Source of the DNA: Hymenobacter sp. BT730 | GTDB taxonomy: Bacteria > Bacteroidota > Bacteroidia > Cytophagales > Hymenobacteraceae | Direction: 5' to 3' | Length of the DNA stretch: 64,000 bases | Assembly: GCF_030542105.1 (NCBI RefSeq) | Contig: NZ_JAUOFB010000001.1 | Coordinates: forward strand, 1,054,001 to 1,118,000 | Shown here: piece by piece, positions 1 to 64,000 of the stretch | Numbering within the stretch: position 1 is the stretch's first letter | Layout: each line of letters opens with the position of its first letter | Program-made: the position numbers and the translations under genes | The notes under the pieces: model-generated | What the model saw: the letters and a program-made list of their open reading frames with translations, nothing else | Database searches by the model: none | Told to the model about the DNA's origin: nothing

Positions 1-223
1 TTTTGTCAAGCCCCCTTCTCTGGAGGTTTTAGAACACCGCCTGCGGGCCCGTGCCACCGACTCCGCCTCCAGTATCTCCTCCCGTCTTTACAAAGCCAAC
101 TTCGAGTTGACCTTTGAAGACCGCTTCGATGAAGTGGTCGTAAACGATGACTTAGATGAGGCTACCGCACAAGCTGAAAAGCTGGTGCGTGATTTTATTA
201 CCGCTGAATCTGCCATTCTGTGA
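1..223 (+). CDS. gmk: Guanylate kinase, C-terminal part
   Basis: The window opens inside a gene whose last 73 codons read in frame from base 2 and stop at TGA 221-223. The residues FVKPPSLEVLEHRLRARATD match the end of the guanylate kinase lid/core region, and the helical tail (AEKLVRDFI) is typical of the family. The enzyme phosphorylates GMP to GDP with ATP in the cytoplasm. The stop overlaps the GTG start of nadD (GTGA), so the two genes are probably cotranscribed and translationally coupled. The catalytic P-loop lies outside the window, so the call rests on the C-terminal end only. Confidence 0.85.
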   Translation, partial: FVKPPSLEVLEHRLRARATDSASSISSRLYKANFELTFEDRFDEVVVNDDLDEATAQAEKLVRDFITAESAIL

Positions 224-804
224 GTGCCCCCAAAGTGGGGTTGCTATTCGGCTCGTTCAATCCCCTGCATACCGGCCACCTCATTCTGGCCCATTTCATG
301 GCTACCCACACCGATTTGGATGCGGTGTGGCTGGTGGTTTCGCCGCAAAGCCCATTCAAAGTAGGGCAGGATCTGCTGCCAGAGAAAGTGCGCTTTGAGT
401 TAGTACAAGCTGCCATTGCCGATAACGACCGGCTCAAAGCCCTGGATATTGAATTTGGTATGGCCCTGCCCAACTATACCATTGTTACGCTGGATGCCCT
501 GCACCAGCAATATCCCACCCACCGCTTTGTCCTGCTGATGGGCGAGGACAACCTGCCGGGTCTGCCTCGCTGGAAAGATGCCCACCGCATCCTGGCCGAA
601 TACGAAGTGTATGTGTATCCGCGTCCGGGTGTTGATGCATCTGAGGTCAACACCCACCCGGGTGTGCGCGTAGTAGATGCTCCACTGCTGGATATCTCCG
701 CCACCTTTATCCGGGACTGTGTACGGGCCGGTAAATCCATCCGGTATCTAGTACCGGCAGCGGTTGAAAATCGAATTAATACGGAAGGATATTGGCGCTC
801 TTAA
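220..804 (+). CDS. nadD: Nicotinate-nucleotide adenylyltransferase
   Basis: This 194-residue protein starts at a GTG that overlaps the gmk stop. It makes nicotinate adenine dinucleotide from nicotinate mononucleotide and ATP, the step before NAD synthetase. The N-terminus shows the nucleotidyltransferase signature GSFNPLHTGH (residues 11-20, HxGH at 17-20). The C-terminus carries the ISATFIRD version of the ISSTxIR phosphate-binding motif. Length fits the bacterial NadD family (about 190-215). A strong bidirectional terminator follows and separates it from the minus-strand frr. Confidence 0.95.
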   Translation: MSAPKVGLLFGSFNPLHTGHLILAHFMATHTDLDAVWLVVSPQSPFKVGQDLLPEKVRFELVQAAIADNDRLKALDIEFGMALPNYTIVTLDALHQQYPTHRFVLLMGEDNLPGLPRWKDAHRILAEYEVYVYPRPGVDASEVNTHPGVRVVDAPLLDISATFIRDCVRAGKSIRYLVPAAVENRINTEGYWRS

Positions 805-829
805 TCACCTTGAAGGAGCCGTACGTATA

Positions 830-867
830 AAAAAGCCCCGGTGAAGGATCCTTCACCGGGGCTTTTT
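830..867. terminator. Bidirectional intrinsic terminator between nadD and frr
   Basis: A near-perfect inverted repeat (AAAAGCCCCGGTGAAG, loop GATC, CTTCACCGGGGCTTTT) is flanked by an A-run on the left and a T-run on the right. It can therefore terminate nadD on the plus strand and frr on the minus strand. Confidence 0.9.
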
Positions 868-883
868 TATGTTTTAGAAGCGC

Positions 884-1447
884 TTAAATCGTCATGATTT
901 CGGCTTCCTTCTTGCTCACCAAGTCATCTACCTTCACAATGAAGGTGTCCGTGAACTTCTGCACTTTGGCTTCCGCATCTTTAATAGAGTCTTCCGAAGC
1001 GCCATCTTTCAGCAGCTTGCGCAAGGCTTCATTAACATCTTTACGGATGGCCCGGATGCGTACTTTGCCGCTCTCCGATTCGTTTTTTACCTGCTTTACC
1101 AATTCCCGGCGACGTTCCTCCGTCATGGCCGGAATGTTCAGGCGTACGCCTTCCGCATCTGACTGTGGGTTCAGGCCCAGGTCACTGTTCTTGATGGCCT
1201 TTACAATCTCGCCCACCATGTTCTTTTCCCAAGGCTTAATAAAAAGCGTGCGGGCATCAGGCGTAGCAATGTTGGCTACCTGGCTAAGGGGGGTAGGAGT
1301 ACCATAATAATCTACACGCAGGCCGTCAAGCATTGCCGGGCTGGCTTTGCCGGCCCGGATGCGGCCTAGCTCAACGCCCGTATGCTGCAGGGCCTTGCCC
1401 ATTGATTCTTCCGCGTCGCTCAGGTAAAACTGGATTTCTTCGTCCAT
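884..1447 (-). CDS. frr: Ribosome recycling factor
   Basis: This 187-residue protein has the full RRF pattern: an early three-helix-bundle strand with LGRIRAGKASPAMLDGL (about residues 27-43), the YYGTPTPLSQVA segment, and the C-terminal helix rich in K/E. With EF-G it splits post-termination ribosomes for reuse. Length is the family norm (about 185). It lies 109 bases downstream of pyrH on the same strand, the usual pyrH-frr order, so cotranscription is likely. The gene ends against the terminator shared with nadD. Confidence 0.96.
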   Translation of the reverse strand: MDEEIQFYLSDAEESMGKALQHTGVELGRIRAGKASPAMLDGLRVDYYGTPTPLSQVANIATPDARTLFIKPWEKNMVGEIVKAIKNSDLGLNPQSDAEGVRLNIPAMTEERRRELVKQVKNESESGKVRIRAIRKDVNEALRKLLKDGASEDSIKDAEAKVQKFTDTFIVKVDDLVSKKEAEIMTI

Positions 1448-1472
1448 TGGTTAGGGTGAATTAGAAATTAAG

Positions 1473-1553
1473 AATTAAAAATCAGGAATGAAGCCGCTGG
1501 TTAAACCCTGGCAGGGCTAGCTCTGCGGCGTATTGCATTCTTAACTTTTAATT
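1473..1553. repeat. AT-rich imperfect hairpin in the pyrH-frr spacer
   Basis: Bases 1473-1490 (AATTAAAAATCAGGAATG) are nearly complementary to 1536-1553 (CATTCTTAACTTTTAATT). Inside lie a GCCGC/GCGGC pair and a small CCCTGGCAGGG hairpin. The T-runs typical of a terminator are absent. It may stabilise or process the pyrH-frr transcript, or be a member of a dispersed AT-rich repeat; the sequence alone does not decide. Confidence 0.4.
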
Positions 1554-1556
1554 GAT

Positions 1557-2351
1557 TCAGGCTTGCTCGGTTGAGGTAGTGGTTTCAATAGTAGACTGCA
1601 GGTTGCTTTCCTGCGTGGCCTCATCAGCCTCCGGTTGGGTTCCATTCATCGTGACCAAAGTACCAACCGTTTCGCCATCAATGAGGCGCTGCAGGTTGCC
1701 GGTTTTGTTCATGTCGAACACAATGATGGGTAAATTATTTTCCTTGCACAGGGTAAAGGCCGTCATGTCCATCACATTCAGGTTCTTTTCCATAACCTCA
1801 TCAAAGGTAATCTGTGGATAGCGAGTAGCCGTTGGATCTTTCTCCGGGTCGGCGGTATAAATACCATCTACGCGGGTTCCTTTCAGGACTACGTCAGCAT
1901 CCATCTCAATGGCGCGCAAAGAAGCAGCCGAGTCAGTAGTAAAGTAGGGGGAGCCGATACCAGCGCCAAAAATAACCACGCGGCCCTTTTCCAAGTGCCG
2001 TAGCGCCCGACGACGAATATAGGGCTCACACACCCGCTGAATGGTCACGCCCGAGAGCAAGCGGGTATTAACATCCAGTTTTTCCAGGGCACTTTGTAGG
2101 GCCATAGAGTTGATGACCGTTGCCAGCATACCCATATAGTCTCCCTGTACCCGGTCCAGCCCGAAGGCTTCTGCCTGCACACCCCGGAAAATGTTGCCAC
2201 CGCCAATCACCACCGCAATCTGGGTGCCCGTCTCGGTGGCCGTCTTGATTTCCTTGGCATACTGCATCAGGCGCTCGGCATCAATGCCATACTGTTGAGC
2301 ACCCATGAGCGCTTCGCCACTGAGCTTGAGCAGAATTCGTTTGTACTTCAA
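1557..2351 (-). CDS. pyrH: UMP kinase
   Basis: This 264-residue protein phosphorylates UMP to UDP in pyrimidine nucleotide synthesis. It has the amino-acid-kinase fold motifs: [12 protein letters not shown] at residues 4-15, [11 protein letters not shown] around 48-58, and [15 protein letters not shown] with the TADP loop further on. Usual PyrH length is about 235-245, so the last roughly 28 residues (after TLVTMNGTQ) are an extra acidic, Thr/Glu/Ser-rich tail that looks disordered. It precedes frr on the minus strand. Start is the ATG that directly begins the conserved [15 protein letters not shown]. Confidence 0.95.
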
Positions 2352-2415
2352 AACGCGAAATTTTAGCGTGAGGGAGGAATATTAGAAGCGAAAGCCTTAA
2401 AAAAGCGTTGGAGAG

Positions 2416-2916
2416 TTAGCTGAACTGAATCAGTACCTGTCCTTTGGTCACATTGTCGCGCAGAGAAACTTTGATGGCACTTACCACACCATCGCCCGGC
2501 GACTTAAGAATATTTTCCATTTTCATGGCTTCCAAAACCAGTAAAGGGTCGCCCTTCTGCACGGTTTGGCCGGCGGCCACGCGGATGTCTACGATCAAGC
2601 CGGGCATTGGGGCCTTCAACTCGTTAATTTTGTGCGCGGCCACATCACTCATGCCTAGTTTTTCCAGGAGCAGATCAAAGCGGTCCTTGGCATTGATATC
2701 GATGATATGCCCGTTCAGCTTTAGCTGAATAGTTTTGGTAGCCCGCTCTACACTTACAACCTCAGCAGAGAAAGAGCGTCCCTCGTGCAGGATATGGTAA
2801 CGCCCGTTGCCCAGCGGGGCCAGGTCCCAGATAAACGGCTCGCCATTCACTATAATGGCATCGGGTTGATATTCGACTTCCCAAACCTGGTTGGACCCGG
2901 TGTTTACCTGGAGCAT
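2416..2916 (-). CDS. Biotin/lipoyl-attachment domain protein (BCCP-type)
   Basis: This 166-residue protein ends in a biotinyl domain with the attachment motif LEAMKMEN (Lys about 132), preceded by LKAPMPGLIV and followed by the second half of the barrel ending LIQFS. The N-terminal 85 residues form a small beta-rich region of the kind linked to acetyl/propionyl-CoA carboxylase biotin subunits in Bacteroidota. It should carry CO2 for a carboxylase whose other subunits are not in the window. Start is taken at ATG 2916 rather than the longer frame from 2994, because a minus-strand TAnnTTTG box at 2922-2929 lies inside that longer frame. Confidence 0.85.
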   Translation of the reverse strand: MLQVNTGSNQVWEVEYQPDAIIVNGEPFIWDLAPLGNGRYHILHEGRSFSAEVVSVERATKTIQLKLNGHIIDINAKDRFDLLLEKLGMSDVAAHKINELKAPMPGLIVDIRVAAGQTVQKGDPLLVLEAMKMENILKSPGDGVVSAIKVSLRDNVTKGQVLIQFS

Positions 2917-2921
2917 TCTAT

Positions 2922-2952
2922 CAAAGTTACGTTGGGCGGAAAAGGGCTTAAA
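2922..2952 (-). promoter_or_regulatory. Bacteroidota-type promoter for the biotinyl-domain gene
   Basis: Read on the minus strand, TAACTTTG (2929-2922) matches the -7 consensus TAnnTTTG, and TTTA lies 19 bases upstream as a near match to the -33 TTTG. The predicted transcription start falls within a few bases of ATG 2916, implying a very short or absent leader. Confidence 0.6.
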
Positions 2953-3012
2953 GATAGGCCAAATCTCAAACTTATTTCGGAAATTGAGCCACAATACCCT
3001 ATTGCCACTTGC

Positions 3013-5604
3013 ATGAAATACCCGTTTATCGGTGCCCTTAGTTTGGTGCTGGCGTTGCCTCTGTTTGCACCTGCTCAGAGCGTTAAGCCAGATAAAAGTA
3101 CTCCAGCTAAGTCATCCCGCAAGAAGCCCCAAGCCACTACGGATCCTTCCTCCTCCGATGCGGCTTCCTCCACTATCGTCGTTCCTTCGTGGCTGCCTAA
3201 TACCACTCCTGAGCATCCTACCGCTACTGTTCTGACGGATGTGCTGCATACGCGGCTGGACGTACGTTTCGATTGGAGTAAGCAGCAATTGATTGGTACG
3301 GCCACGCTTTCAGTGCGGCCCCATTTCTATCCGCAAAGCCAGCTGGTACTCGATGCAAAAGGCTTTGATATACGCAGCATACGGCTGATATCAGTGGCCA
3401 ATGGCAAGGAAAAGGAGAAGGCGCTGACCTACAGCTACGACAAGCGCAAGCTTACCGTTAATCTGGATCGGACTTATGCCCGCACCGAGGCTTACCAGGT
3501 GCGCGTGAATTATGTAGCGAAACCCAATGAGCTGGCTAGCGGCGGCAGCGAGGCTATTACCAGCAACAAAGGTTTATTCTTTATTAACCCGCTGGGGGCA
3601 GAAAAGAATAAGCCCCGGCAGATCTGGACGCAGGGCGAGACGGAGAATAACTCCGCCTGGTTCCCCACCATCGACAAGCCTAACCAGCGGATGACGCAGG
3701 AAATTGCCATGACGGTAGATGCGCAGTACAAAACCTTGTCTAACGGCCTGCTTGTTTCCTCCAAGAAGAACTCGGACGGAACTCGCACGGATGTGTGGAA
3801 GCAAAGCCTGCCGGCCGCGCCTTATCTCACTATGATGGCCGTAGGCGACTTTGCGGTGGTTAGTGAGTCCTGGCACGGAAAAGCCGTGGATTATTATGTA
3901 GAGCCCAAATTCCAGCAAACGGCAAAGGCGGTGTTCGGCAATACCCCCGAAATGCTGGAGTTCTTTTCCAAAAAGCTGGGTGTAGAATATCCCTGGGAGA
4001 AGTATGCCCAAGTAGCCGTGCGTGACTATGTATCCGGTGCTATGGAAAACACCTCGGCTACTATTCACGGCGAAGGAATTCAGGCTACCCGGCGGGAGTT
4101 GCTGGATAAAAACTCGGATTGGGTGATTGCCCACGAGCTGTTTCACCACTGGTTTGGCAATTATGTTACCTGTGAGTCTTGGTCTAACTTGCCGCTGAAC
4201 GAGTCCTTCGCGGATTATTCAGAGTACCTCTGGGCAGAATATAAATATGGAGCCGATGCCGCCGCGCTGGTACAGCAAACAGCGGCAGAGTTATACTTCC
4301 AAGAAGCAGAAGATAAGCGGGTACCCTTGATCCGGTATAACTACGCCAATCGGGAGGACATGCTGGACCGTCATTCCTACCAAAAAGGGGGACGCGTGCT
4401 ACACATGCTGCGCAAATACGTTGGCGATGATGCCTTCTTCGCAGCGCTGAACTTGTATCTGACGCGTAATAAGCTCTCCGCCGTTGAAATTGATGAGCTT
4501 CGGCTGGCTTTTGAAGATGTGACCGGAGAAGACCTACACTGGTTCTTTAACCAGTGGTTTATGCAGCGTGGCCACCCGGAGTTGCGCGTAACGCATAGTT
4601 ACAATAATAGCCAAGTGCTGCTGCATGTGCAGCAACAGCAGGACTCTACTTTCACACCCATCTTCCGGTTGCCCGTTACAGTTACTACTTGGGTAAACAA
4701 CCAACCTACGGAGCACCAGCTGACCATTACCAAAGCCGACCAGACGTTTGTTCTGCCGGTTACGCAGCGCCCCAGCCTAGTAAAGTTTGATGATCAGGCC
4801 CAGCTACTGGCCAAGATAGAAGAGGAGCGGAGCCAGGATGAGTTGCTCTATCAGTTCTACCATGCCCGTAACTACCTGCAGAAATACGAGGCCATTCAGG
4901 AACTGCGCCCGAAGGTTGGCGACCTGGTGGTATCGGGAATGCTACGCACGGCGCTCAATGATAATTTCTGGGCCGTGCGAACGGCGGCGCTCAGCGCATT
5001 CCGGAAGTACAAAGGCCCGGAAGGCGGGGCTATTCGCAATGAGATTCAGCGGGCCGCTACCACAGATAAGCGTAGTGAAGTACGCGCGGCTGCTCTTGCT
5101 ACGCTGGCCTCTTTTCCCAACGAAGACTTTGGCTCTATCTATGAAGCAGGGCTTAATGACAGTTCATATGTAGTAGTTACTGCTGCAATCAATGCCCTGA
5201 CGAAAGCACCCACGGCCAAAACGGCGGAACGTATTGCTAAGCTGCAGGAAACGCCCAATACCGGTGTTATTAATGCCTTGGGCGGATTCTATGTCTTAAA
5301 TGGCAAAGTAGATCAGTATGACTGGTACCTGCGCCACGTAGAAACACTGGGCGACACCGATCTGTATACCTTCCTGCCTAACTTTGGTCTGTTTATGCAA
5401 CGCATGCCGCCAATTGAGCGGGAGAAAGGTTTAAAAAAGCTGGAAACCTTGGCGCGCAATAATCCTTCGCCTTACGTGCGTCTGGGAGCCTATAAAGGGT
5501 TAGCAGCAGTATCGGAACGGAGTCCGGAGCTAAAAACAGTATTACAAGACATTCGAGCCAAGGAAAAAGATGAGGGGCTGAAAGGAATGTATAATCTGCT
5601 TTAA
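3013..5604 (+). CDS. M1 family zinc aminopeptidase, secreted, with HEAT-like C-terminus
   Basis: The predicted product is 863 residues from ATG 3013, which begins a clear signal peptide (MKYPFIGALSLVLALPLFAPAQS). The frame extends upstream, but those residues run through the divergent promoter. Gluzincin features are complete: GAMEN exopeptidase motif at 342-346, HELFH zinc motif at 374-378 and third ligand Glu397 in NESFADY. The catalytic Tyr region (YQKGGRVLHMLR) follows. After about residue 640 the protein turns into helical repeats (RTAALSAFRKY, VRAAALATLASF) resembling HEAT units. It should trim N-terminal residues from peptides in the periplasm or outside the cell. Confidence 0.92.
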   Translation: MKYPFIGALSLVLALPLFAPAQSVKPDKSTPAKSSRKKPQATTDPSSSDAASSTIVVPSWLPNTTPEHPTATVLTDVLHTRLDVRFDWSKQQLIGTATLSVRPHFYPQSQLVLDAKGFDIRSIRLISVANGKEKEKALTYSYDKRKLTVNLDRTYARTEAYQVRVNYVAKPNELASGGSEAITSNKGLFFINPLGAEKNKPRQIWTQGETENNSAWFPTIDKPNQRMTQEIAMTVDAQYKTLSNGLLVSSKKNSDGTRTDVWKQSLPAAPYLTMMAVGDFAVVSESWHGKAVDYYVEPKFQQTAKAVFGNTPEMLEFFSKKLGVEYPWEKYAQVAVRDYVSGAMENTSATIHGEGIQATRRELLDKNSDWVIAHELFHHWFGNYVTCESWSNLPLNESFADYSEYLWAEYKYGADAAALVQQTAAELYFQEAEDKRVPLIRYNYANREDMLDRHSYQKGGRVLHMLRKYVGDDAFFAALNLYLTRNKLSAVEIDELRLAFEDVTGEDLHWFFNQWFMQRGHPELRVTHSYNNSQVLLHVQQQQDSTFTPIFRLPVTVTTWVNNQPTEHQLTITKADQTFVLPVTQRPSLVKFDDQAQLLAKIEEERSQDELLYQFYHARNYLQKYEAIQELRPKVGDLVVSGMLRTALNDNFWAVRTAALSAFRKYKGPEGGAIRNEIQRAATTDKRSEVRAAALATLASFPNEDFGSIYEAGLNDSSYVVVTAAINALTKAPTAKTAERIAKLQETPNTGVINALGGFYVLNGKVDQYDWYLRHVETLGDTDLYTFLPNFGLFMQRMPPIEREKGLKKLETLARNNPSPYVRLGAYKGLAAVSERSPELKTVLQDIRAKEKDEGLKGMYNLL

Positions 5605-5619
5605 TGTGTTAAGGTGACG

Positions 5620-5664
5620 AAAGACAACAGGCACTATGAAAATTTTCTAGTGCCTGTTGTCTTT
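5620..5664. terminator. Hairpin terminator after the M1 aminopeptidase
   Basis: A perfect 17-base inverted repeat (5620-5636, AAAGACAACAGGCACTA, with 5648-5664) has an 11-base AT-rich loop. Its right arm ends in CTTTT, and the A-rich left edge makes it usable from either side. Confidence 0.85.
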
Positions 5665-5744
5665 TCAACCCCCTGAGAGGTAAATACCTACTACTGGTTA
5701 ATACGGGAGGAAGGAAAAAATATTAGGATGATTTAGGGCTAGCG

Positions 5745-5775
5745 CTTGACTTGCATCATAAACCCGTTAATTTTG
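5745..5775 (+). promoter_or_regulatory. Promoter of the tRNA-Tyr/Gly/Thr-tuf unit
   Basis: TTG at 5746-5748 stands 19 bases upstream of TAATTTTG (5768-5775), which matches the Bacteroidota -7 consensus TAnnTTTG. It is about 83 bases upstream of tRNA-Tyr and follows the aminopeptidase terminator, so it is the natural start of this operon. Confidence 0.7.
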
Positions 5776-5858
5776 CAACTCCTTTAGCAACCCACCCACT
5801 TCTGGAGAAGGTTATTAAAGTAAAGGTTCTCTGCAATCGGCTGAGAAAAATAACACCC

Positions 5859-5941
5859 GGGGAGGTTCCAGAGCGGCCAAATGGGACAGACTGTAACTCT
5901 GTTAGCGTAAGCTTTCGAAGGTTCGAATCCTTCTCTCCCCA
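5859..5941 (+). tRNA. tRNA-Tyr (GTA)
   Basis: This 83-base tRNA folds with acceptor GGGGAGG/TCTCCCC, a long variable arm (class II, as for bacterial tRNA-Tyr), a T-arm with GGTTCGAATCC, and anticodon loop CTGTAAC reading GTA. A CCA end is not encoded; the discriminator is A5941. Confidence 0.95.
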
Positions 5942-5951
5942 CGTAGTTGAG

Positions 5952-6007
5952 TGAATGGATGGTATAGCAAGCAGCAAGCAATTGCTTTTTAGCGGGCCAT
6001 CCATTCA
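5952..6007 (+). other. Long hairpin in the tRNA-Tyr/tRNA-Gly spacer
   Basis: TGAATGGATGG (5952-5962) pairs perfectly with CCATCCATTCA (5997-6007), enclosing most of the spacer. It lacks a T-run. A tRNA-processing structure in the polycistronic precursor is the simplest reading. Confidence 0.5.
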
Positions 6008-6017
6008 TTTCTTCTCT

Positions 6018-6090
6018 GCGGGAGTAGCTCAGTTGGTAGAGCGGCAGCCTTCCAAGCTGCAGGTCGCGGGTTCGAACCTCGTCTCCCGCT
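6018..6090 (+). tRNA. tRNA-Gly (TCC)
   Basis: This is a 73-base cloverleaf with acceptor GCGGGAG/CTCCCGC, D-arm AGCTCAGTTGGTAGAGC, anticodon loop CTTCCAA (anticodon TCC) and T-loop GGGTTCGAACCTC. The discriminator is T and CCA is not encoded. Confidence 0.96.
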
Positions 6091-6153
6091 CATTGTCAAT
6101 CTCAAATTGATGATGAAGAAAAGCATTGGCCGGCCATTGTGCTTTCTTCGTTG

Positions 6154-6161
6154 TAAATTTG
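6154..6161 (+). promoter_or_regulatory. Possible -7 box upstream of tRNA-Thr/tuf
   Basis: TAAATTTG fits TAnnTTTG and lies 11 bases before tRNA-Thr. The best upstream candidates for -33 (ATTG at 6136 or 6125) are badly spaced, so this may be a secondary promoter or chance. Confidence 0.35.
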
Positions 6162-6172
6162 CCTTTACATAA

Positions 6173-6244
<72 letters not shown>

Positions 6245-6411
6245 CTGAATACGAGTACCACCGGGGCAGCGCGTCTGCACCGTTTGGACCTGCGAGAAAA
6301 GTAAAGCGACGTGCAGTCCCCACTAAGCGGAGCTGCGTATCGCTTTCTTGCAGTATAGTCAAGTCGCGTTTTCCCCTCCTTCACCACAAAATTCCTCTTA
6401 ATCTCTTTACA

Positions 6412-7602
6412 ATGGCTAAAGAAAATTTTGATCGTTCCAAACCGCACGTGAACATCGGTACGATCGGGCACGTCGACCACGGCAAAACTACCCTGACCGC
6501 TGCTATCACGATGGTACTGGCGAACAAAGGTTTGGCCGCAAAGCGTGACTTCTCGTCAATCGACAACGCTCCCGAAGAAAAAGAGCGCGGTATCACGATT
6601 AACACTTCGCACGTAGAATACGCTACCGAAAATCGTCACTATGCTCACGTTGACTGCCCTGGTCACGCTGACTATGTGAAGAACATGGTAACGGGTGCTG
6701 CCCAGATGGACGGCGCTATCCTCGTAGTAGCTGCTACTGACGGCCCAATGCCGCAGACGCGTGAGCACATCCTGCTGGCTCGCCAGGTAGGTGTACCTCA
6801 GCTGGTGGTATTCATGAACAAAGTAGACATGGTGGATGACCCCGAGCTCCTCGAGCTGGTGGAAATGGAAATCCGTGAACTGCTGTCGTTCTATGACTTT
6901 GACGGTGACAACATTCCCGTTATCCAGGGTTCAGCTCTGGGTGGCCTGAACGGCGACGCTGCTTGGGTTCCAAAAATCGAGGAACTGATGGCTGCCGTTG
7001 ACAGCTATATTCCAATCCCAGCTCGTCTGACCGACCTGCCCTTCCTGATGCCAGTAGAGGACGTATTCTCTATCACGGGTCGTGGAACGGTTGCTACCGG
7101 CCGTATCGAGCGTGGTGTTATCAACTCTGGTGAGCAAGTGGACATCCTCGGTATGGGTGCCAAGCAAGGCCTGAAGTCGACAGTTACGGGTGTGGAAATG
7201 TTCCGCAAAATCCTAGACCGTGGCGAAGCTGGTGACAACGTAGGTCTACTGCTCCGCGGTATTGAAAAGGACGATATCCGTCGTGGTATGGTTATTTGCA
7301 AGCCCGGCTCGGTAACTCCCCACAAGAAGTTCAAGGCTGAGGTTTACGTTCTCTCGAAAGAGGAAGGTGGCCGTCACACCCCATTCTTCAACAACTACCG
7401 TCCGCAGTTCTACCTGCGTACCACCGACGTAACGGGTATCATCACCCTGCCCGAAGGTGTTGAGATGGTAATGCCCGGCGACAACATCACCATTCAGGTG
7501 GAGCTGATCAGCGCCGTAGCAATGGAGAAAGGCCTGCGTTTCGCTATCCGCGAAGGTGGCCGTACGGTAGGTGCCGGTCAGGTGACCGAAATCCTCGACT
7601 AG
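6412..7602 (+). CDS. tuf: Elongation factor Tu
   Basis: The 396-residue GTPase delivers aminoacyl-tRNA to the ribosome. It shows G1 GHVDHGKT (residues 19-26), the switch region [14 protein letters not shown]3 DCPGHADY and G4 NKVD, followed by the two beta-barrel domains ([24 protein letters not shown]). The start is ATG 6412, giving the standard [19 protein letters not shown]; a longer frame runs through tRNA-Thr and is not real. The tRNA-Tyr/Gly/Thr-tuf arrangement is conserved in Bacteroidota. A terminator follows at once. Confidence 0.98.
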
Positions 7603-7620
7603 TTTCTGCTAGCATAACAC

Positions 7621-7656
7621 AATCCGCCCTCGATTTTTCGGGGGCGGATTTGTTTT
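7621..7656 (+). terminator. Terminator after tuf
   Basis: AATCCGCCC (7621-7629) pairs with GGGCGGATT (7642-7650) and is followed by TGTTTTG. It overlaps the -33 element of the next promoter. Confidence 0.85.
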
Positions 7657-7679
7657 GTGCCATCAGTTCAGTACATTTG
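7649..7679 (+). promoter_or_regulatory. Promoter of the tRNA-Trp/secE/nusG/rplK operon
   Basis: TTTG (7649-7652), exactly 19 bases, TACATTTG (7672-7679): a perfect match to the Bacteroidota consensus. The first downstream gene is tRNA-Trp, 39 bases on. Confidence 0.85.
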
Positions 7680-7718
7680 CAGTCCCAATCCGGCTTTATA
7701 GTCGTTTGGAGCGCTTAC

Positions 7719-7792
7719 ACGGGCGTAGTTCAAGGGTAGAATAGAGGTCTCCAAAACCTTTGATGGGAGTTCGAATCTCTCCGCCCGTGCCA
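7719..7792 (+). tRNA. tRNA-Trp (CCA)
   Basis: Acceptor ACGGGCG pairs with CGCCCGT (7782-7788). The anticodon loop is CTCCAAA (anticodon CCA) and the T-arm is GGGAGTTCGAATCTCTC. The mature 3' CCA at 7790-7792 appears to be encoded, unlike in the three tRNAs upstream. It lies immediately before secE, a conserved Bacteroidota order. Confidence 0.95.
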
Positions 7793-7842
7793 TTTAGCCA
7801 GTTACTGGCCCAGTTATTATCGCCAAAGCCCGTTCACGGATC

Positions 7843-8037
7843 ATGAGCAAGCTGACAAAGTATTTCCGCGAGACTACCGAAGAGATGCGCTACAAAGTAA
7901 CGTGGCCGTCTTTCGAAGAGCTGCAGAAGAGTTCCGGTCTGGTTCTCATCGGCTCGCTCGTGTTTGCGGCAGTGGTAGGCTTGATGGACATCATCTTCAA
8001 AACGGGACTGGAGGCATTTTACAACTCGTTCCGTTAA
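7843..8037 (+). CDS. secE: Preprotein translocase subunit SecE
   Basis: The 64-residue protein is the short single-span form of SecE. The amphipathic helix with the conserved RYKVTWPSFEEL lies at about residues 16-27, followed by one membrane helix (LVLIGSLVFAAVVGLMDIIF). It stabilises SecY in the inner-membrane translocon; secY itself is in this window at 35.9 kb. It lies 50 bases after tRNA-Trp and 12 bases before nusG. Confidence 0.93.
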   Translation: MSKLTKYFRETTEEMRYKVTWPSFEELQKSSGLVLIGSLVFAAVVGLMDIIFKTGLEAFYNSFR

Positions 8038-8049
8038 GCACAAGAATCG

Positions 8050-8616
8050 ATGGGTGAGTTGAAATGGTACGTTGTCCGCTCGGTAAGCGGACAAGAGAAA
8101 AAGGCCAAGACGTATCTCGAAACTGAGATTGGTCGTCATGGCCTTTCGGATTTGGTGCCGCAGGTATTGATTCCGGTTGAAAAGGTTTTCGAAATGCGCA
8201 ACGGCAAGAAGCGCGTGCGTGAGCGGAACCTGTACCCCGGCTACATCATCATCCACGCTGACCTTTCCCACGGCGAAGTAGACCATATTATCACCAGCAC
8301 GCCTGGCGTAATTGGTTTCCTGAGTGATAAAGAAGGCAAAGCAGCCAACCAGAACACCAAACCAGTGCCGCTGCACATTTCGGAAGTTAACCGCATCCTC
8401 GGAGTGGTAGACGAAGCGGAAGAGCAGACGGCCCAGTTGGAAACCCCATTCGTGGTAAACGAGTTGGTAAAAGTAGTAGATGGAGCCTTCAGTGGTTTCT
8501 CTGGTACGGTTTCCGAAGTGTTTGAAGAGCGGAAGAAGCTCAACGTAATTGTGAAAATCTTCGGCCGCAGCACTCCTATGGAGCTCAGCTACACGCAGGT
8601 CGAGAAAGAGTCTTAA
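8050..8616 (+). CDS. nusG: Transcription termination/antitermination factor NusG
   Basis: This 188-residue protein has the NGN domain at the start (KWYVVRSVSGQEKKAKTYLE, then RKRNLYPGYI-like RERNLYPGYI around residues 58-68) and a C-terminal KOW domain (VVDGAFSGFSGTVSEVFEERKKLNV). It binds RNA polymerase and couples it to the ribosome or Rho. Order and spacing after secE are standard. Confidence 0.97.
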   Translation: MGELKWYVVRSVSGQEKKAKTYLETEIGRHGLSDLVPQVLIPVEKVFEMRNGKKRVRERNLYPGYIIIHADLSHGEVDHIITSTPGVIGFLSDKEGKAANQNTKPVPLHISEVNRILGVVDEAEEQTAQLETPFVVNELVKVVDGAFSGFSGTVSEVFEERKKLNVIVKIFGRSTPMELSYTQVEKES

Positions 8617-8636
8617 TAGTACGTCGTCGGTTGTCC

Positions 8637-8703
8637 GCTCCGGGCCGGCGGTGCTTCCACTAGGAGCATTACATCATCTGAGGACTGTGTGAGTTACGTC
8701 ACA
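8637..8703 (+). promoter_or_regulatory. Structured leader upstream of rplK
   Basis: In the 110-base nusG-rplK gap, GCTCC (8637-8641) can pair with GGAGC (8663-8667), exposing GCCGGCGG in the loop. A second small hairpin is TGTGA (8688-8692) with TCACA (8699-8703). The 14-base string CTCCGGGCCGGCGG here recurs in the rpsM-rpsK gap at 38785. A ribosomal-protein leader that senses L1 or L11 is plausible but unproven. Confidence 0.4.
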
Positions 8704-8726
8704 TTGTTCGAAGCCTTTCAATCCAA

Positions 8727-9170
8727 ATGGCCAAGGAAATTAGAGGTTATCTGAAGCTTCAGATAAAGGGAGGCGCCGCGAACCCCGCGCCGCCGGTTGG
8801 ACCTGCACTTGGTAGCAAAGGCCTTAACATCATGGAGTTTTGCAAGCAGTTTAATGCTCGCACCCAGGATAAGGCCGGCCAAGTTTGTCCTGTTCTCATT
8901 ACCATGTACACCGACAAGTCGTTTGACTTCGTGGTGAAGACCCCACCGGCACCGGTTATGCTGATGGAAGCTGCAAAGCTCCAGAGCGGTTCGAAAGAGC
9001 CAAACCGTAATAAAGTGGGTTCAGTAACGTGGGACCAAGTTCGTCAGATTGCCGAAGTGAAAATGCCCGATTTGAATGCTTTCAAAATCGAATCGGCTAT
9101 GAAACTGGTAGCTGGCACCGCCCGCAGCATGGGTATCACCATCAAGGGAGATTCTCCTTTCGCTGAATAA
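8727..9170 (+). CDS. rplK: 50S ribosomal protein L11
   Basis: This 147-residue protein has the family pattern: [20 protein letters not shown] near the start, then the linker and the rRNA-binding C-terminal domain with [26 protein letters not shown]. It builds the GTPase-associated stalk base with 23S rRNA. It is the first gene of the rplK-rplA-rplJ-rplL block. Confidence 0.98.
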
Positions 9171-9190
9171 TCTTAACGGAGAAGAATCAG

Positions 9191-9886
9191 ATGGCAAAAG
9201 TTAGCAAAAAGCGCAAGGAAGCCCTTGCCAAGCATGACCTGACCCAAGTGCGTAACCTCATTGAGGCCGCAACTGTTGTTAAGGACATCACTTACACCAA
9301 GTTCGACGCTTCGGTTGATATCGACGTTCGTCTGGGTGTTGACCCCCGCAAAGCCGACCAGATGGTACGTGGCGTAGCCACTCTACCCCATGGTACCGGT
9401 AAAACGGTCCGTGTTCTGGCTCTCGTAACTCCGGACAAAGAAGCCGAAGCTACGGCTGCTGGTGCCGACTACGTAGGTCTGGACGACTATATCTCGAAAA
9501 TCGAGAAAGGCTGGACAGATATTGACGTGATTATCACGATGCCTGCCGTGATGGCCAAAGTTGGTCGTCTGGGCCGGGTACTGGGTCCTCGTGGCCTGAT
9601 GCCTAACCCTAAGTCAGGTACCGTAACGACCGACGTTGCCAAGGCTGTACAGGAAGTGAAAGCTGGTAAAATCGACTTCAAAGTTGACAAAACCGGTATC
9701 ATCCACACCAGCATCGGTAAGGTATCGTTCGATTCGCAGAAGCTGGCTGAAAACGCCATCGAAGTAATTCAGACCTTAAACCGTCTGAAGCCTTCGTCGG
9801 CAAAAGGCACGTACATCAAGAGCATCACGCTCTCGAGCACGATGTCGCCCGCAGTGCCGGTTGACACGCAAGTAACTTCCGCTTAA
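9191..9886 (+). CDS. rplA: 50S ribosomal protein L1
   Basis: This 231-residue protein shows the L1 signature [14 protein letters not shown] (about residues 135-148) and the two-domain layout with [14 protein letters not shown]1 forms the mobile stalk at the E site and often represses its own operon by binding the L11-L1 mRNA leader, which fits the structured gap upstream of rplK. It follows rplK by 20 bases. Confidence 0.98.
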
Positions 9887-9906
9887 GGTATAACCAACAC
9901 GACGAT

Positions 9907-10461
9907 ATGACCCGGGAAGAAAAACAAGCCCTCGTCGACGAGTTGAGCGAGAAGTTTCAATCGCACAACGCGTTCTACATCACCGACGCTTCGTCGATGA
10001 CCGTGGCGAAAATCAACGAATTCCGTCGCCTGTGCTTCAACCGCGGCATGGAGTTCAAAGTGTACAAGAACACGCTGATCCGTAAGGCTCTCGACACCCT
10101 GGGTGGCGATACTTCGGAGATGGACGCTGCGCTGAAAGGCCAGTCGGGTGTTCTGTTTTCGAAAGAGTCGGGCAACGCCCCGGCCAAACTGCTGAAAGAC
10201 TTCTACAAGTCGCAGAACTATGGTAAAAACGTACTGCCGAAGCCAGCCCTGAAAGGTGCTTACATCGACACGGACGTTTACGTAGGTGCTGACCAGCTGG
10301 AGAGCCTCAGCACTATTAAAGGCAAAAACGAGCTTATCGGTGATATCATCGGTCTGCTGCAGTCGCCCGCCAAGAACGTTATTTCTGCTCTGTCGAGCGG
10401 CGGCAACAAACTGGCTGGCATCCTCAAGACGCTTTCCGAAAAAGAAGAGGTTGCAGGCTAA
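9907..10461 (+). CDS. rplJ: 50S ribosomal protein L10
   Basis: This 184-residue protein has MTREEKQALVDELSEKF at the start, the conserved FRRLCFNRGMEFKVYKNTLIR-type segment (residues 38-58) and a C-terminal helix that binds L7/L12 dimers. It anchors the L12 stalk. It lies 20 bases after rplA and 69 before rplL. Confidence 0.96.
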   Translation: MTREEKQALVDELSEKFQSHNAFYITDASSMTVAKINEFRRLCFNRGMEFKVYKNTLIRKALDTLGGDTSEMDAALKGQSGVLFSKESGNAPAKLLKDFYKSQNYGKNVLPKPALKGAYIDTDVYVGADQLESLSTIKGKNELIGDIIGLLQSPAKNVISALSSGGNKLAGILKTLSEKEEVAG

Positions 10462-10530
10462 CCGCTGCTCATCTTTTTCACATTAGATTTCCAAACGTTC
10501 AACAACCCCCTTTTTTAACAATCTACAGAA

Positions 10531-10908
10531 ATGGCAGATTTGAAAGCATTCGCTGAGCAGCTCGTTAGCCTGACGGTGAAAGAAGTAAACGAACTGGCTA
10601 CTATCCTGAAAGACGAGTATGGCATCGAGCCTGCTGCTGCTGCTCCCGTAATGGTAGCTGGCGGTGGTGGTGCTGCTGCTGAAGCTCCTGAGGAGAAGAC
10701 TTCGTTCGACGTGATTCTGAAAGCCGCTGGCGCTCAGAAACTGGCTGTAGTGAAACTGGTGAAAGACCTGACCGGTCTGGGCCTGAAAGAAGCCAAAGAA
10801 CTGGTTGACGGTGCTCCTAAGCCCCTGAAAGAAGGTGTTGCTAAGGACGAAGCTGAAGGCCTGAAGAAGCAACTGGAAGAAGCTGGCGCCGAAGTAGAAG
10901 TTAAATAA
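10531..10908 (+). CDS. rplL: 50S ribosomal protein L7/L12
   Basis: This 125-residue acidic protein has an N-terminal dimerisation domain, an Ala/Gly hinge (about 35-55) and the C-terminal factor-binding domain with [20 protein letters not shown] and [15 protein letters not shown]. Several copies per ribosome recruit translation GTPases. Two terminator-like hairpins follow before rpoB, as expected if L12 must be made in excess over RNA polymerase. Confidence 0.98.
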
Positions 10909-10944
10909 CTCTGCGGCCCGCATTTTCTCTCTACAAATAAGGAT

Positions 10945-10972
10945 AGGCCTGGCAACTAAGCCAGGTCTTTTC
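10945..10972 (+). terminator. Attenuator hairpin 1 between rplL and rpoB
   Basis: AGGCCTGGC (10945-10953) pairs with GCCAGGTCT (10960-10968) around a 6-base loop, followed by TTTTCCTGTTT. Readthrough is required to reach rpoB unless a separate promoter exists, and none of the TAnnTTTG type was found in the gap. Confidence 0.75.
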
Positions 10973-11012
10973 CTGTTTGTAGGCAACAAACTTTGCTAAT
11001 GTCCTCATACGC

Positions 11013-11030
11013 GCCGCTTTGCGGCTTTTT
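11013..11030 (+). terminator. Attenuator hairpin 2 between rplL and rpoB
   Basis: GCCGC (11013-11017), loop TTT, GCGGC (11021-11025) and then TTTTT form a short intrinsic-terminator shape 41 bases after the first. Together they make a tandem attenuator. Confidence 0.55.
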
Positions 11031-11105
11031 GTGCCTAAACGCACAAGACGGAGGCAGGGTTTTCTATTGCATCCTCTCTGTGTCCATTTCCTAACCCCAC
11101 ATACA

Positions 11106-15008
<3,903 letters not shown>

Positions 15009-15344
15009 ATTTTGAAAAGGGGGCTGCTGGTGTTTCGATGCTGGTAGCTCCCTCTTTCAAGTAATGCGCGGTTCGGGAAACCGAAAACATCCGCTGCCGG
15101 CGCCGTTCCGAGATAAGGTCAGAACGGCATCAACTTCCGGGAGCAGATGGCCGCAAAGTGGTTCGTGTTTGCCCAAAGACGAGCTGTTTATCATCCAGAC
15201 TTGGTGAAACCTACTGCACGACGTACCTATCCGATCTGCAGAGCACTTTTGCCAAAGTCGAACTGTTAGAATTACTCGCGCTGCTCTTAAGAGGGCGGAG
15301 CCGTTCTAACAGCACACAAAGCCAACAGCTAATAGCTTCCACAC
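15009..15344 (+). promoter_or_regulatory. 336-base structured rpoB-rpoC spacer
   Basis: No convincing gene is present; a frame at 15158 merely runs into rpoC out of phase. A ragged hairpin after the rpoB stop (AGGGGGCT near 15018 against AGCTCCCT near 15047) may attenuate. Closer to rpoC, CTGTTAGAA (15263-15271) pairs perfectly with TTCTAACAG (15304-15312), enclosing a smaller CTCTTAAGAG palindrome, 32 bases before the rpoC ATG. No TAnnTTTG promoter was seen. Confidence 0.5.
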
Positions 15345-19697
<4,353 letters not shown>

Positions 19698-19722
19698 TTC
19701 TTCTGGAGTAAATAAGTAGGAG

Positions 19723-19756
19723 AAGCCGGCCAGAGAAATCTGGTCGGCTTTTTCTT
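19723..19756 (+). terminator. Terminator after rpoC
   Basis: AAGCCGGCCAGA (19723-19734), a GAAA tetraloop, TCTGGTCGGCTT (19739-19750) and a T-rich tail close the rpoBC operon. Confidence 0.92.
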
Positions 19757-19814
19757 TTTTGGTAGTTTTAACCTGCCGGGCAGAATGCACCTGCTGCGGC
19801 CTATTCTTTCTGCT

Positions 19815-20150
19815 ATGAACCAGCCCCCTCAAGACGCGAACATACCCCACGACCCCAACGCCATAAATATTGAGCTGTCGGAGGAAATTGCCGAAGGCGA
19901 ATACGCTAACCTGGCCATGATTGCGCACAGCAGCAGCGAGTTTGTCATTGACTTCATTCGCCTGATGCCGGGCTTGCCCAAAGCCAAAGTGAAAGCCCGC
20001 ATTGTCATCACCCCCGAGCACGCCAAGCGGCTGCTGGCTGCCCTTTCCGATAACATCGACCGGTTTGAGCAAACCTTTGGCAACATCAAGCAGCAACCCG
20101 ATATGCCCAGCTACCCGATGAACTTTGGGGGCGCTATGGGCGAGGCGTAA
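19815..20150 (+). CDS. DUF3467 family protein
   Basis: This small acidic protein of 111 residues matches DUF3467: NIELSEEIAEGEYANLAMIAHSSSEFVIDF, then MPGLPKAKVKARIVITPEHAKRLLAAL and a C-terminal PNFGG-like NFGGAMGEA. The function of the family is unknown. In Bacteroidota it is commonly found right after rpoC. Start is ATG 19815 (MNQPPQD); the frame opens 10 codons earlier, but those residues look like leader. It lies between two terminators, so it is likely monocistronic, with a weak TAGTTTTA box at 19763. Confidence 0.85.
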   Translation: MNQPPQDANIPHDPNAINIELSEEIAEGEYANLAMIAHSSSEFVIDFIRLMPGLPKAKVKARIVITPEHAKRLLAALSDNIDRFEQTFGNIKQQPDMPSYPMNFGGAMGEA

Positions 20151-20172
20151 GCCCTGATTTGTCTTTTCGCAT

Positions 20173-20214
20173 AAAAGCCGATGCACTTCCACCGGGAGGA
20201 GCGTCGGCTTTTCC
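20173..20214. terminator. Terminator after the DUF3467 gene
   Basis: AAAAGCCGATGC (20173-20184) pairs with GCGTCGGCTTTT (20201-20212), with an inner CTTCC/GGGAG stem. A- and T-runs on both sides allow use in either direction. Confidence 0.85.
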
Positions 20215-20231
20215 TTACTACCTGCTTTTCC

Positions 20232-21155
20232 ATGCAACATCCCCCAGTGACAGGTCAGCGGCAGAATTACCTAATCTACCTTTCGTATGGTTCGGCCGGA
20301 ATCAGGAGCGAGGCGCTATATAGTATTCTGTCCTACTATAAAGTTGCTGCCACTACTCCCGCTACGGCCCGCCCGACCATTGTTATCTATACCGATGATG
20401 CGGCAAGCTTTCAGAAAGTGTTGGGAGCACCGGCGGATATAGTCTATCCGAAAATAGGGGAAGAGCAGTGGACTCAGTGGAAAGGCAGCGTTAATAAAGT
20501 ATATCTGCTGAAGATAGGCGTGCTGGAGCATGCGGCAGCGCACTTCCCAGGCAACCTGCTTTTTCTGGATACGGATACCATCTGGCAAAAAGACCCAACG
20601 CCCATTTTCGAGGATATATCTCAGGGAGTACGGTACATGCATATGGATGAGGGCGCGCTTGCCACGGGCAATGAGCTAAGCCGCAAAGTATACCGGCACC
20701 TGAAAAGCTTCCAGACGCAGATAGCCGGACACACACTCCGTATTGAGCCTACCACCCGATTGTTTAATTCGGGCGTGCTTGGCTTCCATAGCGAGGATGC
20801 TGGCCTGCTGCCTGAAGTGATGCAGCTAGCCGAGCAACTCTATGCTGCCTATAACAAGCATATGATGGAGCAACTGGCCTTCAGTATTCGGTTTGCCGTG
20901 GATGGGGAGCCGGTACGGGAAGCCGCCAGCTACCTGCTGCACTACTGGAATCTGAAGGCCTTGCGGCCGGTGCTGGTAGAGTTGTTTGAGCGCTATGCCG
21001 GCCAGAGTTATGAGGAGTTGTACCACCGGGCTACCCAGCTGCATATACCAGAGCTGCACAAGTCGGAGCAGGCTTATAGCAGCTTGCCCGGTTGGCGGCG
21101 GGCTTTTCGGAAGGCAACGGGCCGCCGCTGGCGCCTGCCCCACTTTGACTTATAA
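20232..21155 (+). CDS. Glycosyltransferase-like protein (GT-A type)
   Basis: This is a 307-residue cytoplasmic protein from ATG 20232 (MQHPPVTG); the 17 codons upstream lie in the preceding terminator. It has a GT-A layout: an N-terminal Rossmann-like half ending in LLFLDTDTIW (DxD about residues 114-116), then FNSGVLGFHSED, and a helical half with MMEQLAFS. These resemble sugar-nucleotide transferases of the GT8 type, acting on a cell-surface glycan. Donor and acceptor cannot be told. It stands alone between rpoC/DUF3467 and rpsL, outside any glycan cluster. Confidence 0.65.
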   Translation: MQHPPVTGQRQNYLIYLSYGSAGIRSEALYSILSYYKVAATTPATARPTIVIYTDDAASFQKVLGAPADIVYPKIGEEQWTQWKGSVNKVYLLKIGVLEHAAAHFPGNLLFLDTDTIWQKDPTPIFEDISQGVRYMHMDEGALATGNELSRKVYRHLKSFQTQIAGHTLRIEPTTRLFNSGVLGFHSEDAGLLPEVMQLAEQLYAAYNKHMMEQLAFSIRFAVDGEPVREAASYLLHYWNLKALRPVLVELFERYAGQSYEELYHRATQLHIPELHKSEQAYSSLPGWRRAFRKATGRRWRLPHFDL

Positions 21156-21313
21156 GCGCACTATCGGCTATAAAAGTCATGCTGCCTGTTAAATAAGACG
21201 GGTGCTGGAGAGGGAAAATGTGCTGGTGGGGGAGAAAATAAGTTGCCCTGAACGCACATAAGCCTATGCCATTTACTACTGCTTCATCTTCTAAAATTAA
21301 CTAATTCAACCTG

Positions 21314-21345
21314 TTTGCTATTTCGAAAGCAAGTCTATACCTTTG
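21314..21345 (+). promoter_or_regulatory. Promoter of the rpsL operon
   Basis: TTTG (21314-21317), 20 bases, TACCTTTG (21338-21345): a strong Bacteroidota promoter with a leader of about 45 bases before rpsL. The rest of the 239-base gap after the glycosyltransferase shows no gene. Confidence 0.8.
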
Positions 21346-21394
21346 CAAGCCTAATTTTTTGGGAGCGAACCCCCCTGGACAAACCATTCCGTAG

Positions 21395-21823
21395 ATGCCT
21401 ACCATTAACCAATTAGTACGAAAAGGCCGCGAGAAGCTGACGACCAAGTCGAAGTCGCCGGCTCTTGATTCGTGCCCGCAGCGCCGTGGCGTTTGCACCC
21501 GTGTGTACACCACCACGCCTAAGAAGCCGAACTCGGCTATGCGTAAAGTAGCCCGTGTGCGCCTCACCAACGGCAAAGAAGTTAACGCCTACATCCCTGG
21601 TGAAGGCCACAACCTGCAGGAGCACAGCATCGTGCTGATTCGTGGCGGCCGCGTGAAAGACCTTCCCGGTGTGCGTTATCACATCATTCGTGGCGCTCTG
21701 GATACTGCCGGTGTAAACGGCCGTCTGCAGCGTCGCTCGAAGTACGGCGCTAAGCGTCCGAAGCCAGGCCAGCCCGTAGCAACAGGCAAAGGCGGCAAAC
21801 CAGCACCCGGTAAGAAAAAGTAA
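21395..21823 (+). CDS. rpsL: 30S ribosomal protein S12
   Basis: This 142-residue protein has [13 protein letters not shown], the decoding-site loop [18 protein letters not shown] and [32 protein letters not shown]. It sits at the decoding centre and sets fidelity. The C-terminus is somewhat longer and basic ([21 protein letters not shown]) than the roughly 124-residue E. coli protein. It is first in rpsL-rpsG-fusA-rpsJ. Confidence 0.98.
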
Positions 21824-21907
21824 TTGAGACGAGTGTGGTAGTCCGAAGTGCTGGATAGCATATGGTTCTTATCCCACTCTTGGCTACCGCTACTCACATC
21901 TGAACCC

Positions 21908-22375
21908 ATGAGAAAGTCAAAACCGAAAAAGCGCATCCTCCTGCCCGACCCCAAATACAAGGAGACGCTGGTAACCCGCTTCGTCAACTACATGATGTAT
22001 GACGGGAAGAAAAACCTGGCCTACACCATTTTCTATGATGCCTGCGAGCTTGTTGAGCAGCGCACCAAGGAAAGCGGCCTGGAGATGTGGCGCAAAGCCC
22101 TGAACAACGTTATGCCCACTGTAGAAGTAAAGAGCCGCCGCGTAGGTGGTGCTACCTTTCAGGTGCCGATCGAAGTTCGCGCTGACCGTCGTATTGCCGT
22201 AGGTTCTAAGTGGTTGATCCAATACGCTCGTCGTCGTGGTGAGAAAACCATGAAGGACAAGCTGGCTGGCGAAATCATTGCCGCCGCGAAAGGTGAAGGT
22301 GCTGCCGTGAAGAAAAAGGACGACACGCACCGGATGGCGGAAGCCAACAAGGCCTTCTCGCACTTCCGTTTCTAA
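21908..22375 (+). CDS. rpsG: 30S ribosomal protein S7
   Basis: This 155-residue protein starts at ATG 21908 ([17 protein letters not shown]), with the family core [18 protein letters not shown] and [19 protein letters not shown]. It organises the 30S head next to the E site. A longer frame from 21848 runs through the rpsL-rpsG spacer and is rejected. A remarkable long hairpin lies between it and fusA. Confidence 0.98.
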
Positions 22376-22382
22376 ACAGTTA

Positions 22383-22453
22383 TTAGGACTTAGGGTCTTA
22401 AGACTTAGTAGTGTTTTACATGCTTTACTAAGGCTTAAGGCCCTAATTCCTAA
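22383..22453. repeat. 28-bp near-perfect hairpin between rpsG and fusA
   Basis: Arms 22383-22410 (starting TTAGGACTTAGGGTC) and 22426-22453 (ending GCCCTAATTCCTAA) pair at 25 of 28 positions plus one G-U, around a 15-base loop. There is no T-run. The arm is made of repeated TTAGG/CTTAG units. It ends 15 bases before the fusA ATG, where it could affect translation, or it may be a dispersed palindromic element. Confidence 0.75.
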
Positions 22454-22468
22454 GACCTCATAAAAACC

Positions 22469-24613
22469 ATGGCTGTTAATAAAGATCTGCATTACCTCCG
22501 GAACATCGGGATTATGGCGCACATCGATGCTGGTAAAACCACCACGTCGGAGCGTATTCTCTACTATACCGGAAAAACCCACAAAATCGGGGAAGTGCAC
22601 GAAGGTGCTGCCACGATGGACTGGATGGAGCAGGAGCAGGAGCGGGGTATCACCATTACTTCAGCTGCTACTACTACCTTCTGGAACTATCCTACTGATG
22701 CCAACGGCGACCCTACGCCCGAGACCAAGCAGTATAAAATCAACCTGATTGACACTCCTGGCCACGTTGACTTCACCGTAGAAGTTGAACGCTCGCTGCG
22801 TGTACTGGACGGCGCTGTTGCTCTGTTCTGTGCTGTATCGGGTGTTGAGCCTCAGTCCGAGACTGTTTGGCGTCAGGCTGATAAGTACAAAGTGCCTCGC
22901 ATTTGCTTCGTCAACAAGATGGACCGTGCCGGTGCTGACTTCTTCAAGGCTGTTGCCGAGATTAAGGATAAGCTAGGTGCTAACCCTGTTCCCCTGCAAA
23001 TTCCAATCGGCGCCGAGGATACCTTCAAAGGTGTTGTCGATCTGCTGACTGGTAAGGCCATAGTATGGGATGATGCTACCCAAGGCAAATCGTACCACGA
23101 AATCCCCGTTCCCGAGGATCTGGTGGAAACCGTAGCCGAGTGGCGTCAGAAGCTGGTAGAAAGCGTTGCCGAATATGACGACGCTCTGTTGGAGAAATTC
23201 TTCGACAACCCAGATTCTATCACGCGCGAAGAAATGATGGTTGTTATCCGCCAAGCGGTTATCGACATGAAGTTCTCGCCCGTAATGTGCGGTTCAGCTT
23301 TCAAAAACAAAGGTGTACAGTCGATGCTGGATGGCGTAATGGCCTACCTGCCGTCGCCGCTGGATATGCCCCCCATTATCGGTACCAACCCCGATACTGG
23401 CGAGGAAATCGAGCGTCACCCCGACAACAGCGAGCCTTTCACTGCCCTGGCGTTCAAGATTGCTACTGACCCCTTCGTAGGTCGTCTGTGCTTCTTCCGT
23501 TGCTATAGTGGCGTTCTGGATGCTGGTTCGTACGTGCACAACAACCGCACGAACAAGAAGGAGCGTATCTCGCGTTTGATGCAGATGCACTCCAACAAGC
23601 AGAACCCCATTGACAAAATCCAGGCCGGTGACATTGCTGCCGGTGTTGGTTTCAAAGACATTAAGACCGGTGACACGCTGACCGATGAGAAGTCGCGCAT
23701 CGTTCTGGAATCAATGTCGTTCCCTGAGCCCGTTATCGGTTATGCCATTGAGCCTAAAACTCAGGCTGACGTAGATAAGATGGGTATGGCTATTGCCAAA
23801 CTCGTGGAAGAAGATCCTACGCTGGTAGTGCAGACTGACCCCGAGACGGGCCAGACCGTACTGAAAGGCATGGGCGAGCTTCACCTGGAAATCATCATCG
23901 ACCGTATGCGTCGTGAGTTCAAGGTGGAAATCAACCAGGGTGCTCCGATGGTAGCTTATAAGGAGATTCTCACCAAGACGGTGGAGCATCGCGAAACTTA
24001 TAAGAAGCAGACGGGTGGTCGTGGTAAATTCGGTGACATCGTATTCGAACTCGGTCCGAAACTGACCGATCCGGAGAAACCCGGTCTGGAGTTCGTAAAC
24101 GACATCACGGGTGGTGTTATCCCCCGCGAATTCATCGCACCGGTTCAGAAGGGCTTCGAAGAAGCTATGAAGAACGGTCCGTTGGCTGGCTTCCCCATCG
24201 AAGGCATGCGCGTACGTCTGTACTACGGTTCTTACCACGATGTTGACTCGGACGCCCTGTCGTTCGAACTCGCTGCCCGTGGTGGTTTCCGTGAGGCTGG
24301 CAAGCAAGCTGGTCCGAAACTGCTCGAGCCCATCATGGCGGTAGAAGTAGTTTCTCCTGATGAGTACACCGGCTCGGTAACGGGTGACCTGAACCGTCGT
24401 CGTGGTATCATGAAAGGCATGGACACCAAAGGTGGTGCTAACGTTATCAAGGCTGACGTTCCGCTGTCGGAGCTGTTCGGTTACGTGACCACGCTGCGTA
24501 CCATCTCGTCGGGTCGTGCTTCGGCTTCGCTGACCTTCTCGCACTACGACCAAGTGCCGAACAACCTTGCTGAAGCTATTATTGCTAAGCAAAAGGGTAA
24601 CGCCATCCGCTAA
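22469..24613 (+). CDS. fusA: Elongation factor G
   Basis: This 714-residue translocation GTPase has G1 AHIDAGKTT (residues 17-25), [13 protein letters not shown]3 DTPGHVDF and G4 NKMDR, followed by domains II-V with [18 protein letters not shown] and [13 protein letters not shown]. It moves tRNA-mRNA on the ribosome and, with RRF (frr at 0.9 kb), recycles it. It follows the rpsG-fusA hairpin and is followed after 20 bases by rpsJ. Confidence 0.98.
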
Positions 24614-24633
24614 TCCGCTTTCAGATTACAGAC

Positions 24634-24939
24634 ATGAACCAGAAAATTCGCATCAAACTGAAATCCTACGACCACAACTTGGTGGACAAATCGTCGGAGA
24701 AGATCGTGAAGGCGGTGAAGGCTACGGGCGCTATCGTAAGCGGCCCCATTCCACTGCCCACTAACAAGGAGAAGTTCACCGTTCTTCGTTCGCCCCACGT
24801 GAACAAGAAGTCGCGCGAGCAGTTCCAGCTTTGCACTTACAAGCGTCTCGTTGATATCTACTCGACTTCGTCGAAGACCGTAGATGCGCTGATGAAGCTT
24901 GAATTGCCAAGCGGCGTAGACGTTGAAATCAAAGTCTGA
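24634..24939 (+). CDS. rpsJ: 30S ribosomal protein S10
   Basis: This 101-residue protein has the S10 pattern: [22 protein letters not shown], the [28 protein letters not shown] loop region and [11 protein letters not shown]. It is in the 30S head and is also the NusE partner of NusB. It ends the rpsL-rpsG-fusA-rpsJ unit at a terminator instead of running on into rplC. Confidence 0.98.
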
Positions 24940-24970
24940 GGACAGCGAGTTTCAGTCTAACTGAAGATGG

Positions 24971-25007
24971 CACCCCGTTGGTTTTTCGAAACCGGCGGGG
25001 TGTTTTC
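24971..25007 (+). terminator. Terminator after rpsJ
   Basis: CACCCCG (24971-24977) pairs with CGGGGTG (24996-25002), with an inner GGTTT/AAACC stem, and TTTTCGTTT follows. It cuts rpsJ off from the S10 cluster downstream. Confidence 0.88.
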
Positions 25008-25082
25008 GTTTAATCCTGCCAACTTTATAGGGCGAAACTACATTCGCTTTAAAGTAGAGTCGCCTCGCGCTACAAATCATCA

Positions 25083-26384
25083 ATGCCGGTATCTGTCCCC
25101 CGTATGAGTTCAGTGAAAGTTTCCGGGACACTTGTACACCGCTTACAACTGCTGGCTGTATTCTGGTGTGGCTGCATAATGCTTGGGCTGTTTACCGGGA
25201 ATATTGTCCGGGTGCTTTCAAGTCTAGGTATCATTGGTCTAGTAGTAACCAGTATTACATATGCATATGTGCAGGGTGGCACATCGCGCAGTCGCTACTC
25301 CCTGGCTTATTGGAGTCTAATGGGCGTGTTTGCCATTCATGCCTTGTGGGGCGTGCAAACCCAAGAAGGAAACTGGGGCGAATTCACGAGGGGCATTTTA
25401 TTACAGTCCCCCTTCTTATTACTGCCCTTAGCATTCTGGCTGCTAGGGGGATTGCCCAGTCGATACTTGAGAAGCTTATATCTGGTCTTTATCGGGCTAG
25501 TTACACTTTCAGCGCTTGGCAGTACTGTTTACTATCTTCTGCATAGTACCGAGATACACAATCTGTATTTGCAGTCGCAGATAATGCCTACGGTGCCAGA
25601 TCATATCCGTTTTAGCTTAATGGTGACTTACGCCATTGCTATAGGAAGCCTATTGCTCTGGAAAAAAGCAATAGAAGTTAAATGGCGAAACTGGCTACTG
25701 GCTGCAGTAATGTTTCTGATCTTATACCAACATATGTTAGCCGTACGCAGTGGCCTACTTACTCTGTATGTACTGGCTGGCGTATCAGTAGTAGCACTAG
25801 TAATTTGGAAAAAGAAGTATAAGCAAGCTGTGCTTGTGCTATGCATGATGTTTGTGCTACCACTATTTAGCTATCTGGCACTGCCAACATTTCATAACAA
25901 GTTTCTGAATACGCAGGAGGACGTAGGTAGAGTAGAGCAAAGTGGCTCAGCTAACAATTACTCCTTGGTAGGGAGAGTCTATTCTTACAGAGTAGCGGTA
26001 CAAATTATGGCAGACCACCCGTGGGTAGGAGTGGGGCGCGCCAATATGGAGGAAGCTATAGCGAAGAAATATCAAGAGAGCTTCCCGCAGATTAATTCCC
26101 GAGCTTATATACTCCCCCACAATCAATTCCTGTTTAACCTAGTGGCTTTTGGGAGAATTGGCATTCTGCTATTCACGGTGTTTTTCTATTTTCCTGGCAT
26201 ACGGGTATGGCCCCGGCAGGCCCCATTGCTGCTGGCTCACTATATCATTGTGACGTTATCATTCTTAGTGGAATACCCTCTGGAACTGCAGGTAGGGCTT
26301 AATTTCACTTTACTATTCCTTTTACTTGCGCTAAATGGTCAGGAAAAAGTCACTGAGTCTGATACAGCCTGGCGGCCAGTGTAA
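25083..26384 (+). CDS. O-antigen ligase/polymerase-like membrane protein
   Basis: This 433-residue polytopic membrane protein has about ten hydrophobic segments and a large loop between residues about 275 and 350. The loop holds GRVYSYRVAVQIMADHPWVGVG and PHNQFLFNLVAFGRIG, the hallmark of the Wzy_C/WaaL family; an upstream AVRSGLL supplies the conserved Arg. Such proteins join O-antigen or other glycans at the periplasmic face. Visibly more AT-rich third positions than in the ribosomal genes suggest a different history. It sits alone between rpsJ and rplC with its own terminator upstream and a fresh promoter downstream. Alternative start: ATG 25104. Confidence 0.8.
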   Translation: MPVSVPRMSSVKVSGTLVHRLQLLAVFWCGCIMLGLFTGNIVRVLSSLGIIGLVVTSITYAYVQGGTSRSRYSLAYWSLMGVFAIHALWGVQTQEGNWGEFTRGILLQSPFLLLPLAFWLLGGLPSRYLRSLYLVFIGLVTLSALGSTVYYLLHSTEIHNLYLQSQIMPTVPDHIRFSLMVTYAIAIGSLLLWKKAIEVKWRNWLLAAVMFLILYQHMLAVRSGLLTLYVLAGVSVVALVIWKKKYKQAVLVLCMMFVLPLFSYLALPTFHNKFLNTQEDVGRVEQSGSANNYSLVGRVYSYRVAVQIMADHPWVGVGRANMEEAIAKKYQESFPQINSRAYILPHNQFLFNLVAFGRIGILLFTVFFYFPGIRVWPRQAPLLLAHYIIVTLSFLVEYPLELQVGLNFTLLFLLLALNGQEKVTESDTAWRPV

Positions 26385-26482
26385 ACCCCTTTAACAAGTA
26401 CATCAGCTCAACATAGAAGCAATAGGTAGAAAGCCATTATAACTGAGCCAAAAAAGACTGAGTTGAGTAGCTAACTAGGTGG

Positions 26483-26501
26483 TTCTGAAAATATTTCAGA
26501 A
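26483..26501. other. Short palindrome upstream of the rplC promoter
   Basis: TTCTGAAA (26483-26490), loop ATA, TTTCAGAA (26494-26501) lies 4 bases upstream of the -33 element. It could be an operator or a weak terminator of the ligase gene. Confidence 0.35.
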
Positions 26502-26505
26502 TGGG

Positions 26506-26538
26506 GTTGGATTATGACGTAACAATTCCCTAGCTTTG
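26506..26538 (+). promoter_or_regulatory. Promoter of the S10 (rplC) operon
   Basis: GTTG (26506-26509), 21 bases, TAGCTTTG (26531-26538), giving a leader of about 60 bases before rplC. Confidence 0.7.
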
Positions 26539-26601
26539 CACTCCCTTTCCGAAAACGCCGCTCGGGTGTTTTCGCTGTGTCTTTTTATAAACCCCAATAG
26601 A

Positions 26602-27222
26602 ATGCCTGGCATCATCGGTAAAAAAATCGGTATGACAAGCCTCTTCACTCCGGACGGGAAGAACATTCCCTGCACGCTCATTGAAGCGGGTCCGTGCGTA
26701 GTGACGCAGGTTAAGACAATCGAGAAGGACGGCTACACAGCCGTTCAGGTAGGTTATGGCGAGAAAAAAGCCAAAAACACTACCAAGGCTCTGGCTGGCC
26801 ACTTCGCCAAAGCCGGTACCACCCCCAAGAAAAAGCTGGTTGAGTTCCGCCTTGCTGCGGAGTCTACCTACACCGCTGGCGCTACCATCGACGCTACCCT
26901 CTTCGAGGAAGGCGAGTTTGTAGACGTAGTGGGCACCTCAAAAGGTAAAGGTTTCCAGGGTGTAGTAAAGCGCTACAACTTTGCTGGTGTGGGTGGTCAA
27001 ACTCACGGTCAGCATAACCGTCTGCGTCACCCAGGTTCTATCGGTGCTTGCTCCTGGCCTTCCCGCGTATTCAAAGGAATGCGCATGGCTGGCCGTATGG
27101 GCGGTGACCGTGTGAAAGTGCAAAACCTGAAGGTAATGCGCGTGGTAGCCGACAAGAACCTAATCGTAGTAAGCGGTTCGATTCCCGGTGCCAAGAACTC
27201 TTACGTGGTCCTGGAAAAATAA
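26602..27222 (+). CDS. rplC: 50S ribosomal protein L3
   Basis: This 206-residue protein starts at ATG 26602 ([15 protein letters not shown]); the longer frame from 26536 overlaps the promoter. Signature region [41 protein letters not shown] is present (long motif, about residues 124-164). L3 reaches toward the peptidyl transferase centre. It is first in the S10-type cluster here because rpsJ is detached. Confidence 0.97.
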
Positions 27223-27228
27223 CGCGAG

Positions 27229-27867
27229 ATGGAACTGTCAGTATATAACATCAAAGGCGAAGACACTGGCCGCAAGGTTACCCTGTCCGACGCCATCTTC
27301 GGCCTCGAGCCGAATGAGCACGTGATGTATCTCGACGTGAAGCAGTACTTGGCTAACCAACGCCAGGGCACGCACAAGTCGAAGCAGCGCAACGAGGTGC
27401 AAGGCACCACGAAGAAGCTCAAGAAACAAAAAGGTACGGGCGGTGCCCGCGCCGGCAGCATGAAGTCGCCGGTATTCATCGGTGGTGGTCGTGTATTCGG
27501 TCCTGAGCCGCGTGACTACGGCTTCAAGCTGAACAAAAAGACCAAGCGTCTTGCCCGTCTGTCGGCTCTCTCGAGCCTGGCCAAAGATGGTAAAGTAGCG
27601 CTGGTAGAGAACATCGTACTTGATGCTCCCAAAACCAAAGACTTCCTGAACATCCTGAACGGTCTGAAGCTGAACAACGGCAAAAAGACCCTGCTGGTAA
27701 CCGGTGAAGTAGATAAGAACGTGGTGCTGTCGGCTCGCAACATTCAGAAAGTGACCGTAGCAACGCCCGTAGCGCTGAACACGCACGACCTGCTGAACAC
27801 TGACACGCTGCTGCTGTCGGAGGCCGGCCTGAAGTCGCTGGAACAACTCTATACCTCCGCAGAATAA
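27229..27867 (+). CDS. rplD: 50S ribosomal protein L4
   Basis: This 212-residue protein carries the extended-loop sequence (KKLKKQKGTGGARAGSMKSP, about residues 65-84) that lines the peptide exit tunnel, and the globular VFGPEPRDYGFKLNKK. It follows rplC by 6 bases, and its TAA overlaps the rplW ATG by one base (TAATG), suggesting coupling. Confidence 0.97.
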   Translation: MELSVYNIKGEDTGRKVTLSDAIFGLEPNEHVMYLDVKQYLANQRQGTHKSKQRNEVQGTTKKLKKQKGTGGARAGSMKSPVFIGGGRVFGPEPRDYGFKLNKKTKRLARLSALSSLAKDGKVALVENIVLDAPKTKDFLNILNGLKLNNGKKTLLVTGEVDKNVVLSARNIQKVTVATPVALNTHDLLNTDTLLLSEAGLKSLEQLYTSAE

Positions 27868-28154
27868 TGAGCACACTGAAAAAACCCATCGTGACCGAGA
27901 AGGCCACGGGCCTGAACGAAAAAGGTCAGTACGTTTTCGAAGTAGAGCGCACTGCCAACAAGGTTCAGATCAAAAAGGAGATTGAGCAAATCTACGGCGT
28001 AACGGTAACAGGCATCAGCACGATCCGCACCAACGGCAAGCTCAAGTCCAAGTCCACGAAGACGGGTCAGGTAACTGGTCGTCGTCCCCACGGCAAGAAG
28101 GCCGTAGTAACCGTGAAAGAAGGCGACGTTATCGACTTCTACAACGGCATCTAA
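27867..28154 (+). CDS. rplW: 50S ribosomal protein L23
   Basis: This 95-residue protein has KPIVTEKATGLNEKGQYVFEV and the C-terminal KAVVTVKEGDVIDFYNGI. It sits at the tunnel exit and docks trigger factor and SRP. It overlaps rplD by one base and lies 40 bases before rplB. Confidence 0.96.
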   Translation: MSTLKKPIVTEKATGLNEKGQYVFEVERTANKVQIKKEIEQIYGVTVTGISTIRTNGKLKSKSTKTGQVTGRRPHGKKAVVTVKEGDVIDFYNGI

Positions 28155-28194
28155 GCCCAGCTTTTCCGCAAAGAGCATTTTCTAAGCTAGAGTA

Positions 28195-29022
28195 ATGGCA
28201 CTCAAAAAACTAAGACCAACATCACCGGGTCAGCGCTTCCGCATCGCCCCGGCCTTCGACGAGGTAACCACGTCGACGCCGGAGAAGTCGCTGTTGGCAC
28301 CCCTGAAAAAATCCGGTGGCCGCAATGGAGCGGGTAAAATGACGAACCGCTATATCGGCGGTGGTCACAAACAGAAGTATCGTGTAATCGACTTCAAGCG
28401 TGATAAAGCTGGTGTTCCAGCCACGGTGAAGACGATTGAGTACGATCCTAACCGCACGGCGCGTATTGCCTTGCTCAACTACGCCGACGGCGAAAAGCGC
28501 TATATCATTGCGCCAGCTGGTCTGCAGGTTGATGCGGTGGTAGTTTCCGGCACCGGCGTAGCGCCAGAGGTAGGCAATGCACTTCCCCTACGCGAAATTC
28601 CACTGGGTACCATTGTACACAACATCGAGCTGATGCCCGGTAGTGGTGCTGCCATGGCTCGCTCGGCTGGAACCTACGCTCAGCTGGTAGCCCGCGAAGA
28701 CAAGTATGCCACGCTGAAATTGCCTTCCGGCGAGATGCGCATGGTACTGGTAACCTGCATGGCTACCGTTGGTACCGTTTCGAATGGTGACCACATGAAC
28801 GTACGTCTCGGCAAAGCCGGTCGTAACCGTTGGTTGGGTCGTCGTCCGCGTGTACGTGGTGTTGCTATGAACCCCGTGGATCACCCAATGGGTGGTGGCG
28901 AAGGCAAGTCGTCGGGTGGTCACCCACGCAGCCGCAACGGCATCTTCTCTAAGGGTCAGAAGACGCGTAACAAGAACAAGTACTCTGAGCAGCTCATCGT
29001 TAACCGTAAAGGCAAGAAGTAA
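28195..29022 (+). CDS. rplB: 50S ribosomal protein L2
   Basis: This 275-residue protein has [10 protein letters not shown], the [21 protein letters not shown] stretch and the C-terminal signature [19 protein letters not shown] with the conserved His near the peptidyl transferase centre. It is essential for subunit joining. Three bases separate it from rpsS. Confidence 0.98.
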
Positions 29023-29025
29023 GCA

Positions 29026-29304
29026 ATGGCACGTTCGCTAAAAAAAGGGCCGTACATTGACTTCCGGCTCGAGAAGAAAGTTTCGGCAATGGAAGAAACC
29101 GGCAAAAAGTCGGTGGTGAAGACCTGGTCTCGCCGCTCGATGATTTCTCCGGACTTCGTTGGCCACACCTTCGCCGTTCACAACGGCAATAAGTTCATCC
29201 CGGTGTATGTAACGGAAAACATGGTAGGTCACAAACTCGGTGAGTTTGCCCCAACCCGTAACTTCCGTGGTCATATCGCCAAGAAAGATAAAGGCAAGCG
29301 CTAA
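29026..29304 (+). CDS. rpsS: 30S ribosomal protein S19
   Basis: This 92-residue protein has [40 protein letters not shown] and [17 protein letters not shown], all S19 landmarks. It is in the 30S head and contacts S13. One base separates its stop from rplV. Confidence 0.98.
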
Positions 29305-29305
29305 G

Positions 29306-29791
29306 ATGGAAGCTACTGCTAAACTCCGTAACGTGCCTACCTCGCCTCGCAAGATGCGTATGGTAGCCAACCTGGTCCGCGGTCAGAAAGTGACGCGCGC
29401 CCTGGGCTTGCTGAAGTTCGAGGCTAACTCGGGTGCTGAAAGAATCGAGAAACTGCTCCTGTCGGCTCTGGCCAACTGGCAACAGAAGAACGAGGATGAG
29501 CGCATCGAGGACGCTAACCTCTACATCAAGGAAATCTTCGTGGATGAAGGTCGCCAGCTGAAGCGTCTGCGCCCCGCCCCTCAGGGTCGTGGTCACCGCA
29601 TCCGCAAGCGCAGCAACCACGTGACGCTAATCATTGACACGAAAGTAGAACCACTGGGTAGCAAAGCTGCTGCTGAGAAGGCTGCTGAGAAAAAGCCTGC
29701 CACTGCTACCGCAACGGAAGGCAAATCCAAGACTACGCGTCGTAGTTCCTCGAAAAAAACCACTGAAACCAAGGCAGAAGCCACCGCATAA
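29306..29791 (+). CDS. rplV: 50S ribosomal protein L22 with C-terminal tail
   Basis: This 161-residue protein starts at ATG 29306 ([18 protein letters not shown]). The family core ends near residue 112 with [17 protein letters not shown]. Usual L22 is about 110-135 residues, so the last roughly 49 are an extra Lys/Ala/Thr-rich, probably disordered tail. It includes [10 protein letters not shown] at 142-151, closely like a motif in the tail of L17 in this window. L22 lines the peptide exit tunnel. Confidence 0.96.
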
Positions 29792-29796
29792 GCACT

Positions 29797-30669
29797 ATGG
29801 GACAGAAAGTAAATCCGGTTGGCTTCCGTTTGGGTGTCATTAAAGGGTGGGACTCGAACTGGTACGGCGGTAAGGACTTTGCCGACAAGCTGGTTGAGGA
29901 CGAAAAAATCCGCAAATACATCATGGCTCGTATCCCGAAAGGTGGCATTAGCCGCATCGTGATTGAGCGTACTCTGAAGCGTGTTACCATCACCATCAAC
30001 ACGGCTCGTCCGGGTGTGGTAATTGGTAAAGGCGGAGCAGAGGTTGATAAGATCAAGGACGAACTGAAGCAGATTACCGGCAAAGACGTTCAGATCAACA
30101 TCTTCGAAATTAAGCGTCCGGAACTTGACGCCAAGCTGGTAGGTGAGAGCATTGCTCAGCAGCTGCAGGCTCGTATCTCGTTCCGTCGTGCCATGAAGAT
30201 GTCTATCCAGGCAGCTATGCGCGTTGGTGCTGAAGGCATCAAGATTCAGTGCGGTGGCCGTTTGGGTGGTGCTGAAATTGCCCGCTCCGAGCAATACAAA
30301 GAAGGACGTACTCCACTGCACACCTTGCGTGCTGATATCGACTATGCACTGTCTGAAGCTCAGACGGTATATGGTAAAATCGGCATCAAAGTGTGGATCA
30401 TGCGTGGTGAAGTGTTCGGCAAGCCCGACCTCTCGCCAAACCAGCAGCCTACCAGCCCAGCTGGTGGCGACGGTCGTAACGACCGTGGCCCACGTGGTGA
30501 GCGTGGTGACCGTGGTGGTGACCGTGGCCCGCGTCGCGACCGTAATGACCGTGGCGGTGACAACCGTGGTGGTCAGGGCGGTGGTGGACAGCGCCGTGGC
30601 GGTCCAGGTGCCGGTGGTCCTGGTGGCCAAGGCGGCCAGAACCGTGGTGGTGGCGCTCCGCGTCGCTAG
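29797..30669 (+). CDS. rpsC: 30S ribosomal protein S3 with RGG-rich C-terminal tail
   Basis: This 290-residue protein starts [20 protein letters not shown]. The KH domain ([20 protein letters not shown], about residues 69-88) and the C-terminal core ([20 protein letters not shown]) are normal. From about residue 213 comes a tail of Arg, Gly, Asp and Asn with repeated DRG/RGG units to the end, about 75 residues beyond the fold. S3 lines the mRNA entry channel and takes part in mRNA unwinding, so an RGG tail there may bind RNA. Five bases after rplV. Confidence 0.96.
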
Positions 30670-30708
30670 TCCTTTTCCCTTCTTTCGAATTTCAATTCAA
30701 GATAAATC

Positions 30709-31134
30709 ATGTTACAGCCGAAAAGGACCAAGTATCGCAAGATGCAAAAGGGTCGCGTGCATGGCCTAGCCTACCGCGGCAGCTCCATAGACTTCGGTTC
30801 CTTCGCTATTAAATCCCTGGAACAGGCATGGATTACGGCTCGCCAGATTGAGGCTGCCCGTATCGCCATGACTCGTGCCATGAAACGCGAAGGTCAAGTG
30901 TGGATCCGCATTTTCCCAGACAAGCCAATTACCAAGAAGCCCGCTGAGGTGCGTATGGGTAAAGGCAAAGGCTCGCCCGAGTATTGGGTAGCCGTAGTAA
31001 AGCCTGGCACCATTATGTTCGAGTCGGATGGTGTTTCGCTGGAAGTAGCGCAGGAGTCACTGCGTCTCGCCGCGCAAAAGCTGCCGGTTAAGACTCAATT
31101 TGTTGTTCGTCGCGACTACGAAGAAAGCAACTAA
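30709..31134 (+). CDS. rplP: 50S ribosomal protein L16
   Basis: This 141-residue protein has [44 protein letters not shown] and [19 protein letters not shown]16 helps place tRNA in the A site. It lies 39 bases after rpsC; its stop is one base from the rpmC start. Confidence 0.98.
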
Positions 31135-31135
31135 G

Positions 31136-31348
31136 ATGAAGAACGCCGATATCCGCGCCCTTTCACTGGAAGACCTGAAAGCGCAAATCAAGACCGAACA
31201 AACCAATGGCCAGACGCTGCGCTTTGCGCACGCTATTTCGCCCCTGGAAAATCCGGTTCGCCTGAAGCATAGCCGCAAGAATGTAGCCCGTCTGCAAACC
31301 GAGCTCAACCGTCGCGAGAACGAGCAGGCAACCCAAACTGCTAAATAA
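31136..31348 (+). CDS. rpmC: 50S ribosomal protein L29
   Basis: This 70-residue helical-hairpin protein starts at ATG 31136 ([18 protein letters not shown]) and has the typical [20 protein letters not shown]. It is part of the ring at the tunnel exit. Length is normal; the 12 codons upstream in frame overlap rplP. Confidence 0.94.
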
Positions 31349-31350
31349 CG

Positions 31351-31644
31351 ATGGCAAGCAACGAAGCACAACAGGCAACAACCGGCGCACCCGAGCGCAA
31401 CCTGCGCAAAGAAATCATCGGGCGCGTTTCCTCCTCCAAGATGGATAAGTCCATCACGGTAGTTGTGGAAAGCAAAATGAAACACCCCATCTACGGCAAG
31501 TTCGTTACCAAGTCGACCAAATTCATGGCCCACGACGAGAACAACGAATGCGGCGAAGGCGATACGGTTCGCATTATGTCGACCCGTCCGTTGAGCAAGA
31601 GCAAGCGGTGGAGACTGGTAGAAATTCTAGAGCGCGCTAAGTAA
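31351..31644 (+). CDS. rpsQ: 30S ribosomal protein S17
   Basis: This 97-residue OB-fold protein has [41 protein letters not shown] and the C-terminal [16 protein letters not shown]. It is a primary 16S-binding protein. About 12 extra Ala/Gln/Thr-rich residues precede the core. Two bases after rpmC, one before rplN. Confidence 0.97.
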
Positions 31645-31645
31645 G

Positions 31646-32014
31646 ATGATCCAGCAAGAATCCCGTCTGACCGTCGCTGATAACAGCGGCGCCAAAGAAG
31701 TGCTCTGCATCCGTGTCCTCGGTGGCACGGGTAAGAAGTACGCTAGCGTAGGCGACAAGATAGTAGTAGCCATTAAATCGGCTATACCATCCGGCAATGC
31801 CAAAAAAGGCACTGTCTCCAAGGCAGTAGTAGTTCGTACGAAAAAGGAAATCCGTCGTAAGGATGGTTCTTATATCCGTTTCGACGACAACGCTGCTGTT
31901 CTGCTCAACAACAACGACGAGCCCCGTGGTACTCGCATCTTCGGCCCAGTAGCCCGCGAACTGCGTGAAAAGCAGTTCATGAAGATCGTTTCGCTGGCTC
32001 CTGAAGTTCTCTAA
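31646..32014 (+). CDS. rplN: 50S ribosomal protein L14
   Basis: The 122-residue protein is full length: [39 protein letters not shown] and [29 protein letters not shown]. It lies at the subunit interface. Spacing to its neighbours is one and three bases. Confidence 0.98.
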
Positions 32015-32017
32015 GCA

Positions 32018-32281
32018 ATGGCAACGAAAACGAAAGCAGCACCCGCGAAACTGCACGTGAAAACCGGTGACACCGTACAGGTGATTGCCGGCGACGAGAA
32101 AGGCAAAACCGGCGTTATCAAGTCGGTAAACCGCTCGACGCAGCGCGTTATCGTGGAAGGCCTGAACCTGGTTACTAAGCACAACAAACCCAGTGCGAAG
32201 AACCCCCAGGGCGGCATCACCAAGATCGAAGCTGGCATTCACGTGAGCAACGTGAAAGCAATTGACTCGAAAAACGCCTAA
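32018..32281 (+). CDS. rplX: 50S ribosomal protein L24 (short)
   Basis: This 87-residue protein has the KOW domain (HVKTGDTVQVIAGDEKGKTG, about residues 13-32) and NLVTKHNKPSAKNPQGGI, ending just after the IHVSNVKAID strand. Typical L24 continues for another 15-25 residues (often PxxGxxTRVGxK), which are absent. The stop is clean and rplE follows 15 bases later, so it looks like a natural short form. L24 starts 50S assembly. Confidence 0.93.
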   Translation: MATKTKAAPAKLHVKTGDTVQVIAGDEKGKTGVIKSVNRSTQRVIVEGLNLVTKHNKPSAKNPQGGITKIEAGIHVSNVKAIDSKNA

Positions 32282-32296
32282 TCCGGTACGACGACA

Positions 32297-32857
32297 ATGG
32301 CTCGACTCAAAGAAATATACCTCAAAGAAGTAGTGCCTGCGCTCCAAGAACAATTCCAGTTCAAGAGCATCATGCAGGTACCACGCATCACCAAAATCTG
32401 CATCAACCGCGGCATTGGCGCGGCAGTAGCCGATAAGAAACTGGTGGATAATGGCGTGGATGAGCTGACGACCATTGCTGGTCAGAAAGCTGTTCCTACC
32501 ATTGCTAAGCGTTCGGTGTCGAACTTCAAACTCCGTGAAGGCATGCCAATCGGCGCCCGTGTTACCCTACGTGGCGAGCAGATGTATGAGTTCATGGACC
32601 GTCTGCTCACGGTGGCCCTGCCCCGCGTGCGTGACTTCAAAGGCATCAACGATAAAGGCTTCGATGGCCGCGGTAACTATACCCTGGGCATCAAAGAGCA
32701 AATCATCTTCCCAGAAATTTCGATCGATAAGATCAAGTCGATTTCGGGTATGGATATTACCTTCGTAACGACGGCCGAAAACGATGAGCAGAGCTACGAG
32801 CTGCTGAAAGCTTTCGGAATGCCGTTCGCTAACGCCAAGAAACAAAACAATGGCTAA
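32297..32857 (+). CDS. rplE: 50S ribosomal protein L5
   Basis: This 186-residue protein has [20 protein letters not shown], the signature region [20 protein letters not shown] and [16 protein letters not shown] with [20 protein letters not shown]. It binds 5S rRNA in the central protuberance. Its last codons overlap rpsN by 8 bases. Confidence 0.98.
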
Positions 32858-33119
32858 GGAATCGATGAAAGCACGGGAACGGAAGCGCATTGCTACCGTA
32901 GCCCGTTATGCCGAGAAGCGCAAGGCTCTGAAAGCCGCTGGTGACTTCGAAGGCCTGGACAAACTGCCGCGCAATGCGTCGCCTGTGCGTTTGCACAACC
33001 GTGACAAAATTGACGGTCGTCCCCGTGGTTATATGCGCAAATTTGGCATTAGCCGCGTGCGTTTCCGCGAAATGGCTTTGGCGGGTAAAATCCCCGGCGT
33101 AACGAAGTCCAGCTGGTAA
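32850..33119 (+). CDS. rpsN: 30S ribosomal protein S14 (zinc-free form)
   Basis: This 89-residue protein is the long, zinc-independent S14: [51 protein letters not shown] (about 39-76) and VTKSSW at the end, with no CxxC pairs. The start overlaps rplE. It is the last gene before a 193-base break in the spc cluster. Confidence 0.97.
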
Positions 33120-33125
33120 ATTATC

Positions 33126-33160
33126 TGAGGATGCTGTGTAGCTTCTATACAGCATCCTCA
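33126..33160 (+). terminator. Strong hairpin after rpsN
   Basis: TGAGGATGCTGTGTAG (33126-33141), a 3-base loop and CTATACAGCATCCTCA (33145-33160) form a 16-bp stem with one G-U. No T-run follows, so it may be a processing or 3'-end-protecting hairpin rather than a classical terminator. Confidence 0.65.
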
Positions 33161-33226
33161 AACTTGGCAGGTTGCCGAGAGAAACCATTGACCGAGCCCC
33201 GAAAGCCGAGTCAAGAAGTCTTAACC

Positions 33227-33265
33227 GAAAATTTCGTTGCCGCTTTCCGTGGCAACGAAATTTTC
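33227..33265. other. 15-bp perfect inverted repeat over the rpsH promoter
   Basis: GAAAATTTCGTTGCC (33227-33241), a 9-base loop and GGCAACGAAATTTTC (33251-33265) abut the -7 box. The -33-like TTTC is in the loop. It could act as a bidirectional terminator or as an operator for the promoter it covers. Confidence 0.75.
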
Positions 33266-33274
33266 ATATCTTTG
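33244..33274 (+). promoter_or_regulatory. Internal promoter upstream of rpsH
   Basis: TTTC (33244-33247), 19 bases, TATCTTTG (33267-33274): good -7, near-match -33. It gives a leader of about 35 bases for rpsH and the distal spc genes. Confidence 0.65.
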
Positions 33275-33312
33275 CGGCTCCCTAAAAAAGGGCGCTTCAT
33301 TTCGACATCCCA

Positions 33313-33711
33313 ATGAATACAGATCCAATTGCCGACTACCTGACCCGGGTTCGCAATGCCATTAAGGCAAACCACCGGGTAGTGGAGATTCCGGCCAGCA
33401 AGATCAAAAAGGAAATCACGAAGGTACTCTACCATAAGGGGTACATTCAGAGCTACCGTTTTGATGATGCAGCTGTACAAGGCACAATCAAAATTGCGCT
33501 GAAGTATAACCCCGCCACCAAGCAACCAGCTATTACCAAGCTGGAGCGGGTAAGCTCACCTGGTCTGCGTAAGTACGCTCACGTAGAAAACCTGCCGCGT
33601 GTACTCAGCGGCCTGGGTATTGCGATTCTGTCAACCTCGAAAGGTGTGATGACGGAAAAAGAGGCGAAAGCCGAGAACGTGGGCGGCGAAGTGCTGTGCT
33701 ACGTCTACTAA
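33313..33711 (+). CDS. rpsH: 30S ribosomal protein S8
   Basis: This 132-residue protein has MNTDPIADYLTRVRNAIKAN, SSPGLRKYAHVENLPRVLSGLGIAILSTSKGVMT (about 83-116) and the C-terminal GGEVLCYVY. In E. coli S8 represses the spc operon through an mRNA site; here it begins a new transcription unit after the hairpins. Confidence 0.98.
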   Translation: MNTDPIADYLTRVRNAIKANHRVVEIPASKIKKEITKVLYHKGYIQSYRFDDAAVQGTIKIALKYNPATKQPAITKLERVSSPGLRKYAHVENLPRVLSGLGIAILSTSKGVMTEKEAKAENVGGEVLCYVY

Positions 33712-33731
33712 TCTGAAAGGAAAACGAGACT

Positions 33732-34286
33732 ATGTCACGCATTGGTAAACTGCCCATCAGCCTGCCCGACAACGTGCAGATTGAAGTGAGCAACGAAAAC
33801 ACGGTAACCGTGAAGGGCCCAAAAGGTACCCTGATCGTTCCGGTGGACCGCGACATTACCGTAGCTACCGAAGACGGCCAGCTGGTAGTGACCCGCCCAA
33901 CTGAACAGAAGCGCCATAAGGCAATGCACGGTCTGTACCGTTCCCTGCTGAACAATGCCGTAAGTGGTGTTGGTCAAGGCCTCGAAGTGAAGCTGGAATT
34001 GGTAGGTGTAGGTTACAAAGCCTCCATGGCTGGTACTACTCTGGAGCTGTCACTGGGTTATTCGCATAACATCTTCTTGGCCCTGCCGAAAGAAGTTACT
34101 GCAACGGCTGTAACCGAGAAAGGTAAAAACCCTATCGTTACTCTGACCAGCATTGATAAGCAACTGCTGGGCCAAGTAGCCGCAAAGATTCGCTCGTTGC
34201 GCAAAGTTGAGCCCTACAAAGGCAAAGGCGTGCGCTTCGTTGGTGAGCAAATTCGTCGTAAGGCTGGTAAAACGGCTTCGAAATAA
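33732..34286 (+). CDS. rplF: 50S ribosomal protein L6
   Basis: This 184-residue protein has MSRIGKLPISLPDNVQIEV, the two repeated domains, LELVGVGYKASMAGTTLELSLGYSH and the C-terminal signature VEPYKGKGVRFVGEQIRRKAGKT. It is near the GTPase-associated region. Twenty bases after rpsH, nine before rplR. Confidence 0.98.
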   Translation: MSRIGKLPISLPDNVQIEVSNENTVTVKGPKGTLIVPVDRDITVATEDGQLVVTRPTEQKRHKAMHGLYRSLLNNAVSGVGQGLEVKLELVGVGYKASMAGTTLELSLGYSHNIFLALPKEVTATAVTEKGKNPIVTLTSIDKQLLGQVAAKIRSLRKVEPYKGKGVRFVGEQIRRKAGKTASK

Positions 34287-34295
34287 TATCACACC

Positions 34296-34646
34296 ATGGC
34301 TTTCGATAAAGCAACTAGAAGAAAACGGATCCAGCGCATCATCCGCACTAAGGTGGCTGGCACGTCCGAGCGCCCGCGTCTGTCGGTGTTTCGCAGCAAT
34401 ACGGGTATTTATGCCCAGATTATTGACGATACTACCGGTAACACGCTGGCGTCTGCTTCCTCGAAGCACGTTTCGGTGGAAGGGGGCAACGGAGTCGCCC
34501 TCGCTGCCGCAGTCGGCAAAGAACTTGCTGCCCGTGCTACAGGAAAAGGAATTTCGAAAGTGGTATTTGACCGTTCCGGTTATCTCTACCACGGCCGCGT
34601 AAAATCATTGGCAGAAGGAGCCCGCGAAGGCGGCCTCAATTTCTAA
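34296..34646 (+). CDS. rplR: 50S ribosomal protein L18
   Basis: This 116-residue protein has [20 protein letters not shown] and [24 protein letters not shown], both standard. It binds 5S rRNA with L5. Six bases separate it from rpsE. Confidence 0.98.
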
Positions 34647-34652
34647 ATCATC

Positions 34653-35261
34653 ATGGCAGAATTTAACAACGGCCCTCGTGGTGGTAGCGGCGATAACCGT
34701 GGCGGTGGCAATGACCGTCGTGGTGGTGGCAATGACCGTCGCGGCAACGACCGTAACGCGGAGCAGTCGCGCACTGGCGATTCCGACCTGAAAGAAAAAG
34801 TGGTTGCTATCAACCGCGTAGCCAAAGTAGTAAAAGGTGGTCGTCGCTTTAGCTTCTCGGCCATTGTGGTAGTAGGTGACGGTAACGGCACCGTAGGTTT
34901 CGGCCTTGGCAAAGCCAACGAAGTAACTGACGCCATTGCCAAAGGCATTGACGACGCGAAGAAGAACCTGGTGAAAGTGCCCCTGTACAAGCACACGGTT
35001 CCTCACGTGATGGAAGGTAAGTACTCCGGTGGTTATGTGCTGGTTCAGCCGGCCGCTGCTGGTACGGGCGTAATTGCTGGCGGTGCAATGCGCGCCGTTT
35101 TCGAAAGCGCTGGTATCAAAGACGTACTGGCTAAGTCGAAAGGCTCGTCTAACCCTCACAACGTAGTGAAAGCTACTTTCGACGCCCTGCTGAAAATGCG
35201 TGACCCAATGCAAATTGCTCAGGCGCGTGGTATCAGCCTCTCTAAAGTTTTTAACGGCTAA
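34653..35261 (+). CDS. rpsE: 30S ribosomal protein S5 with RGG-rich N-terminal extension
   Basis: This 202-residue protein compares with about 166-172 in most bacteria. The first roughly 45 residues are an Arg/Gly/Asn/Asp stretch with repeated RGG and NDRR units. The S5 core follows ([60 protein letters not shown]). S5 lines the mRNA entry channel beside S3 and S4, and S3 here has a matching RGG tail. DNA of the extension repeats GGTGGTGGCAATGACCGTC. Confidence 0.97.
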
Positions 35262-35265
35262 GCAG

Positions 35266-35445
35266 ATGGCGCAGATCCATATCAAACTCGTGAAAAGCGT
35301 TATTGACCGCCCCGAGCGGCAGAAGCGCACGGTGAAGGCCCTCGGCCTCGGTAAAATCGGCAGCACCAAAGAAGTGGAAAACACTCCCCAGGTTGCAGGC
35401 ATGGTAAACACCGTGAAACACCTGTTAGAAGTAACCGAACTCTAG
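35266..35445 (+). CDS. rpmD: 50S ribosomal protein L30
   Basis: This 59-residue protein starts at ATG 35266 ([20 protein letters not shown]) with the conserved [20 protein letters not shown]; the longer frame overlaps rpsE. Normal length. It lies 4 bases after rpsE and 13 before rplO. Confidence 0.96.
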
Positions 35446-35458
35446 GAATATCCCGACC

Positions 35459-35905
35459 ATGAATCTCAGCAATCTCCAACCCGCCGCAGGCGCTACCCGC
35501 AATGAAAAGCGTGTAGGTCGTGGTACGGGTTCCGGCCGTGGCGGCACTTCAACGCGCGGTCATAAAGGTGCCAAATCCCGTTCGGGCTACTCTAAAAAGT
35601 CCGGTTTCGAAGGTGGTCAGATGCCTTTACAGCGTCGCATCCCAAAGTTCGGCTTCAAGAACATCAACCGTGTTGAGTACAAAGGCATCAACCTTGATGT
35701 ATTGGCTACTCTGACCGAAAACGGCGCTACTACCACCTTGGACAATGCATTCTTTGTGAATGCAGGTCTGGTGTCAAAAAACGCCAAAGTGAAAATCTTG
35801 GGCCGCGGTGAAATCACCAAGGCACTGGAAGTACATGCCCACGCCTTCTCGAAGTCGGCTATTGAAGCCATTGAGAAAGCAGGTGGTAAAGCCGTGACTC
35901 TGTAA
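35459..35905 (+). CDS. rplO: 50S ribosomal protein L15
   Basis: This 148-residue protein has [22 protein letters not shown], the Gly-rich [20 protein letters not shown], and [17 protein letters not shown]. The C-terminal [21 protein letters not shown] is typical. It is followed after 12 bases by secY. Confidence 0.98.
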
Positions 35906-35917
35906 GTCTAGTTGGCA

Positions 35918-37234
35918 ATGAACAAGTTCATCACCACGATTAAGAACATTTTTGCTATTGAGGATCTGCGTACGCGGATTCTCAATACGCTTTTTTTCAT
36001 TGCCATTTACCGGCTGGGTTCTTACGTGGTGCTGCCCGGTGTGGATCCGAACCGGTTGAAGCAAGGCGCACAAGGACTGTTCGGTATTCTGGATACGTTG
36101 CTCGGCGGTGCTTTCAGCCACGCCTCGATCTTCGCCTTGGGCATCATGCCATATATCTCGGCTTCCATCGTGTTGCAGCTGCTCACAATTGCCGTGCCTT
36201 ACTTCCAGAAGCTCCAGAAAGAGGGAGAATCGGGACGTAAGAAAATCAACCAGTATACGCGTATCCTTACTATTCCCATTGTATTGGCCCAATCGGTTGG
36301 CTTCATTGCTACCATCAACGCTGATGCAATTATGAATCCCGGGGTACTGTTTACGGTATCTACGATGATTATCATCACTGCAGGCACGCTCTTCTGCATG
36401 TGGCTGGGTGAGAAAATCACGGACAAAGGAATAGGCAACGGTATTTCCATGATCATTATGATCGGGATTGTATCGCGCTTCCCAGGAGCCATCATTGGTG
36501 AAGCTGCTGCCAAAGGCATCAACGGCGCCTTGATTTTCCTCTTAGAGCTGGTTGTTCTGTTCTTTGTAGTAATGCTGGTGATTGTGCTCACGCAAGCTGT
36601 TCGCCGCATTCCGGTACAGTATGCCAAGCAGATTGGTGGTACTACCCAGTTGAATGCGCAGCGTCAGTTTATTCCCATGAAGGTGAATGCTGCTGGTGTT
36701 ATGCCCATCATCTTCGCTCAGTCATTGATGTTTGTACCAGCTATTGTGGCCTCGGTATGGCAGAATGATAGTGATATGGCGAGCTATATCGGCGTGAAGT
36801 TCTCTGACTATACTTCATGGCAGTACAATCTGGTATTTGGTGTATTGATTCTGTTGTTCACGTATTTCTATACGGCTATCAGTGTTAACCCAAATCAGAT
36901 TGCTGATGATCTGAAGCGTAGTGGTGGTTTTGTTCCTGGTGTTAAGCCAGGTAATGATACCTCCGAGCACATTGATGAGATTCTGACACGTATCACCTTG
37001 CCCGGTGCATTGGCTCTTGCGCTGATTGCCATTTTCCCGGCATTTGCTCTGCTACTTGGTGTAACGCGTCCGTTCTCGGCTTTCTATGGTGGTACTTCCC
37101 TCATCATTATGGTAGGGGTGGTATTAGATACGTTGAATCAGGTAGAAAGCTACTTGCTGATGCGTCACTATGATGGCATGATGAAATCGGGCAAAGTTCG
37201 CGGCCGTACGCAGGACATTGCCATGGCTTCCTAA
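35918..37234 (+). CDS. secY: Preprotein translocase subunit SecY
   Basis: This 438-residue, ten-helix channel protein starts at ATG 35918 (MNKFITTIKNIFAIEDLRTR); an upstream in-frame TTG is less likely. Landmarks are YRLGSYVVLPGVDPNRL, ALGIMPYISASIVLQLL and the C-terminal RHYDGMMKSGKVRGR. It forms the inner-membrane protein-conducting channel with SecE (encoded at 7.8 kb), feeding the exported T9SS cargo seen later in the window. Confidence 0.98.
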   Translation: MNKFITTIKNIFAIEDLRTRILNTLFFIAIYRLGSYVVLPGVDPNRLKQGAQGLFGILDTLLGGAFSHASIFALGIMPYISASIVLQLLTIAVPYFQKLQKEGESGRKKINQYTRILTIPIVLAQSVGFIATINADAIMNPGVLFTVSTMIIITAGTLFCMWLGEKITDKGIGNGISMIIMIGIVSRFPGAIIGEAAAKGINGALIFLLELVVLFFVVMLVIVLTQAVRRIPVQYAKQIGGTTQLNAQRQFIPMKVNAAGVMPIIFAQSLMFVPAIVASVWQNDSDMASYIGVKFSDYTSWQYNLVFGVLILLFTYFYTAISVNPNQIADDLKRSGGFVPGVKPGNDTSEHIDEILTRITLPGALALALIAIFPAFALLLGVTRPFSAFYGGTSLIIMVGVVLDTLNQVESYLLMRHYDGMMKSGKVRGRTQDIAMAS

Positions 37235-37241
37235 TTCGGCC

Positions 37242-38012
37242 ATGATCTTTTATAAGACCGAGGAAGAAATTGAGCTTATCCGGGCCAGCGCGAAAGTGTT
37301 GGCTCAGGCCCACGGAGAAGTTGCGGGCATGATTAAGGAAGGGATTACTACCCGCGAGCTAGATGCCCGCGCAGAAGAATTCATCCGTGACCATGGTGGG
37401 CAGCCTTCTTTCAAAGGTTATAATGATTTTCCTTATAGCCTCTGCATCTCACCCAACTCTGTGGTGGTGCATGGTTTTCCGGGAGACTACACGCTGAAAA
37501 GCGGGGATGTTATTTCGGTTGACTGCGGAGTGCTATTAAACGGCTATCATTCCGATAGCGCATACACCTACCCAGTCGGGGAGGTGGCACCGGAGGTGCT
37601 GACGTTGCTGGATGAAACCAAAAAGTCGCTGTATCTCGGTATTGAGCAGGCAGTGGCGGGCAACCGGATGGGCGACGTAAGCTACGCCATTCAGAACCAT
37701 GTTGAAAAACAAGGTTATGGAGTGGTACGCGAACTGGTCGGACACGGCATTGGCAAGAAGCTCCATGAGCGGCCTGAAGTACCTAACTACGGTAAACGTG
37801 GTTCAGGGTTGAAGCTGCAAACGGGGCTTGTAATTGCCATTGAACCCATGGTTAATCTCGGCACTAAGCAGGTGGTTCAGGAAAAGGATGGTTGGACTAT
37901 CCGGACCAAAGACCAGAAGCCCTCGGCGCATTTTGAACATACCATTGTAGTAAGAAAGGATAAAGCAGAAATTCTGACATCCTTTGAATACATAGAAAAA
38001 GCCTTACAGTAG
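37242..38012 (+). CDS. map: Type I methionine aminopeptidase
   Basis: This 256-residue enzyme removes N-terminal Met from nascent chains. Metal-binding residues are visible in [49 protein letters not shown] and the C-terminal [10 protein letters not shown] (two Asp, His, two Glu). Start is ATG 37242 ([20 protein letters not shown]), 7 bases after secY; the longer frame overlaps secY. Confidence 0.98.
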
Positions 38013-38016
38013 CCTT

Positions 38017-38235
38017 ATGGCCAAACAAACCTCCATTGAGCAGGACGGAGTAATTCTGGAAGCCCTTTCCAACGCCATGTTCCGCGTGGAACTGGAAAAC
38101 GGCCACCAACTGATTGCCCACATTTCGGGCAAGATGCGGATGCACTACATCAAAATCCTGCCAGGAGATAAGGTGAAGCTGGAAATGTCGCCCTACGATC
38201 TGTCGAAGGGCCGAATTGTGTACCGTTACAAATAA
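38017..38235 (+). CDS. infA: Translation initiation factor IF-1
   Basis: This 72-residue S1-type OB-fold protein has the family strings [20 protein letters not shown] and [27 protein letters not shown]-type sequence (about 39-64), ending GRIVYRYK. It binds the 30S A site at initiation. Four bases after map. Confidence 0.98.
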
Positions 38236-38244
38236 CCCGACGAC

Positions 38245-38361
38245 ATGAAAGTTAAAGCGTCCGTCAAGAAGCGTAGCGTTGATTGCAAAATCATCCGCCG
38301 GAAAGGCAAACTCTACGTTATCAACAAAAAGAACCCCCGCTACAAACAGCGTCAGGGTTAA
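38245..38361 (+). CDS. rpmJ: 50S ribosomal protein L36
   Basis: This 38-residue protein reads [20 protein letters not shown] and continues to the invariant end KQRQG. Position 11, Cys in the zinc form, is Ser. The third Cys site (27) and the His (32/33) are replaced by Lys and Tyr, leaving only Cys14, so it is the zinc-free (C-minus) type. It lies 9 bases after infA and 28 before rpsM, the standard place. Confidence 0.95.
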
Positions 38362-38389
38362 CAGCACCAGACTTTTTTAAGAAAAGCAC

Positions 38390-38767
38390 ATGGCTCGTAT
38401 TGCAGGGGTAGACATCCCAGACAACAAGCGCGGCGAAATCGCGCTGACCTACATTTTCGGCATTGGTCGTGCCTCCGCTCAGCAAATTCTTACGAAGGCC
38501 GGTATCGACCTAAGCAAGAAGGTAAAAGACTGGACGGAAGCTGAAGCCGGTGAAATCCGTAGCATCATTGCTGCCGAGTTCAAGACAGAAGGTGTTCTGC
38601 GCTCAGAAGTGCAGCTGAACATCAAGCGTCTAATGGACATCGGTTGCTACCGTGGTCTACGTCACCGCAAAGGCTTGCCCGTTCGCGGACAGCGCACCAA
38701 GAACAACTCGCGTACCCGTAAGGGCAAGCGCAAGACTGTTGCTGGCAAGAAAAAGGCTACTAAATAA
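38390..38767 (+). CDS. rpsM: 30S ribosomal protein S13
   Basis: This 125-residue protein has [34 protein letters not shown] and the C-terminal [20 protein letters not shown] with a basic tail. It is in the 30S head, bridging to the 50S. A strong hairpin follows before rpsK. Confidence 0.98.
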
Positions 38768-38773
38768 GGTATA

Positions 38774-38832
38774 GCGGAAATCGACTCCGGGCCGGCGGAC
38801 GGTACCGGAGTCAACACCTTCCGCGTTTTTTT
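38774..38832 (+). terminator. Attenuator-like hairpin between rpsM and rpsK
   Basis: GCGGAA (38774-38779) pairs with TTCCGC (38819-38824), and GACTCCGG (38783-38790) with CCGGAGTC (38805-38812). Seven T follow at 38826-38832. The loop holds GCCGGCGG, and the string CTCCGGGCCGGCGG is identical to one in the rplK leader. It looks like an intrinsic terminator through which rpsK transcription must pass. Confidence 0.7.
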
Positions 38833-38843
38833 GCGATAACCAA

Positions 38844-39236
38844 ATGGCACAAAAAAGAAAAGACAAAGCCAAAAAGCGCATTGTCCAGGTTGAGCAGGTA
38901 GGTCAGGTTCACATCAAAGCCTCCTTCAACAACATCATCATTTCCATCACCAACATGAACGGTCAGGTTATTTCCTGGGCTTCTGCTGGTAAGATGGGCT
39001 TCCGCGGTTCGAAGAAGAACACTCCTTACGCTGCTCAGATGGCAGCTACGGATGCCGGCAAAGTTGCTCATGACTTGGGCATGCGCAAGGCTGAAGTGTT
39101 CGTAAAAGGTCCAGGGTCCGGCCGTGAGTCGGCCATCCGTACCATCCAGAACGTGGGCATTGAGGTAACTACCATCCGCGACGTAACGCCGCTGCCCCAC
39201 AACGGCTGCCGTCCGCCTAAGCGTCGTCGCGTCTGA
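38844..39236 (+). CDS. rpsK: 30S ribosomal protein S11
   Basis: This 130-residue protein has [33 protein letters not shown]-like [20 protein letters not shown] and [17 protein letters not shown] at the end. It lies on the platform near the E site. It is flanked on both sides by structured gaps. Confidence 0.98.
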
Positions 39237-39240
39237 TATA

Positions 39241-39341
39241 TTGAACTGGTAAGCCTTGCGGCTTGCCCCCTGTGTCGGGTTTCCGATGCTGCCTTTCACC
39301 CCTGCAAGGCGCGTCTGAGGAGCCCGACACGCGCGGTTCAA
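39241..39341 (+). promoter_or_regulatory. Structured leader upstream of rpsD, possible pseudoknot
   Basis: In the 131-base rpsK-rpsD gap three long-range complements are perfect: TTGAAC (39241-39246) with GTTCAA (39336-39341), GTGTCGGG (39272-39279) with CCCGACAC (39323-39330), and GCCTTGC (39253-39259) with GCAAGGC (39304-39310). The last two cross, so they form a pseudoknot or exclude each other. S4 is a known autoregulator that binds such mRNA structures in other phyla. Confidence 0.6.
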
Positions 39342-39367
39342 CCCCTTCAAAACTCAACATCCCCGAA

Positions 39368-39973
39368 ATGGCACGTTATACCGGTCCTAAAACCAAGATT
39401 GCTCGTCGCTTCGCAGAGCCGATCTTCGGCCCAAGCAAGGCGCTCAACAAAAAGAACTATCCTCCCGGCCAGCATGGTCGTGGCCGCCGTAAGAAGCAGT
39501 CCGAATATGCTATCCAGCTGATGGAGAAGCAGAAAGTAAAGTACATGTACGGTGTACTGGAAAAGCAATTTGAAAACCTTTTCCACAAGGCAGCTGCTCT
39601 GCCCGGCATCACAGGTAACAACCTGTTGGCTTTGCTGGAGTCGCGTCTCGACAACACGGTTTACCGTTTGGGTGTAGCCCCAACGCGTCGTGCTGCTCGT
39701 CAGCTCGTGTTGCACAAGCATATCACCGTAAATGGTGAAGTAGTGAACATCGCTTCCTATAAGCTCCGTGCGGGCGACGTGGTGGGTGTGCGTGAGAAAT
39801 CGAAGTCGTTGGAAGCCATCACAACCAGCCTGAGCGTGCGTAATGCTCGTCAGTTCTCTTGGCTGGAGTGGGACGGCAAGGAAATGGTGGGCAAATTCCT
39901 GAATGCCCCCTCGCGCGAACTGATTCCGGAGAAAATCACGGAGCAGCTCATCGTCGAGCTTTACTCGAAGTAA
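39368..39973 (+). CDS. rpsD: 30S ribosomal protein S4
   Basis: This 201-residue protein starts at ATG 39368 ([20 protein letters not shown]). It has no zinc-binding Cys in the N-domain. The S4 RNA-binding domain ([20 protein letters not shown] and [19 protein letters not shown]) is intact. It is an early 30S assembly protein and, in other bacteria, represses its own operon. The longer frame upstream runs through the structured leader and is rejected. Confidence 0.98.
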
Positions 39974-40041
39974 TCTGGGACCCGGCTACCGCCGGGCCCT
40001 TTCTTCGATTTATTCCTTGTTGTAATTTTAAAGCCCCATTT

Positions 40042-41031
40042 ATGTCAATCTTAGCTTTTCAAATGCCGGAGAAAGTCGTGATGGAAAAGTCCGACGACTT
40101 CTACGGAACGTTTGAATTCAAACCGCTGGAGAAAGGCTACGGCGTCACGATCGGCAACGCTCTGCGCCGCATCCTGCTGTCGTCGCTGGAGGGCTATGCC
40201 ATCACGTCGGTTCGCACATCCAGCGTACTGCACGAGTTCATGACCATCGAGGGCGTGATTGAGGATATGTCCGAAATCATTCTCAACCTGAAGCAAGTGC
40301 GCTTCAAGAAGGTGAGTGATGCCATCGAGGACAAAATCACGGTTCGCATCAAAGGCAATGAAGTTTTCACGGCCGGCGAAATCAACAACTTCTCTACGGG
40401 CTTCCAGGTTCTGAACCCGGAGTTGGTAATCTGCAACGTAGACCCCAGCAAAGAGCTGGAGTTTGAGTTCACAGTTCAGAAAGGTCGTGGTTATGTTCCC
40501 GCGGAGGAAAACAAGCCCGCTGACCAGGTTTTTGGACAGATTGCCATTGATGCCATCTTCACGCCTATCAAGAACGTGAAGTATAGCATTGAGAACACCC
40601 GCGTAGAGCAGAAGACCGACTACGAGAAACTCCTCATCGAAATTCAGACGGATGGTTCTATCCACCCCGAAGATGCGCTAAAGGGTGCTGCCAACATTCT
40701 GATTCAACACTTCATGCTGTTCTCGGACAGCACCATGACCTTCGAAACGGCTAAGGCTGAAGAAGAGGAGACAGTGGATGAGGAAACCCTGCACATGCGC
40801 AAGGTTCTGAAGACCCCGCTGGCTGATATGGATCTGTCTGTTCGTGCTTATAACTGCCTGAAGGCTGCCGACATCAAAACCCTCGGTGACCTGGTGCAGC
40901 TAGACATGGCCGACATGATGAAGTTCCGCAACTTCGGTAAGAAGTCGCTGACAGAGCTGGAAAACCTCGTTGAGGAAAAAGGTCTAACCTTCGGGATGGA
41001 TCTGGGCAAGTACAAGCTCGACGAAGAATAG
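40042..41031 (+). CDS. rpoA: DNA-directed RNA polymerase subunit alpha
   Basis: This 329-residue protein starts at ATG 40042. The N-terminal dimer domain has [20 protein letters not shown] (about residues 28-47). The C-terminal domain has the promoter-DNA-contacting [20 protein letters not shown] and [17 protein letters not shown]. It nucleates polymerase assembly. It follows rpsD by 68 bases and is cut off from rplQ by a terminator. Confidence 0.98.
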
Positions 41032-41044
41032 TCTTAGTAATTTG

Positions 41045-41105
41045 AAAATGTGCTGAATGTGAGGAATGTACTACCGGTACATTTTCACTTCAGCACATTT
41101 TTTTT
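41045..41105 (+). terminator. Long terminator after rpoA
   Basis: AAAATGTGCTGAA (41045-41057) pairs with TTCAGCACATTTT (41089-41101), continued inward by AATGTAC/GTACATT, and is followed by T-run to 41105. It is one of the strongest terminators in the window. Confidence 0.92.
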
Positions 41106-41119
41106 GCCTAGGTATTTAC

Positions 41120-41127
41120 TACCTTTG
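41120..41127 (+). promoter_or_regulatory. -7 box of the rplQ promoter
   Basis: TACCTTTG matches TAnnTTTG. At the right distance upstream lies only the terminator T-run, a weak -33. It gives rplQ a leader of about 110 bases. Confidence 0.6.
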
Positions 41128-41164
41128 CACCCCATTCATACAATTCACTAAGTAGGCCCTAAGG

Positions 41165-41219
41165 GACAACGGTTCTAATGTGACGGCAGCCTGGCTGCTT
41201 TCCGCCGTGGTCGTTGTTC
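41165..41219 (+). promoter_or_regulatory. Structured leader upstream of rplQ
   Basis: ACAACG (41166-41171) pairs with CGTTGT (41212-41217). Within it ACGGC (41183-41187) pairs with GCCGT (41204-41208) around GCAGC/GCTGC. The nested stems end 24 bases before the start codon, so L17 autoregulation is possible. Confidence 0.5.
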
Positions 41220-41243
41220 GCAAGCTTACACTTTCCTTTTTTT

Positions 41244-41825
41244 ATGCGTCACGGTAAAACCATTAACCACCTCGGCCGCACGGCCTCGCACCGCAATGCC
41301 ATGCTTTCGAACATGGCTTCGTCACTGATCATGTACAAGCGTGTTACCACTACGGTAGCCAAGGCCAAAGCCCTGCGCAAGTTTGTGGAGCCCCTGCTGA
41401 CCAAAGCGAAGAACGATACCACGCACTCGCGTCGTCTGGTGTTCTCGGTACTGCAAAGCAAAGAGACGCTGAAAGAGCTGTTCGGTGAGGTAGCGGCTAA
41501 AATTGGCACTCGCCCTGGTGGATACACCCGTATCATCAAGCTAAGCGACACGCGTCTGGGTGACAACGCCGAAATGTGCATCATTGAGCTGGTTGACTAC
41601 AACGAAGTTCTGCTGGAAGCTAAATCAGCTGGCGAAGCAAAAACGACTACCCGTCGTTCGCGCAGCAAGAAGAAAGCTACCGCTGGCGAAGGTGAGTCTT
41701 CGGCTGAAGTAGTAGCGGAGAAGAAACCGGCTGCTAAGAAAGCTACCACGGAAGAGGCGGCAACCGAAGAAGCTCCTAAGGCTGAAGGTGAAGCTCCTGC
41801 TACCACGGAAGAAGCTGCTTCGTAA
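41244..41825 (+). CDS. rplQ: 50S ribosomal protein L17 with C-terminal tail
   Basis: This 193-residue protein starts at ATG 41244 ([20 protein letters not shown]). The family core ends near residue 122 ([10 protein letters not shown]); the remaining roughly 70 residues are Ala/Glu/Lys/Thr-rich and look disordered. The basic patch [12 protein letters not shown] at 133-144 resembles the tail of L22. L17 is near the tunnel exit. It has its own promoter and terminator. Confidence 0.96.
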
Positions 41826-41846
41826 TTCAAGCATAAGCTTATACAG

Positions 41847-41882
41847 AAAAGGGACGTGCCGCGAGGTACGTCCCTTTTTTAT
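41847..41882 (+). terminator. Terminator after rplQ
   Basis: AAAAGGGACGTGCC (41847-41860), a 4-base loop, GGTACGTCCCTTTT (41865-41878) and more T close the ribosomal block. Confidence 0.92.
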
Positions 41883-43416
<1,534 letters not shown>

Positions 43417-43449
43417 TCAGGTATTGTACCAAATTCTTGAAAAAATAGT

Positions 43450-43479
43450 AAGCCGCCCTGCAACAGTGGGGCGGCTTTC
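43450..43479 (+). terminator. Terminator after eno
   Basis: AAGCCGCCC (43450-43458) pairs with GGGCGGCTT (43468-43476) around a 9-base loop, followed by TCTG. Confidence 0.8.
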
Positions 43480-43481
43480 TG

Positions 43482-43489
43482 TATCTTTG
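43482..43489 (+). promoter_or_regulatory. -7 box directly before the DivIC-like gene
   Basis: TATCTTTG fits TAnnTTTG and ends 5 bases before ATG 43495, so transcription would start at or beside the start codon. No clear -33 was found. Confidence 0.5.
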
Positions 43490-43494
43490 GGGCT

Positions 43495-43809
43495 ATGCGT
43501 CTGCTAGATATCCTAAACCGGGTCCCGCATTTCCTTCGAAGTTTCTATTTCCTGACGGGCCTGGCCTTTCTGGTATGGATGGTTGTATTTGATGCCAACG
43601 ACCTACTGAAACAATATGAAATGTATCAGAAGTGGCACGAATTGCAGATGGATAAGGAGTATTATCTGAATGAGATTGATAAGGTTAAAAAAGATCGGGC
43701 TGAGCTTTTAAGCAGCCCCGAGCTACTGGAGAAATTTGCCCGGGAAAAGTACATTATGAAGCGCCCTGGAGAAGATGTTTTTATTCTGGTACCTCAGGAA
43801 GAGGAATAA
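43495..43809 (+). CDS. DivIC/FtsB-like septum formation protein
   Basis: This 104-residue bitopic protein has a short cytoplasmic start, one membrane helix (FYFLTGLAFLVWMVVF, about residues 18-33), a coiled coil (LQMDKEYYLNEIDKVKKDRAEL) and the family end EKFAREKYIMKRPGEDVFIL. DivIC/FtsB proteins join FtsL and FtsQ/DivIB to activate septal wall synthesis. It follows eno, as is common in Bacteroidota. Confidence 0.85.
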   Translation: MRLLDILNRVPHFLRSFYFLTGLAFLVWMVVFDANDLLKQYEMYQKWHELQMDKEYYLNEIDKVKKDRAELLSSPELLEKFAREKYIMKRPGEDVFILVPQEEE

Positions 43810-43916
43810 GACCATGTTCTTTTGCTTTAGTCACCGGTAGGCCCATCTGGTAGCCGCGGCTTAGACTGATATATACCTACTTACTTATTGCCAGCTTACC
43901 CTCCCAAATTTTTTCT

Positions 43917-46900
43917 ATGAAGCACAAGTACTCTAGTGCCCATCGGCAGACTGGCTGGTGGATTATGTTTTGCTGGTTAATGGTGGCAGGAATGCTAGTG
44001 AGCCAGGGGGCGCAGGCGCAGACCTACTCGATGCCAGTATCTGGTACTAGCTCCATTACTGCCTGCGAGGGTACTCTTTATGATGACGGGGGGCCTTCCA
44101 GCAGTCCTAGCTCCAATGCTAACGGCGCTCTGACGATTAACCCTGGGGTTAGTGGTAATAAGATTAAACTGGATTTCACAACCCTCCAGATGTATTACTA
44201 CGATGAGATTACCGTTTATGATGGTACCTCTACGGGGGCGCCGGTAATTGCGGTGTTCAATAGTAACTCTGGTACGGGAACGGTGTATGCTACCAATAGC
44301 ACGGGGGCACTCACTGTAAAATACACTTCCAACTATTACAGCTATGGCTATCAGGGTTTCGCTGCTAATATCAGCTGCGTTACCTCAGTGCCGCTTTCTG
44401 ATCTGTCTATTCAGGGGGCATCGGCTCAGCCTCTTTCTGTAGTGGCAGGCAACTCGATGTATGTAACTTCCTCCATTTATAACATGGGAGGTACTACTGC
44501 TACTTCCAGCAATGTAGGCTACTATCTATCGAAGGATAATGCCTTGGATGCGTCCGATGTGCTGTTGGCTACGTCCACGGGGGGGTATCTGGCGGTGAAT
44601 GCCTCAAGCTACCGCGACCAAAACCTGACCATTCCGCAGAACACTTTGAGTGGTGCTTACTATCTGCTGTTTGTGGCCGATAACCAGAATACGGTGGCTG
44701 AGAGCAATGAGCAGAACAACGTTGTCAGCCTGTCGTTGAACGTGGTGCTGCCTTCCATTGACCTGAGCATTTACTCTGCTTATCTATCGGCCTCTTCCGT
44801 GATGGCAGGTAATTCCGTTTCAATAAGCGGCTATGTGTCGAATCAGGGCAATGCAGTGATAAATTCTGCTGGGGTAGGTTTTTATCTATCTAAAGATGCT
44901 ACGTTGGATGGCAGTGACAAGCTGCTGACGAATTCCAACGTGGGCCCCATTTATGCCAAAGATTACGCGTCGTTTTACCCCTATGCCACTATTCCAACTG
45001 GTACCGCGCCCGGCAGCTATTATGTACTGGTGGTGGCTGACTATCAAAATCAGCTCACCGAGACCAACGAGCAGAATAACGTTTCCGCGCTGGCTCTGAC
45101 GGTGGAGGCCCCCAGTATTGACCTGACGATGCTACAGGCGCAGCTGGGTGCAAGTAAAACGACGGCAGGTAGCCAGATAGGTGCCAGCAGCTACATCTAT
45201 AACCAGGGCAATACGGCGGCCAGCAGCTCTAACGCGGCATTCTATCTGTCATCAGATAACAAGCTGGATGGGCAGGATGTATTATTGGCGGCTATAACCG
45301 GCGGTCAACTGGGTGCTTCCCAGTATAACGACCGTAGTAGCACACTCACGATTCCCGCGGCTACCAAAGCCGGTTCATACTACGTTTTGTTTGCAGCCGA
45401 CTACCAGAATACGGTAGTGGAGACCAATGAGCAGAATAACGTATCTGCTGTGGCTCTTACCATTGAGGACCCTTATGTGGATCTGCTGGCGTATTCCCTA
45501 TCTGCCTCGCCCTATTCAGTAGTAACCGGCAGTAATGTGCAGCTGTATGGCTATGTGTATAACCAAGGGAATACTACCTCGGCGGCTACCAGCGTAGGCT
45601 TCTATTTGTCAAGCAACGCCTCATTTGATGGGAATGACGTGCTACTCGGCAATTCCACGCTAAGCAGCATCAGCGCAACCGCCTACAATAACTACACTAC
45701 GGTAACTACTAATGTGGCCGTACCAACTGGCACCGCTGTGGGTACCTACTACGTACTCATGGTGGCCGACAATAAGAACAGCATTGCGGAAAAGAATGAG
45801 CAGAATAACGTCACCTACACCACTTTATCAGTAGTGCAGCCCAGCGTAGATCTGTACATCTCCGGGGCTGATCTGTCGCGCTACTCGGTAGCGGCCGGCA
45901 GCAACTTTACCAGCTCTTTCTACATTGTCAACCAGGGCAATACCTCAGCTTCCACGAGTAACGCACAGGTCTACCTTTCCAGCAATTCCACCTTTGATAG
46001 TAACGATGTGCTGCTGGTAACCTCCACCGGAGGTGCGTTGGCCGCGTCTGGCTACTCGTACCGTCAGCCTAGTGCTACGGTACCGGCCAACACTACCCCC
46101 GGCAATTATTATGTGCTGCTGGTGGCAGATGCCACCAACCTAGTGAATGAGACCAATGAGCAGAACAACACCACAGCGGTAAGCCAGATTGTTGTAACCG
46201 CACCGTTTAGCGGTGTAGTAGTACCTGCTTCCGGCACCAGTACGCTGACTACCTGCAGTGCAGATATTTACGACAATGGTGGCACGGATGGTTATGCATC
46301 CAGCTCAAACGGGACCCTGATAATTAAGCCAGCTACGGCCGGCGCCAAGCTACAGCTGGCGTTTTCACAACTGTCGCTTAATTCCTATGCCTACCTGACT
46401 GTTTATGATGGGCCAAACACGTCTTACCCGGTGCTGGCTAACTACTCCTACTACAGCACTTCGCCCAGCACCGTGCAGGCTACGAACACCGAAGGAGCGC
46501 TAACGCTGGCTTTCAGCAGCAGCTATTACACCGCTGCCGGCTTCCAGGCCAAAGTAACCTGCATTTTACCTGCCGACCTTACAGTTTCGGGCGCCACGCT
46601 GCAAACCAGCAGCACCACGCCGGGCTCTACGCTTACGGCATCGGCCACGATTACCAATGCTGGCCAGGGCAATGCTACCTATAGCAACCTGGGTTACTAC
46701 CTTTCTACAGACCAGAACTTCAGCGTAAACGACGTGCCCTTGGCTACAGTTAGTGGGGGCACTTTGAACGCCGGCAGCAGCGCCACCCGTGCTGGTACAT
46801 TGTCTATTCCCGCCGGTACCAGCTATGGTTCTTACTACGTTTTGTGCGTTGCCGACCCCGATAAGCAGGAGCCGGAATCAAACGAAAACAACAACGTAGC

Positions 46901-47948
46901 GGTAACTACCCTGAGAATAGGCGATGCTCAGCCGAACCTGATGCTTTCTTCGGCCACGTTGCAGTCCACCTCGGTCGTGAGTGGCGGCAGCGTTACCAGC
47001 AGCGTAGTAGTAAAGAATGATGGCTCCGCCGCGGCAGCATCCAGCACCCTGGGTTATTACCTGTCCACTAATACTACCTGGGAAACCAGTGACGTACTGC
47101 TGCAAACCGTAACCGGCGCCTCCCTGGCTGCTTCCGGTACGGCTACGCGCACCGCTACGCACACCATTCCAACTGGCACCACCGCGGGCAGCTATTATGT
47201 GTTGTTTGTGGCTGATCCAGCTTCAGCTGTAACAGAAAACAGCGAAACCGACAACGTGGCTGCGGTGGCTCTCACCGTTAACTCCCCCGCAGTTACCAAG
47301 CCTGATCTGGCCTTTGTGGCCGCTTCTGGCAGTGTTACACCCGGTAGCGTGGTGGCCGGCAAGAGCATTACGGCCGGTGGCACCATAACCAACCTGGGTA
47401 CGAGCGCCGCAACCAGTGTTCCGCTTACGTTGTATCTCTCGGCTGATAATAAGCTGGATGCAGCTGACGTGAAACTGGGTACCGGCACCGGAGCCTCTTT
47501 AACCAATGGCGTGACGCGTGCACAGCAAATTACGGCCACTGTGCCGGCTACCACCACAGCCGGTAGCTATTATGTGTTGTTGATGCTGGATGCAGAGACG
47601 GTTTTATCAGAAACCAGCCGAACCAACAATCTATATAGCCTGCCGCTCACGGTTACGGTAGCCACCGCTCAGCGTGAGCAAACGGCCGGCCTGACGATTA
47701 ACGTATACCCGAACCCTACGCATTCTGCTCCCATTACCGTACATATGGATGGCGTGAGCACCACTAAGGGCGCAGCTACACTTACTCTGTATAACAGTTT
47801 GGGACAGCAGGTAGCGCAGCAAGTAGTACGTCGCCCCGGCGGCGGTGCTAAAGCGGAGTTCGAGGCCCATCAGCTAGCGCAGGGTGTTTATATGCTGCAC
47901 ATTACTGGTGAGCAGCTGCACGTAGTACGCCGCGTGGTGGTCGATTAA
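43917..47948 (+). CDS. Giant secreted CARDB-repeat protein with T9SS sorting domain
   Basis: This 1343-residue protein has a signal peptide (about 1-35, ending GAQAQT) and a CUB-like domain (DGGPSSS, ITVYDGTSTGAPVIA). Five CARDB-type repeats of about 125 residues follow, then a second CUB-like domain (YDNGGTDGY, LTVYDGPNTSYPVLA) and three more CARDB repeats. Each repeat carries YYLSxDxxxDxxDVLL and GxYYVLxVADxxNxVxExNEQNNV. The end (LTINVYPNPTHSAPI and QGVYMLHI) is a type A T9SS sorting domain. It is probably a cell-surface or secreted adhesin or matrix protein; its partner is unknown. Confidence 0.88.
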   Translation: MKHKYSSAHRQTGWWIMFCWLMVAGMLVSQGAQAQTYSMPVSGTSSITACEGTLYDDGGPSSSPSSNANGALTINPGVSGNKIKLDFTTLQMYYYDEITVYDGTSTGAPVIAVFNSNSGTGTVYATNSTGALTVKYTSNYYSYGYQGFAANISCVTSVPLSDLSIQGASAQPLSVVAGNSMYVTSSIYNMGGTTATSSNVGYYLSKDNALDASDVLLATSTGGYLAVNASSYRDQNLTIPQNTLSGAYYLLFVADNQNTVAESNEQNNVVSLSLNVVLPSIDLSIYSAYLSASSVMAGNSVSISGYVSNQGNAVINSAGVGFYLSKDATLDGSDKLLTNSNVGPIYAKDYASFYPYATIPTGTAPGSYYVLVVADYQNQLTETNEQNNVSALALTVEAPSIDLTMLQAQLGASKTTAGSQIGASSYIYNQGNTAASSSNAAFYLSSDNKLDGQDVLLAAITGGQLGASQYNDRSSTLTIPAATKAGSYYVLFAADYQNTVVETNEQNNVSAVALTIEDPYVDLLAYSLSASPYSVVTGSNVQLYGYVYNQGNTTSAATSVGFYLSSNASFDGNDVLLGNSTLSSISATAYNNYTTVTTNVAVPTGTAVGTYYVLMVADNKNSIAEKNEQNNVTYTTLSVVQPSVDLYISGADLSRYSVAAGSNFTSSFYIVNQGNTSASTSNAQVYLSSNSTFDSNDVLLVTSTGGALAASGYSYRQPSATVPANTTPGNYYVLLVADATNLVNETNEQNNTTAVSQIVVTAPFSGVVVPASGTSTLTTCSADIYDNGGTDGYASSSNGTLIIKPATAGAKLQLAFSQLSLNSYAYLTVYDGPNTSYPVLANYSYYSTSPSTVQATNTEGALTLAFSSSYYTAAGFQAKVTCILPADLTVSGATLQTSSTTPGSTLTASATITNAGQGNATYSNLGYYLSTDQNFSVNDVPLATVSGGTLNAGSSATRAGTLSIPAGTSYGSYYVLCVADPDKQEPESNENNNVAVTTLRIGDAQPNLMLSSATLQSTSVVSGGSVTSSVVVKNDGSAAAASSTLGYYLSTNTTWETSDVLLQTVTGASLAASGTATRTATHTIPTGTTAGSYYVLFVADPASAVTENSETDNVAAVALTVNSPAVTKPDLAFVAASGSVTPGSVVAGKSITAGGTITNLGTSAATSVPLTLYLSADNKLDAADVKLGTGTGASLTNGVTRAQQITATVPATTTAGSYYVLLMLDAETVLSETSRTNNLYSLPLTVTVATAQREQTAGLTINVYPNPTHSAPITVHMDGVSTTKGAATLTLYNSLGQQVAQQVVRRPGGGAKAEFEAHQLAQGVYMLHITGEQLHVVRRVVVD

Positions 47949-47969
47949 CTTTCGAGTAATACCATCCGC

Positions 47970-48021
47970 ATCGGCGGCACTTGGGTAGGCGTAAGCCACC
48001 GGAGTGCCGCCGATTTATTTA
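47970..48021 (+). terminator. Terminator after the CARDB gene
   Basis: ATCGGCGGCACT (47970-47981) pairs perfectly with AGTGCCGCCGAT (48003-48014), followed by TTATTTA. Confidence 0.75.
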
Positions 48022-48082
48022 AAAGCTAAATGAGTACTTCTGAAGCGGTTTGTGTTAGAAGGAATCCCCTTAAAACCTGCTG

Positions 48083-48529
48083 ATGAGAATTCGCCATTTT
48101 CTGCTTTGTATTGGTCTGATGCTCGGTTCAACCGGGGCTGCAGTGGCCGGCCCACCCTCCCAGATGCAGGTGGCGCGGCAGTTTTTGCTGGCCGTGCTAA
48201 GAGCAGATTATACTGCGGCCTATGGTTTATTGGCCCCGGAGGTAACCCAGGCCGTTTCACGCACGCAGTTTCAGGCAGCAGCCCGTTCTCTGCAGCAGGC
48301 AGGCCAGCAGTATCAGCCTGCCTTTGAGCTGTACAAGTTCGGTCTGCGCCTGGGCGAAGGCGACGATGTGCGACGCTTTTATGCATTTACCTTTAAAGCC
48401 GATACACTGAACGCCGCACCACACGTCCAATTGGATGTAACGTTTCGGGATTCAGCAGCTACCCGAGTATTGTTTTTTGGGTTGATGCCGATAAAGCAGC
48501 CTGCGCCTGTACCAGCTGCAAGGCACTAG
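48083..48529 (+). CDS. Small secreted protein of unknown function
   Basis: This 148-residue protein has a clear signal peptide (MRIRHFLLCIGLMLGSTGAAVAG, cleavage near residue 22). The mature part resembles small NTF2-like/DUF3887-like proteins: QVARQFLLAVLRADYTAAYGLL at the start, then alternating strands (FELYKFGLRLGEG, HVQLDVTFRD). I do not recognise a precise family. Its stop overlaps the end of anmK on the other strand by 4 bases. Confidence 0.7.
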   Translation: MRIRHFLLCIGLMLGSTGAAVAGPPSQMQVARQFLLAVLRADYTAAYGLLAPEVTQAVSRTQFQAAARSLQQAGQQYQPAFELYKFGLRLGEGDDVRRFYAFTFKADTLNAAPHVQLDVTFRDSAATRVLFFGLMPIKQPAPVPAARH

Positions 48530-49728
48530 CCCGGAAGGGAAATTTTTCCGAGCGACACGGCCGGCACTGCCTGAGAACCCGCTCCAATGATGCGGGCCTC
48601 ACCGGCCAGGGTTTCGTTGGCCAGCGTAGCAAACAGCACAGCTTCTTTAGCATCAGGCAGGAAACCCAGTTCGGCGGTAGAACAAAGTTGGCAGTGGGGG
48701 AGCCGGGCCTGAATGGCTGCTAAGAGGACAGGGTTATGCAATCCACCGCCACTGATATAAATTGGCAATGAGGGTTCTGGACCCAGTTGCTGCCGCACGG
48801 CGCGGGCTATTCCTTCTGCGCTCAGAGCTACCAGCGTAGCCAGAACATGAATAGGGGCGAGATGCTGCGTATGACTACGCTCCTGTGCGGCCTGCAGGTA
48901 AGCCAGGCTGAATAGCTCAGGGCCGGTGGTTTTGGGCAACGAAGCCTGAAAGAAGGGATGTTTCAGCAATTCCGATAAGAGCTCCTGCTGCACCGTACCC
49001 TGTGCCGCCAGTGCGCCATGTTCATCGTAGCTACGGCCGGGGTAGTGCTGCCGCACTATAGCATCCAGCAAGGTGTTCGCCGGGCCAGTGTCGGTGCTGA
49101 ACACGGCAGTGGCATCAAGCGAGCCGGGTAAATAAGTGAAGTTGGCAATGCCACCCAGGTTTAGCAGCAGCCGGTCTTCGCCGGGTTGGGAGAAGAGCAG
49201 ATAGTCACCGTACACGGCTAGGGGGGCTCCTTCGCCTCCCGCGGCCACATGCTTCTGCCGAAAATCACTGATTGTCAGAATGCCCGTGCGCACCGCCAGG
49301 TGGTCGGCGTCGCCGAGCTGCAGGGTAGCGTTGGGCCACTTCAAAAGCTGATGTTGGTGCCGTGGAGCATGGAATACGGTTTGGCCGTGGCTGGCAATCA
49401 GGTCTACCTCTTCTGGGGGGACCTGCCAGCGTTGCAGGCATTGCAGCACCAGTTCACCATGCAGATTGCCTAGCCAGGCGTGTAGGAGCGTGAGATGCTG
49501 CAAATTGACCTGCTGCCGGGCAAACACCTGCTGAATGCGCTGGCGGGTATCAGCCGAGTACGGCACTGTAGCAAACTGCTCCACCACTACCTGCGTAGCG
49601 GGCCCAGTACCGGTAAAACGGCATAGCGCTACATCCAAGCCATCCAACGAAGTACCCGACATCAGCCCCACAATGCGCCTGGATGGTTGCTGGGCCAGGC
49701 GACAGAGATGAGCAAGCTGGGTGTTCAT
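48526..49728 (-). CDS. anmK: Anhydro-N-acetylmuramic acid kinase
   Basis: This 400-residue protein phosphorylates and opens 1,6-anhydroMurNAc, recycling murein fragments to MurNAc-6-phosphate. It has the ASKHA phosphate motif VGLMSGTSLDGLDVAL (about residues 20-35), IASHGQTVFHAP, LGGIANFTYLP and DTGPANTLLDA, and ISGGGLHNPVLL near the end. Start at ATG 49728 (MNTQLAHLCRL); 25 more codons upstream lie in an inverted repeat and are rejected. HscA-like gene precedes it on the same strand. Confidence 0.93.
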   Translation of the reverse strand: MNTQLAHLCRLAQQPSRRIVGLMSGTSLDGLDVALCRFTGTGPATQVVVEQFATVPYSADTRQRIQQVFARQQVNLQHLTLLHAWLGNLHGELVLQCLQRWQVPPEEVDLIASHGQTVFHAPRHQHQLLKWPNATLQLGDADHLAVRTGILTISDFRQKHVAAGGEGAPLAVYGDYLLFSQPGEDRLLLNLGGIANFTYLPGSLDATAVFSTDTGPANTLLDAIVRQHYPGRSYDEHGALAAQGTVQQELLSELLKHPFFQASLPKTTGPELFSLAYLQAAQERSHTQHLAPIHVLATLVALSAEGIARAVRQQLGPEPSLPIYISGGGLHNPVLLAAIQARLPHCQLCSTAELGFLPDAKEAVLFATLANETLAGEARIIGAGSQAVPAVSLGKISLPG

Positions 49729-49758
49729 GCAGAATGGTGGGAAGTGTAGATAAAAGTT

Positions 49759-49802
49759 GTCATGCAGAGCGGAAGAAGCATTTTCTTCCGCTCTACATGA
49801 CA
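49759..49802. repeat. GTCATG-type inverted repeat upstream of anmK
   Basis: TTGTCATGCAGAGCGGAAGA (from 49757) mirrors TTCTTCCGCTCTACATGACA (to 49802), with one mismatch. Its left arm resembles the string at 61057 (GTCATGTTGAGTGCAGTGGA). It may be a dispersed repeat. Confidence 0.6.
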
Positions 49803-49818
49803 AAGTAGAGAAAACTCA

Positions 49819-51681
49819 TTACTCAATCTTCTTACCCGCCATGGCCTGCTTGATGGAGATATTCATCACCCGCTCAGCAAAGGGGCGCGTCAATTCCTCC
49901 AGCTCGTCTACGGCTTTCAGAATAGTGTCCTTGGTGTTGGTCGCCAGAGATTCCCGCAGCCGCTCGGTGGCGGCGGCTGTCTCGGTAATCTCATCCTCGG
50001 TGAGATGGAGGGAGTTTTTCTCCACGAAACGCTCTACCTGATAGAGCATTTGTTCCGCCACGGTGCGGGCCTCAATCACCATGCGCGCCGCCACGTCCTC
50101 GCGGGCGTGGGTGAGGGAGTCCATCAGCATTTGCTCCACCTGCTCATCAGTAAGGCCGTATTGGGGCTTGATTTCTACTGCCTGGCGGGTATTGGAGCGC
50201 AGTTCAACGGCTTCCACTTTCAGAATGCCATCGGCATTCAGAATGAAGTTGACATCTACTTTGGGCAAGCCGGCGGGCATTGCGGGAATCCCGCGCAAGT
50301 CAAATTCGGCCAGCTTACGGTTTTCTTTTACCAAATCCCGCTCGCCCTGATACACGGAGATTTTCAGGTTTACCTGCCCATCCACGCTAGTGGTATACTG
50401 GCGGCCGGCTTTGGTGGGAATTTTAGAGTTGCGGGGAATGATGGGGTCCATCAGGCCGCCCAGCGTTTCAATGCCGAGGGTAAGCGGCGTGACGTCCAGC
50501 AGCAACACGTCGCGGCGGTTGCCGGCCAGAATATCAGCCTGAATAGCAGCTCCCAGCGCCACTACCTCGTCGGGGTTCAAGGTGTTGTTGGCCGGCTGCT
50601 GGAAGAACTCGGAAACGGAATCATACACCAATGGCACCCGGGTAGAGCCGCCAACCAGCAGCACCGCGTCAAGGTCCTGGGGCGTCAGCTTAGCATCAGC
50701 CAGGGCCTGACGGCAGGAAGTAATCGTGCGCTCCACCAATGGGCGAATCAACTCATTGAACTCGGTCCTGGTGAGGCGCAGAACCAAGTTCTCGGTGAAA
50801 TTGGCCCCGAAGTCATCGTCCTTGCTGAGGTAGCGCTTTGCCGCTTCGGCCAGCAGGCGCAACTCCTGCTGCAGGGGCACATTGTTGGCCAGCAGGCTGT
50901 TGAGATTGTGCTGGGCCGTCCAGTGGTTGATGATGGCCCGGTCCAGGTCGTCGCCACCCAGGTAGGTGTCGCCGTTGGTGCTGAGAACTTCAAAAATGCC
51001 CTGCTGAATGCGTAGGATGCTGACATCAAAGGTGCCACCCCCCAGGTCGTAAACCGCCACGGTTTTTTCTTCATCAGGCGAAAGGCCGATGCCGTAGGCC
51101 AATGCGGCCGCCGTGGGCTCGTTTACAATACGCAGCACTTCCAGCCCAGCCAGGCGGCCAGCGTCGCGGGTAGCCTGGCGCTGAGAATCGTTGAAGTAGG
51201 CGGGAACAGTGATGACGGCTTTGTTCACGGGCGTTTTCAGCGCGTGCTCAGCCCGGGCCCGCAGCTCTTTCAGAATCTCGGCCGACAGCTCAATAGGCGA
51301 GTAGAACCGGTCGCCCACCCGGATTTTCACCATGCCTTCAGAGTTGTCATCAATCACCTTATAGCCCAGGTCCTGTGCATGTTCTCCCAAGTCGCGGTAT
51401 GACTTGCCCAGCAGGCGCTTCACCGAGTAAATGGTGTTTTGCGGATCAGTAAGCAAGTATTCCTTGGCCTCGGTGCCCACAATAGGCGTTTCCCCGCCTT
51501 GGGGGAAGTACACCACAGAAGGGACGATGGTGCCCCGGCCCAGATCATTGATGGCCACCGGCTGGCGGGTTTCCGGGTGAATGTAGGCTACCAGCGAGTT
51601 GGTGGTGCCCAAATCAATCCCAACGATAATTTCTTCCTGCTGCAGGCTCCCGGTGGAGAGGTTAATTGCGACTTTAGCCAT
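49819..51681 (-). CDS. hscA: Hsp70-family chaperone, HscA-like
   Basis: This 620-residue protein starts at ATG 51681. The ATPase domain shows [11 protein letters not shown] (about 20-30), [28 protein letters not shown] and [15 protein letters not shown]. The substrate domain has [14 protein letters not shown]. The lid begins with [16 protein letters not shown], a PxYGLTD segment typical of HscA rather than DnaK. HscA helps move Fe-S clusters from IscU. No isc genes are nearby, so the family subtype is less sure than the Hsp70 call. Confidence 0.85.
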
Positions 51682-52073
51682 AAGGTGCGACGCGCCCAAA
51701 CCGGGCGCAAGCGAAACGGGGGTGAAAAATCAGGTAGCTGATAAACCGCTTCGGGGCCACAAAAGTAACGAAGAAATAAGCGGCATGCCCGGGTGCCAGT
51801 AGGAAATGGTGAGGATGGGAATAACCAAATTATGTATAGAAATAAGCCAGTATACACAATCCGCTATTTCATAGGGTTACGTACATACTTTATCCTCGCA
51901 TATCTATATAACTGGCTCTTCCTGAGGTTGTAAATCTCTAAAGTCTTTGGTGTGTTACCCGTGTTTTCTGGGTAGCGCTACTCTTGCTTGTTCCGGTCGG
52001 TGTTTGCTGCTTTTCTATCTGAATAGCCGACGGATGATGTTTTTCTTTTTCTCCTTCTAACCCTACTGTAGTT
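51682..52073. other. Divergent gene-free region between hscA and the DUF4331 gene
   Basis: In these 392 bases no gene was seen. The middle (about 51820-51930) is AT-rich. Apart from the minus-strand box at 51760-51767 I see no exact TAnnTTTG promoter; TCTTTGG near 51943 and TACTTTAT near 51887 are imperfect plus-strand candidates. Confidence 0.5.
51760..51767 (-). promoter_or_regulatory. -7 box of the hscA promoter
   Basis: CAAAAGTA reads TACTTTTG on the minus strand, matching TAnnTTTG, and lies about 80 bases upstream of the hscA start. No TTTG at -33. Confidence 0.5.
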
Positions 52074-54158
52074 ATGAACAAGATTACTCGTCCGATTTTT
52101 TCATTTGCCTTACTAGCGGCCGGGGCGGTAAGCCTGGCAGTATGGAGTGGGCAAACGACCACGCTGGAAGCATCCAGCCACCGGGAAGCACCACTGATTG
52201 CCGATGACCCCTTGGCGGACAACACGGATTTATACGCCTTCCGGAGTCCTAACGCGCCCGAAACGGTTACTATAATTGCCAACTACATTCCGTTAGAGCT
52301 TCCGCAGGGTGGGCCAAACTATAACACATTTGGAGAGAATGTGCGCTACGAGATTCACATCAAGAACAAAACCACAACCACGGGCGACGACATTACCTAC
52401 CGGTTCACCTTCACCCGCACAAACGAAGACCCAACTACTTTCTTCAATATTCGACTGGGCAAGCAAAATCTCAAAACCACCTATAAGTGTGAGATGAGCA
52501 AAGGCGGTGCCGCGTTTACTACGGTGGTAGCAGCAGGTGTAGTGCCGCCCACCAACATTGGGCCGCGCTCCATTGAAAATGCTACCGTAGGTCTGGGTAA
52601 ACCCTATAATACCTTAATGCAGGATGCCATTGAGGAAGTAGGGGGGACCAAGATTTTCTGCGGCCCGGTAGACGACCCCTTCTTTGCTGACTTAGGGGGA
52701 ATTTTTGATGTGGGTGGTATTCGGAGCGCCTCCGGTGCCCGCGACGGTCTGGCTCGCAAAAACACCCATGCCATTGTGCTGCAAATTCCTATTAAAGACT
52801 TGCAGAAGGATGGTAAAGCAGCAACTGAGGCCAAGAATATTCTGGATTCAGACTTCATCATTGGCGTATGGGCTTCGGCCAGCCGACCCAAGCTGCGCAC
52901 CCTAAACGCTGATGGCACGCAAACACACTCCGGCGACTGGGTGCAGGTATCGCGCCTGGGTATGCCGCTGACCAACGAAGTCATTCAGCCCATTGGCCAG
53001 AAAGACCATTGGAACGCGCTGACTCCTTATAATGAGGAAAAAGCAACGGAAGAAAACCTGGTAAACCCCGAGCTGGCGCTGTACATGGATGACAGCCAGT
53101 TTGGGGGCGCGGTGCCCGGCCTGAGCGCCCTGCGTATCCAAACTTCCTCTTTGCAGTCATTTGACTTCCGGAACACGAAAAATGGGGTTTCCGGCCTGCT
53201 GGGCAATGCCGCTACGGCTAATACAGCCTTTGCGAAGGCCGCGGATGGCGGCTTTGGCGAATACCTGCTGCGTGCGGGCAAACCCCGCTCGGTAGATATC
53301 CTGCCTATCTTCCATACCGGTGTGCCCAATCTGCCTCCATATCAGTTGGCCACCGGGAAACCTGCTCGCAGCCCCCTTTCCCCCGGCAAGCCGTTTATCA
53401 ACAACTTCCTTCCTAACACGGGTACCAACACCACGGGTGGCGATATGCTGCGGTTGAATATGGCGGTGCCTGTTACGGCGCGTAACTCAGCCGATTTCAG
53501 CTCAGAAGGATTGCTGTCGGCCGCAGTGCTGGGGCTTACTGATGCCCGCTTCAACAAAGACCTTTCCTTGCAGAGTATTCCGAACATGGACGGCTTCCCG
53601 AATGGCCGCCGCCTGGAAGATGATGTGGTACGTATTGAGCTGCAGGCAGTTGGAGGCGTTGCGCTGGCCGCTATTGGTCTGTTCTATGATGACTACACGG
53701 CTACGGCAACCAACCCGGTAACGCCGGATCTGTTGAGCGTGCTGGGCTTCACCACGGGTGTCGAAAAAAATGACACTACTTTCAAAACAGCCTATCCCTA
53801 CCTGCAAACGCCATGGCGTGGTACTTCCGTGAGTAGCGACGTAGTAACCGCTCTTTTGCCGCGTAGCCCAGGGTTAAATATGCAGACCCCCCTCATGGCT
53901 CTGGCCCAGAACTATCCAAATCCCTTCAGCGGCCAAACTACGTTCCTCTACAAAGTAACCGTGAAAGCCCCCGTAACGCTGTATATCAGTGACCTGGCAG
54001 GGCGGCGTGTGGCTACTCTGTTGAAAGAAGAAGTGCGCAAACCCGGCACCTATGAACTGAAATGGAATGCTTCCTCGCTGAAGAAGGGCCTATACATTGC
54101 TACCATGTCTTCAGGCGGAGAAGTAATTCAATCGGTGAAGCTGTTGCACACGCGCTAA
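52074..54158 (+). CDS. DUF4331 family secreted protein with T9SS sorting domain
   Basis: This 694-residue protein has a signal peptide (residues 1 to about 32). The DUF4331 core opens with SSHREAPLIADDPLADNTDL and YAFRSPNAPETVTIIANYIP, and has QGGPNYNTFGENVRYEIHI; the family is of unknown function. The last roughly 80 residues (LAQNYPNPFSGQTTFLYKV, GRRVATLL, KGLYIATM) are a type A T9SS sorting domain, so it is sent across the outer membrane. It leads a three-gene set with a TPR protein and a HupE/UreJ protein. Confidence 0.88.
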   Translation: MNKITRPIFSFALLAAGAVSLAVWSGQTTTLEASSHREAPLIADDPLADNTDLYAFRSPNAPETVTIIANYIPLELPQGGPNYNTFGENVRYEIHIKNKTTTTGDDITYRFTFTRTNEDPTTFFNIRLGKQNLKTTYKCEMSKGGAAFTTVVAAGVVPPTNIGPRSIENATVGLGKPYNTLMQDAIEEVGGTKIFCGPVDDPFFADLGGIFDVGGIRSASGARDGLARKNTHAIVLQIPIKDLQKDGKAATEAKNILDSDFIIGVWASASRPKLRTLNADGTQTHSGDWVQVSRLGMPLTNEVIQPIGQKDHWNALTPYNEEKATEENLVNPELALYMDDSQFGGAVPGLSALRIQTSSLQSFDFRNTKNGVSGLLGNAATANTAFAKAADGGFGEYLLRAGKPRSVDILPIFHTGVPNLPPYQLATGKPARSPLSPGKPFINNFLPNTGTNTTGGDMLRLNMAVPVTARNSADFSSEGLLSAAVLGLTDARFNKDLSLQSIPNMDGFPNGRRLEDDVVRIELQAVGGVALAAIGLFYDDYTATATNPVTPDLLSVLGFTTGVEKNDTTFKTAYPYLQTPWRGTSVSSDVVTALLPRSPGLNMQTPLMALAQNYPNPFSGQTTFLYKVTVKAPVTLYISDLAGRRVATLLKEEVRKPGTYELKWNASSLKKGLYIATMSSGGEVIQSVKLLHTR

Positions 54159-54196
54159 GCGAGGTAGGCTCAGCCACATATTCATATTGCCAAAAG

Positions 54197-54229
54197 CTAG
54201 CAGCCGGGGGTAGAAGGCCCGGCTGCTAG
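54197..54229 (+). other. Strong hairpin between the DUF4331 and TPR genes
   Basis: CTAGCAGCCGGG (54197-54208), a 9-base loop and CCCGGCTGCTAG (54218-54229) pair perfectly, without a T-run. It may uncouple the levels of the secreted protein and the membrane proteins. Confidence 0.6.
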
Positions 54230-54268
54230 TGTGCGCAGTACTTATGCAATGCTTTAAAGACTGGTGCT

Positions 54269-55594
54269 TTGCGAAAATATCTTTACCCTTCCTTACTGGT
54301 GCTGTTCGCCGCGGCGGTGGCGGCTTTGTTTCTGTTTCGACGCCCTGAGCCAGTACCCCAGCTCAAGAATCGCCACGGAGATTTAGCCGTTGGTGGCGAG
54401 TGGCTCAACACCAAAAAGGCCGTGAACGGGCTCCAGGCCCGCCTGCGTACTCACCCCAATGACTACGAAGCCCAACTACAGCTGGCGCAGGCCTACATGC
54501 AGGAAGGCCGCGTGACCGGCGACCATGGCTACTACGATGCCGCAGCGGTAAAGCTGCTGAATCAGGTGCTGCAGTCCGAGCCCGAAAACTTTGAAGCGCT
54601 GTGCTGCAAAGCGTCGCTCAGTCTCACGCAGCATCACTTTTCCGAAGGCCTGGAGCTAGCTCGCCGTGCGCAGGCTAAAAACCCGTATAGCGGCTTTGTA
54701 TATGGCTTGCTCTGTGATGCTAACGTGGAGCTGGGAAACTACCCCGAAGCGGTACGAATGGCAGATAAGATGAATGCCGTGCGCCCCGACCTGCGGGCGT
54801 ATGCCCGGGTATCGTATCTAAGGGAGATTCACGGTGACCTGCCCGGTGCTATTGAGGCTATGCAAATGGCTGTAAAGGCGGGCTACGTAGGGCTGGAGCA
54901 AACAGAATGGGCCCGCGTGATGCTGGGCCATCTGTATGAGCAGACCGGCAGCCTCGACCTGGCGGATCAACAATATCAACAAGCTTTGCAGAACCGGCCT
55001 TCCTACGCCTATGCGCTGGCGGGAATAGGGCGGATAGAACGGGCCCGGCGCCAATATCCGGCGGCCATTAAGCATTTGGAGCAGGCGCATGCCATGGTGC
55101 AGGATTATGCTTTCACAGAAGAGCTAACAGACCTTTACACGCTGAACGGCCAACCGGAAAAATCAGCGGCTGCTGCCCGTGATGCTATTGCCCAACTGGA
55201 CGCCAGTGCCCAGGCCGCCGATGCCGATGAGAACGTAGGCCACTACGTGGATCGGGAACTGGCCCTGGCCTACCTGAAAACCGGCGAGCTGAACAAAGCC
55301 CTGGAGCATGCCACCATCGAGTACAAACGCCGCCCCGATAACATGGACGTCAATGAAACCATGGCCTGGGTGCATTACAAGCGGGGCGAGTACCCGCAGG
55401 CGGCAAAATTTATGCAGGTGGCCCGCCGGACCCATTCCCAGAATCCCACCCAGCTATGCCGGGCCGGGCTTATTTTGCTGAAAACCGGGCAGGAAGCTGC
55501 TGGCCAGGAGCTCATCCGTCAGGCCCTCGCCATTAACCCATATCTGGAAACGGAACTAGCTACTGAGGGCCGTAAGCTACTGGCCATTCGCTAG
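54269..55594 (+). CDS. Membrane-anchored TPR protein
   Basis: The predicted product is 441 residues from a TTG start, the first possible start codon in frame, giving MRKYLYPSLLVLFAAAVAAL as an N-terminal membrane anchor or signal. The rest is TPR repeats: PNDYEAQLQLAQAYMQEGR, NFEALCCKASLSL, PSYAYALAGIGRIERA, YVDRELALAYLKTGELNKAL and MDVNETMAWVHYKRGEYPQA. It is probably a periplasmic scaffold. Nine bases (to a TTG) or 32 (to the ATG) separate it from the HupE-like gene, so the two are surely cotranscribed. Confidence 0.82.
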   Translation: MRKYLYPSLLVLFAAAVAALFLFRRPEPVPQLKNRHGDLAVGGEWLNTKKAVNGLQARLRTHPNDYEAQLQLAQAYMQEGRVTGDHGYYDAAAVKLLNQVLQSEPENFEALCCKASLSLTQHHFSEGLELARRAQAKNPYSGFVYGLLCDANVELGNYPEAVRMADKMNAVRPDLRAYARVSYLREIHGDLPGAIEAMQMAVKAGYVGLEQTEWARVMLGHLYEQTGSLDLADQQYQQALQNRPSYAYALAGIGRIERARRQYPAAIKHLEQAHAMVQDYAFTEELTDLYTLNGQPEKSAAAARDAIAQLDASAQAADADENVGHYVDRELALAYLKTGELNKALEHATIEYKRRPDNMDVNETMAWVHYKRGEYPQAAKFMQVARRTHSQNPTQLCRAGLILLKTGQEAAGQELIRQALAINPYLETELATEGRKLLAIR

Positions 55595-55626
55595 CTCCTG
55601 TATTGACCTGTGCTGTGTTTGGAACG

Positions 55627-56313
55627 ATGTTTCTTCGGTGTTTGACAGCAGCTCAGTGGCGGCTGACTCTTCTCGTGCTGGCGCTGCTATTGCTGCCCCA
55701 GTTGGGGGAGGCGCACGTGCTGGATGTAGACCTGAGCAAACTCTCCCGCACCGATATCGTGCTGACGTATCTGCGGCTGGGTTTCACCCATATCCTGCCG
55801 TTAGGCCTCGACCACATTTTATTCGTCGTGAGCATCTACCTGCTGGAGCCTCGCGTGCGGGCGGTGCTCTGGCAGGCCACAGCTTTTACGGTGGCGCATT
55901 CCATTACGCTGGGGCTGGCTATGTATGGGCTTATTTCGCCGCCTACAGCTATTATTGAGCCTATTATTGCCTTGTCTATTCTATTTGTCGCGCTCGAAAA
56001 CATCATTACCGAACGCCTGAACCCGTGGCGGCTGGCTATTGTGTTTGGGTTTGGGCTGATTCATGGGATGGGTTTTGCCAGCGCCCTCACTTCCGTTGGA
56101 TTGCCGCGCGCTTCCTTTCTGGAGTCGTTGGTGGCCTTTAATGTGGGCGTGGAATTAGGACAGGTATCAATTATTCTGTTGCTGTATCTGCTGGTTGGGC
56201 GTTGGTTTGCGGGCAAGTCGTGGTATAAGCAGCGCATTGTTATACCGGCCTCTGTAGTCATTGGCCTCATTGCCATTTACTGGACAGTAGAACGTGTATT
56301 TTTTACTGCGTAG
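55627..56313 (+). CDS. HupE/UreJ family membrane protein
   Basis: This 228-residue protein starts at ATG 55627 (MFLRCLTAAQWRL). It has a signal-like first helix ending LGEAHVLDVDL, then about six membrane helices. Conserved polar sites are HILPLGLDHILFV, TVAHSITLGLAMYG and FGLIHGMGFASAL; these His/Asp motifs resemble nickel/cobalt permeases of the HupE/UreJ_2 type. A role in metal movement is family-level inference. It ends the DUF4331-TPR-HupE set at a strong terminator. Confidence 0.83.
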   Translation: MFLRCLTAAQWRLTLLVLALLLLPQLGEAHVLDVDLSKLSRTDIVLTYLRLGFTHILPLGLDHILFVVSIYLLEPRVRAVLWQATAFTVAHSITLGLAMYGLISPPTAIIEPIIALSILFVALENIITERLNPWRLAIVFGFGLIHGMGFASALTSVGLPRASFLESLVAFNVGVELGQVSIILLLYLLVGRWFAGKSWYKQRIVIPASVVIGLIAIYWTVERVFFTA

Positions 56314-56328
56314 GCCCGATGACACAAT

Positions 56329-56364
56329 AAAAAAGCCCCTTCCAACATAGGAAGGGGCTTTTTT
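56329..56364. terminator. Bidirectional terminator between hupE-like and amylase genes
   Basis: AAAAAAGCCCCTTCC (56329-56343), a 6-base loop and GGAAGGGGCTTTTTT (56350-56364) serve the two convergent genes. Confidence 0.93.
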
Positions 56365-56384
56365 CAAAAGATACTTAACAACTT

Positions 56385-58757
56385 CTAGCGCACCAGAACT
56401 TTGCTGCTGCGGTTTATTTCCGGTACCGATAGCTGGTACACGCCAGCGGGCAGCGTCTGCACTTTCAGGCGCAGCTCATTGGAGCCTGCATACAGCTGCT
56501 CAGCCTGCTCGTGAACGAGGCGGCCGGTCAGGTCGTAGAGGCGCAGCGTAACTGTGCGCTCTGCGGGCGTCTGCACGGTAAACTCAATGTGGCTGGCTGA
56601 AGTGGGGTTAGGATATACCGTCAGGTCAGTAGTGAGGTCCTGCTTGGCGCCCTGTTCATCCGTTGGGTTAGTACCCCGGGCCGTCATGGAGCCAACTACA
56701 GCCGTTGGAGCCGTGTAGGTGACTTTCACAAAGGCACGTTGCGCGGGATTAGCGGTGCTGGCGTTTTGCGCCTTCAGCGTAATCCACCCGGCTGCGGTGG
56801 GCGTGTAAGTGCCCGTGAGCGTGCCAATACCGGTTTTGCTGGTTACCGTAGTGCCCGCGTTGTTATACAAGGCAATGGTCAGGCTCCGGGTAGCATCGGT
56901 GGGATACAGCGTGTAGGTAATGGTTTTGTTGGCAGCGGCATAAATGCGGCCTGCAGTGCGCATAGCCGTAGAAGCGGCTGGCAGCTGACCGCCCTGCTTC
57001 AGCGAAGAAGCGTGCGAATCGCCCAGATCATCGGCCAATTCCCATTCCTGGGTGGTAGTCAAAGCGGCCTTGGTGTAGTTAGTCACAATGCCCGTTGGAG
57101 CCCAAACCGAGTAGCCCCGACGGCCACCAGCGGCGGTGCCGTTGCAAGGCGGGGTGTTGATGGCTACCGTCTGCGAGCCGCTCACTGTTACTGTGGCCGT
57201 GCCGTTAGCACCGGAGTAGTCCTTCAGCACGGTGCCGGGAGCGAAGTCACAGCTCACAGTGGTGTTCTGCCAGGTGCTCCAGTTATCGTTGATGCCGATA
57301 ATGGCTTTGGTGCTGCGCTCGATGACGAGGTGGTCGACGGCCTGGCCACGCACTTTGTAGGCGCCATCTTTAAAATGTAAGTTCTGGTGGCACCAGATCA
57401 GGTTTTCCAGGTCGCCACGCGTGGGCAGATCTGTGGTGCTGGTAGGCTGGTGAATGAAACGCTTGCTGGTAGTGCCCACGTTGAACAGGTCTTCAAAGAA
57501 AATCTGGGGCGAGCCATCCAAAGCCAAAGCTGCGGCATACGCCGCCGAAAGCCGTCCATCGGATGGGTCGATGTGGGGTGCCAGCTCCGAGCCGGTGTTC
57601 CAGCCGGTGTAGTTGCCGTTGGCATCCGTGGTGGGGCGGAAGGTGTCGTGGTTATTCACGAAAGGCACCGTACGGTGCACATAGGTGCCTCCAATATTTA
57701 CTACGCGCGTGCCCTGCTGGTAGCCGGGCAGGCTGCCCAGGTCAAAATTGCCGCCCTGGCTCACAATGCTGTAAATTCCATTGCGCAGAGAGAAGTCAAA
57801 GGTGCCGGCGCGGTTCTGCACGTTGGCTACCCAACTGTCCATCTGCCCCGAAGAACCTACCCACTCGCCTACGGCAAACATGGTAGCGCCCCCGTTGGCC
57901 CAGCCCGCGTTGCTTTGCATGTTGTAGAGGAAGTCCTCCATGGCAAAGTCGGGGAAGTGTTTCACAGCATCCAGTCGCACGCCATCAAAGCCCACCTGCT
58001 TTTTGTACCACACCAGCCAGTCACGCGTGTTATTGCGCATGTAGTCGGCGGTTTGCGCGGGGTTGTAGGTAGCATTGGAACTCTGACCATAGGAGCCGTT
58101 ATAGTAGCTCACATCGGGCCCGAAGTACACTGCGTTCCAGTCGCCGGAAGTAGAGTTATTGCCGGGGTTGGGGTTGAAGTTCTGCCAGTTTTTCGCGAAG
58201 CGGCCGTTGCGGGCCAGGTAGTTGGTAGCATCTTCAGCCGAGGCAGGCTTGGTATAGCTTACATACCGGAAGTTTTTGTACTTGCTGGTCGTATAGTCTT
58301 CCCAGGCGGCGGGGTCCTGGCCGCCGGCACCGGATTGTGAGCCGGCACCATCTACGTGGTTTAGCACAATATCCTGTACTACCTCAATACCGTTGGCGTG
58401 CAGAATAGCTACGGCGCGCAGCAACTCATCTTTGGTGCCCAGGCGCGTGCCTACAAAGCCTTTCTGGTACTTGTCGCCCAGGTCGTAGTTGTCGAAGGGG
58501 GAATAGCCATTGCCCTGGTTACCGTTTTTAACGGAGGGTGGCAGCCACACGGCATCAATGCCCATGGCTTTCAGACGGGGAGCCAGCTGGGCAATGTAAT
58601 TAGCCCACCCGTTGGGGTAGTTGCTGTTCCAATAGTCCCACCAAAAACCCTGAAGGACAATTTTCTGGGCTTGCGCCGGTCGGTTGGCACCAACCAGCAG
58701 GCAGCCGAGAAGACACAGAAGGGCAATGGCCCTCCTGAAAGGAGTACGCGTGTGCAT
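56385..58757 (-). CDS. Secreted GH13 alpha-amylase with T9SS sorting domain
   Basis: This 790-residue protein has a signal peptide (to about AQAQ, residue 31). The GH13 barrel has DIVLNHVDG (region I), GFDGVRLDAVKHF with nucleophile Asp263, VGEWVG with acid/base Glu298, and FVNNHDTFRP with Asp371. A C-terminal beta domain and a PPC-like region follow. The end (LTVYPNPTSASHIEF to SKVLVR) is a T9SS sorting domain. It should cleave alpha-1,4-glucans such as starch outside the cell. No sus-type transport genes are adjacent. Confidence 0.93.
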   Translation of the reverse strand: MHTRTPFRRAIALLCLLGCLLVGANRPAQAQKIVLQGFWWDYWNSNYPNGWANYIAQLAPRLKAMGIDAVWLPPSVKNGNQGNGYSPFDNYDLGDKYQKGFVGTRLGTKDELLRAVAILHANGIEVVQDIVLNHVDGAGSQSGAGGQDPAAWEDYTTSKYKNFRYVSYTKPASAEDATNYLARNGRFAKNWQNFNPNPGNNSTSGDWNAVYFGPDVSYYNGSYGQSSNATYNPAQTADYMRNNTRDWLVWYKKQVGFDGVRLDAVKHFPDFAMEDFLYNMQSNAGWANGGATMFAVGEWVGSSGQMDSWVANVQNRAGTFDFSLRNGIYSIVSQGGNFDLGSLPGYQQGTRVVNIGGTYVHRTVPFVNNHDTFRPTTDANGNYTGWNTGSELAPHIDPSDGRLSAAYAAALALDGSPQIFFEDLFNVGTTSKRFIHQPTSTTDLPTRGDLENLIWCHQNLHFKDGAYKVRGQAVDHLVIERSTKAIIGINDNWSTWQNTTVSCDFAPGTVLKDYSGANGTATVTVSGSQTVAINTPPCNGTAAGGRRGYSVWAPTGIVTNYTKAALTTTQEWELADDLGDSHASSLKQGGQLPAASTAMRTAGRIYAAANKTITYTLYPTDATRSLTIALYNNAGTTVTSKTGIGTLTGTYTPTAAGWITLKAQNASTANPAQRAFVKVTYTAPTAVVGSMTARGTNPTDEQGAKQDLTTDLTVYPNPTSASHIEFTVQTPAERTVTLRLYDLTGRLVHEQAEQLYAGSNELRLKVQTLPAGVYQLSVPEINRSSKVLVR

Positions 58758-59053
58758 AAGCAGTGGGAATTGGGGAGTGAGAAAAGAGAGATTATTCCTT
58801 GATCGGGGGTGGCCGAAAGGGGAGGTTAAATTAGCGAAATACTATGCTTTAAGTATGGCTGGAGCCTATATAAAATTTGGATATTCACAATCCAAGTCCT
58901 TCTAATTTGAATTATATGATGACAATACCTGTTCCAGCAGTTGCCCCCTGGTAGAACAACCGAGCCATCAGCCATTTTTTTACGTATAGTCGGCATTGCT
59001 TCCGCGCAAGTGGAGGCTATACACCCCGACTCCATCTGTTTACTTATTGCTAT
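58758..59053. other. Divergent spacer between amylase and L,D-transpeptidase-like genes
   Basis: In these 296 bases I see no gene and no exact Bacteroidota promoter on either strand. It must hold the two divergent start regions. Confidence 0.4.
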
Positions 59054-59887
59054 ATGGAAAAGCCAAGTGTTATTCGCCGGAACCGTCTGAAGCGCCGCGC
59101 GCGTCGGGCAGCACGTCGTATTCTGCCGTTTGTAGCCTCGCTATTTATGGCTACTCCGCTGGCTACCCCCATGGGTTCTACACAGGCCCGCGCCACCACA
59201 GCGGAGCACCGGCTGCCCACGGCCGCCGAGCTACGGGCCAGTGCCTTTTCCCAAACCACCCACCAGTTGTACAAAGAGCTGGGCGTAGAGGTTACTGGGC
59301 TGCGCTATGAGGTGTTTGAGAAAGCGCTAACCGGCTACCTGAACCTGAAAGGTGACGGTAAGCTGAGCCAGGACAAGCAGCTGCTTACCGTTATTGACTT
59401 CGATAAGCCTTCCACTGAGAAGCGCCTATGGGTATTGGATCTGGCTCAGAAACAGATTCTGTTCCATACACTGGTAGCGCACGGCCATAACTCTGGTGAA
59501 AACGTGGCTACTACCTTCTCTAACGAGAATGAGTCGAACATGAGCAGCCTGGGCTTTTATGTAACGCAGGGGGAATACAATGGCAAGCATGGCCGTTCCC
59601 TCAAGCTGCAGGGCGTGGACGAAGGCTATAACGACAACGCCATGGCGCGTTCTGTGGTGATGCACGGCGCTGACTACGTGAGTGAGGACTTTATCAAGCA
59701 GTTTGGCCGTCTGGGCCGTAGCCTTGGTTGCCCGGCATTGCCCATGGATCAGTATGCACAGATCATTGACGCTGTAAATGGCGGCACCTGCCTTTACCTG
59801 AATGGTTCGGACGAATCGTTCAACTCCCGTTACCTCAATAAAGACGTTGCTATGGATACTTTCTTCCGGGAAGGTGCCCTGATTTAA
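59054..59887 (+). CDS. Murein L,D-transpeptidase catalytic domain-like protein
   Basis: This 277-residue protein has a very basic start (RRNRLKRRARRAARR) and a hydrophobic segment, consistent with a long signal or an anchor. The catalytic half shows HTLVAHGHNSGEN, VVMHGADY (His204) and GRSLGCPALP with Cys226, the HxxxSxGC layout of YkuD_2-type proteins. It may cross-link or trim peptidoglycan in the periplasm; activity is not proven for this subfamily. It ends at a perfect palindromic terminator. Confidence 0.82.
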   Translation: MEKPSVIRRNRLKRRARRAARRILPFVASLFMATPLATPMGSTQARATTAEHRLPTAAELRASAFSQTTHQLYKELGVEVTGLRYEVFEKALTGYLNLKGDGKLSQDKQLLTVIDFDKPSTEKRLWVLDLAQKQILFHTLVAHGHNSGENVATTFSNENESNMSSLGFYVTQGEYNGKHGRSLKLQGVDEGYNDNAMARSVVMHGADYVSEDFIKQFGRLGRSLGCPALPMDQYAQIIDAVNGGTCLYLNGSDESFNSRYLNKDVAMDTFFREGALI

Positions 59888-59900
59888 AGCAAATTCTCTA

Positions 59901-59948
59901 TAAAGCAAAAAGCCCGCTTGCCGTACGGCAAGCGGGCTTTTTGCTTTA
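59901..59948. terminator. 48-base perfect palindrome, bidirectional terminator
   Basis: TAAAGCAAAAAGCCCGCTTG (59901-59920) and on through the centre GTAC mirrors exactly to 59948. A5 and T5 runs inside the arms allow termination for both convergent genes. Confidence 0.92.
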
Positions 59949-59951
59949 GTT

Positions 59952-61019
59952 CTACAAGGAAAGACCGAATTTCTTACCGACCGTTTCCAGATCCTGCACA
60001 ACCGGATGCAGTAACGGAATGCCATCCAGCAAGCGGTGTGCAGCCATTTCGCGCTCCGGGTCGCCGGGGATGAGGACCTGCTGACCGGGTACGGCGCGGG
60101 CGTTGCGGAAAGTAGTAATCCAGTTATCCATGTGGGCTTTGAACTCTGCGGCCGGGCGGAAAGCATCCACGCGCATTGCCCCAAAAAAGTGCCCGATACC
60201 CTGACCCACCGGGTCAGCGGGGGGCTGGAGAAATGCTACAAAGGGTGGTACCCACGGGCCATAATTGGCCCCGGAGAGTACTGCGGAAAAGATATCTACC
60301 ACGCTGCCCAGGCAATAGCCTTTGTGGGAGCCGGTTTCACCGCCCAGGGGCTGCAGCGCGCCGCCGTCTTTTAACTCGTTGGGGTTGGTAGAGGTGTTGC
60401 CATCTTTGTCCTGAATCCAACCAGCAGGGGCGGGTTGATTCTTGCGCTGCAGAATTTCCAGCTTGCCGTTGGCCGCCGTGGTAGTAGCAAAATCGGCCAC
60501 AAAGTCGGGCTGGTCGCCGGCAGGAATGGCTACCGCAATGGGGTTAGTGCCCAGCAGCCGGTCCAGAGAGTGAGTAGGGGCTACCAGCGGCGAGGCGTTG
60601 GTCATGGCCAGGCCAATCATATCAAAAGGCAGCGCCTTCATAGCATGATAACCTGCAATCCCGAAATGGTTGGAATTGCGCACCGATACCCAGCCTGTGC
60701 CGGCCAGTTGGGCCTTTTGAATGGCTACCTTCATAGCCTTGGGGCCCACTACCAGTCCCAAACCACCATCACCATCCACCACGGCCGTGCTGGGTGTTTC
60801 GTACGTTACGCCTACCCGGGGCGTGGCGTTGATGCGGCCGGCTTCCCATAAGCGTACATACCCAATCAGCCGTGCTACGCCGTGAGAGTCAATGCCGCGC
60901 AAATCAGCAGAAAGCAGGGTTTCGGTAGCGAGGGTCGCATCATCATCCGGGCAGCCAATGCTTTTGAAGACAGACTCGGTGAAGGAGAAGAGGTGGGTAT
61001 AGGAGAAGTTGGAAGTCAT
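59952..61019 (-). CDS. Ldh family malate/lactate-type dehydrogenase
   Basis: This 355-residue NAD(P)-dependent oxidoreductase is of the Ldh_2 (YlbC/ComC) family, not related to classical LDH. Motifs: ADLRGIDSHGVARL (about 38-51), DGDGGLGLVVGPKAM, VRNSNHFGIAGYH with a likely catalytic His, and TNPIAVAIPAG. Members reduce or oxidise 2-hydroxy acids such as malate or sulfolactate; the substrate cannot be told here. It lies downstream of ppx/gppA with a 95-base gap holding a GTCATG repeat. Confidence 0.88.
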   Translation of the reverse strand: MTSNFSYTHLFSFTESVFKSIGCPDDDATLATETLLSADLRGIDSHGVARLIGYVRLWEAGRINATPRVGVTYETPSTAVVDGDGGLGLVVGPKAMKVAIQKAQLAGTGWVSVRNSNHFGIAGYHAMKALPFDMIGLAMTNASPLVAPTHSLDRLLGTNPIAVAIPAGDQPDFVADFATTTAANGKLEILQRKNQPAPAGWIQDKDGNTSTNPNELKDGGALQPLGGETGSHKGYCLGSVVDIFSAVLSGANYGPWVPPFVAFLQPPADPVGQGIGHFFGAMRVDAFRPAAEFKAHMDNWITTFRNARAVPGQQVLIPGDPEREMAAHRLLDGIPLLHPVVQDLETVGKKFGLSL

Positions 61020-61056
61020 GGAGGAGTATGCAGAATTTCAGGCTGAGCAGAACGCC

Positions 61057-61098
61057 ATTCGTCATGTTGAGTGCAGTGGAGGCATCTCACTTGCTGAC
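61057..61098. repeat. GTCATG-type repeat between ppx/gppA and ldh
   Basis: GTCATGTTGAGTGCAGTGGA (from 61057), then GGCATCTCAC, resembles the left arm of the inverted repeat at 49759. Strings of the kind GTCATGTYGAGYGCAGTSGA are common intergenic repeats in Hymenobacter-like genomes (from memory). Confidence 0.5.
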
Positions 61099-61114
61099 GT
61101 TGCCACGTATATCG

Positions 61115-62071
61115 TTACTGGGCCAGCATTTCGCTCAGCAGGCCTTCTTTCAGGGCATAGGCCGAGGCAGTGATGGAGCGGAATCCGTAGGCGGTCAGTA
61201 CGGAGTTAATCAGCACGCAGGCTACCACAATCATGTCGGCGCGTAGGGGCGTCATGCCCGGCAGGGCGAGTCTGCCCGCGTGATTCAGGGAGAGCAATTG
61301 GTGGTAGCTGGTCTTGAAGCTTTCAAAGGAAATGAAAGTGGCCGGCTCGGCTTTGCCTACCAGCTCAGGATGGCCGGTGCGGGCAGCCTGCAGGTCGCAA
61401 AGCGTATCGAAGGTGCCGCTGGCGCCTACCAGGCCAACCGGGTGGTAGTGGTGAATGGCCGTAGTGAGCGGAGCCAGTACTTCAGCCAGGTAGTTCTGCT
61501 CGGCCTGGATAGCTGCATCCGGCAGGGGGTCGTGGGTGAAAAACTTATCCAGGAGGCGCTGGGCCCCAATTTCAAAGCTTTGCTTCCAGAAAGTGCGTTC
61601 CGCATTAGCTATAATGAATTCTACGGAGCCCCCACCAATATCCATGAGCAGGTGCGGCTGCTCGCCCAGCGGCACGGCCTGCCGAATGCCTTTGGCAATC
61701 AGTTCGGCCTCCCGGTCGCCGGCAATGATATCGACTTTAATTCCCGTTTGATCGAAGATGTCTTCTACCAACTCGGCACCGTTGCGGGCTACGCGCACGG
61801 CGCTGGTAGCCGTGGCGCGCACTTCCGTTACTTGGTGCAGCTCAATTTCTTCCTGAAAGGCCGCCAGCGTATGCAGGGCTCGGGTATAGGCCGCGGGGGC
61901 AATTTCGCCGTTGCTGATACCGCCTTCGCCCAGCTTTACGCCCACTTTGGTGCGCATCAGCACCACCGGCTCCTGGTGGCGTGGCTCCGGCAGCTCCACA
62001 ATCAGCAGGTGGAAGGTGTTGGTGCCCATATCAATCAGGGCCAGGCGGCGGTGTTTGGTAGGAGTGGTCAT
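61115..62071 (-). CDS. Ppx/GppA family phosphatase
   Basis: This 318-residue ASKHA-fold protein has ALIDMGTNTFHLLIVE near the start (about 10-25), ATATSAVRVARNG, LLMDIGGGSVEFII and GLVGASGTFDTL. Family members hydrolyse exopolyphosphate or the pppGpp 5' phosphate. It is the short two-domain form, so exopolyphosphatase and pppGpp hydrolase cannot be separated. Between the methyltransferase gene (87 bases upstream) and ldh. Confidence 0.9.
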   Translation of the reverse strand: MTTPTKHRRLALIDMGTNTFHLLIVELPEPRHQEPVVLMRTKVGVKLGEGGISNGEIAPAAYTRALHTLAAFQEEIELHQVTEVRATATSAVRVARNGAELVEDIFDQTGIKVDIIAGDREAELIAKGIRQAVPLGEQPHLLMDIGGGSVEFIIANAERTFWKQSFEIGAQRLLDKFFTHDPLPDAAIQAEQNYLAEVLAPLTTAIHHYHPVGLVGASGTFDTLCDLQAARTGHPELVGKAEPATFISFESFKTSYHQLLSLNHAGRLALPGMTPLRADMIVVACVLINSVLTAYGFRSITASAYALKEGLLSEMLAQ

Positions 62072-62158
62072 CAGAAAGTCAAATACGGGCCGCTAACAAG
62101 GAAACACCAAAAGGCAATTGGTTACCGCTACACAAAAATCACATGAACGGAGCCGCTG

Positions 62159-63046
62159 CTAGACAGGACTGGCAAAGCGGCAGAACGTGCCCAGCGGCAG
62201 CTTGCGGGCCGCCTGGTCGTGCAGATAGATTTCGCCGATTTCGCGCGGGCCGGTAGTAGGAGGGAAGATGTCGGTTACGAGGTTATCCAGAATCAGGGCG
62301 GAAAAACCCAGCGAGTAAAGGTTGATGAGGAAGAAATGGTCGGTGGGGTCGAGCAGCTCTTTGCAGAGCTTGAGCATCTCATTCAGCTCATCTTCCAGCT
62401 GCCACTTTTCGCCGTTAGGTCCACGGCCGTAGGCGGGCGGGTCCAGAATCAGGCCCTGGTATTTGCTGCCGCGCTTTACTTCGCGCCGCACGTATTTCAT
62501 AGCATCTTCTACCAGCCAGCGCACCCCATCCAGGTTGGAGGCTTCCATGTTGTCGCGGGCCCAGAAGTTTACCTGCTTCACGGAGTCAAGGTGGGTAACA
62601 TCGGCACCGGCAGCGCGGGCAGCCAGCGTAGCGGCCCCGGTGTAGGCAAACAAATTCAGCACGCGCGGCACGGCCGCTTTCCGCAGCTTGGTTTGCTGGT
62701 AGATAAACTGCCAGTTGGGGTCCTGCTCCGGAAACAAACCTACGTGCTTAAACGACGAGAGGCCCAACCGAAAACGCAGCTTCAGTCCTTCCTGATCGTA
62801 GTTGATAACCCATTGCTCGGGCGTACCGGGCTTTATTTTCCACTGGCCGCGCTCCTGGCTGCCTTTTTCACGGGTGAAGGTGGCGTTGGCGCGGTTCCAC
62901 TCGCCCGCCGACAGCTTCGGGTCCCAGATAGCCTGGGGCTCGGGCCGGGCCAGAATATGTTGCCCAAATCGTTCGAGCTTTTCAAAGTTGCCCGAGTCGA
63001 TCAGCTCGTAATCAGGCCAGTTGCCGGTGGTCAGGAAAGAATACAT
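62159..63046 (-). CDS. Class I SAM-dependent methyltransferase (RlmI-like)
   Basis: This 295-residue protein starts at ATG 63046 (MYSFLTTGNWPDYELIDSGN); a longer frame from 63133 runs through the promoter box at 63082-63089. The Rossmann domain has LNLFAYTGAATLAARAAGA (motif I), HLDSVKQVNFWARDN, and the catalytic LILDPPAYGRG (motif IV). It resembles 23S rRNA cytosine-C5 methyltransferases of the RlmI/RlmK type but lacks their PUA domain; the target is uncertain. Confidence 0.85.
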   Translation of the reverse strand: MYSFLTTGNWPDYELIDSGNFEKLERFGQHILARPEPQAIWDPKLSAGEWNRANATFTREKGSQERGQWKIKPGTPEQWVINYDQEGLKLRFRLGLSSFKHVGLFPEQDPNWQFIYQQTKLRKAAVPRVLNLFAYTGAATLAARAAGADVTHLDSVKQVNFWARDNMEASNLDGVRWLVEDAMKYVRREVKRGSKYQGLILDPPAYGRGPNGEKWQLEDELNEMLKLCKELLDPTDHFFLINLYSLGFSALILDNLVTDIFPPTTGPREIGEIYLHDQAARKLPLGTFCRFASPV

Positions 63047-63081
63047 AGGGTACAAGCGAAACCGCCCTTGGGCGGGGGGGC

Positions 63082-63089
63082 CAAAGGTA
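63082..63089 (-). promoter_or_regulatory. -7 box of the methyltransferase promoter
   Basis: CAAAGGTA reads TACCTTTG on the minus strand, a match to TAnnTTTG, 36 bases upstream of ATG 63046. There is no good -33. It supports the shorter start. Confidence 0.55.
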
Positions 63090-63248
63090 GGGCATTGCTG
63101 GTTAAATGGCGGCAGAAGCGCGGCCAATGACACCAGAGAAAAGGTGTCTCTCCCCGCATAATTATCAGTGGCTAACCTGTATCTTACTGTGTCTCCGGCG
63201 GCTGGTGCGGCCCGGTTTTTACCACAGCCGGAAACGGCTTATTCGCGG

Positions 63249-63256
63249 TAGCTTTG
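63249..63256 (+). promoter_or_regulatory. -7 box upstream of dapF
   Basis: TAGCTTTG matches TAnnTTTG, about 78 bases before dapF. Upstream only a TTTTT run (63216-63220) resembles a -33. Confidence 0.5.
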
Positions 63257-63333
63257 CAGCCGAAAAGCGGAGACGTTGCTATCAGGCCCACGCCTTGTTT
63301 ATCTACTCTGCTTATCCCTACCTCACACCTATT

Positions 63334-64000
63334 ATGAAGCTGCAATTCTATAAATACCAGGGCACCGGCAATGATTTTGTAATGATTGACGACCGGGCTC
63401 GAAAGTTTGACGCGGCCAACAATGCCTTGGTGCGCCGCCTCTGCGACCGGCGCCTCGGGATTGGTGCCGATGGCCTGATTCTGCTACGCAAGCATTTCGA
63501 TTACGATTTCGAGATGGTGTATTTCAATGCCGATGGCTACGTGGGCTCTATGTGCGGCAATGGCGGCCGATGCACGGTAGCTTTTGCGCAGTTCCTAGGC
63601 GTGATAGAAAGTGCCACCATCTTTCTAGCGGCCGATGGCCAGCACGAAGGCCGCATTGATGCAGATGGCACCGTGCACCTGCGCATGCAGGATGTGCTGG
63701 GCCAGCAGGAAATAGAAGAAGACGGTATTTTTCTGGATACCGGTTCGCCGCACCTCGTGCGCTTTCTGCCGCCCAGCACCTTGGCAGAGCTGAATGTGTT
63801 TGCAGAAGGCCGCGCCATTCGTTACAACGAGCGGTTCCGGGAGCGGGGCACCAACGTCAATTTTGTGGAAGCCCCTTCTGACCCCGCCCAGCCCTGGCAG
63901 GTGCGCACCTATGAGCGCGGGGTAGAAGATGAAACTTTCTCCTGCGGCACCGGGGTAACGGCCGTAGCCCTGGCCGCCTCCCGGCGCGGCGCGGCCAGCC
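63334..64000 (+). CDS. dapF: Diaminopimelate epimerase, N-terminal part
   Basis: The first 222 codons of dapF run to the window edge without a stop. The enzyme turns LL- into meso-diaminopimelate for lysine and peptidoglycan. MKLQFYKYQGTGNDFVMIDD opens the protein. The two catalytic Cys are Cys74 in MCGNGGRC and Cys204 in SCGTGVTAV. About 40 residues should lie outside the window. Confidence 0.95.
   Translation, partial: MKLQFYKYQGTGNDFVMIDDRARKFDAANNALVRRLCDRRLGIGADGLILLRKHFDYDFEMVYFNADGYVGSMCGNGGRCTVAFAQFLGVIESATIFLAADGQHEGRIDADGTVHLRMQDVLGQQEIEEDGIFLDTGSPHLVRFLPPSTLAELNVFAEGRAIRYNERFRERGTNVNFVEAPSDPAQPWQVRTYERGVEDETFSCGTGVTAVALAASRRGAAS

Follow-up and report, generated by a model that had tools for sequence, protein, structure and literature searches.

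The window (the whole stretch of 64,000 nucleotides of the Hymenobacter sp. BT730 genome that was analysed) contains three adjacent genes on the forward strand, which encode a DUF4331 protein, a TPR protein, and a HupE/UreJ-2 permease. The genes and the features found in and around them are as follows:

52074–54158, + strand: DUF4331 gene (protein of 694 aa with a signal peptide, the DUF4331 domain, and a type A sorting domain of the T9SS)
52074–52172, + strand: predicted signal peptide, DUF4331 residues 1–33, ending in TLEA (−3/−1 rule)
52173–52181, + strand: Ser-Ser-His, the predicted mature DUF4331 N-terminus; ATCUN-type X-X-His motif for Cu/Ni, with Arg-Glu-Ala-Pro next in the sequence
53913–54143, + strand: T9SS C-terminal sorting domain (PF18962, 30.3 bits, cut-off 27; TIGR04183, 33.6 bits, residues 614–690)
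54196–54230, + strand: hairpin in the DUF4331–TPR gap (13 bp, without a T tract)
54269–55594, + strand: TPR gene (441 aa; TTG start; hydrophobic N-terminal anchor segment)
55627–56313, + strand: HupE_UreJ_2 permease gene (probable ATG start; the ORF is open from TTG 55603)
55714–55716, + strand: codon of the predicted mature N-terminal His, the first residue past the signal peptide when cleaved by the −3/−1 rule (GEA|HVLD)
55789–55815, + strand: H-ILPLGL-DH motif (H26, D33, and H34 invariant in 38 sequences, alignment A3)
55894–55902, + strand: A-H-S motif (A61 and H62 invariant in the 38 sequences of A3)
56062–56076, + strand: H-G-M-G-F motif (H117, G118, G120, and F121 invariant in the 38 sequences of A3)
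56329–56364, + strand: intrinsic terminator, stem of 15 bp with T residues after it (folding energy −24.7 kcal/mol; z −7.0)

The three open reading frames lie where the first-pass annotation had placed them, and their linkage is real. The TPR and HupE genes had been described as nearly fused; the gap between them is indeed short, as it is in most relatives (63 gaps listed), but with the ATG at 55627 as the start it is more likely to be 32 nt than 8 nt. The strong terminator said to bound the cluster is also genuine, judging by its folding energy. It was not listed by the consensus scan; it is located between HupE and an amylase-family gene and, by its sequence, would be functional in both orientations. 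The hairpin in the 110 nt DUF4331–TPR gap is possibly a 3′ stabiliser or a partial terminator, so that equal transcription of all three genes is not required; since folding of the entire gap has a non-significant z of only −1.35, this hairpin carries no weight in our argument. In 80 of 96 loci, the approximately 130 nt 3′ of the DUF4331 stop codon have a folding energy under −30 kcal/mol (raw energies, without a shuffled control).

A profile search assigned the first protein to PF14224 with 426.7 bits (cut-off 27); residues 34–580 cover the full profile (1–421). Its export by the T9SS, proposed earlier, is supported by the matches of the C-terminal sorting domain together with the rule-predicted signal peptide. 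Depending on the phylum, DUF4331 is accompanied by T9SS tails, T2SS clusters, or sortase, and in seven flavobacterial loci the protein is split and scores below 100 bits. The level of identity with the window protein is 63–76% over 47 relatives, distant Bacteroidota copies included, and the domain contains numerous invariant Asp, Glu, and Arg residues. A fusion of DUF4331 with CHRD domains was observed in one locus (L061). The structure model (pLDDT 74) has no Foldseek match at E ≤ 0.001, the best VIA Z being 7.2, with antibody-type beta-sandwich domains; its conserved tail (model residues 1–20) has a pLDDT of 33–44. PDB sequence searches revealed no relative of DUF4331 or of HupE, and the literature search found no paper on any DUF4331 role.

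Conservation of the neighbourhood was assessed in a non-random set of loci in which close relatives weigh heavily, because L061–L100 were chosen from search matches and L101–L179 represent the top 79 among 583 confirmed relatives. According to a six-frame search of this set, a TPR gene lies within 6 kb of DUF4331 on the same strand in 99 of 108 non-redundant loci, and HupE meets the same limits in 77 of them, never without TPR. The 108 loci are what remains of 120 after subtraction of 5 duplicates and 7 flavobacterial loci with split DUF4331 (below 100 bits). Six-frame counts were used since the longest-ORF map masked TPR and HupE by opposite-strand ORFs in GC-rich loci (L103, L128, and L155 are examples). 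Nine loci, some of them at contig ends, have no TPR gene; HupE is absent from 31 loci and does not accompany the split flavobacterial forms. Eighteen of the 33 plasmid records with DUF4331 were examined; the plasmid loci of Proteobacteria and Actinobacteria contain HupE or NicO in 12 of 17 cases and a TPR protein in 13 of 17. In four actinobacterial loci, the HupE position is occupied by a NicO-family protein (phmmer relatives), one of which matches PF03824 with 30.7 bits. Additionally, among 91 genomes of the Hymenobacter genus, a second HupE copy is present in 69 of the 70 with DUF4331 versus 4 of the 21 without it (p 9e-14, relatedness ignored).

The DUF4331–TPR–HupE linkage is therefore near certain, as the first-pass annotation had anticipated for Bacteroidota. 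Most of the examined loci come from one genus or its phylum, and the linkage could reflect merely an inherited neighbourhood without shared function; however, the same neighbours occur in three phyla, and presence and absence are joint inside one genus, so that this explanation is unlikely and we give it almost no credence. As for the TPR proteins, a homologue with 34% identity over 154 aa adjoins DUF4331 in Streptomyces, and a proteobacterial TPR protein has no detectable similarity to that of the window in the one pair compared.

Fuller cassettes encode two further proteins, a small one rich in His and Cys and a TonB-dependent receptor; the gene of the small protein is located between HupE and the receptor. 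In the Hymenobacter genus, the small gene follows HupE in 48 of 56 loci, and the receptor is likewise found in 48 of 56; a cognate receptor of the carboxypeptidase-regulatory type is present in 81 of the 108 loci. The window cassette has neither gene, and both are also lacking elsewhere in the window genome, where the best match to the cognate receptor reaches 58.3 bits and 27% identity. The receptor likens the cassette loci to the metal TonB-dependent receptor modules of Bacteroidota; the differences are its absence from the window genome and the generic nature of the PDB and plug matches of the cassette receptors, to B12, siderophore, and copper receptors alike.

An ECF sigma factor with an anti-sigma factor is encoded upstream in two Pseudoalteromonas loci, and a sigma factor gene is found near DUF4331 in L065, L072, L141, and L143 and in divergent orientation in L145 and L167. 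This would suit an envelope-sensing device in which DUF4331 and TPR report the state of the surface to the ECF sigma factor, HupE being a sensor-like membrane part. We regard such a device as very improbable: most loci, the window included, are without sigma genes, and such an arrangement is usually read as regulation of the cassette by the sigma factor.

With cleavage sites taken from the −3/−1 rule alone, the predicted DUF4331 N-terminus is Ser-Ser-His in 150 of 150 proteins. Cleavage before SSH passes the rule in 148 of them, with Ala at −1 in 143 and with Leu, a less usual residue, at −3 in 86; the alternative cut ASS|H is also compatible with the rule in all 150. The plasmid loci have 16 SSH and 2 ASH termini (n = 18), and the split flavobacterial proteins have ADH in all six N-halves read. 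By comparison, among 347 other signal-peptide-like proteins, His is at +1 in 10 and at +3 in 6. In seven loci, a signal peptidase I gene is located 4–248 nt upstream of DUF4331; the same profile gives two other matches across all 120 loci. XXH is the motif of amino-terminal Cu and Ni binding (ATCUN; PMC7596191). The X-X-His at the predicted mature DUF4331 N-terminus resembles that of the ATCUN peptides and proteins covered by this source, with the difference that both the free N-terminus and the metal binding of DUF4331 are predictions.

Conservation extends beyond the His as H-x-(E/D)-A-P, so the stretch may serve folding. DUF4331 could accordingly be a secreted enzyme or adhesin with SSHREAP in a folded active site, where a metal would be at most a cofactor that HupE supplies or scavenges. 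The very high conservation of the whole domain, unusual in a mere binder, would fit this, as would the invariant Asp, Glu, and Arg residues and the CHRD fusion, but no enzyme fold was matched, and the low model confidence of the conserved tail makes its place in a folded site only putative. We consider an enzyme or adhesin unlikely.

The window permease matches PF13795 with 157.7 bits (cut-off 24.5) and PF04955 with 34.6 bits (cut-off 23), and all three motifs quoted in the first-pass annotation are present. The PF04955 match and the His/Asp helix motif are features that the window protein shares with the nickel permeases of the HupE/UreJ type encoded in urease and hydrogenase operons. A His directly follows the predicted signal peptide in 79 of 79 cassette HupE proteins above 300 bits, this His having been selected by a preceding Ala, Gly, or Ser and a position 15–45 residues ahead of the core motif; with this choice, the −3 rule is satisfied in 76 of 79. 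Such a His is lacking in three weaker HupE proteins (L069, L079, and L080) and present in the seven proteobacterial HupE and two actinobacterial NicO proteins read. In alignment A3, His1 is invariant by construction, each row being trimmed at that residue, so the evidence for an N-terminal His is the upstream sequence and not A3. The HupE model (pLDDT 87.6) is mainly helical, with no fold match at E ≤ 0.001 (the best rows are the glucose-6-phosphate transporter, E 0.059), and about 18 residues separate the His from the first helix.

In the study PMC12537917 (Nat Commun 2025), N-terminal-His domains of HupE/UreJ-2 permeases bound Cu2+ (Kd about 60–75 nM) as well as Ni2+. For a DUF6702 protein, the study gives Ni2+ binding at 5.6 pM, and it proposes uptake for N-terminal-His HupE. 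The Anglerase-HupE/UreJ-2 proteins of that paper (Ang-1 and Ang-2) resemble the window permease in the PF13795 permease, the mature N-terminal His, and the proposed metal capture and uptake; the difference is that in them an immunoglobulin-like Ang domain separates His1 from the permease. The HupE neighbours of DUF4331 in Proteobacteria (366–406 aa) are similar to Ang-1 in that their N-terminal domain has His as its first residue. The DUF6702 proteins are likewise secreted Bacteroidota proteins with an N-terminal His, and the gene of one adjoins HupE in L080; they have no sequence relation to DUF4331 and are absent from the window cassette. In the main text of this paper, the term DUF4331 does not occur, and the passages covered do not mention the TPR protein, the receptor, or the small gene.

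As both DUF4331 and HupE seem to begin with a metal-gripping His, the gene set probably serves to trap copper or nickel extracellularly and to bring the ion into the cell. From the sequences at hand, we judge a metal function of the cassette to be fairly probable. Metal capture and uptake had been only a guess of the first-pass annotation; the phylum-wide linkage, the NicO replacement, the His N-termini, and the published permeases (PMC12537917) strengthen it, but two other findings do not. The search for riboswitches gave no Rfam match at the gathering score in positions 44000–62000 of the window or in six homologous loci. Furthermore, whereas the known HupE/UreJ nickel permeases are linked to urease or hydrogenase, the window genome has no urease and no NiFe hydrogenase match (of 14 named genomes, 4 and 5 were matched as controls). 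Nickel supply to urease and to NiFe hydrogenase is thus rejected for this genome, and nickel, to which the name HupE/UreJ points, is not the preferred reading here. Across the 91 congeneric genomes, urease shows no association with DUF4331: 46 of the 70 that carry DUF4331 have urease, as do 13 of the other 21 (p 0.80). Ni-SOD gave no match in the window genome, and the control genomes were unmatched too.

The NicO family includes metal exporters, and its members stand at the HupE position in four loci; the cassette might therefore serve metal defence, with parts that bind Cu or Ni outside and a permease that exports or buffers the metal like RcnA-type NicO proteins. We find this distinctly improbable, given that no known metal-resistance gene was seen in the cassettes read, that the cognate receptor is an uptake part, and that uptake is the direction proposed for N-terminal-His HupE (PMC12537917). 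Returning to capture and uptake, we lean towards seeing in the window genes a reduced version of a conserved cassette that serves this purpose for transition metals and that is widespread, acts at the surface, and is apparently undescribed.

Under this reading, DUF4331 would be exported by Sec and, in Bacteroidota, displayed on the surface via the type IX system. Signal peptidase would free Xaa-Xaa-His, which would hold Cu2+ or Ni2+ through its amino group and the nitrogens of the backbone. Where present, the cognate TonB-dependent receptor would carry the metal or a metal-loaded ligand across the outer membrane. The TPR protein of the envelope may dock the parts of the cassette, and HupE/UreJ-2, itself with a His as its predicted mature N-terminus, would accept the ion and move it through the inner membrane along the conserved His/Asp sites. 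In this genome, the ion would more likely be copper, with nickel second. Computation demonstrates the linkage, the family memberships, the conserved N-terminal motifs, and the secretion signals; the precise cleavage sites, metal binding, the identity of the ion, the transport direction, and the handover from part to part are inferences. More tentatively, DUF4331 may be a secreted protein metallophore that clamps Cu2+ (or Ni2+) by Xaa-Xaa-His and hands it to the His-N-terminal permease, which would constitute a new pathway. One protein would then serve Bacteroidota, Proteobacteria, and Actinobacteria, exported by T9SS, T2SS, or sortase, and in some lineages a dedicated signal peptidase would cut its exact N-terminus.

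Few secreted bacterial proteins that lack an assigned function are as strongly conserved as DUF4331. If the proposed capture and uptake are true, this large family would gain one as the outer hand of a metal-uptake relay, and it would be tied to the permeases of the HupE/UreJ-2 type, for which metal binding has been on record only since 2025. A protein-based route of copper or nickel capture would then extend across at least three phyla, and, should DUF4331 be a metallophore, it would be a new, previously unrecognised bacterial route of acquiring these metals. More generally, a conserved His at +1 or +3 past the signal peptide may mark proteins that handle metals.

The three neighboring genes that the first-pass annotation had grouped together were confirmed by ORF mapping of the window, and folding analysis bore out the strong terminator at the end of the cassette (56329–56364). 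The cassette and its flanks are organized as follows:

49819–51699, opposite strand to the cassette: Hsp70-family gene (flank)
52074–54158, + strand: DUF4331 gene, matching the whole PF14224 profile (426.7 bits) and carrying a T9SS type A sorting domain
54196–54230, between DUF4331 and TPR: GC-rich hairpin without a T tract, found by folding
54269–55594, + strand: TPR gene, TPR repeats with a hydrophobic N-terminus
55627 (or 55603) to 56313, + strand: HupE gene, PF13795 (157.7 bits)
56385–58757, opposite strand to the cassette: amylase-family gene (flank)

Strong folding 3′ of DUF4331 was observed in 80 of 96 loci, counted without a shuffled control. In one Hymenobacter group, a conserved stem-loop-like motif, CCCNGGGTGAGTYYG, lies 3′ of the DUF4331 stop codon (for example, at L106:11144–11158). 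It was detected in 18 of 206 loci, some of them overlapping, and its region in L106 and L116 had no match in Rfam. Possibly, this motif is a cis-acting RNA element. The window also encodes a T9SS surface protein of 1343 aa (43917–47948) that matches CUB and contains eight CARDB stretches.

A profile search for PF14224 gave matches in 74 of 149 relatives. Among 395 genomes from across the phylum, 48 were positive, 23 with full-length matches and 25 with weak and split ones. By six-frame profile search, 120 loci were mapped, and 108 were kept after removal of seven containing only the split form and five duplicates; this sample (56 loci from the genus of the window and 52 others) is weighted towards close relatives. 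Within 6 kb of DUF4331 and on the same strand, 99 of the 108 loci contain a TPR homologue, 77 contain HupE, and 81 encode a TonB-dependent receptor; all three are present in 66. The same search found HupE without TPR in none of the 108 loci, and some of the nine loci that lack TPR lie at contig ends. Among 91 genomes of the genus, at least two HupE genes are carried by 69 of the 70 with DUF4331 versus 4 of the 21 without it (p = 9e-14, shared ancestry ignored). The cassette is almost certainly real and conserved. The window genome encodes a second HupE (L188:8690–9280), which has neither a signal peptide nor a post-cleavage His and adjoins a peptidase-like gene (807 aa).

In 48 of the 56 Hymenobacter loci, a small Cys/His-rich gene and the receptor gene are located 3′ of HupE. 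Outside Hymenobacter, a different small His-rich ORF (123–148 aa) occupies the same position in the nine loci examined; neither small protein has a match in Pfam or NCBIfam. The best match to a cognate receptor in the window genome reached 58.3 bits and 27% identity; the receptor and the small gene were either lost from this genome or never there, and both also appear to be missing from two other loci, L100 and L111. Two tandem DUF4331 genes are common among non-Hymenobacter loci. A signal peptidase I (S26) gene lies 4–248 nt upstream of DUF4331 on the same strand in seven loci (L126, L129, L133, L135, L138, L141, and L143), and the S26 profile gave just two further matches across all 120 loci. 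L141 and L143 additionally encode an ECF sigma factor, together with a cupin protein that we take for the anti-sigma factor of this sigma factor.

DUF4331 itself varies in form. A 1526-aa protein (L061:10422–15002) combines it with four CHRD domains and a T9SS tail, and the DUF4331 proteins of L084, L085, L087, and L088 are about 1270 aa long. In flavobacteria and relatives (L092–L098), it is split into two adjacent genes encoding an N-terminal half of about 217 aa and a C-terminal half of about 184 aa; in six of the seven loci, a TPR gene comes next. A stop or frame change disrupts the gene in L083 and L164.

When plasmids were searched by tblastn, 33 records proved to contain DUF4331; 18 of these were examined, 17 of them non-Bacteroidota. 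HupE is near DUF4331 in eight proteobacterial loci and a NicO-family "nickel transporter" in four actinobacterial loci (12 of 17 non-Bacteroidota loci with one or the other), and 13 of the 17 encode a TPR protein. The Streptomyces TPR protein is a clear relative of that of the window (34% identity over 154 aa); for Marinobacter, the one pair compared showed similarity below detection. In Paraburkholderia hospita, the gene order is altered, with HupE upstream. Four Rhodobacterales plasmid loci (L194, L195, L198, and L206) contain neither HupE nor a TPR protein; there, the neighbors of DUF4331 are a cluster for type II secretion and a gene for an A24 prepilin peptidase. A class F sortase gene separates DUF4331 from TPR in one actinobacterium. 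Apparently, DUF4331 accompanies the surface-delivery machine of its phylum, since it occurs with a T9SS tail, a T2SS cluster, or a sortase accordingly.

Signal peptide cleavage before Ser-Ser-His satisfies the −3/−1 rule in 148 of 150 DUF4331 proteins, the preceding residue being Ala in 143, Ser in four, and Gly in three; in four further ORFs, the N-terminus is missing through disruption of the gene or truncation at a contig end. The only other equally widespread cut passing the rule, ASS|H, two residues on (150 of 150), would, if used, produce an N-terminal His rather than X-X-His. The flavobacterial N-terminal half begins A|ADH in six of six examined, and a cut at His itself is unlikely there because Asp precedes it. 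The first three predicted mature residues of the plasmid proteins are SSH in 16 of 18 and ASH in two. Given SSH, ASH, and ADH across the groups compared, X-X-His is the constant element. At a free N-terminus, it is the amino-terminal Cu/Ni motif (PMC7596191), and it may, with slightly less than an even chance, be the binding site of DUF4331.

A comparable feature can be noted in the permease. All 79 cassette HupE proteins above 300 bits have His right after a predicted Ala-X-Ala-type site. The same is true of seven HupE proteins from proteobacteria and two NicO proteins from actinobacteria with readable starts. Background in other signal-peptide-like proteins of the same loci is 10 of 347 for His at +1 and 6 of 347 at +3. 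The distance from this His to the H-x-DH core is nearly constant (23–30 residues), with variable residues between. In the HupE model (pLDDT 87.6), about seven helices form a bundle, and the first residues are loose. The DUF4331 model (pLDDT 74, pTM 0.82) indicated an N-terminal beta-sandwich within residues 24–266, a more helical, less certain second half, and low confidence for the conserved N-terminal tail; a fold search gave no convincing match. Both models are silent on metal.

PMC12537917 describes "anglerases," HupE/UreJ-2 permeases in which an additional domain carries the N-terminal His; its main text does not mention DUF4331. The paper reports Kd values of 73.6 and 62.3 nM for Cu2+ and 220 nM for Ni2+, as well as a DUF6702 protein that binds Ni2+ in the picomolar range, and proposes a role in metal capture and uptake. 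No paper on DUF4331 (PF14224, IPR025566) was found in the part of the open-access literature searched. Nickel supply for urease or NiFe hydrogenase was rejected as the reason for the cassette because neither enzyme has a match in the window genome and DUF4331 presence is uncoupled from urease among genomes of the genus. Copper, the measured preference of related permease domains (PMC12537917), is our tentative first choice, followed by nickel; cobalt is a further candidate.

Since two cassette parts both seem to start with a metal-binding N-terminus, a relay is the simplest reading: metal would pass between putative binding termini of DUF4331 at the surface and of HupE at the permease. The dedicated signal peptidase of some lineages fits a system needing an exact N-terminus. 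We consider metal capture and uptake the probable function of this cassette.
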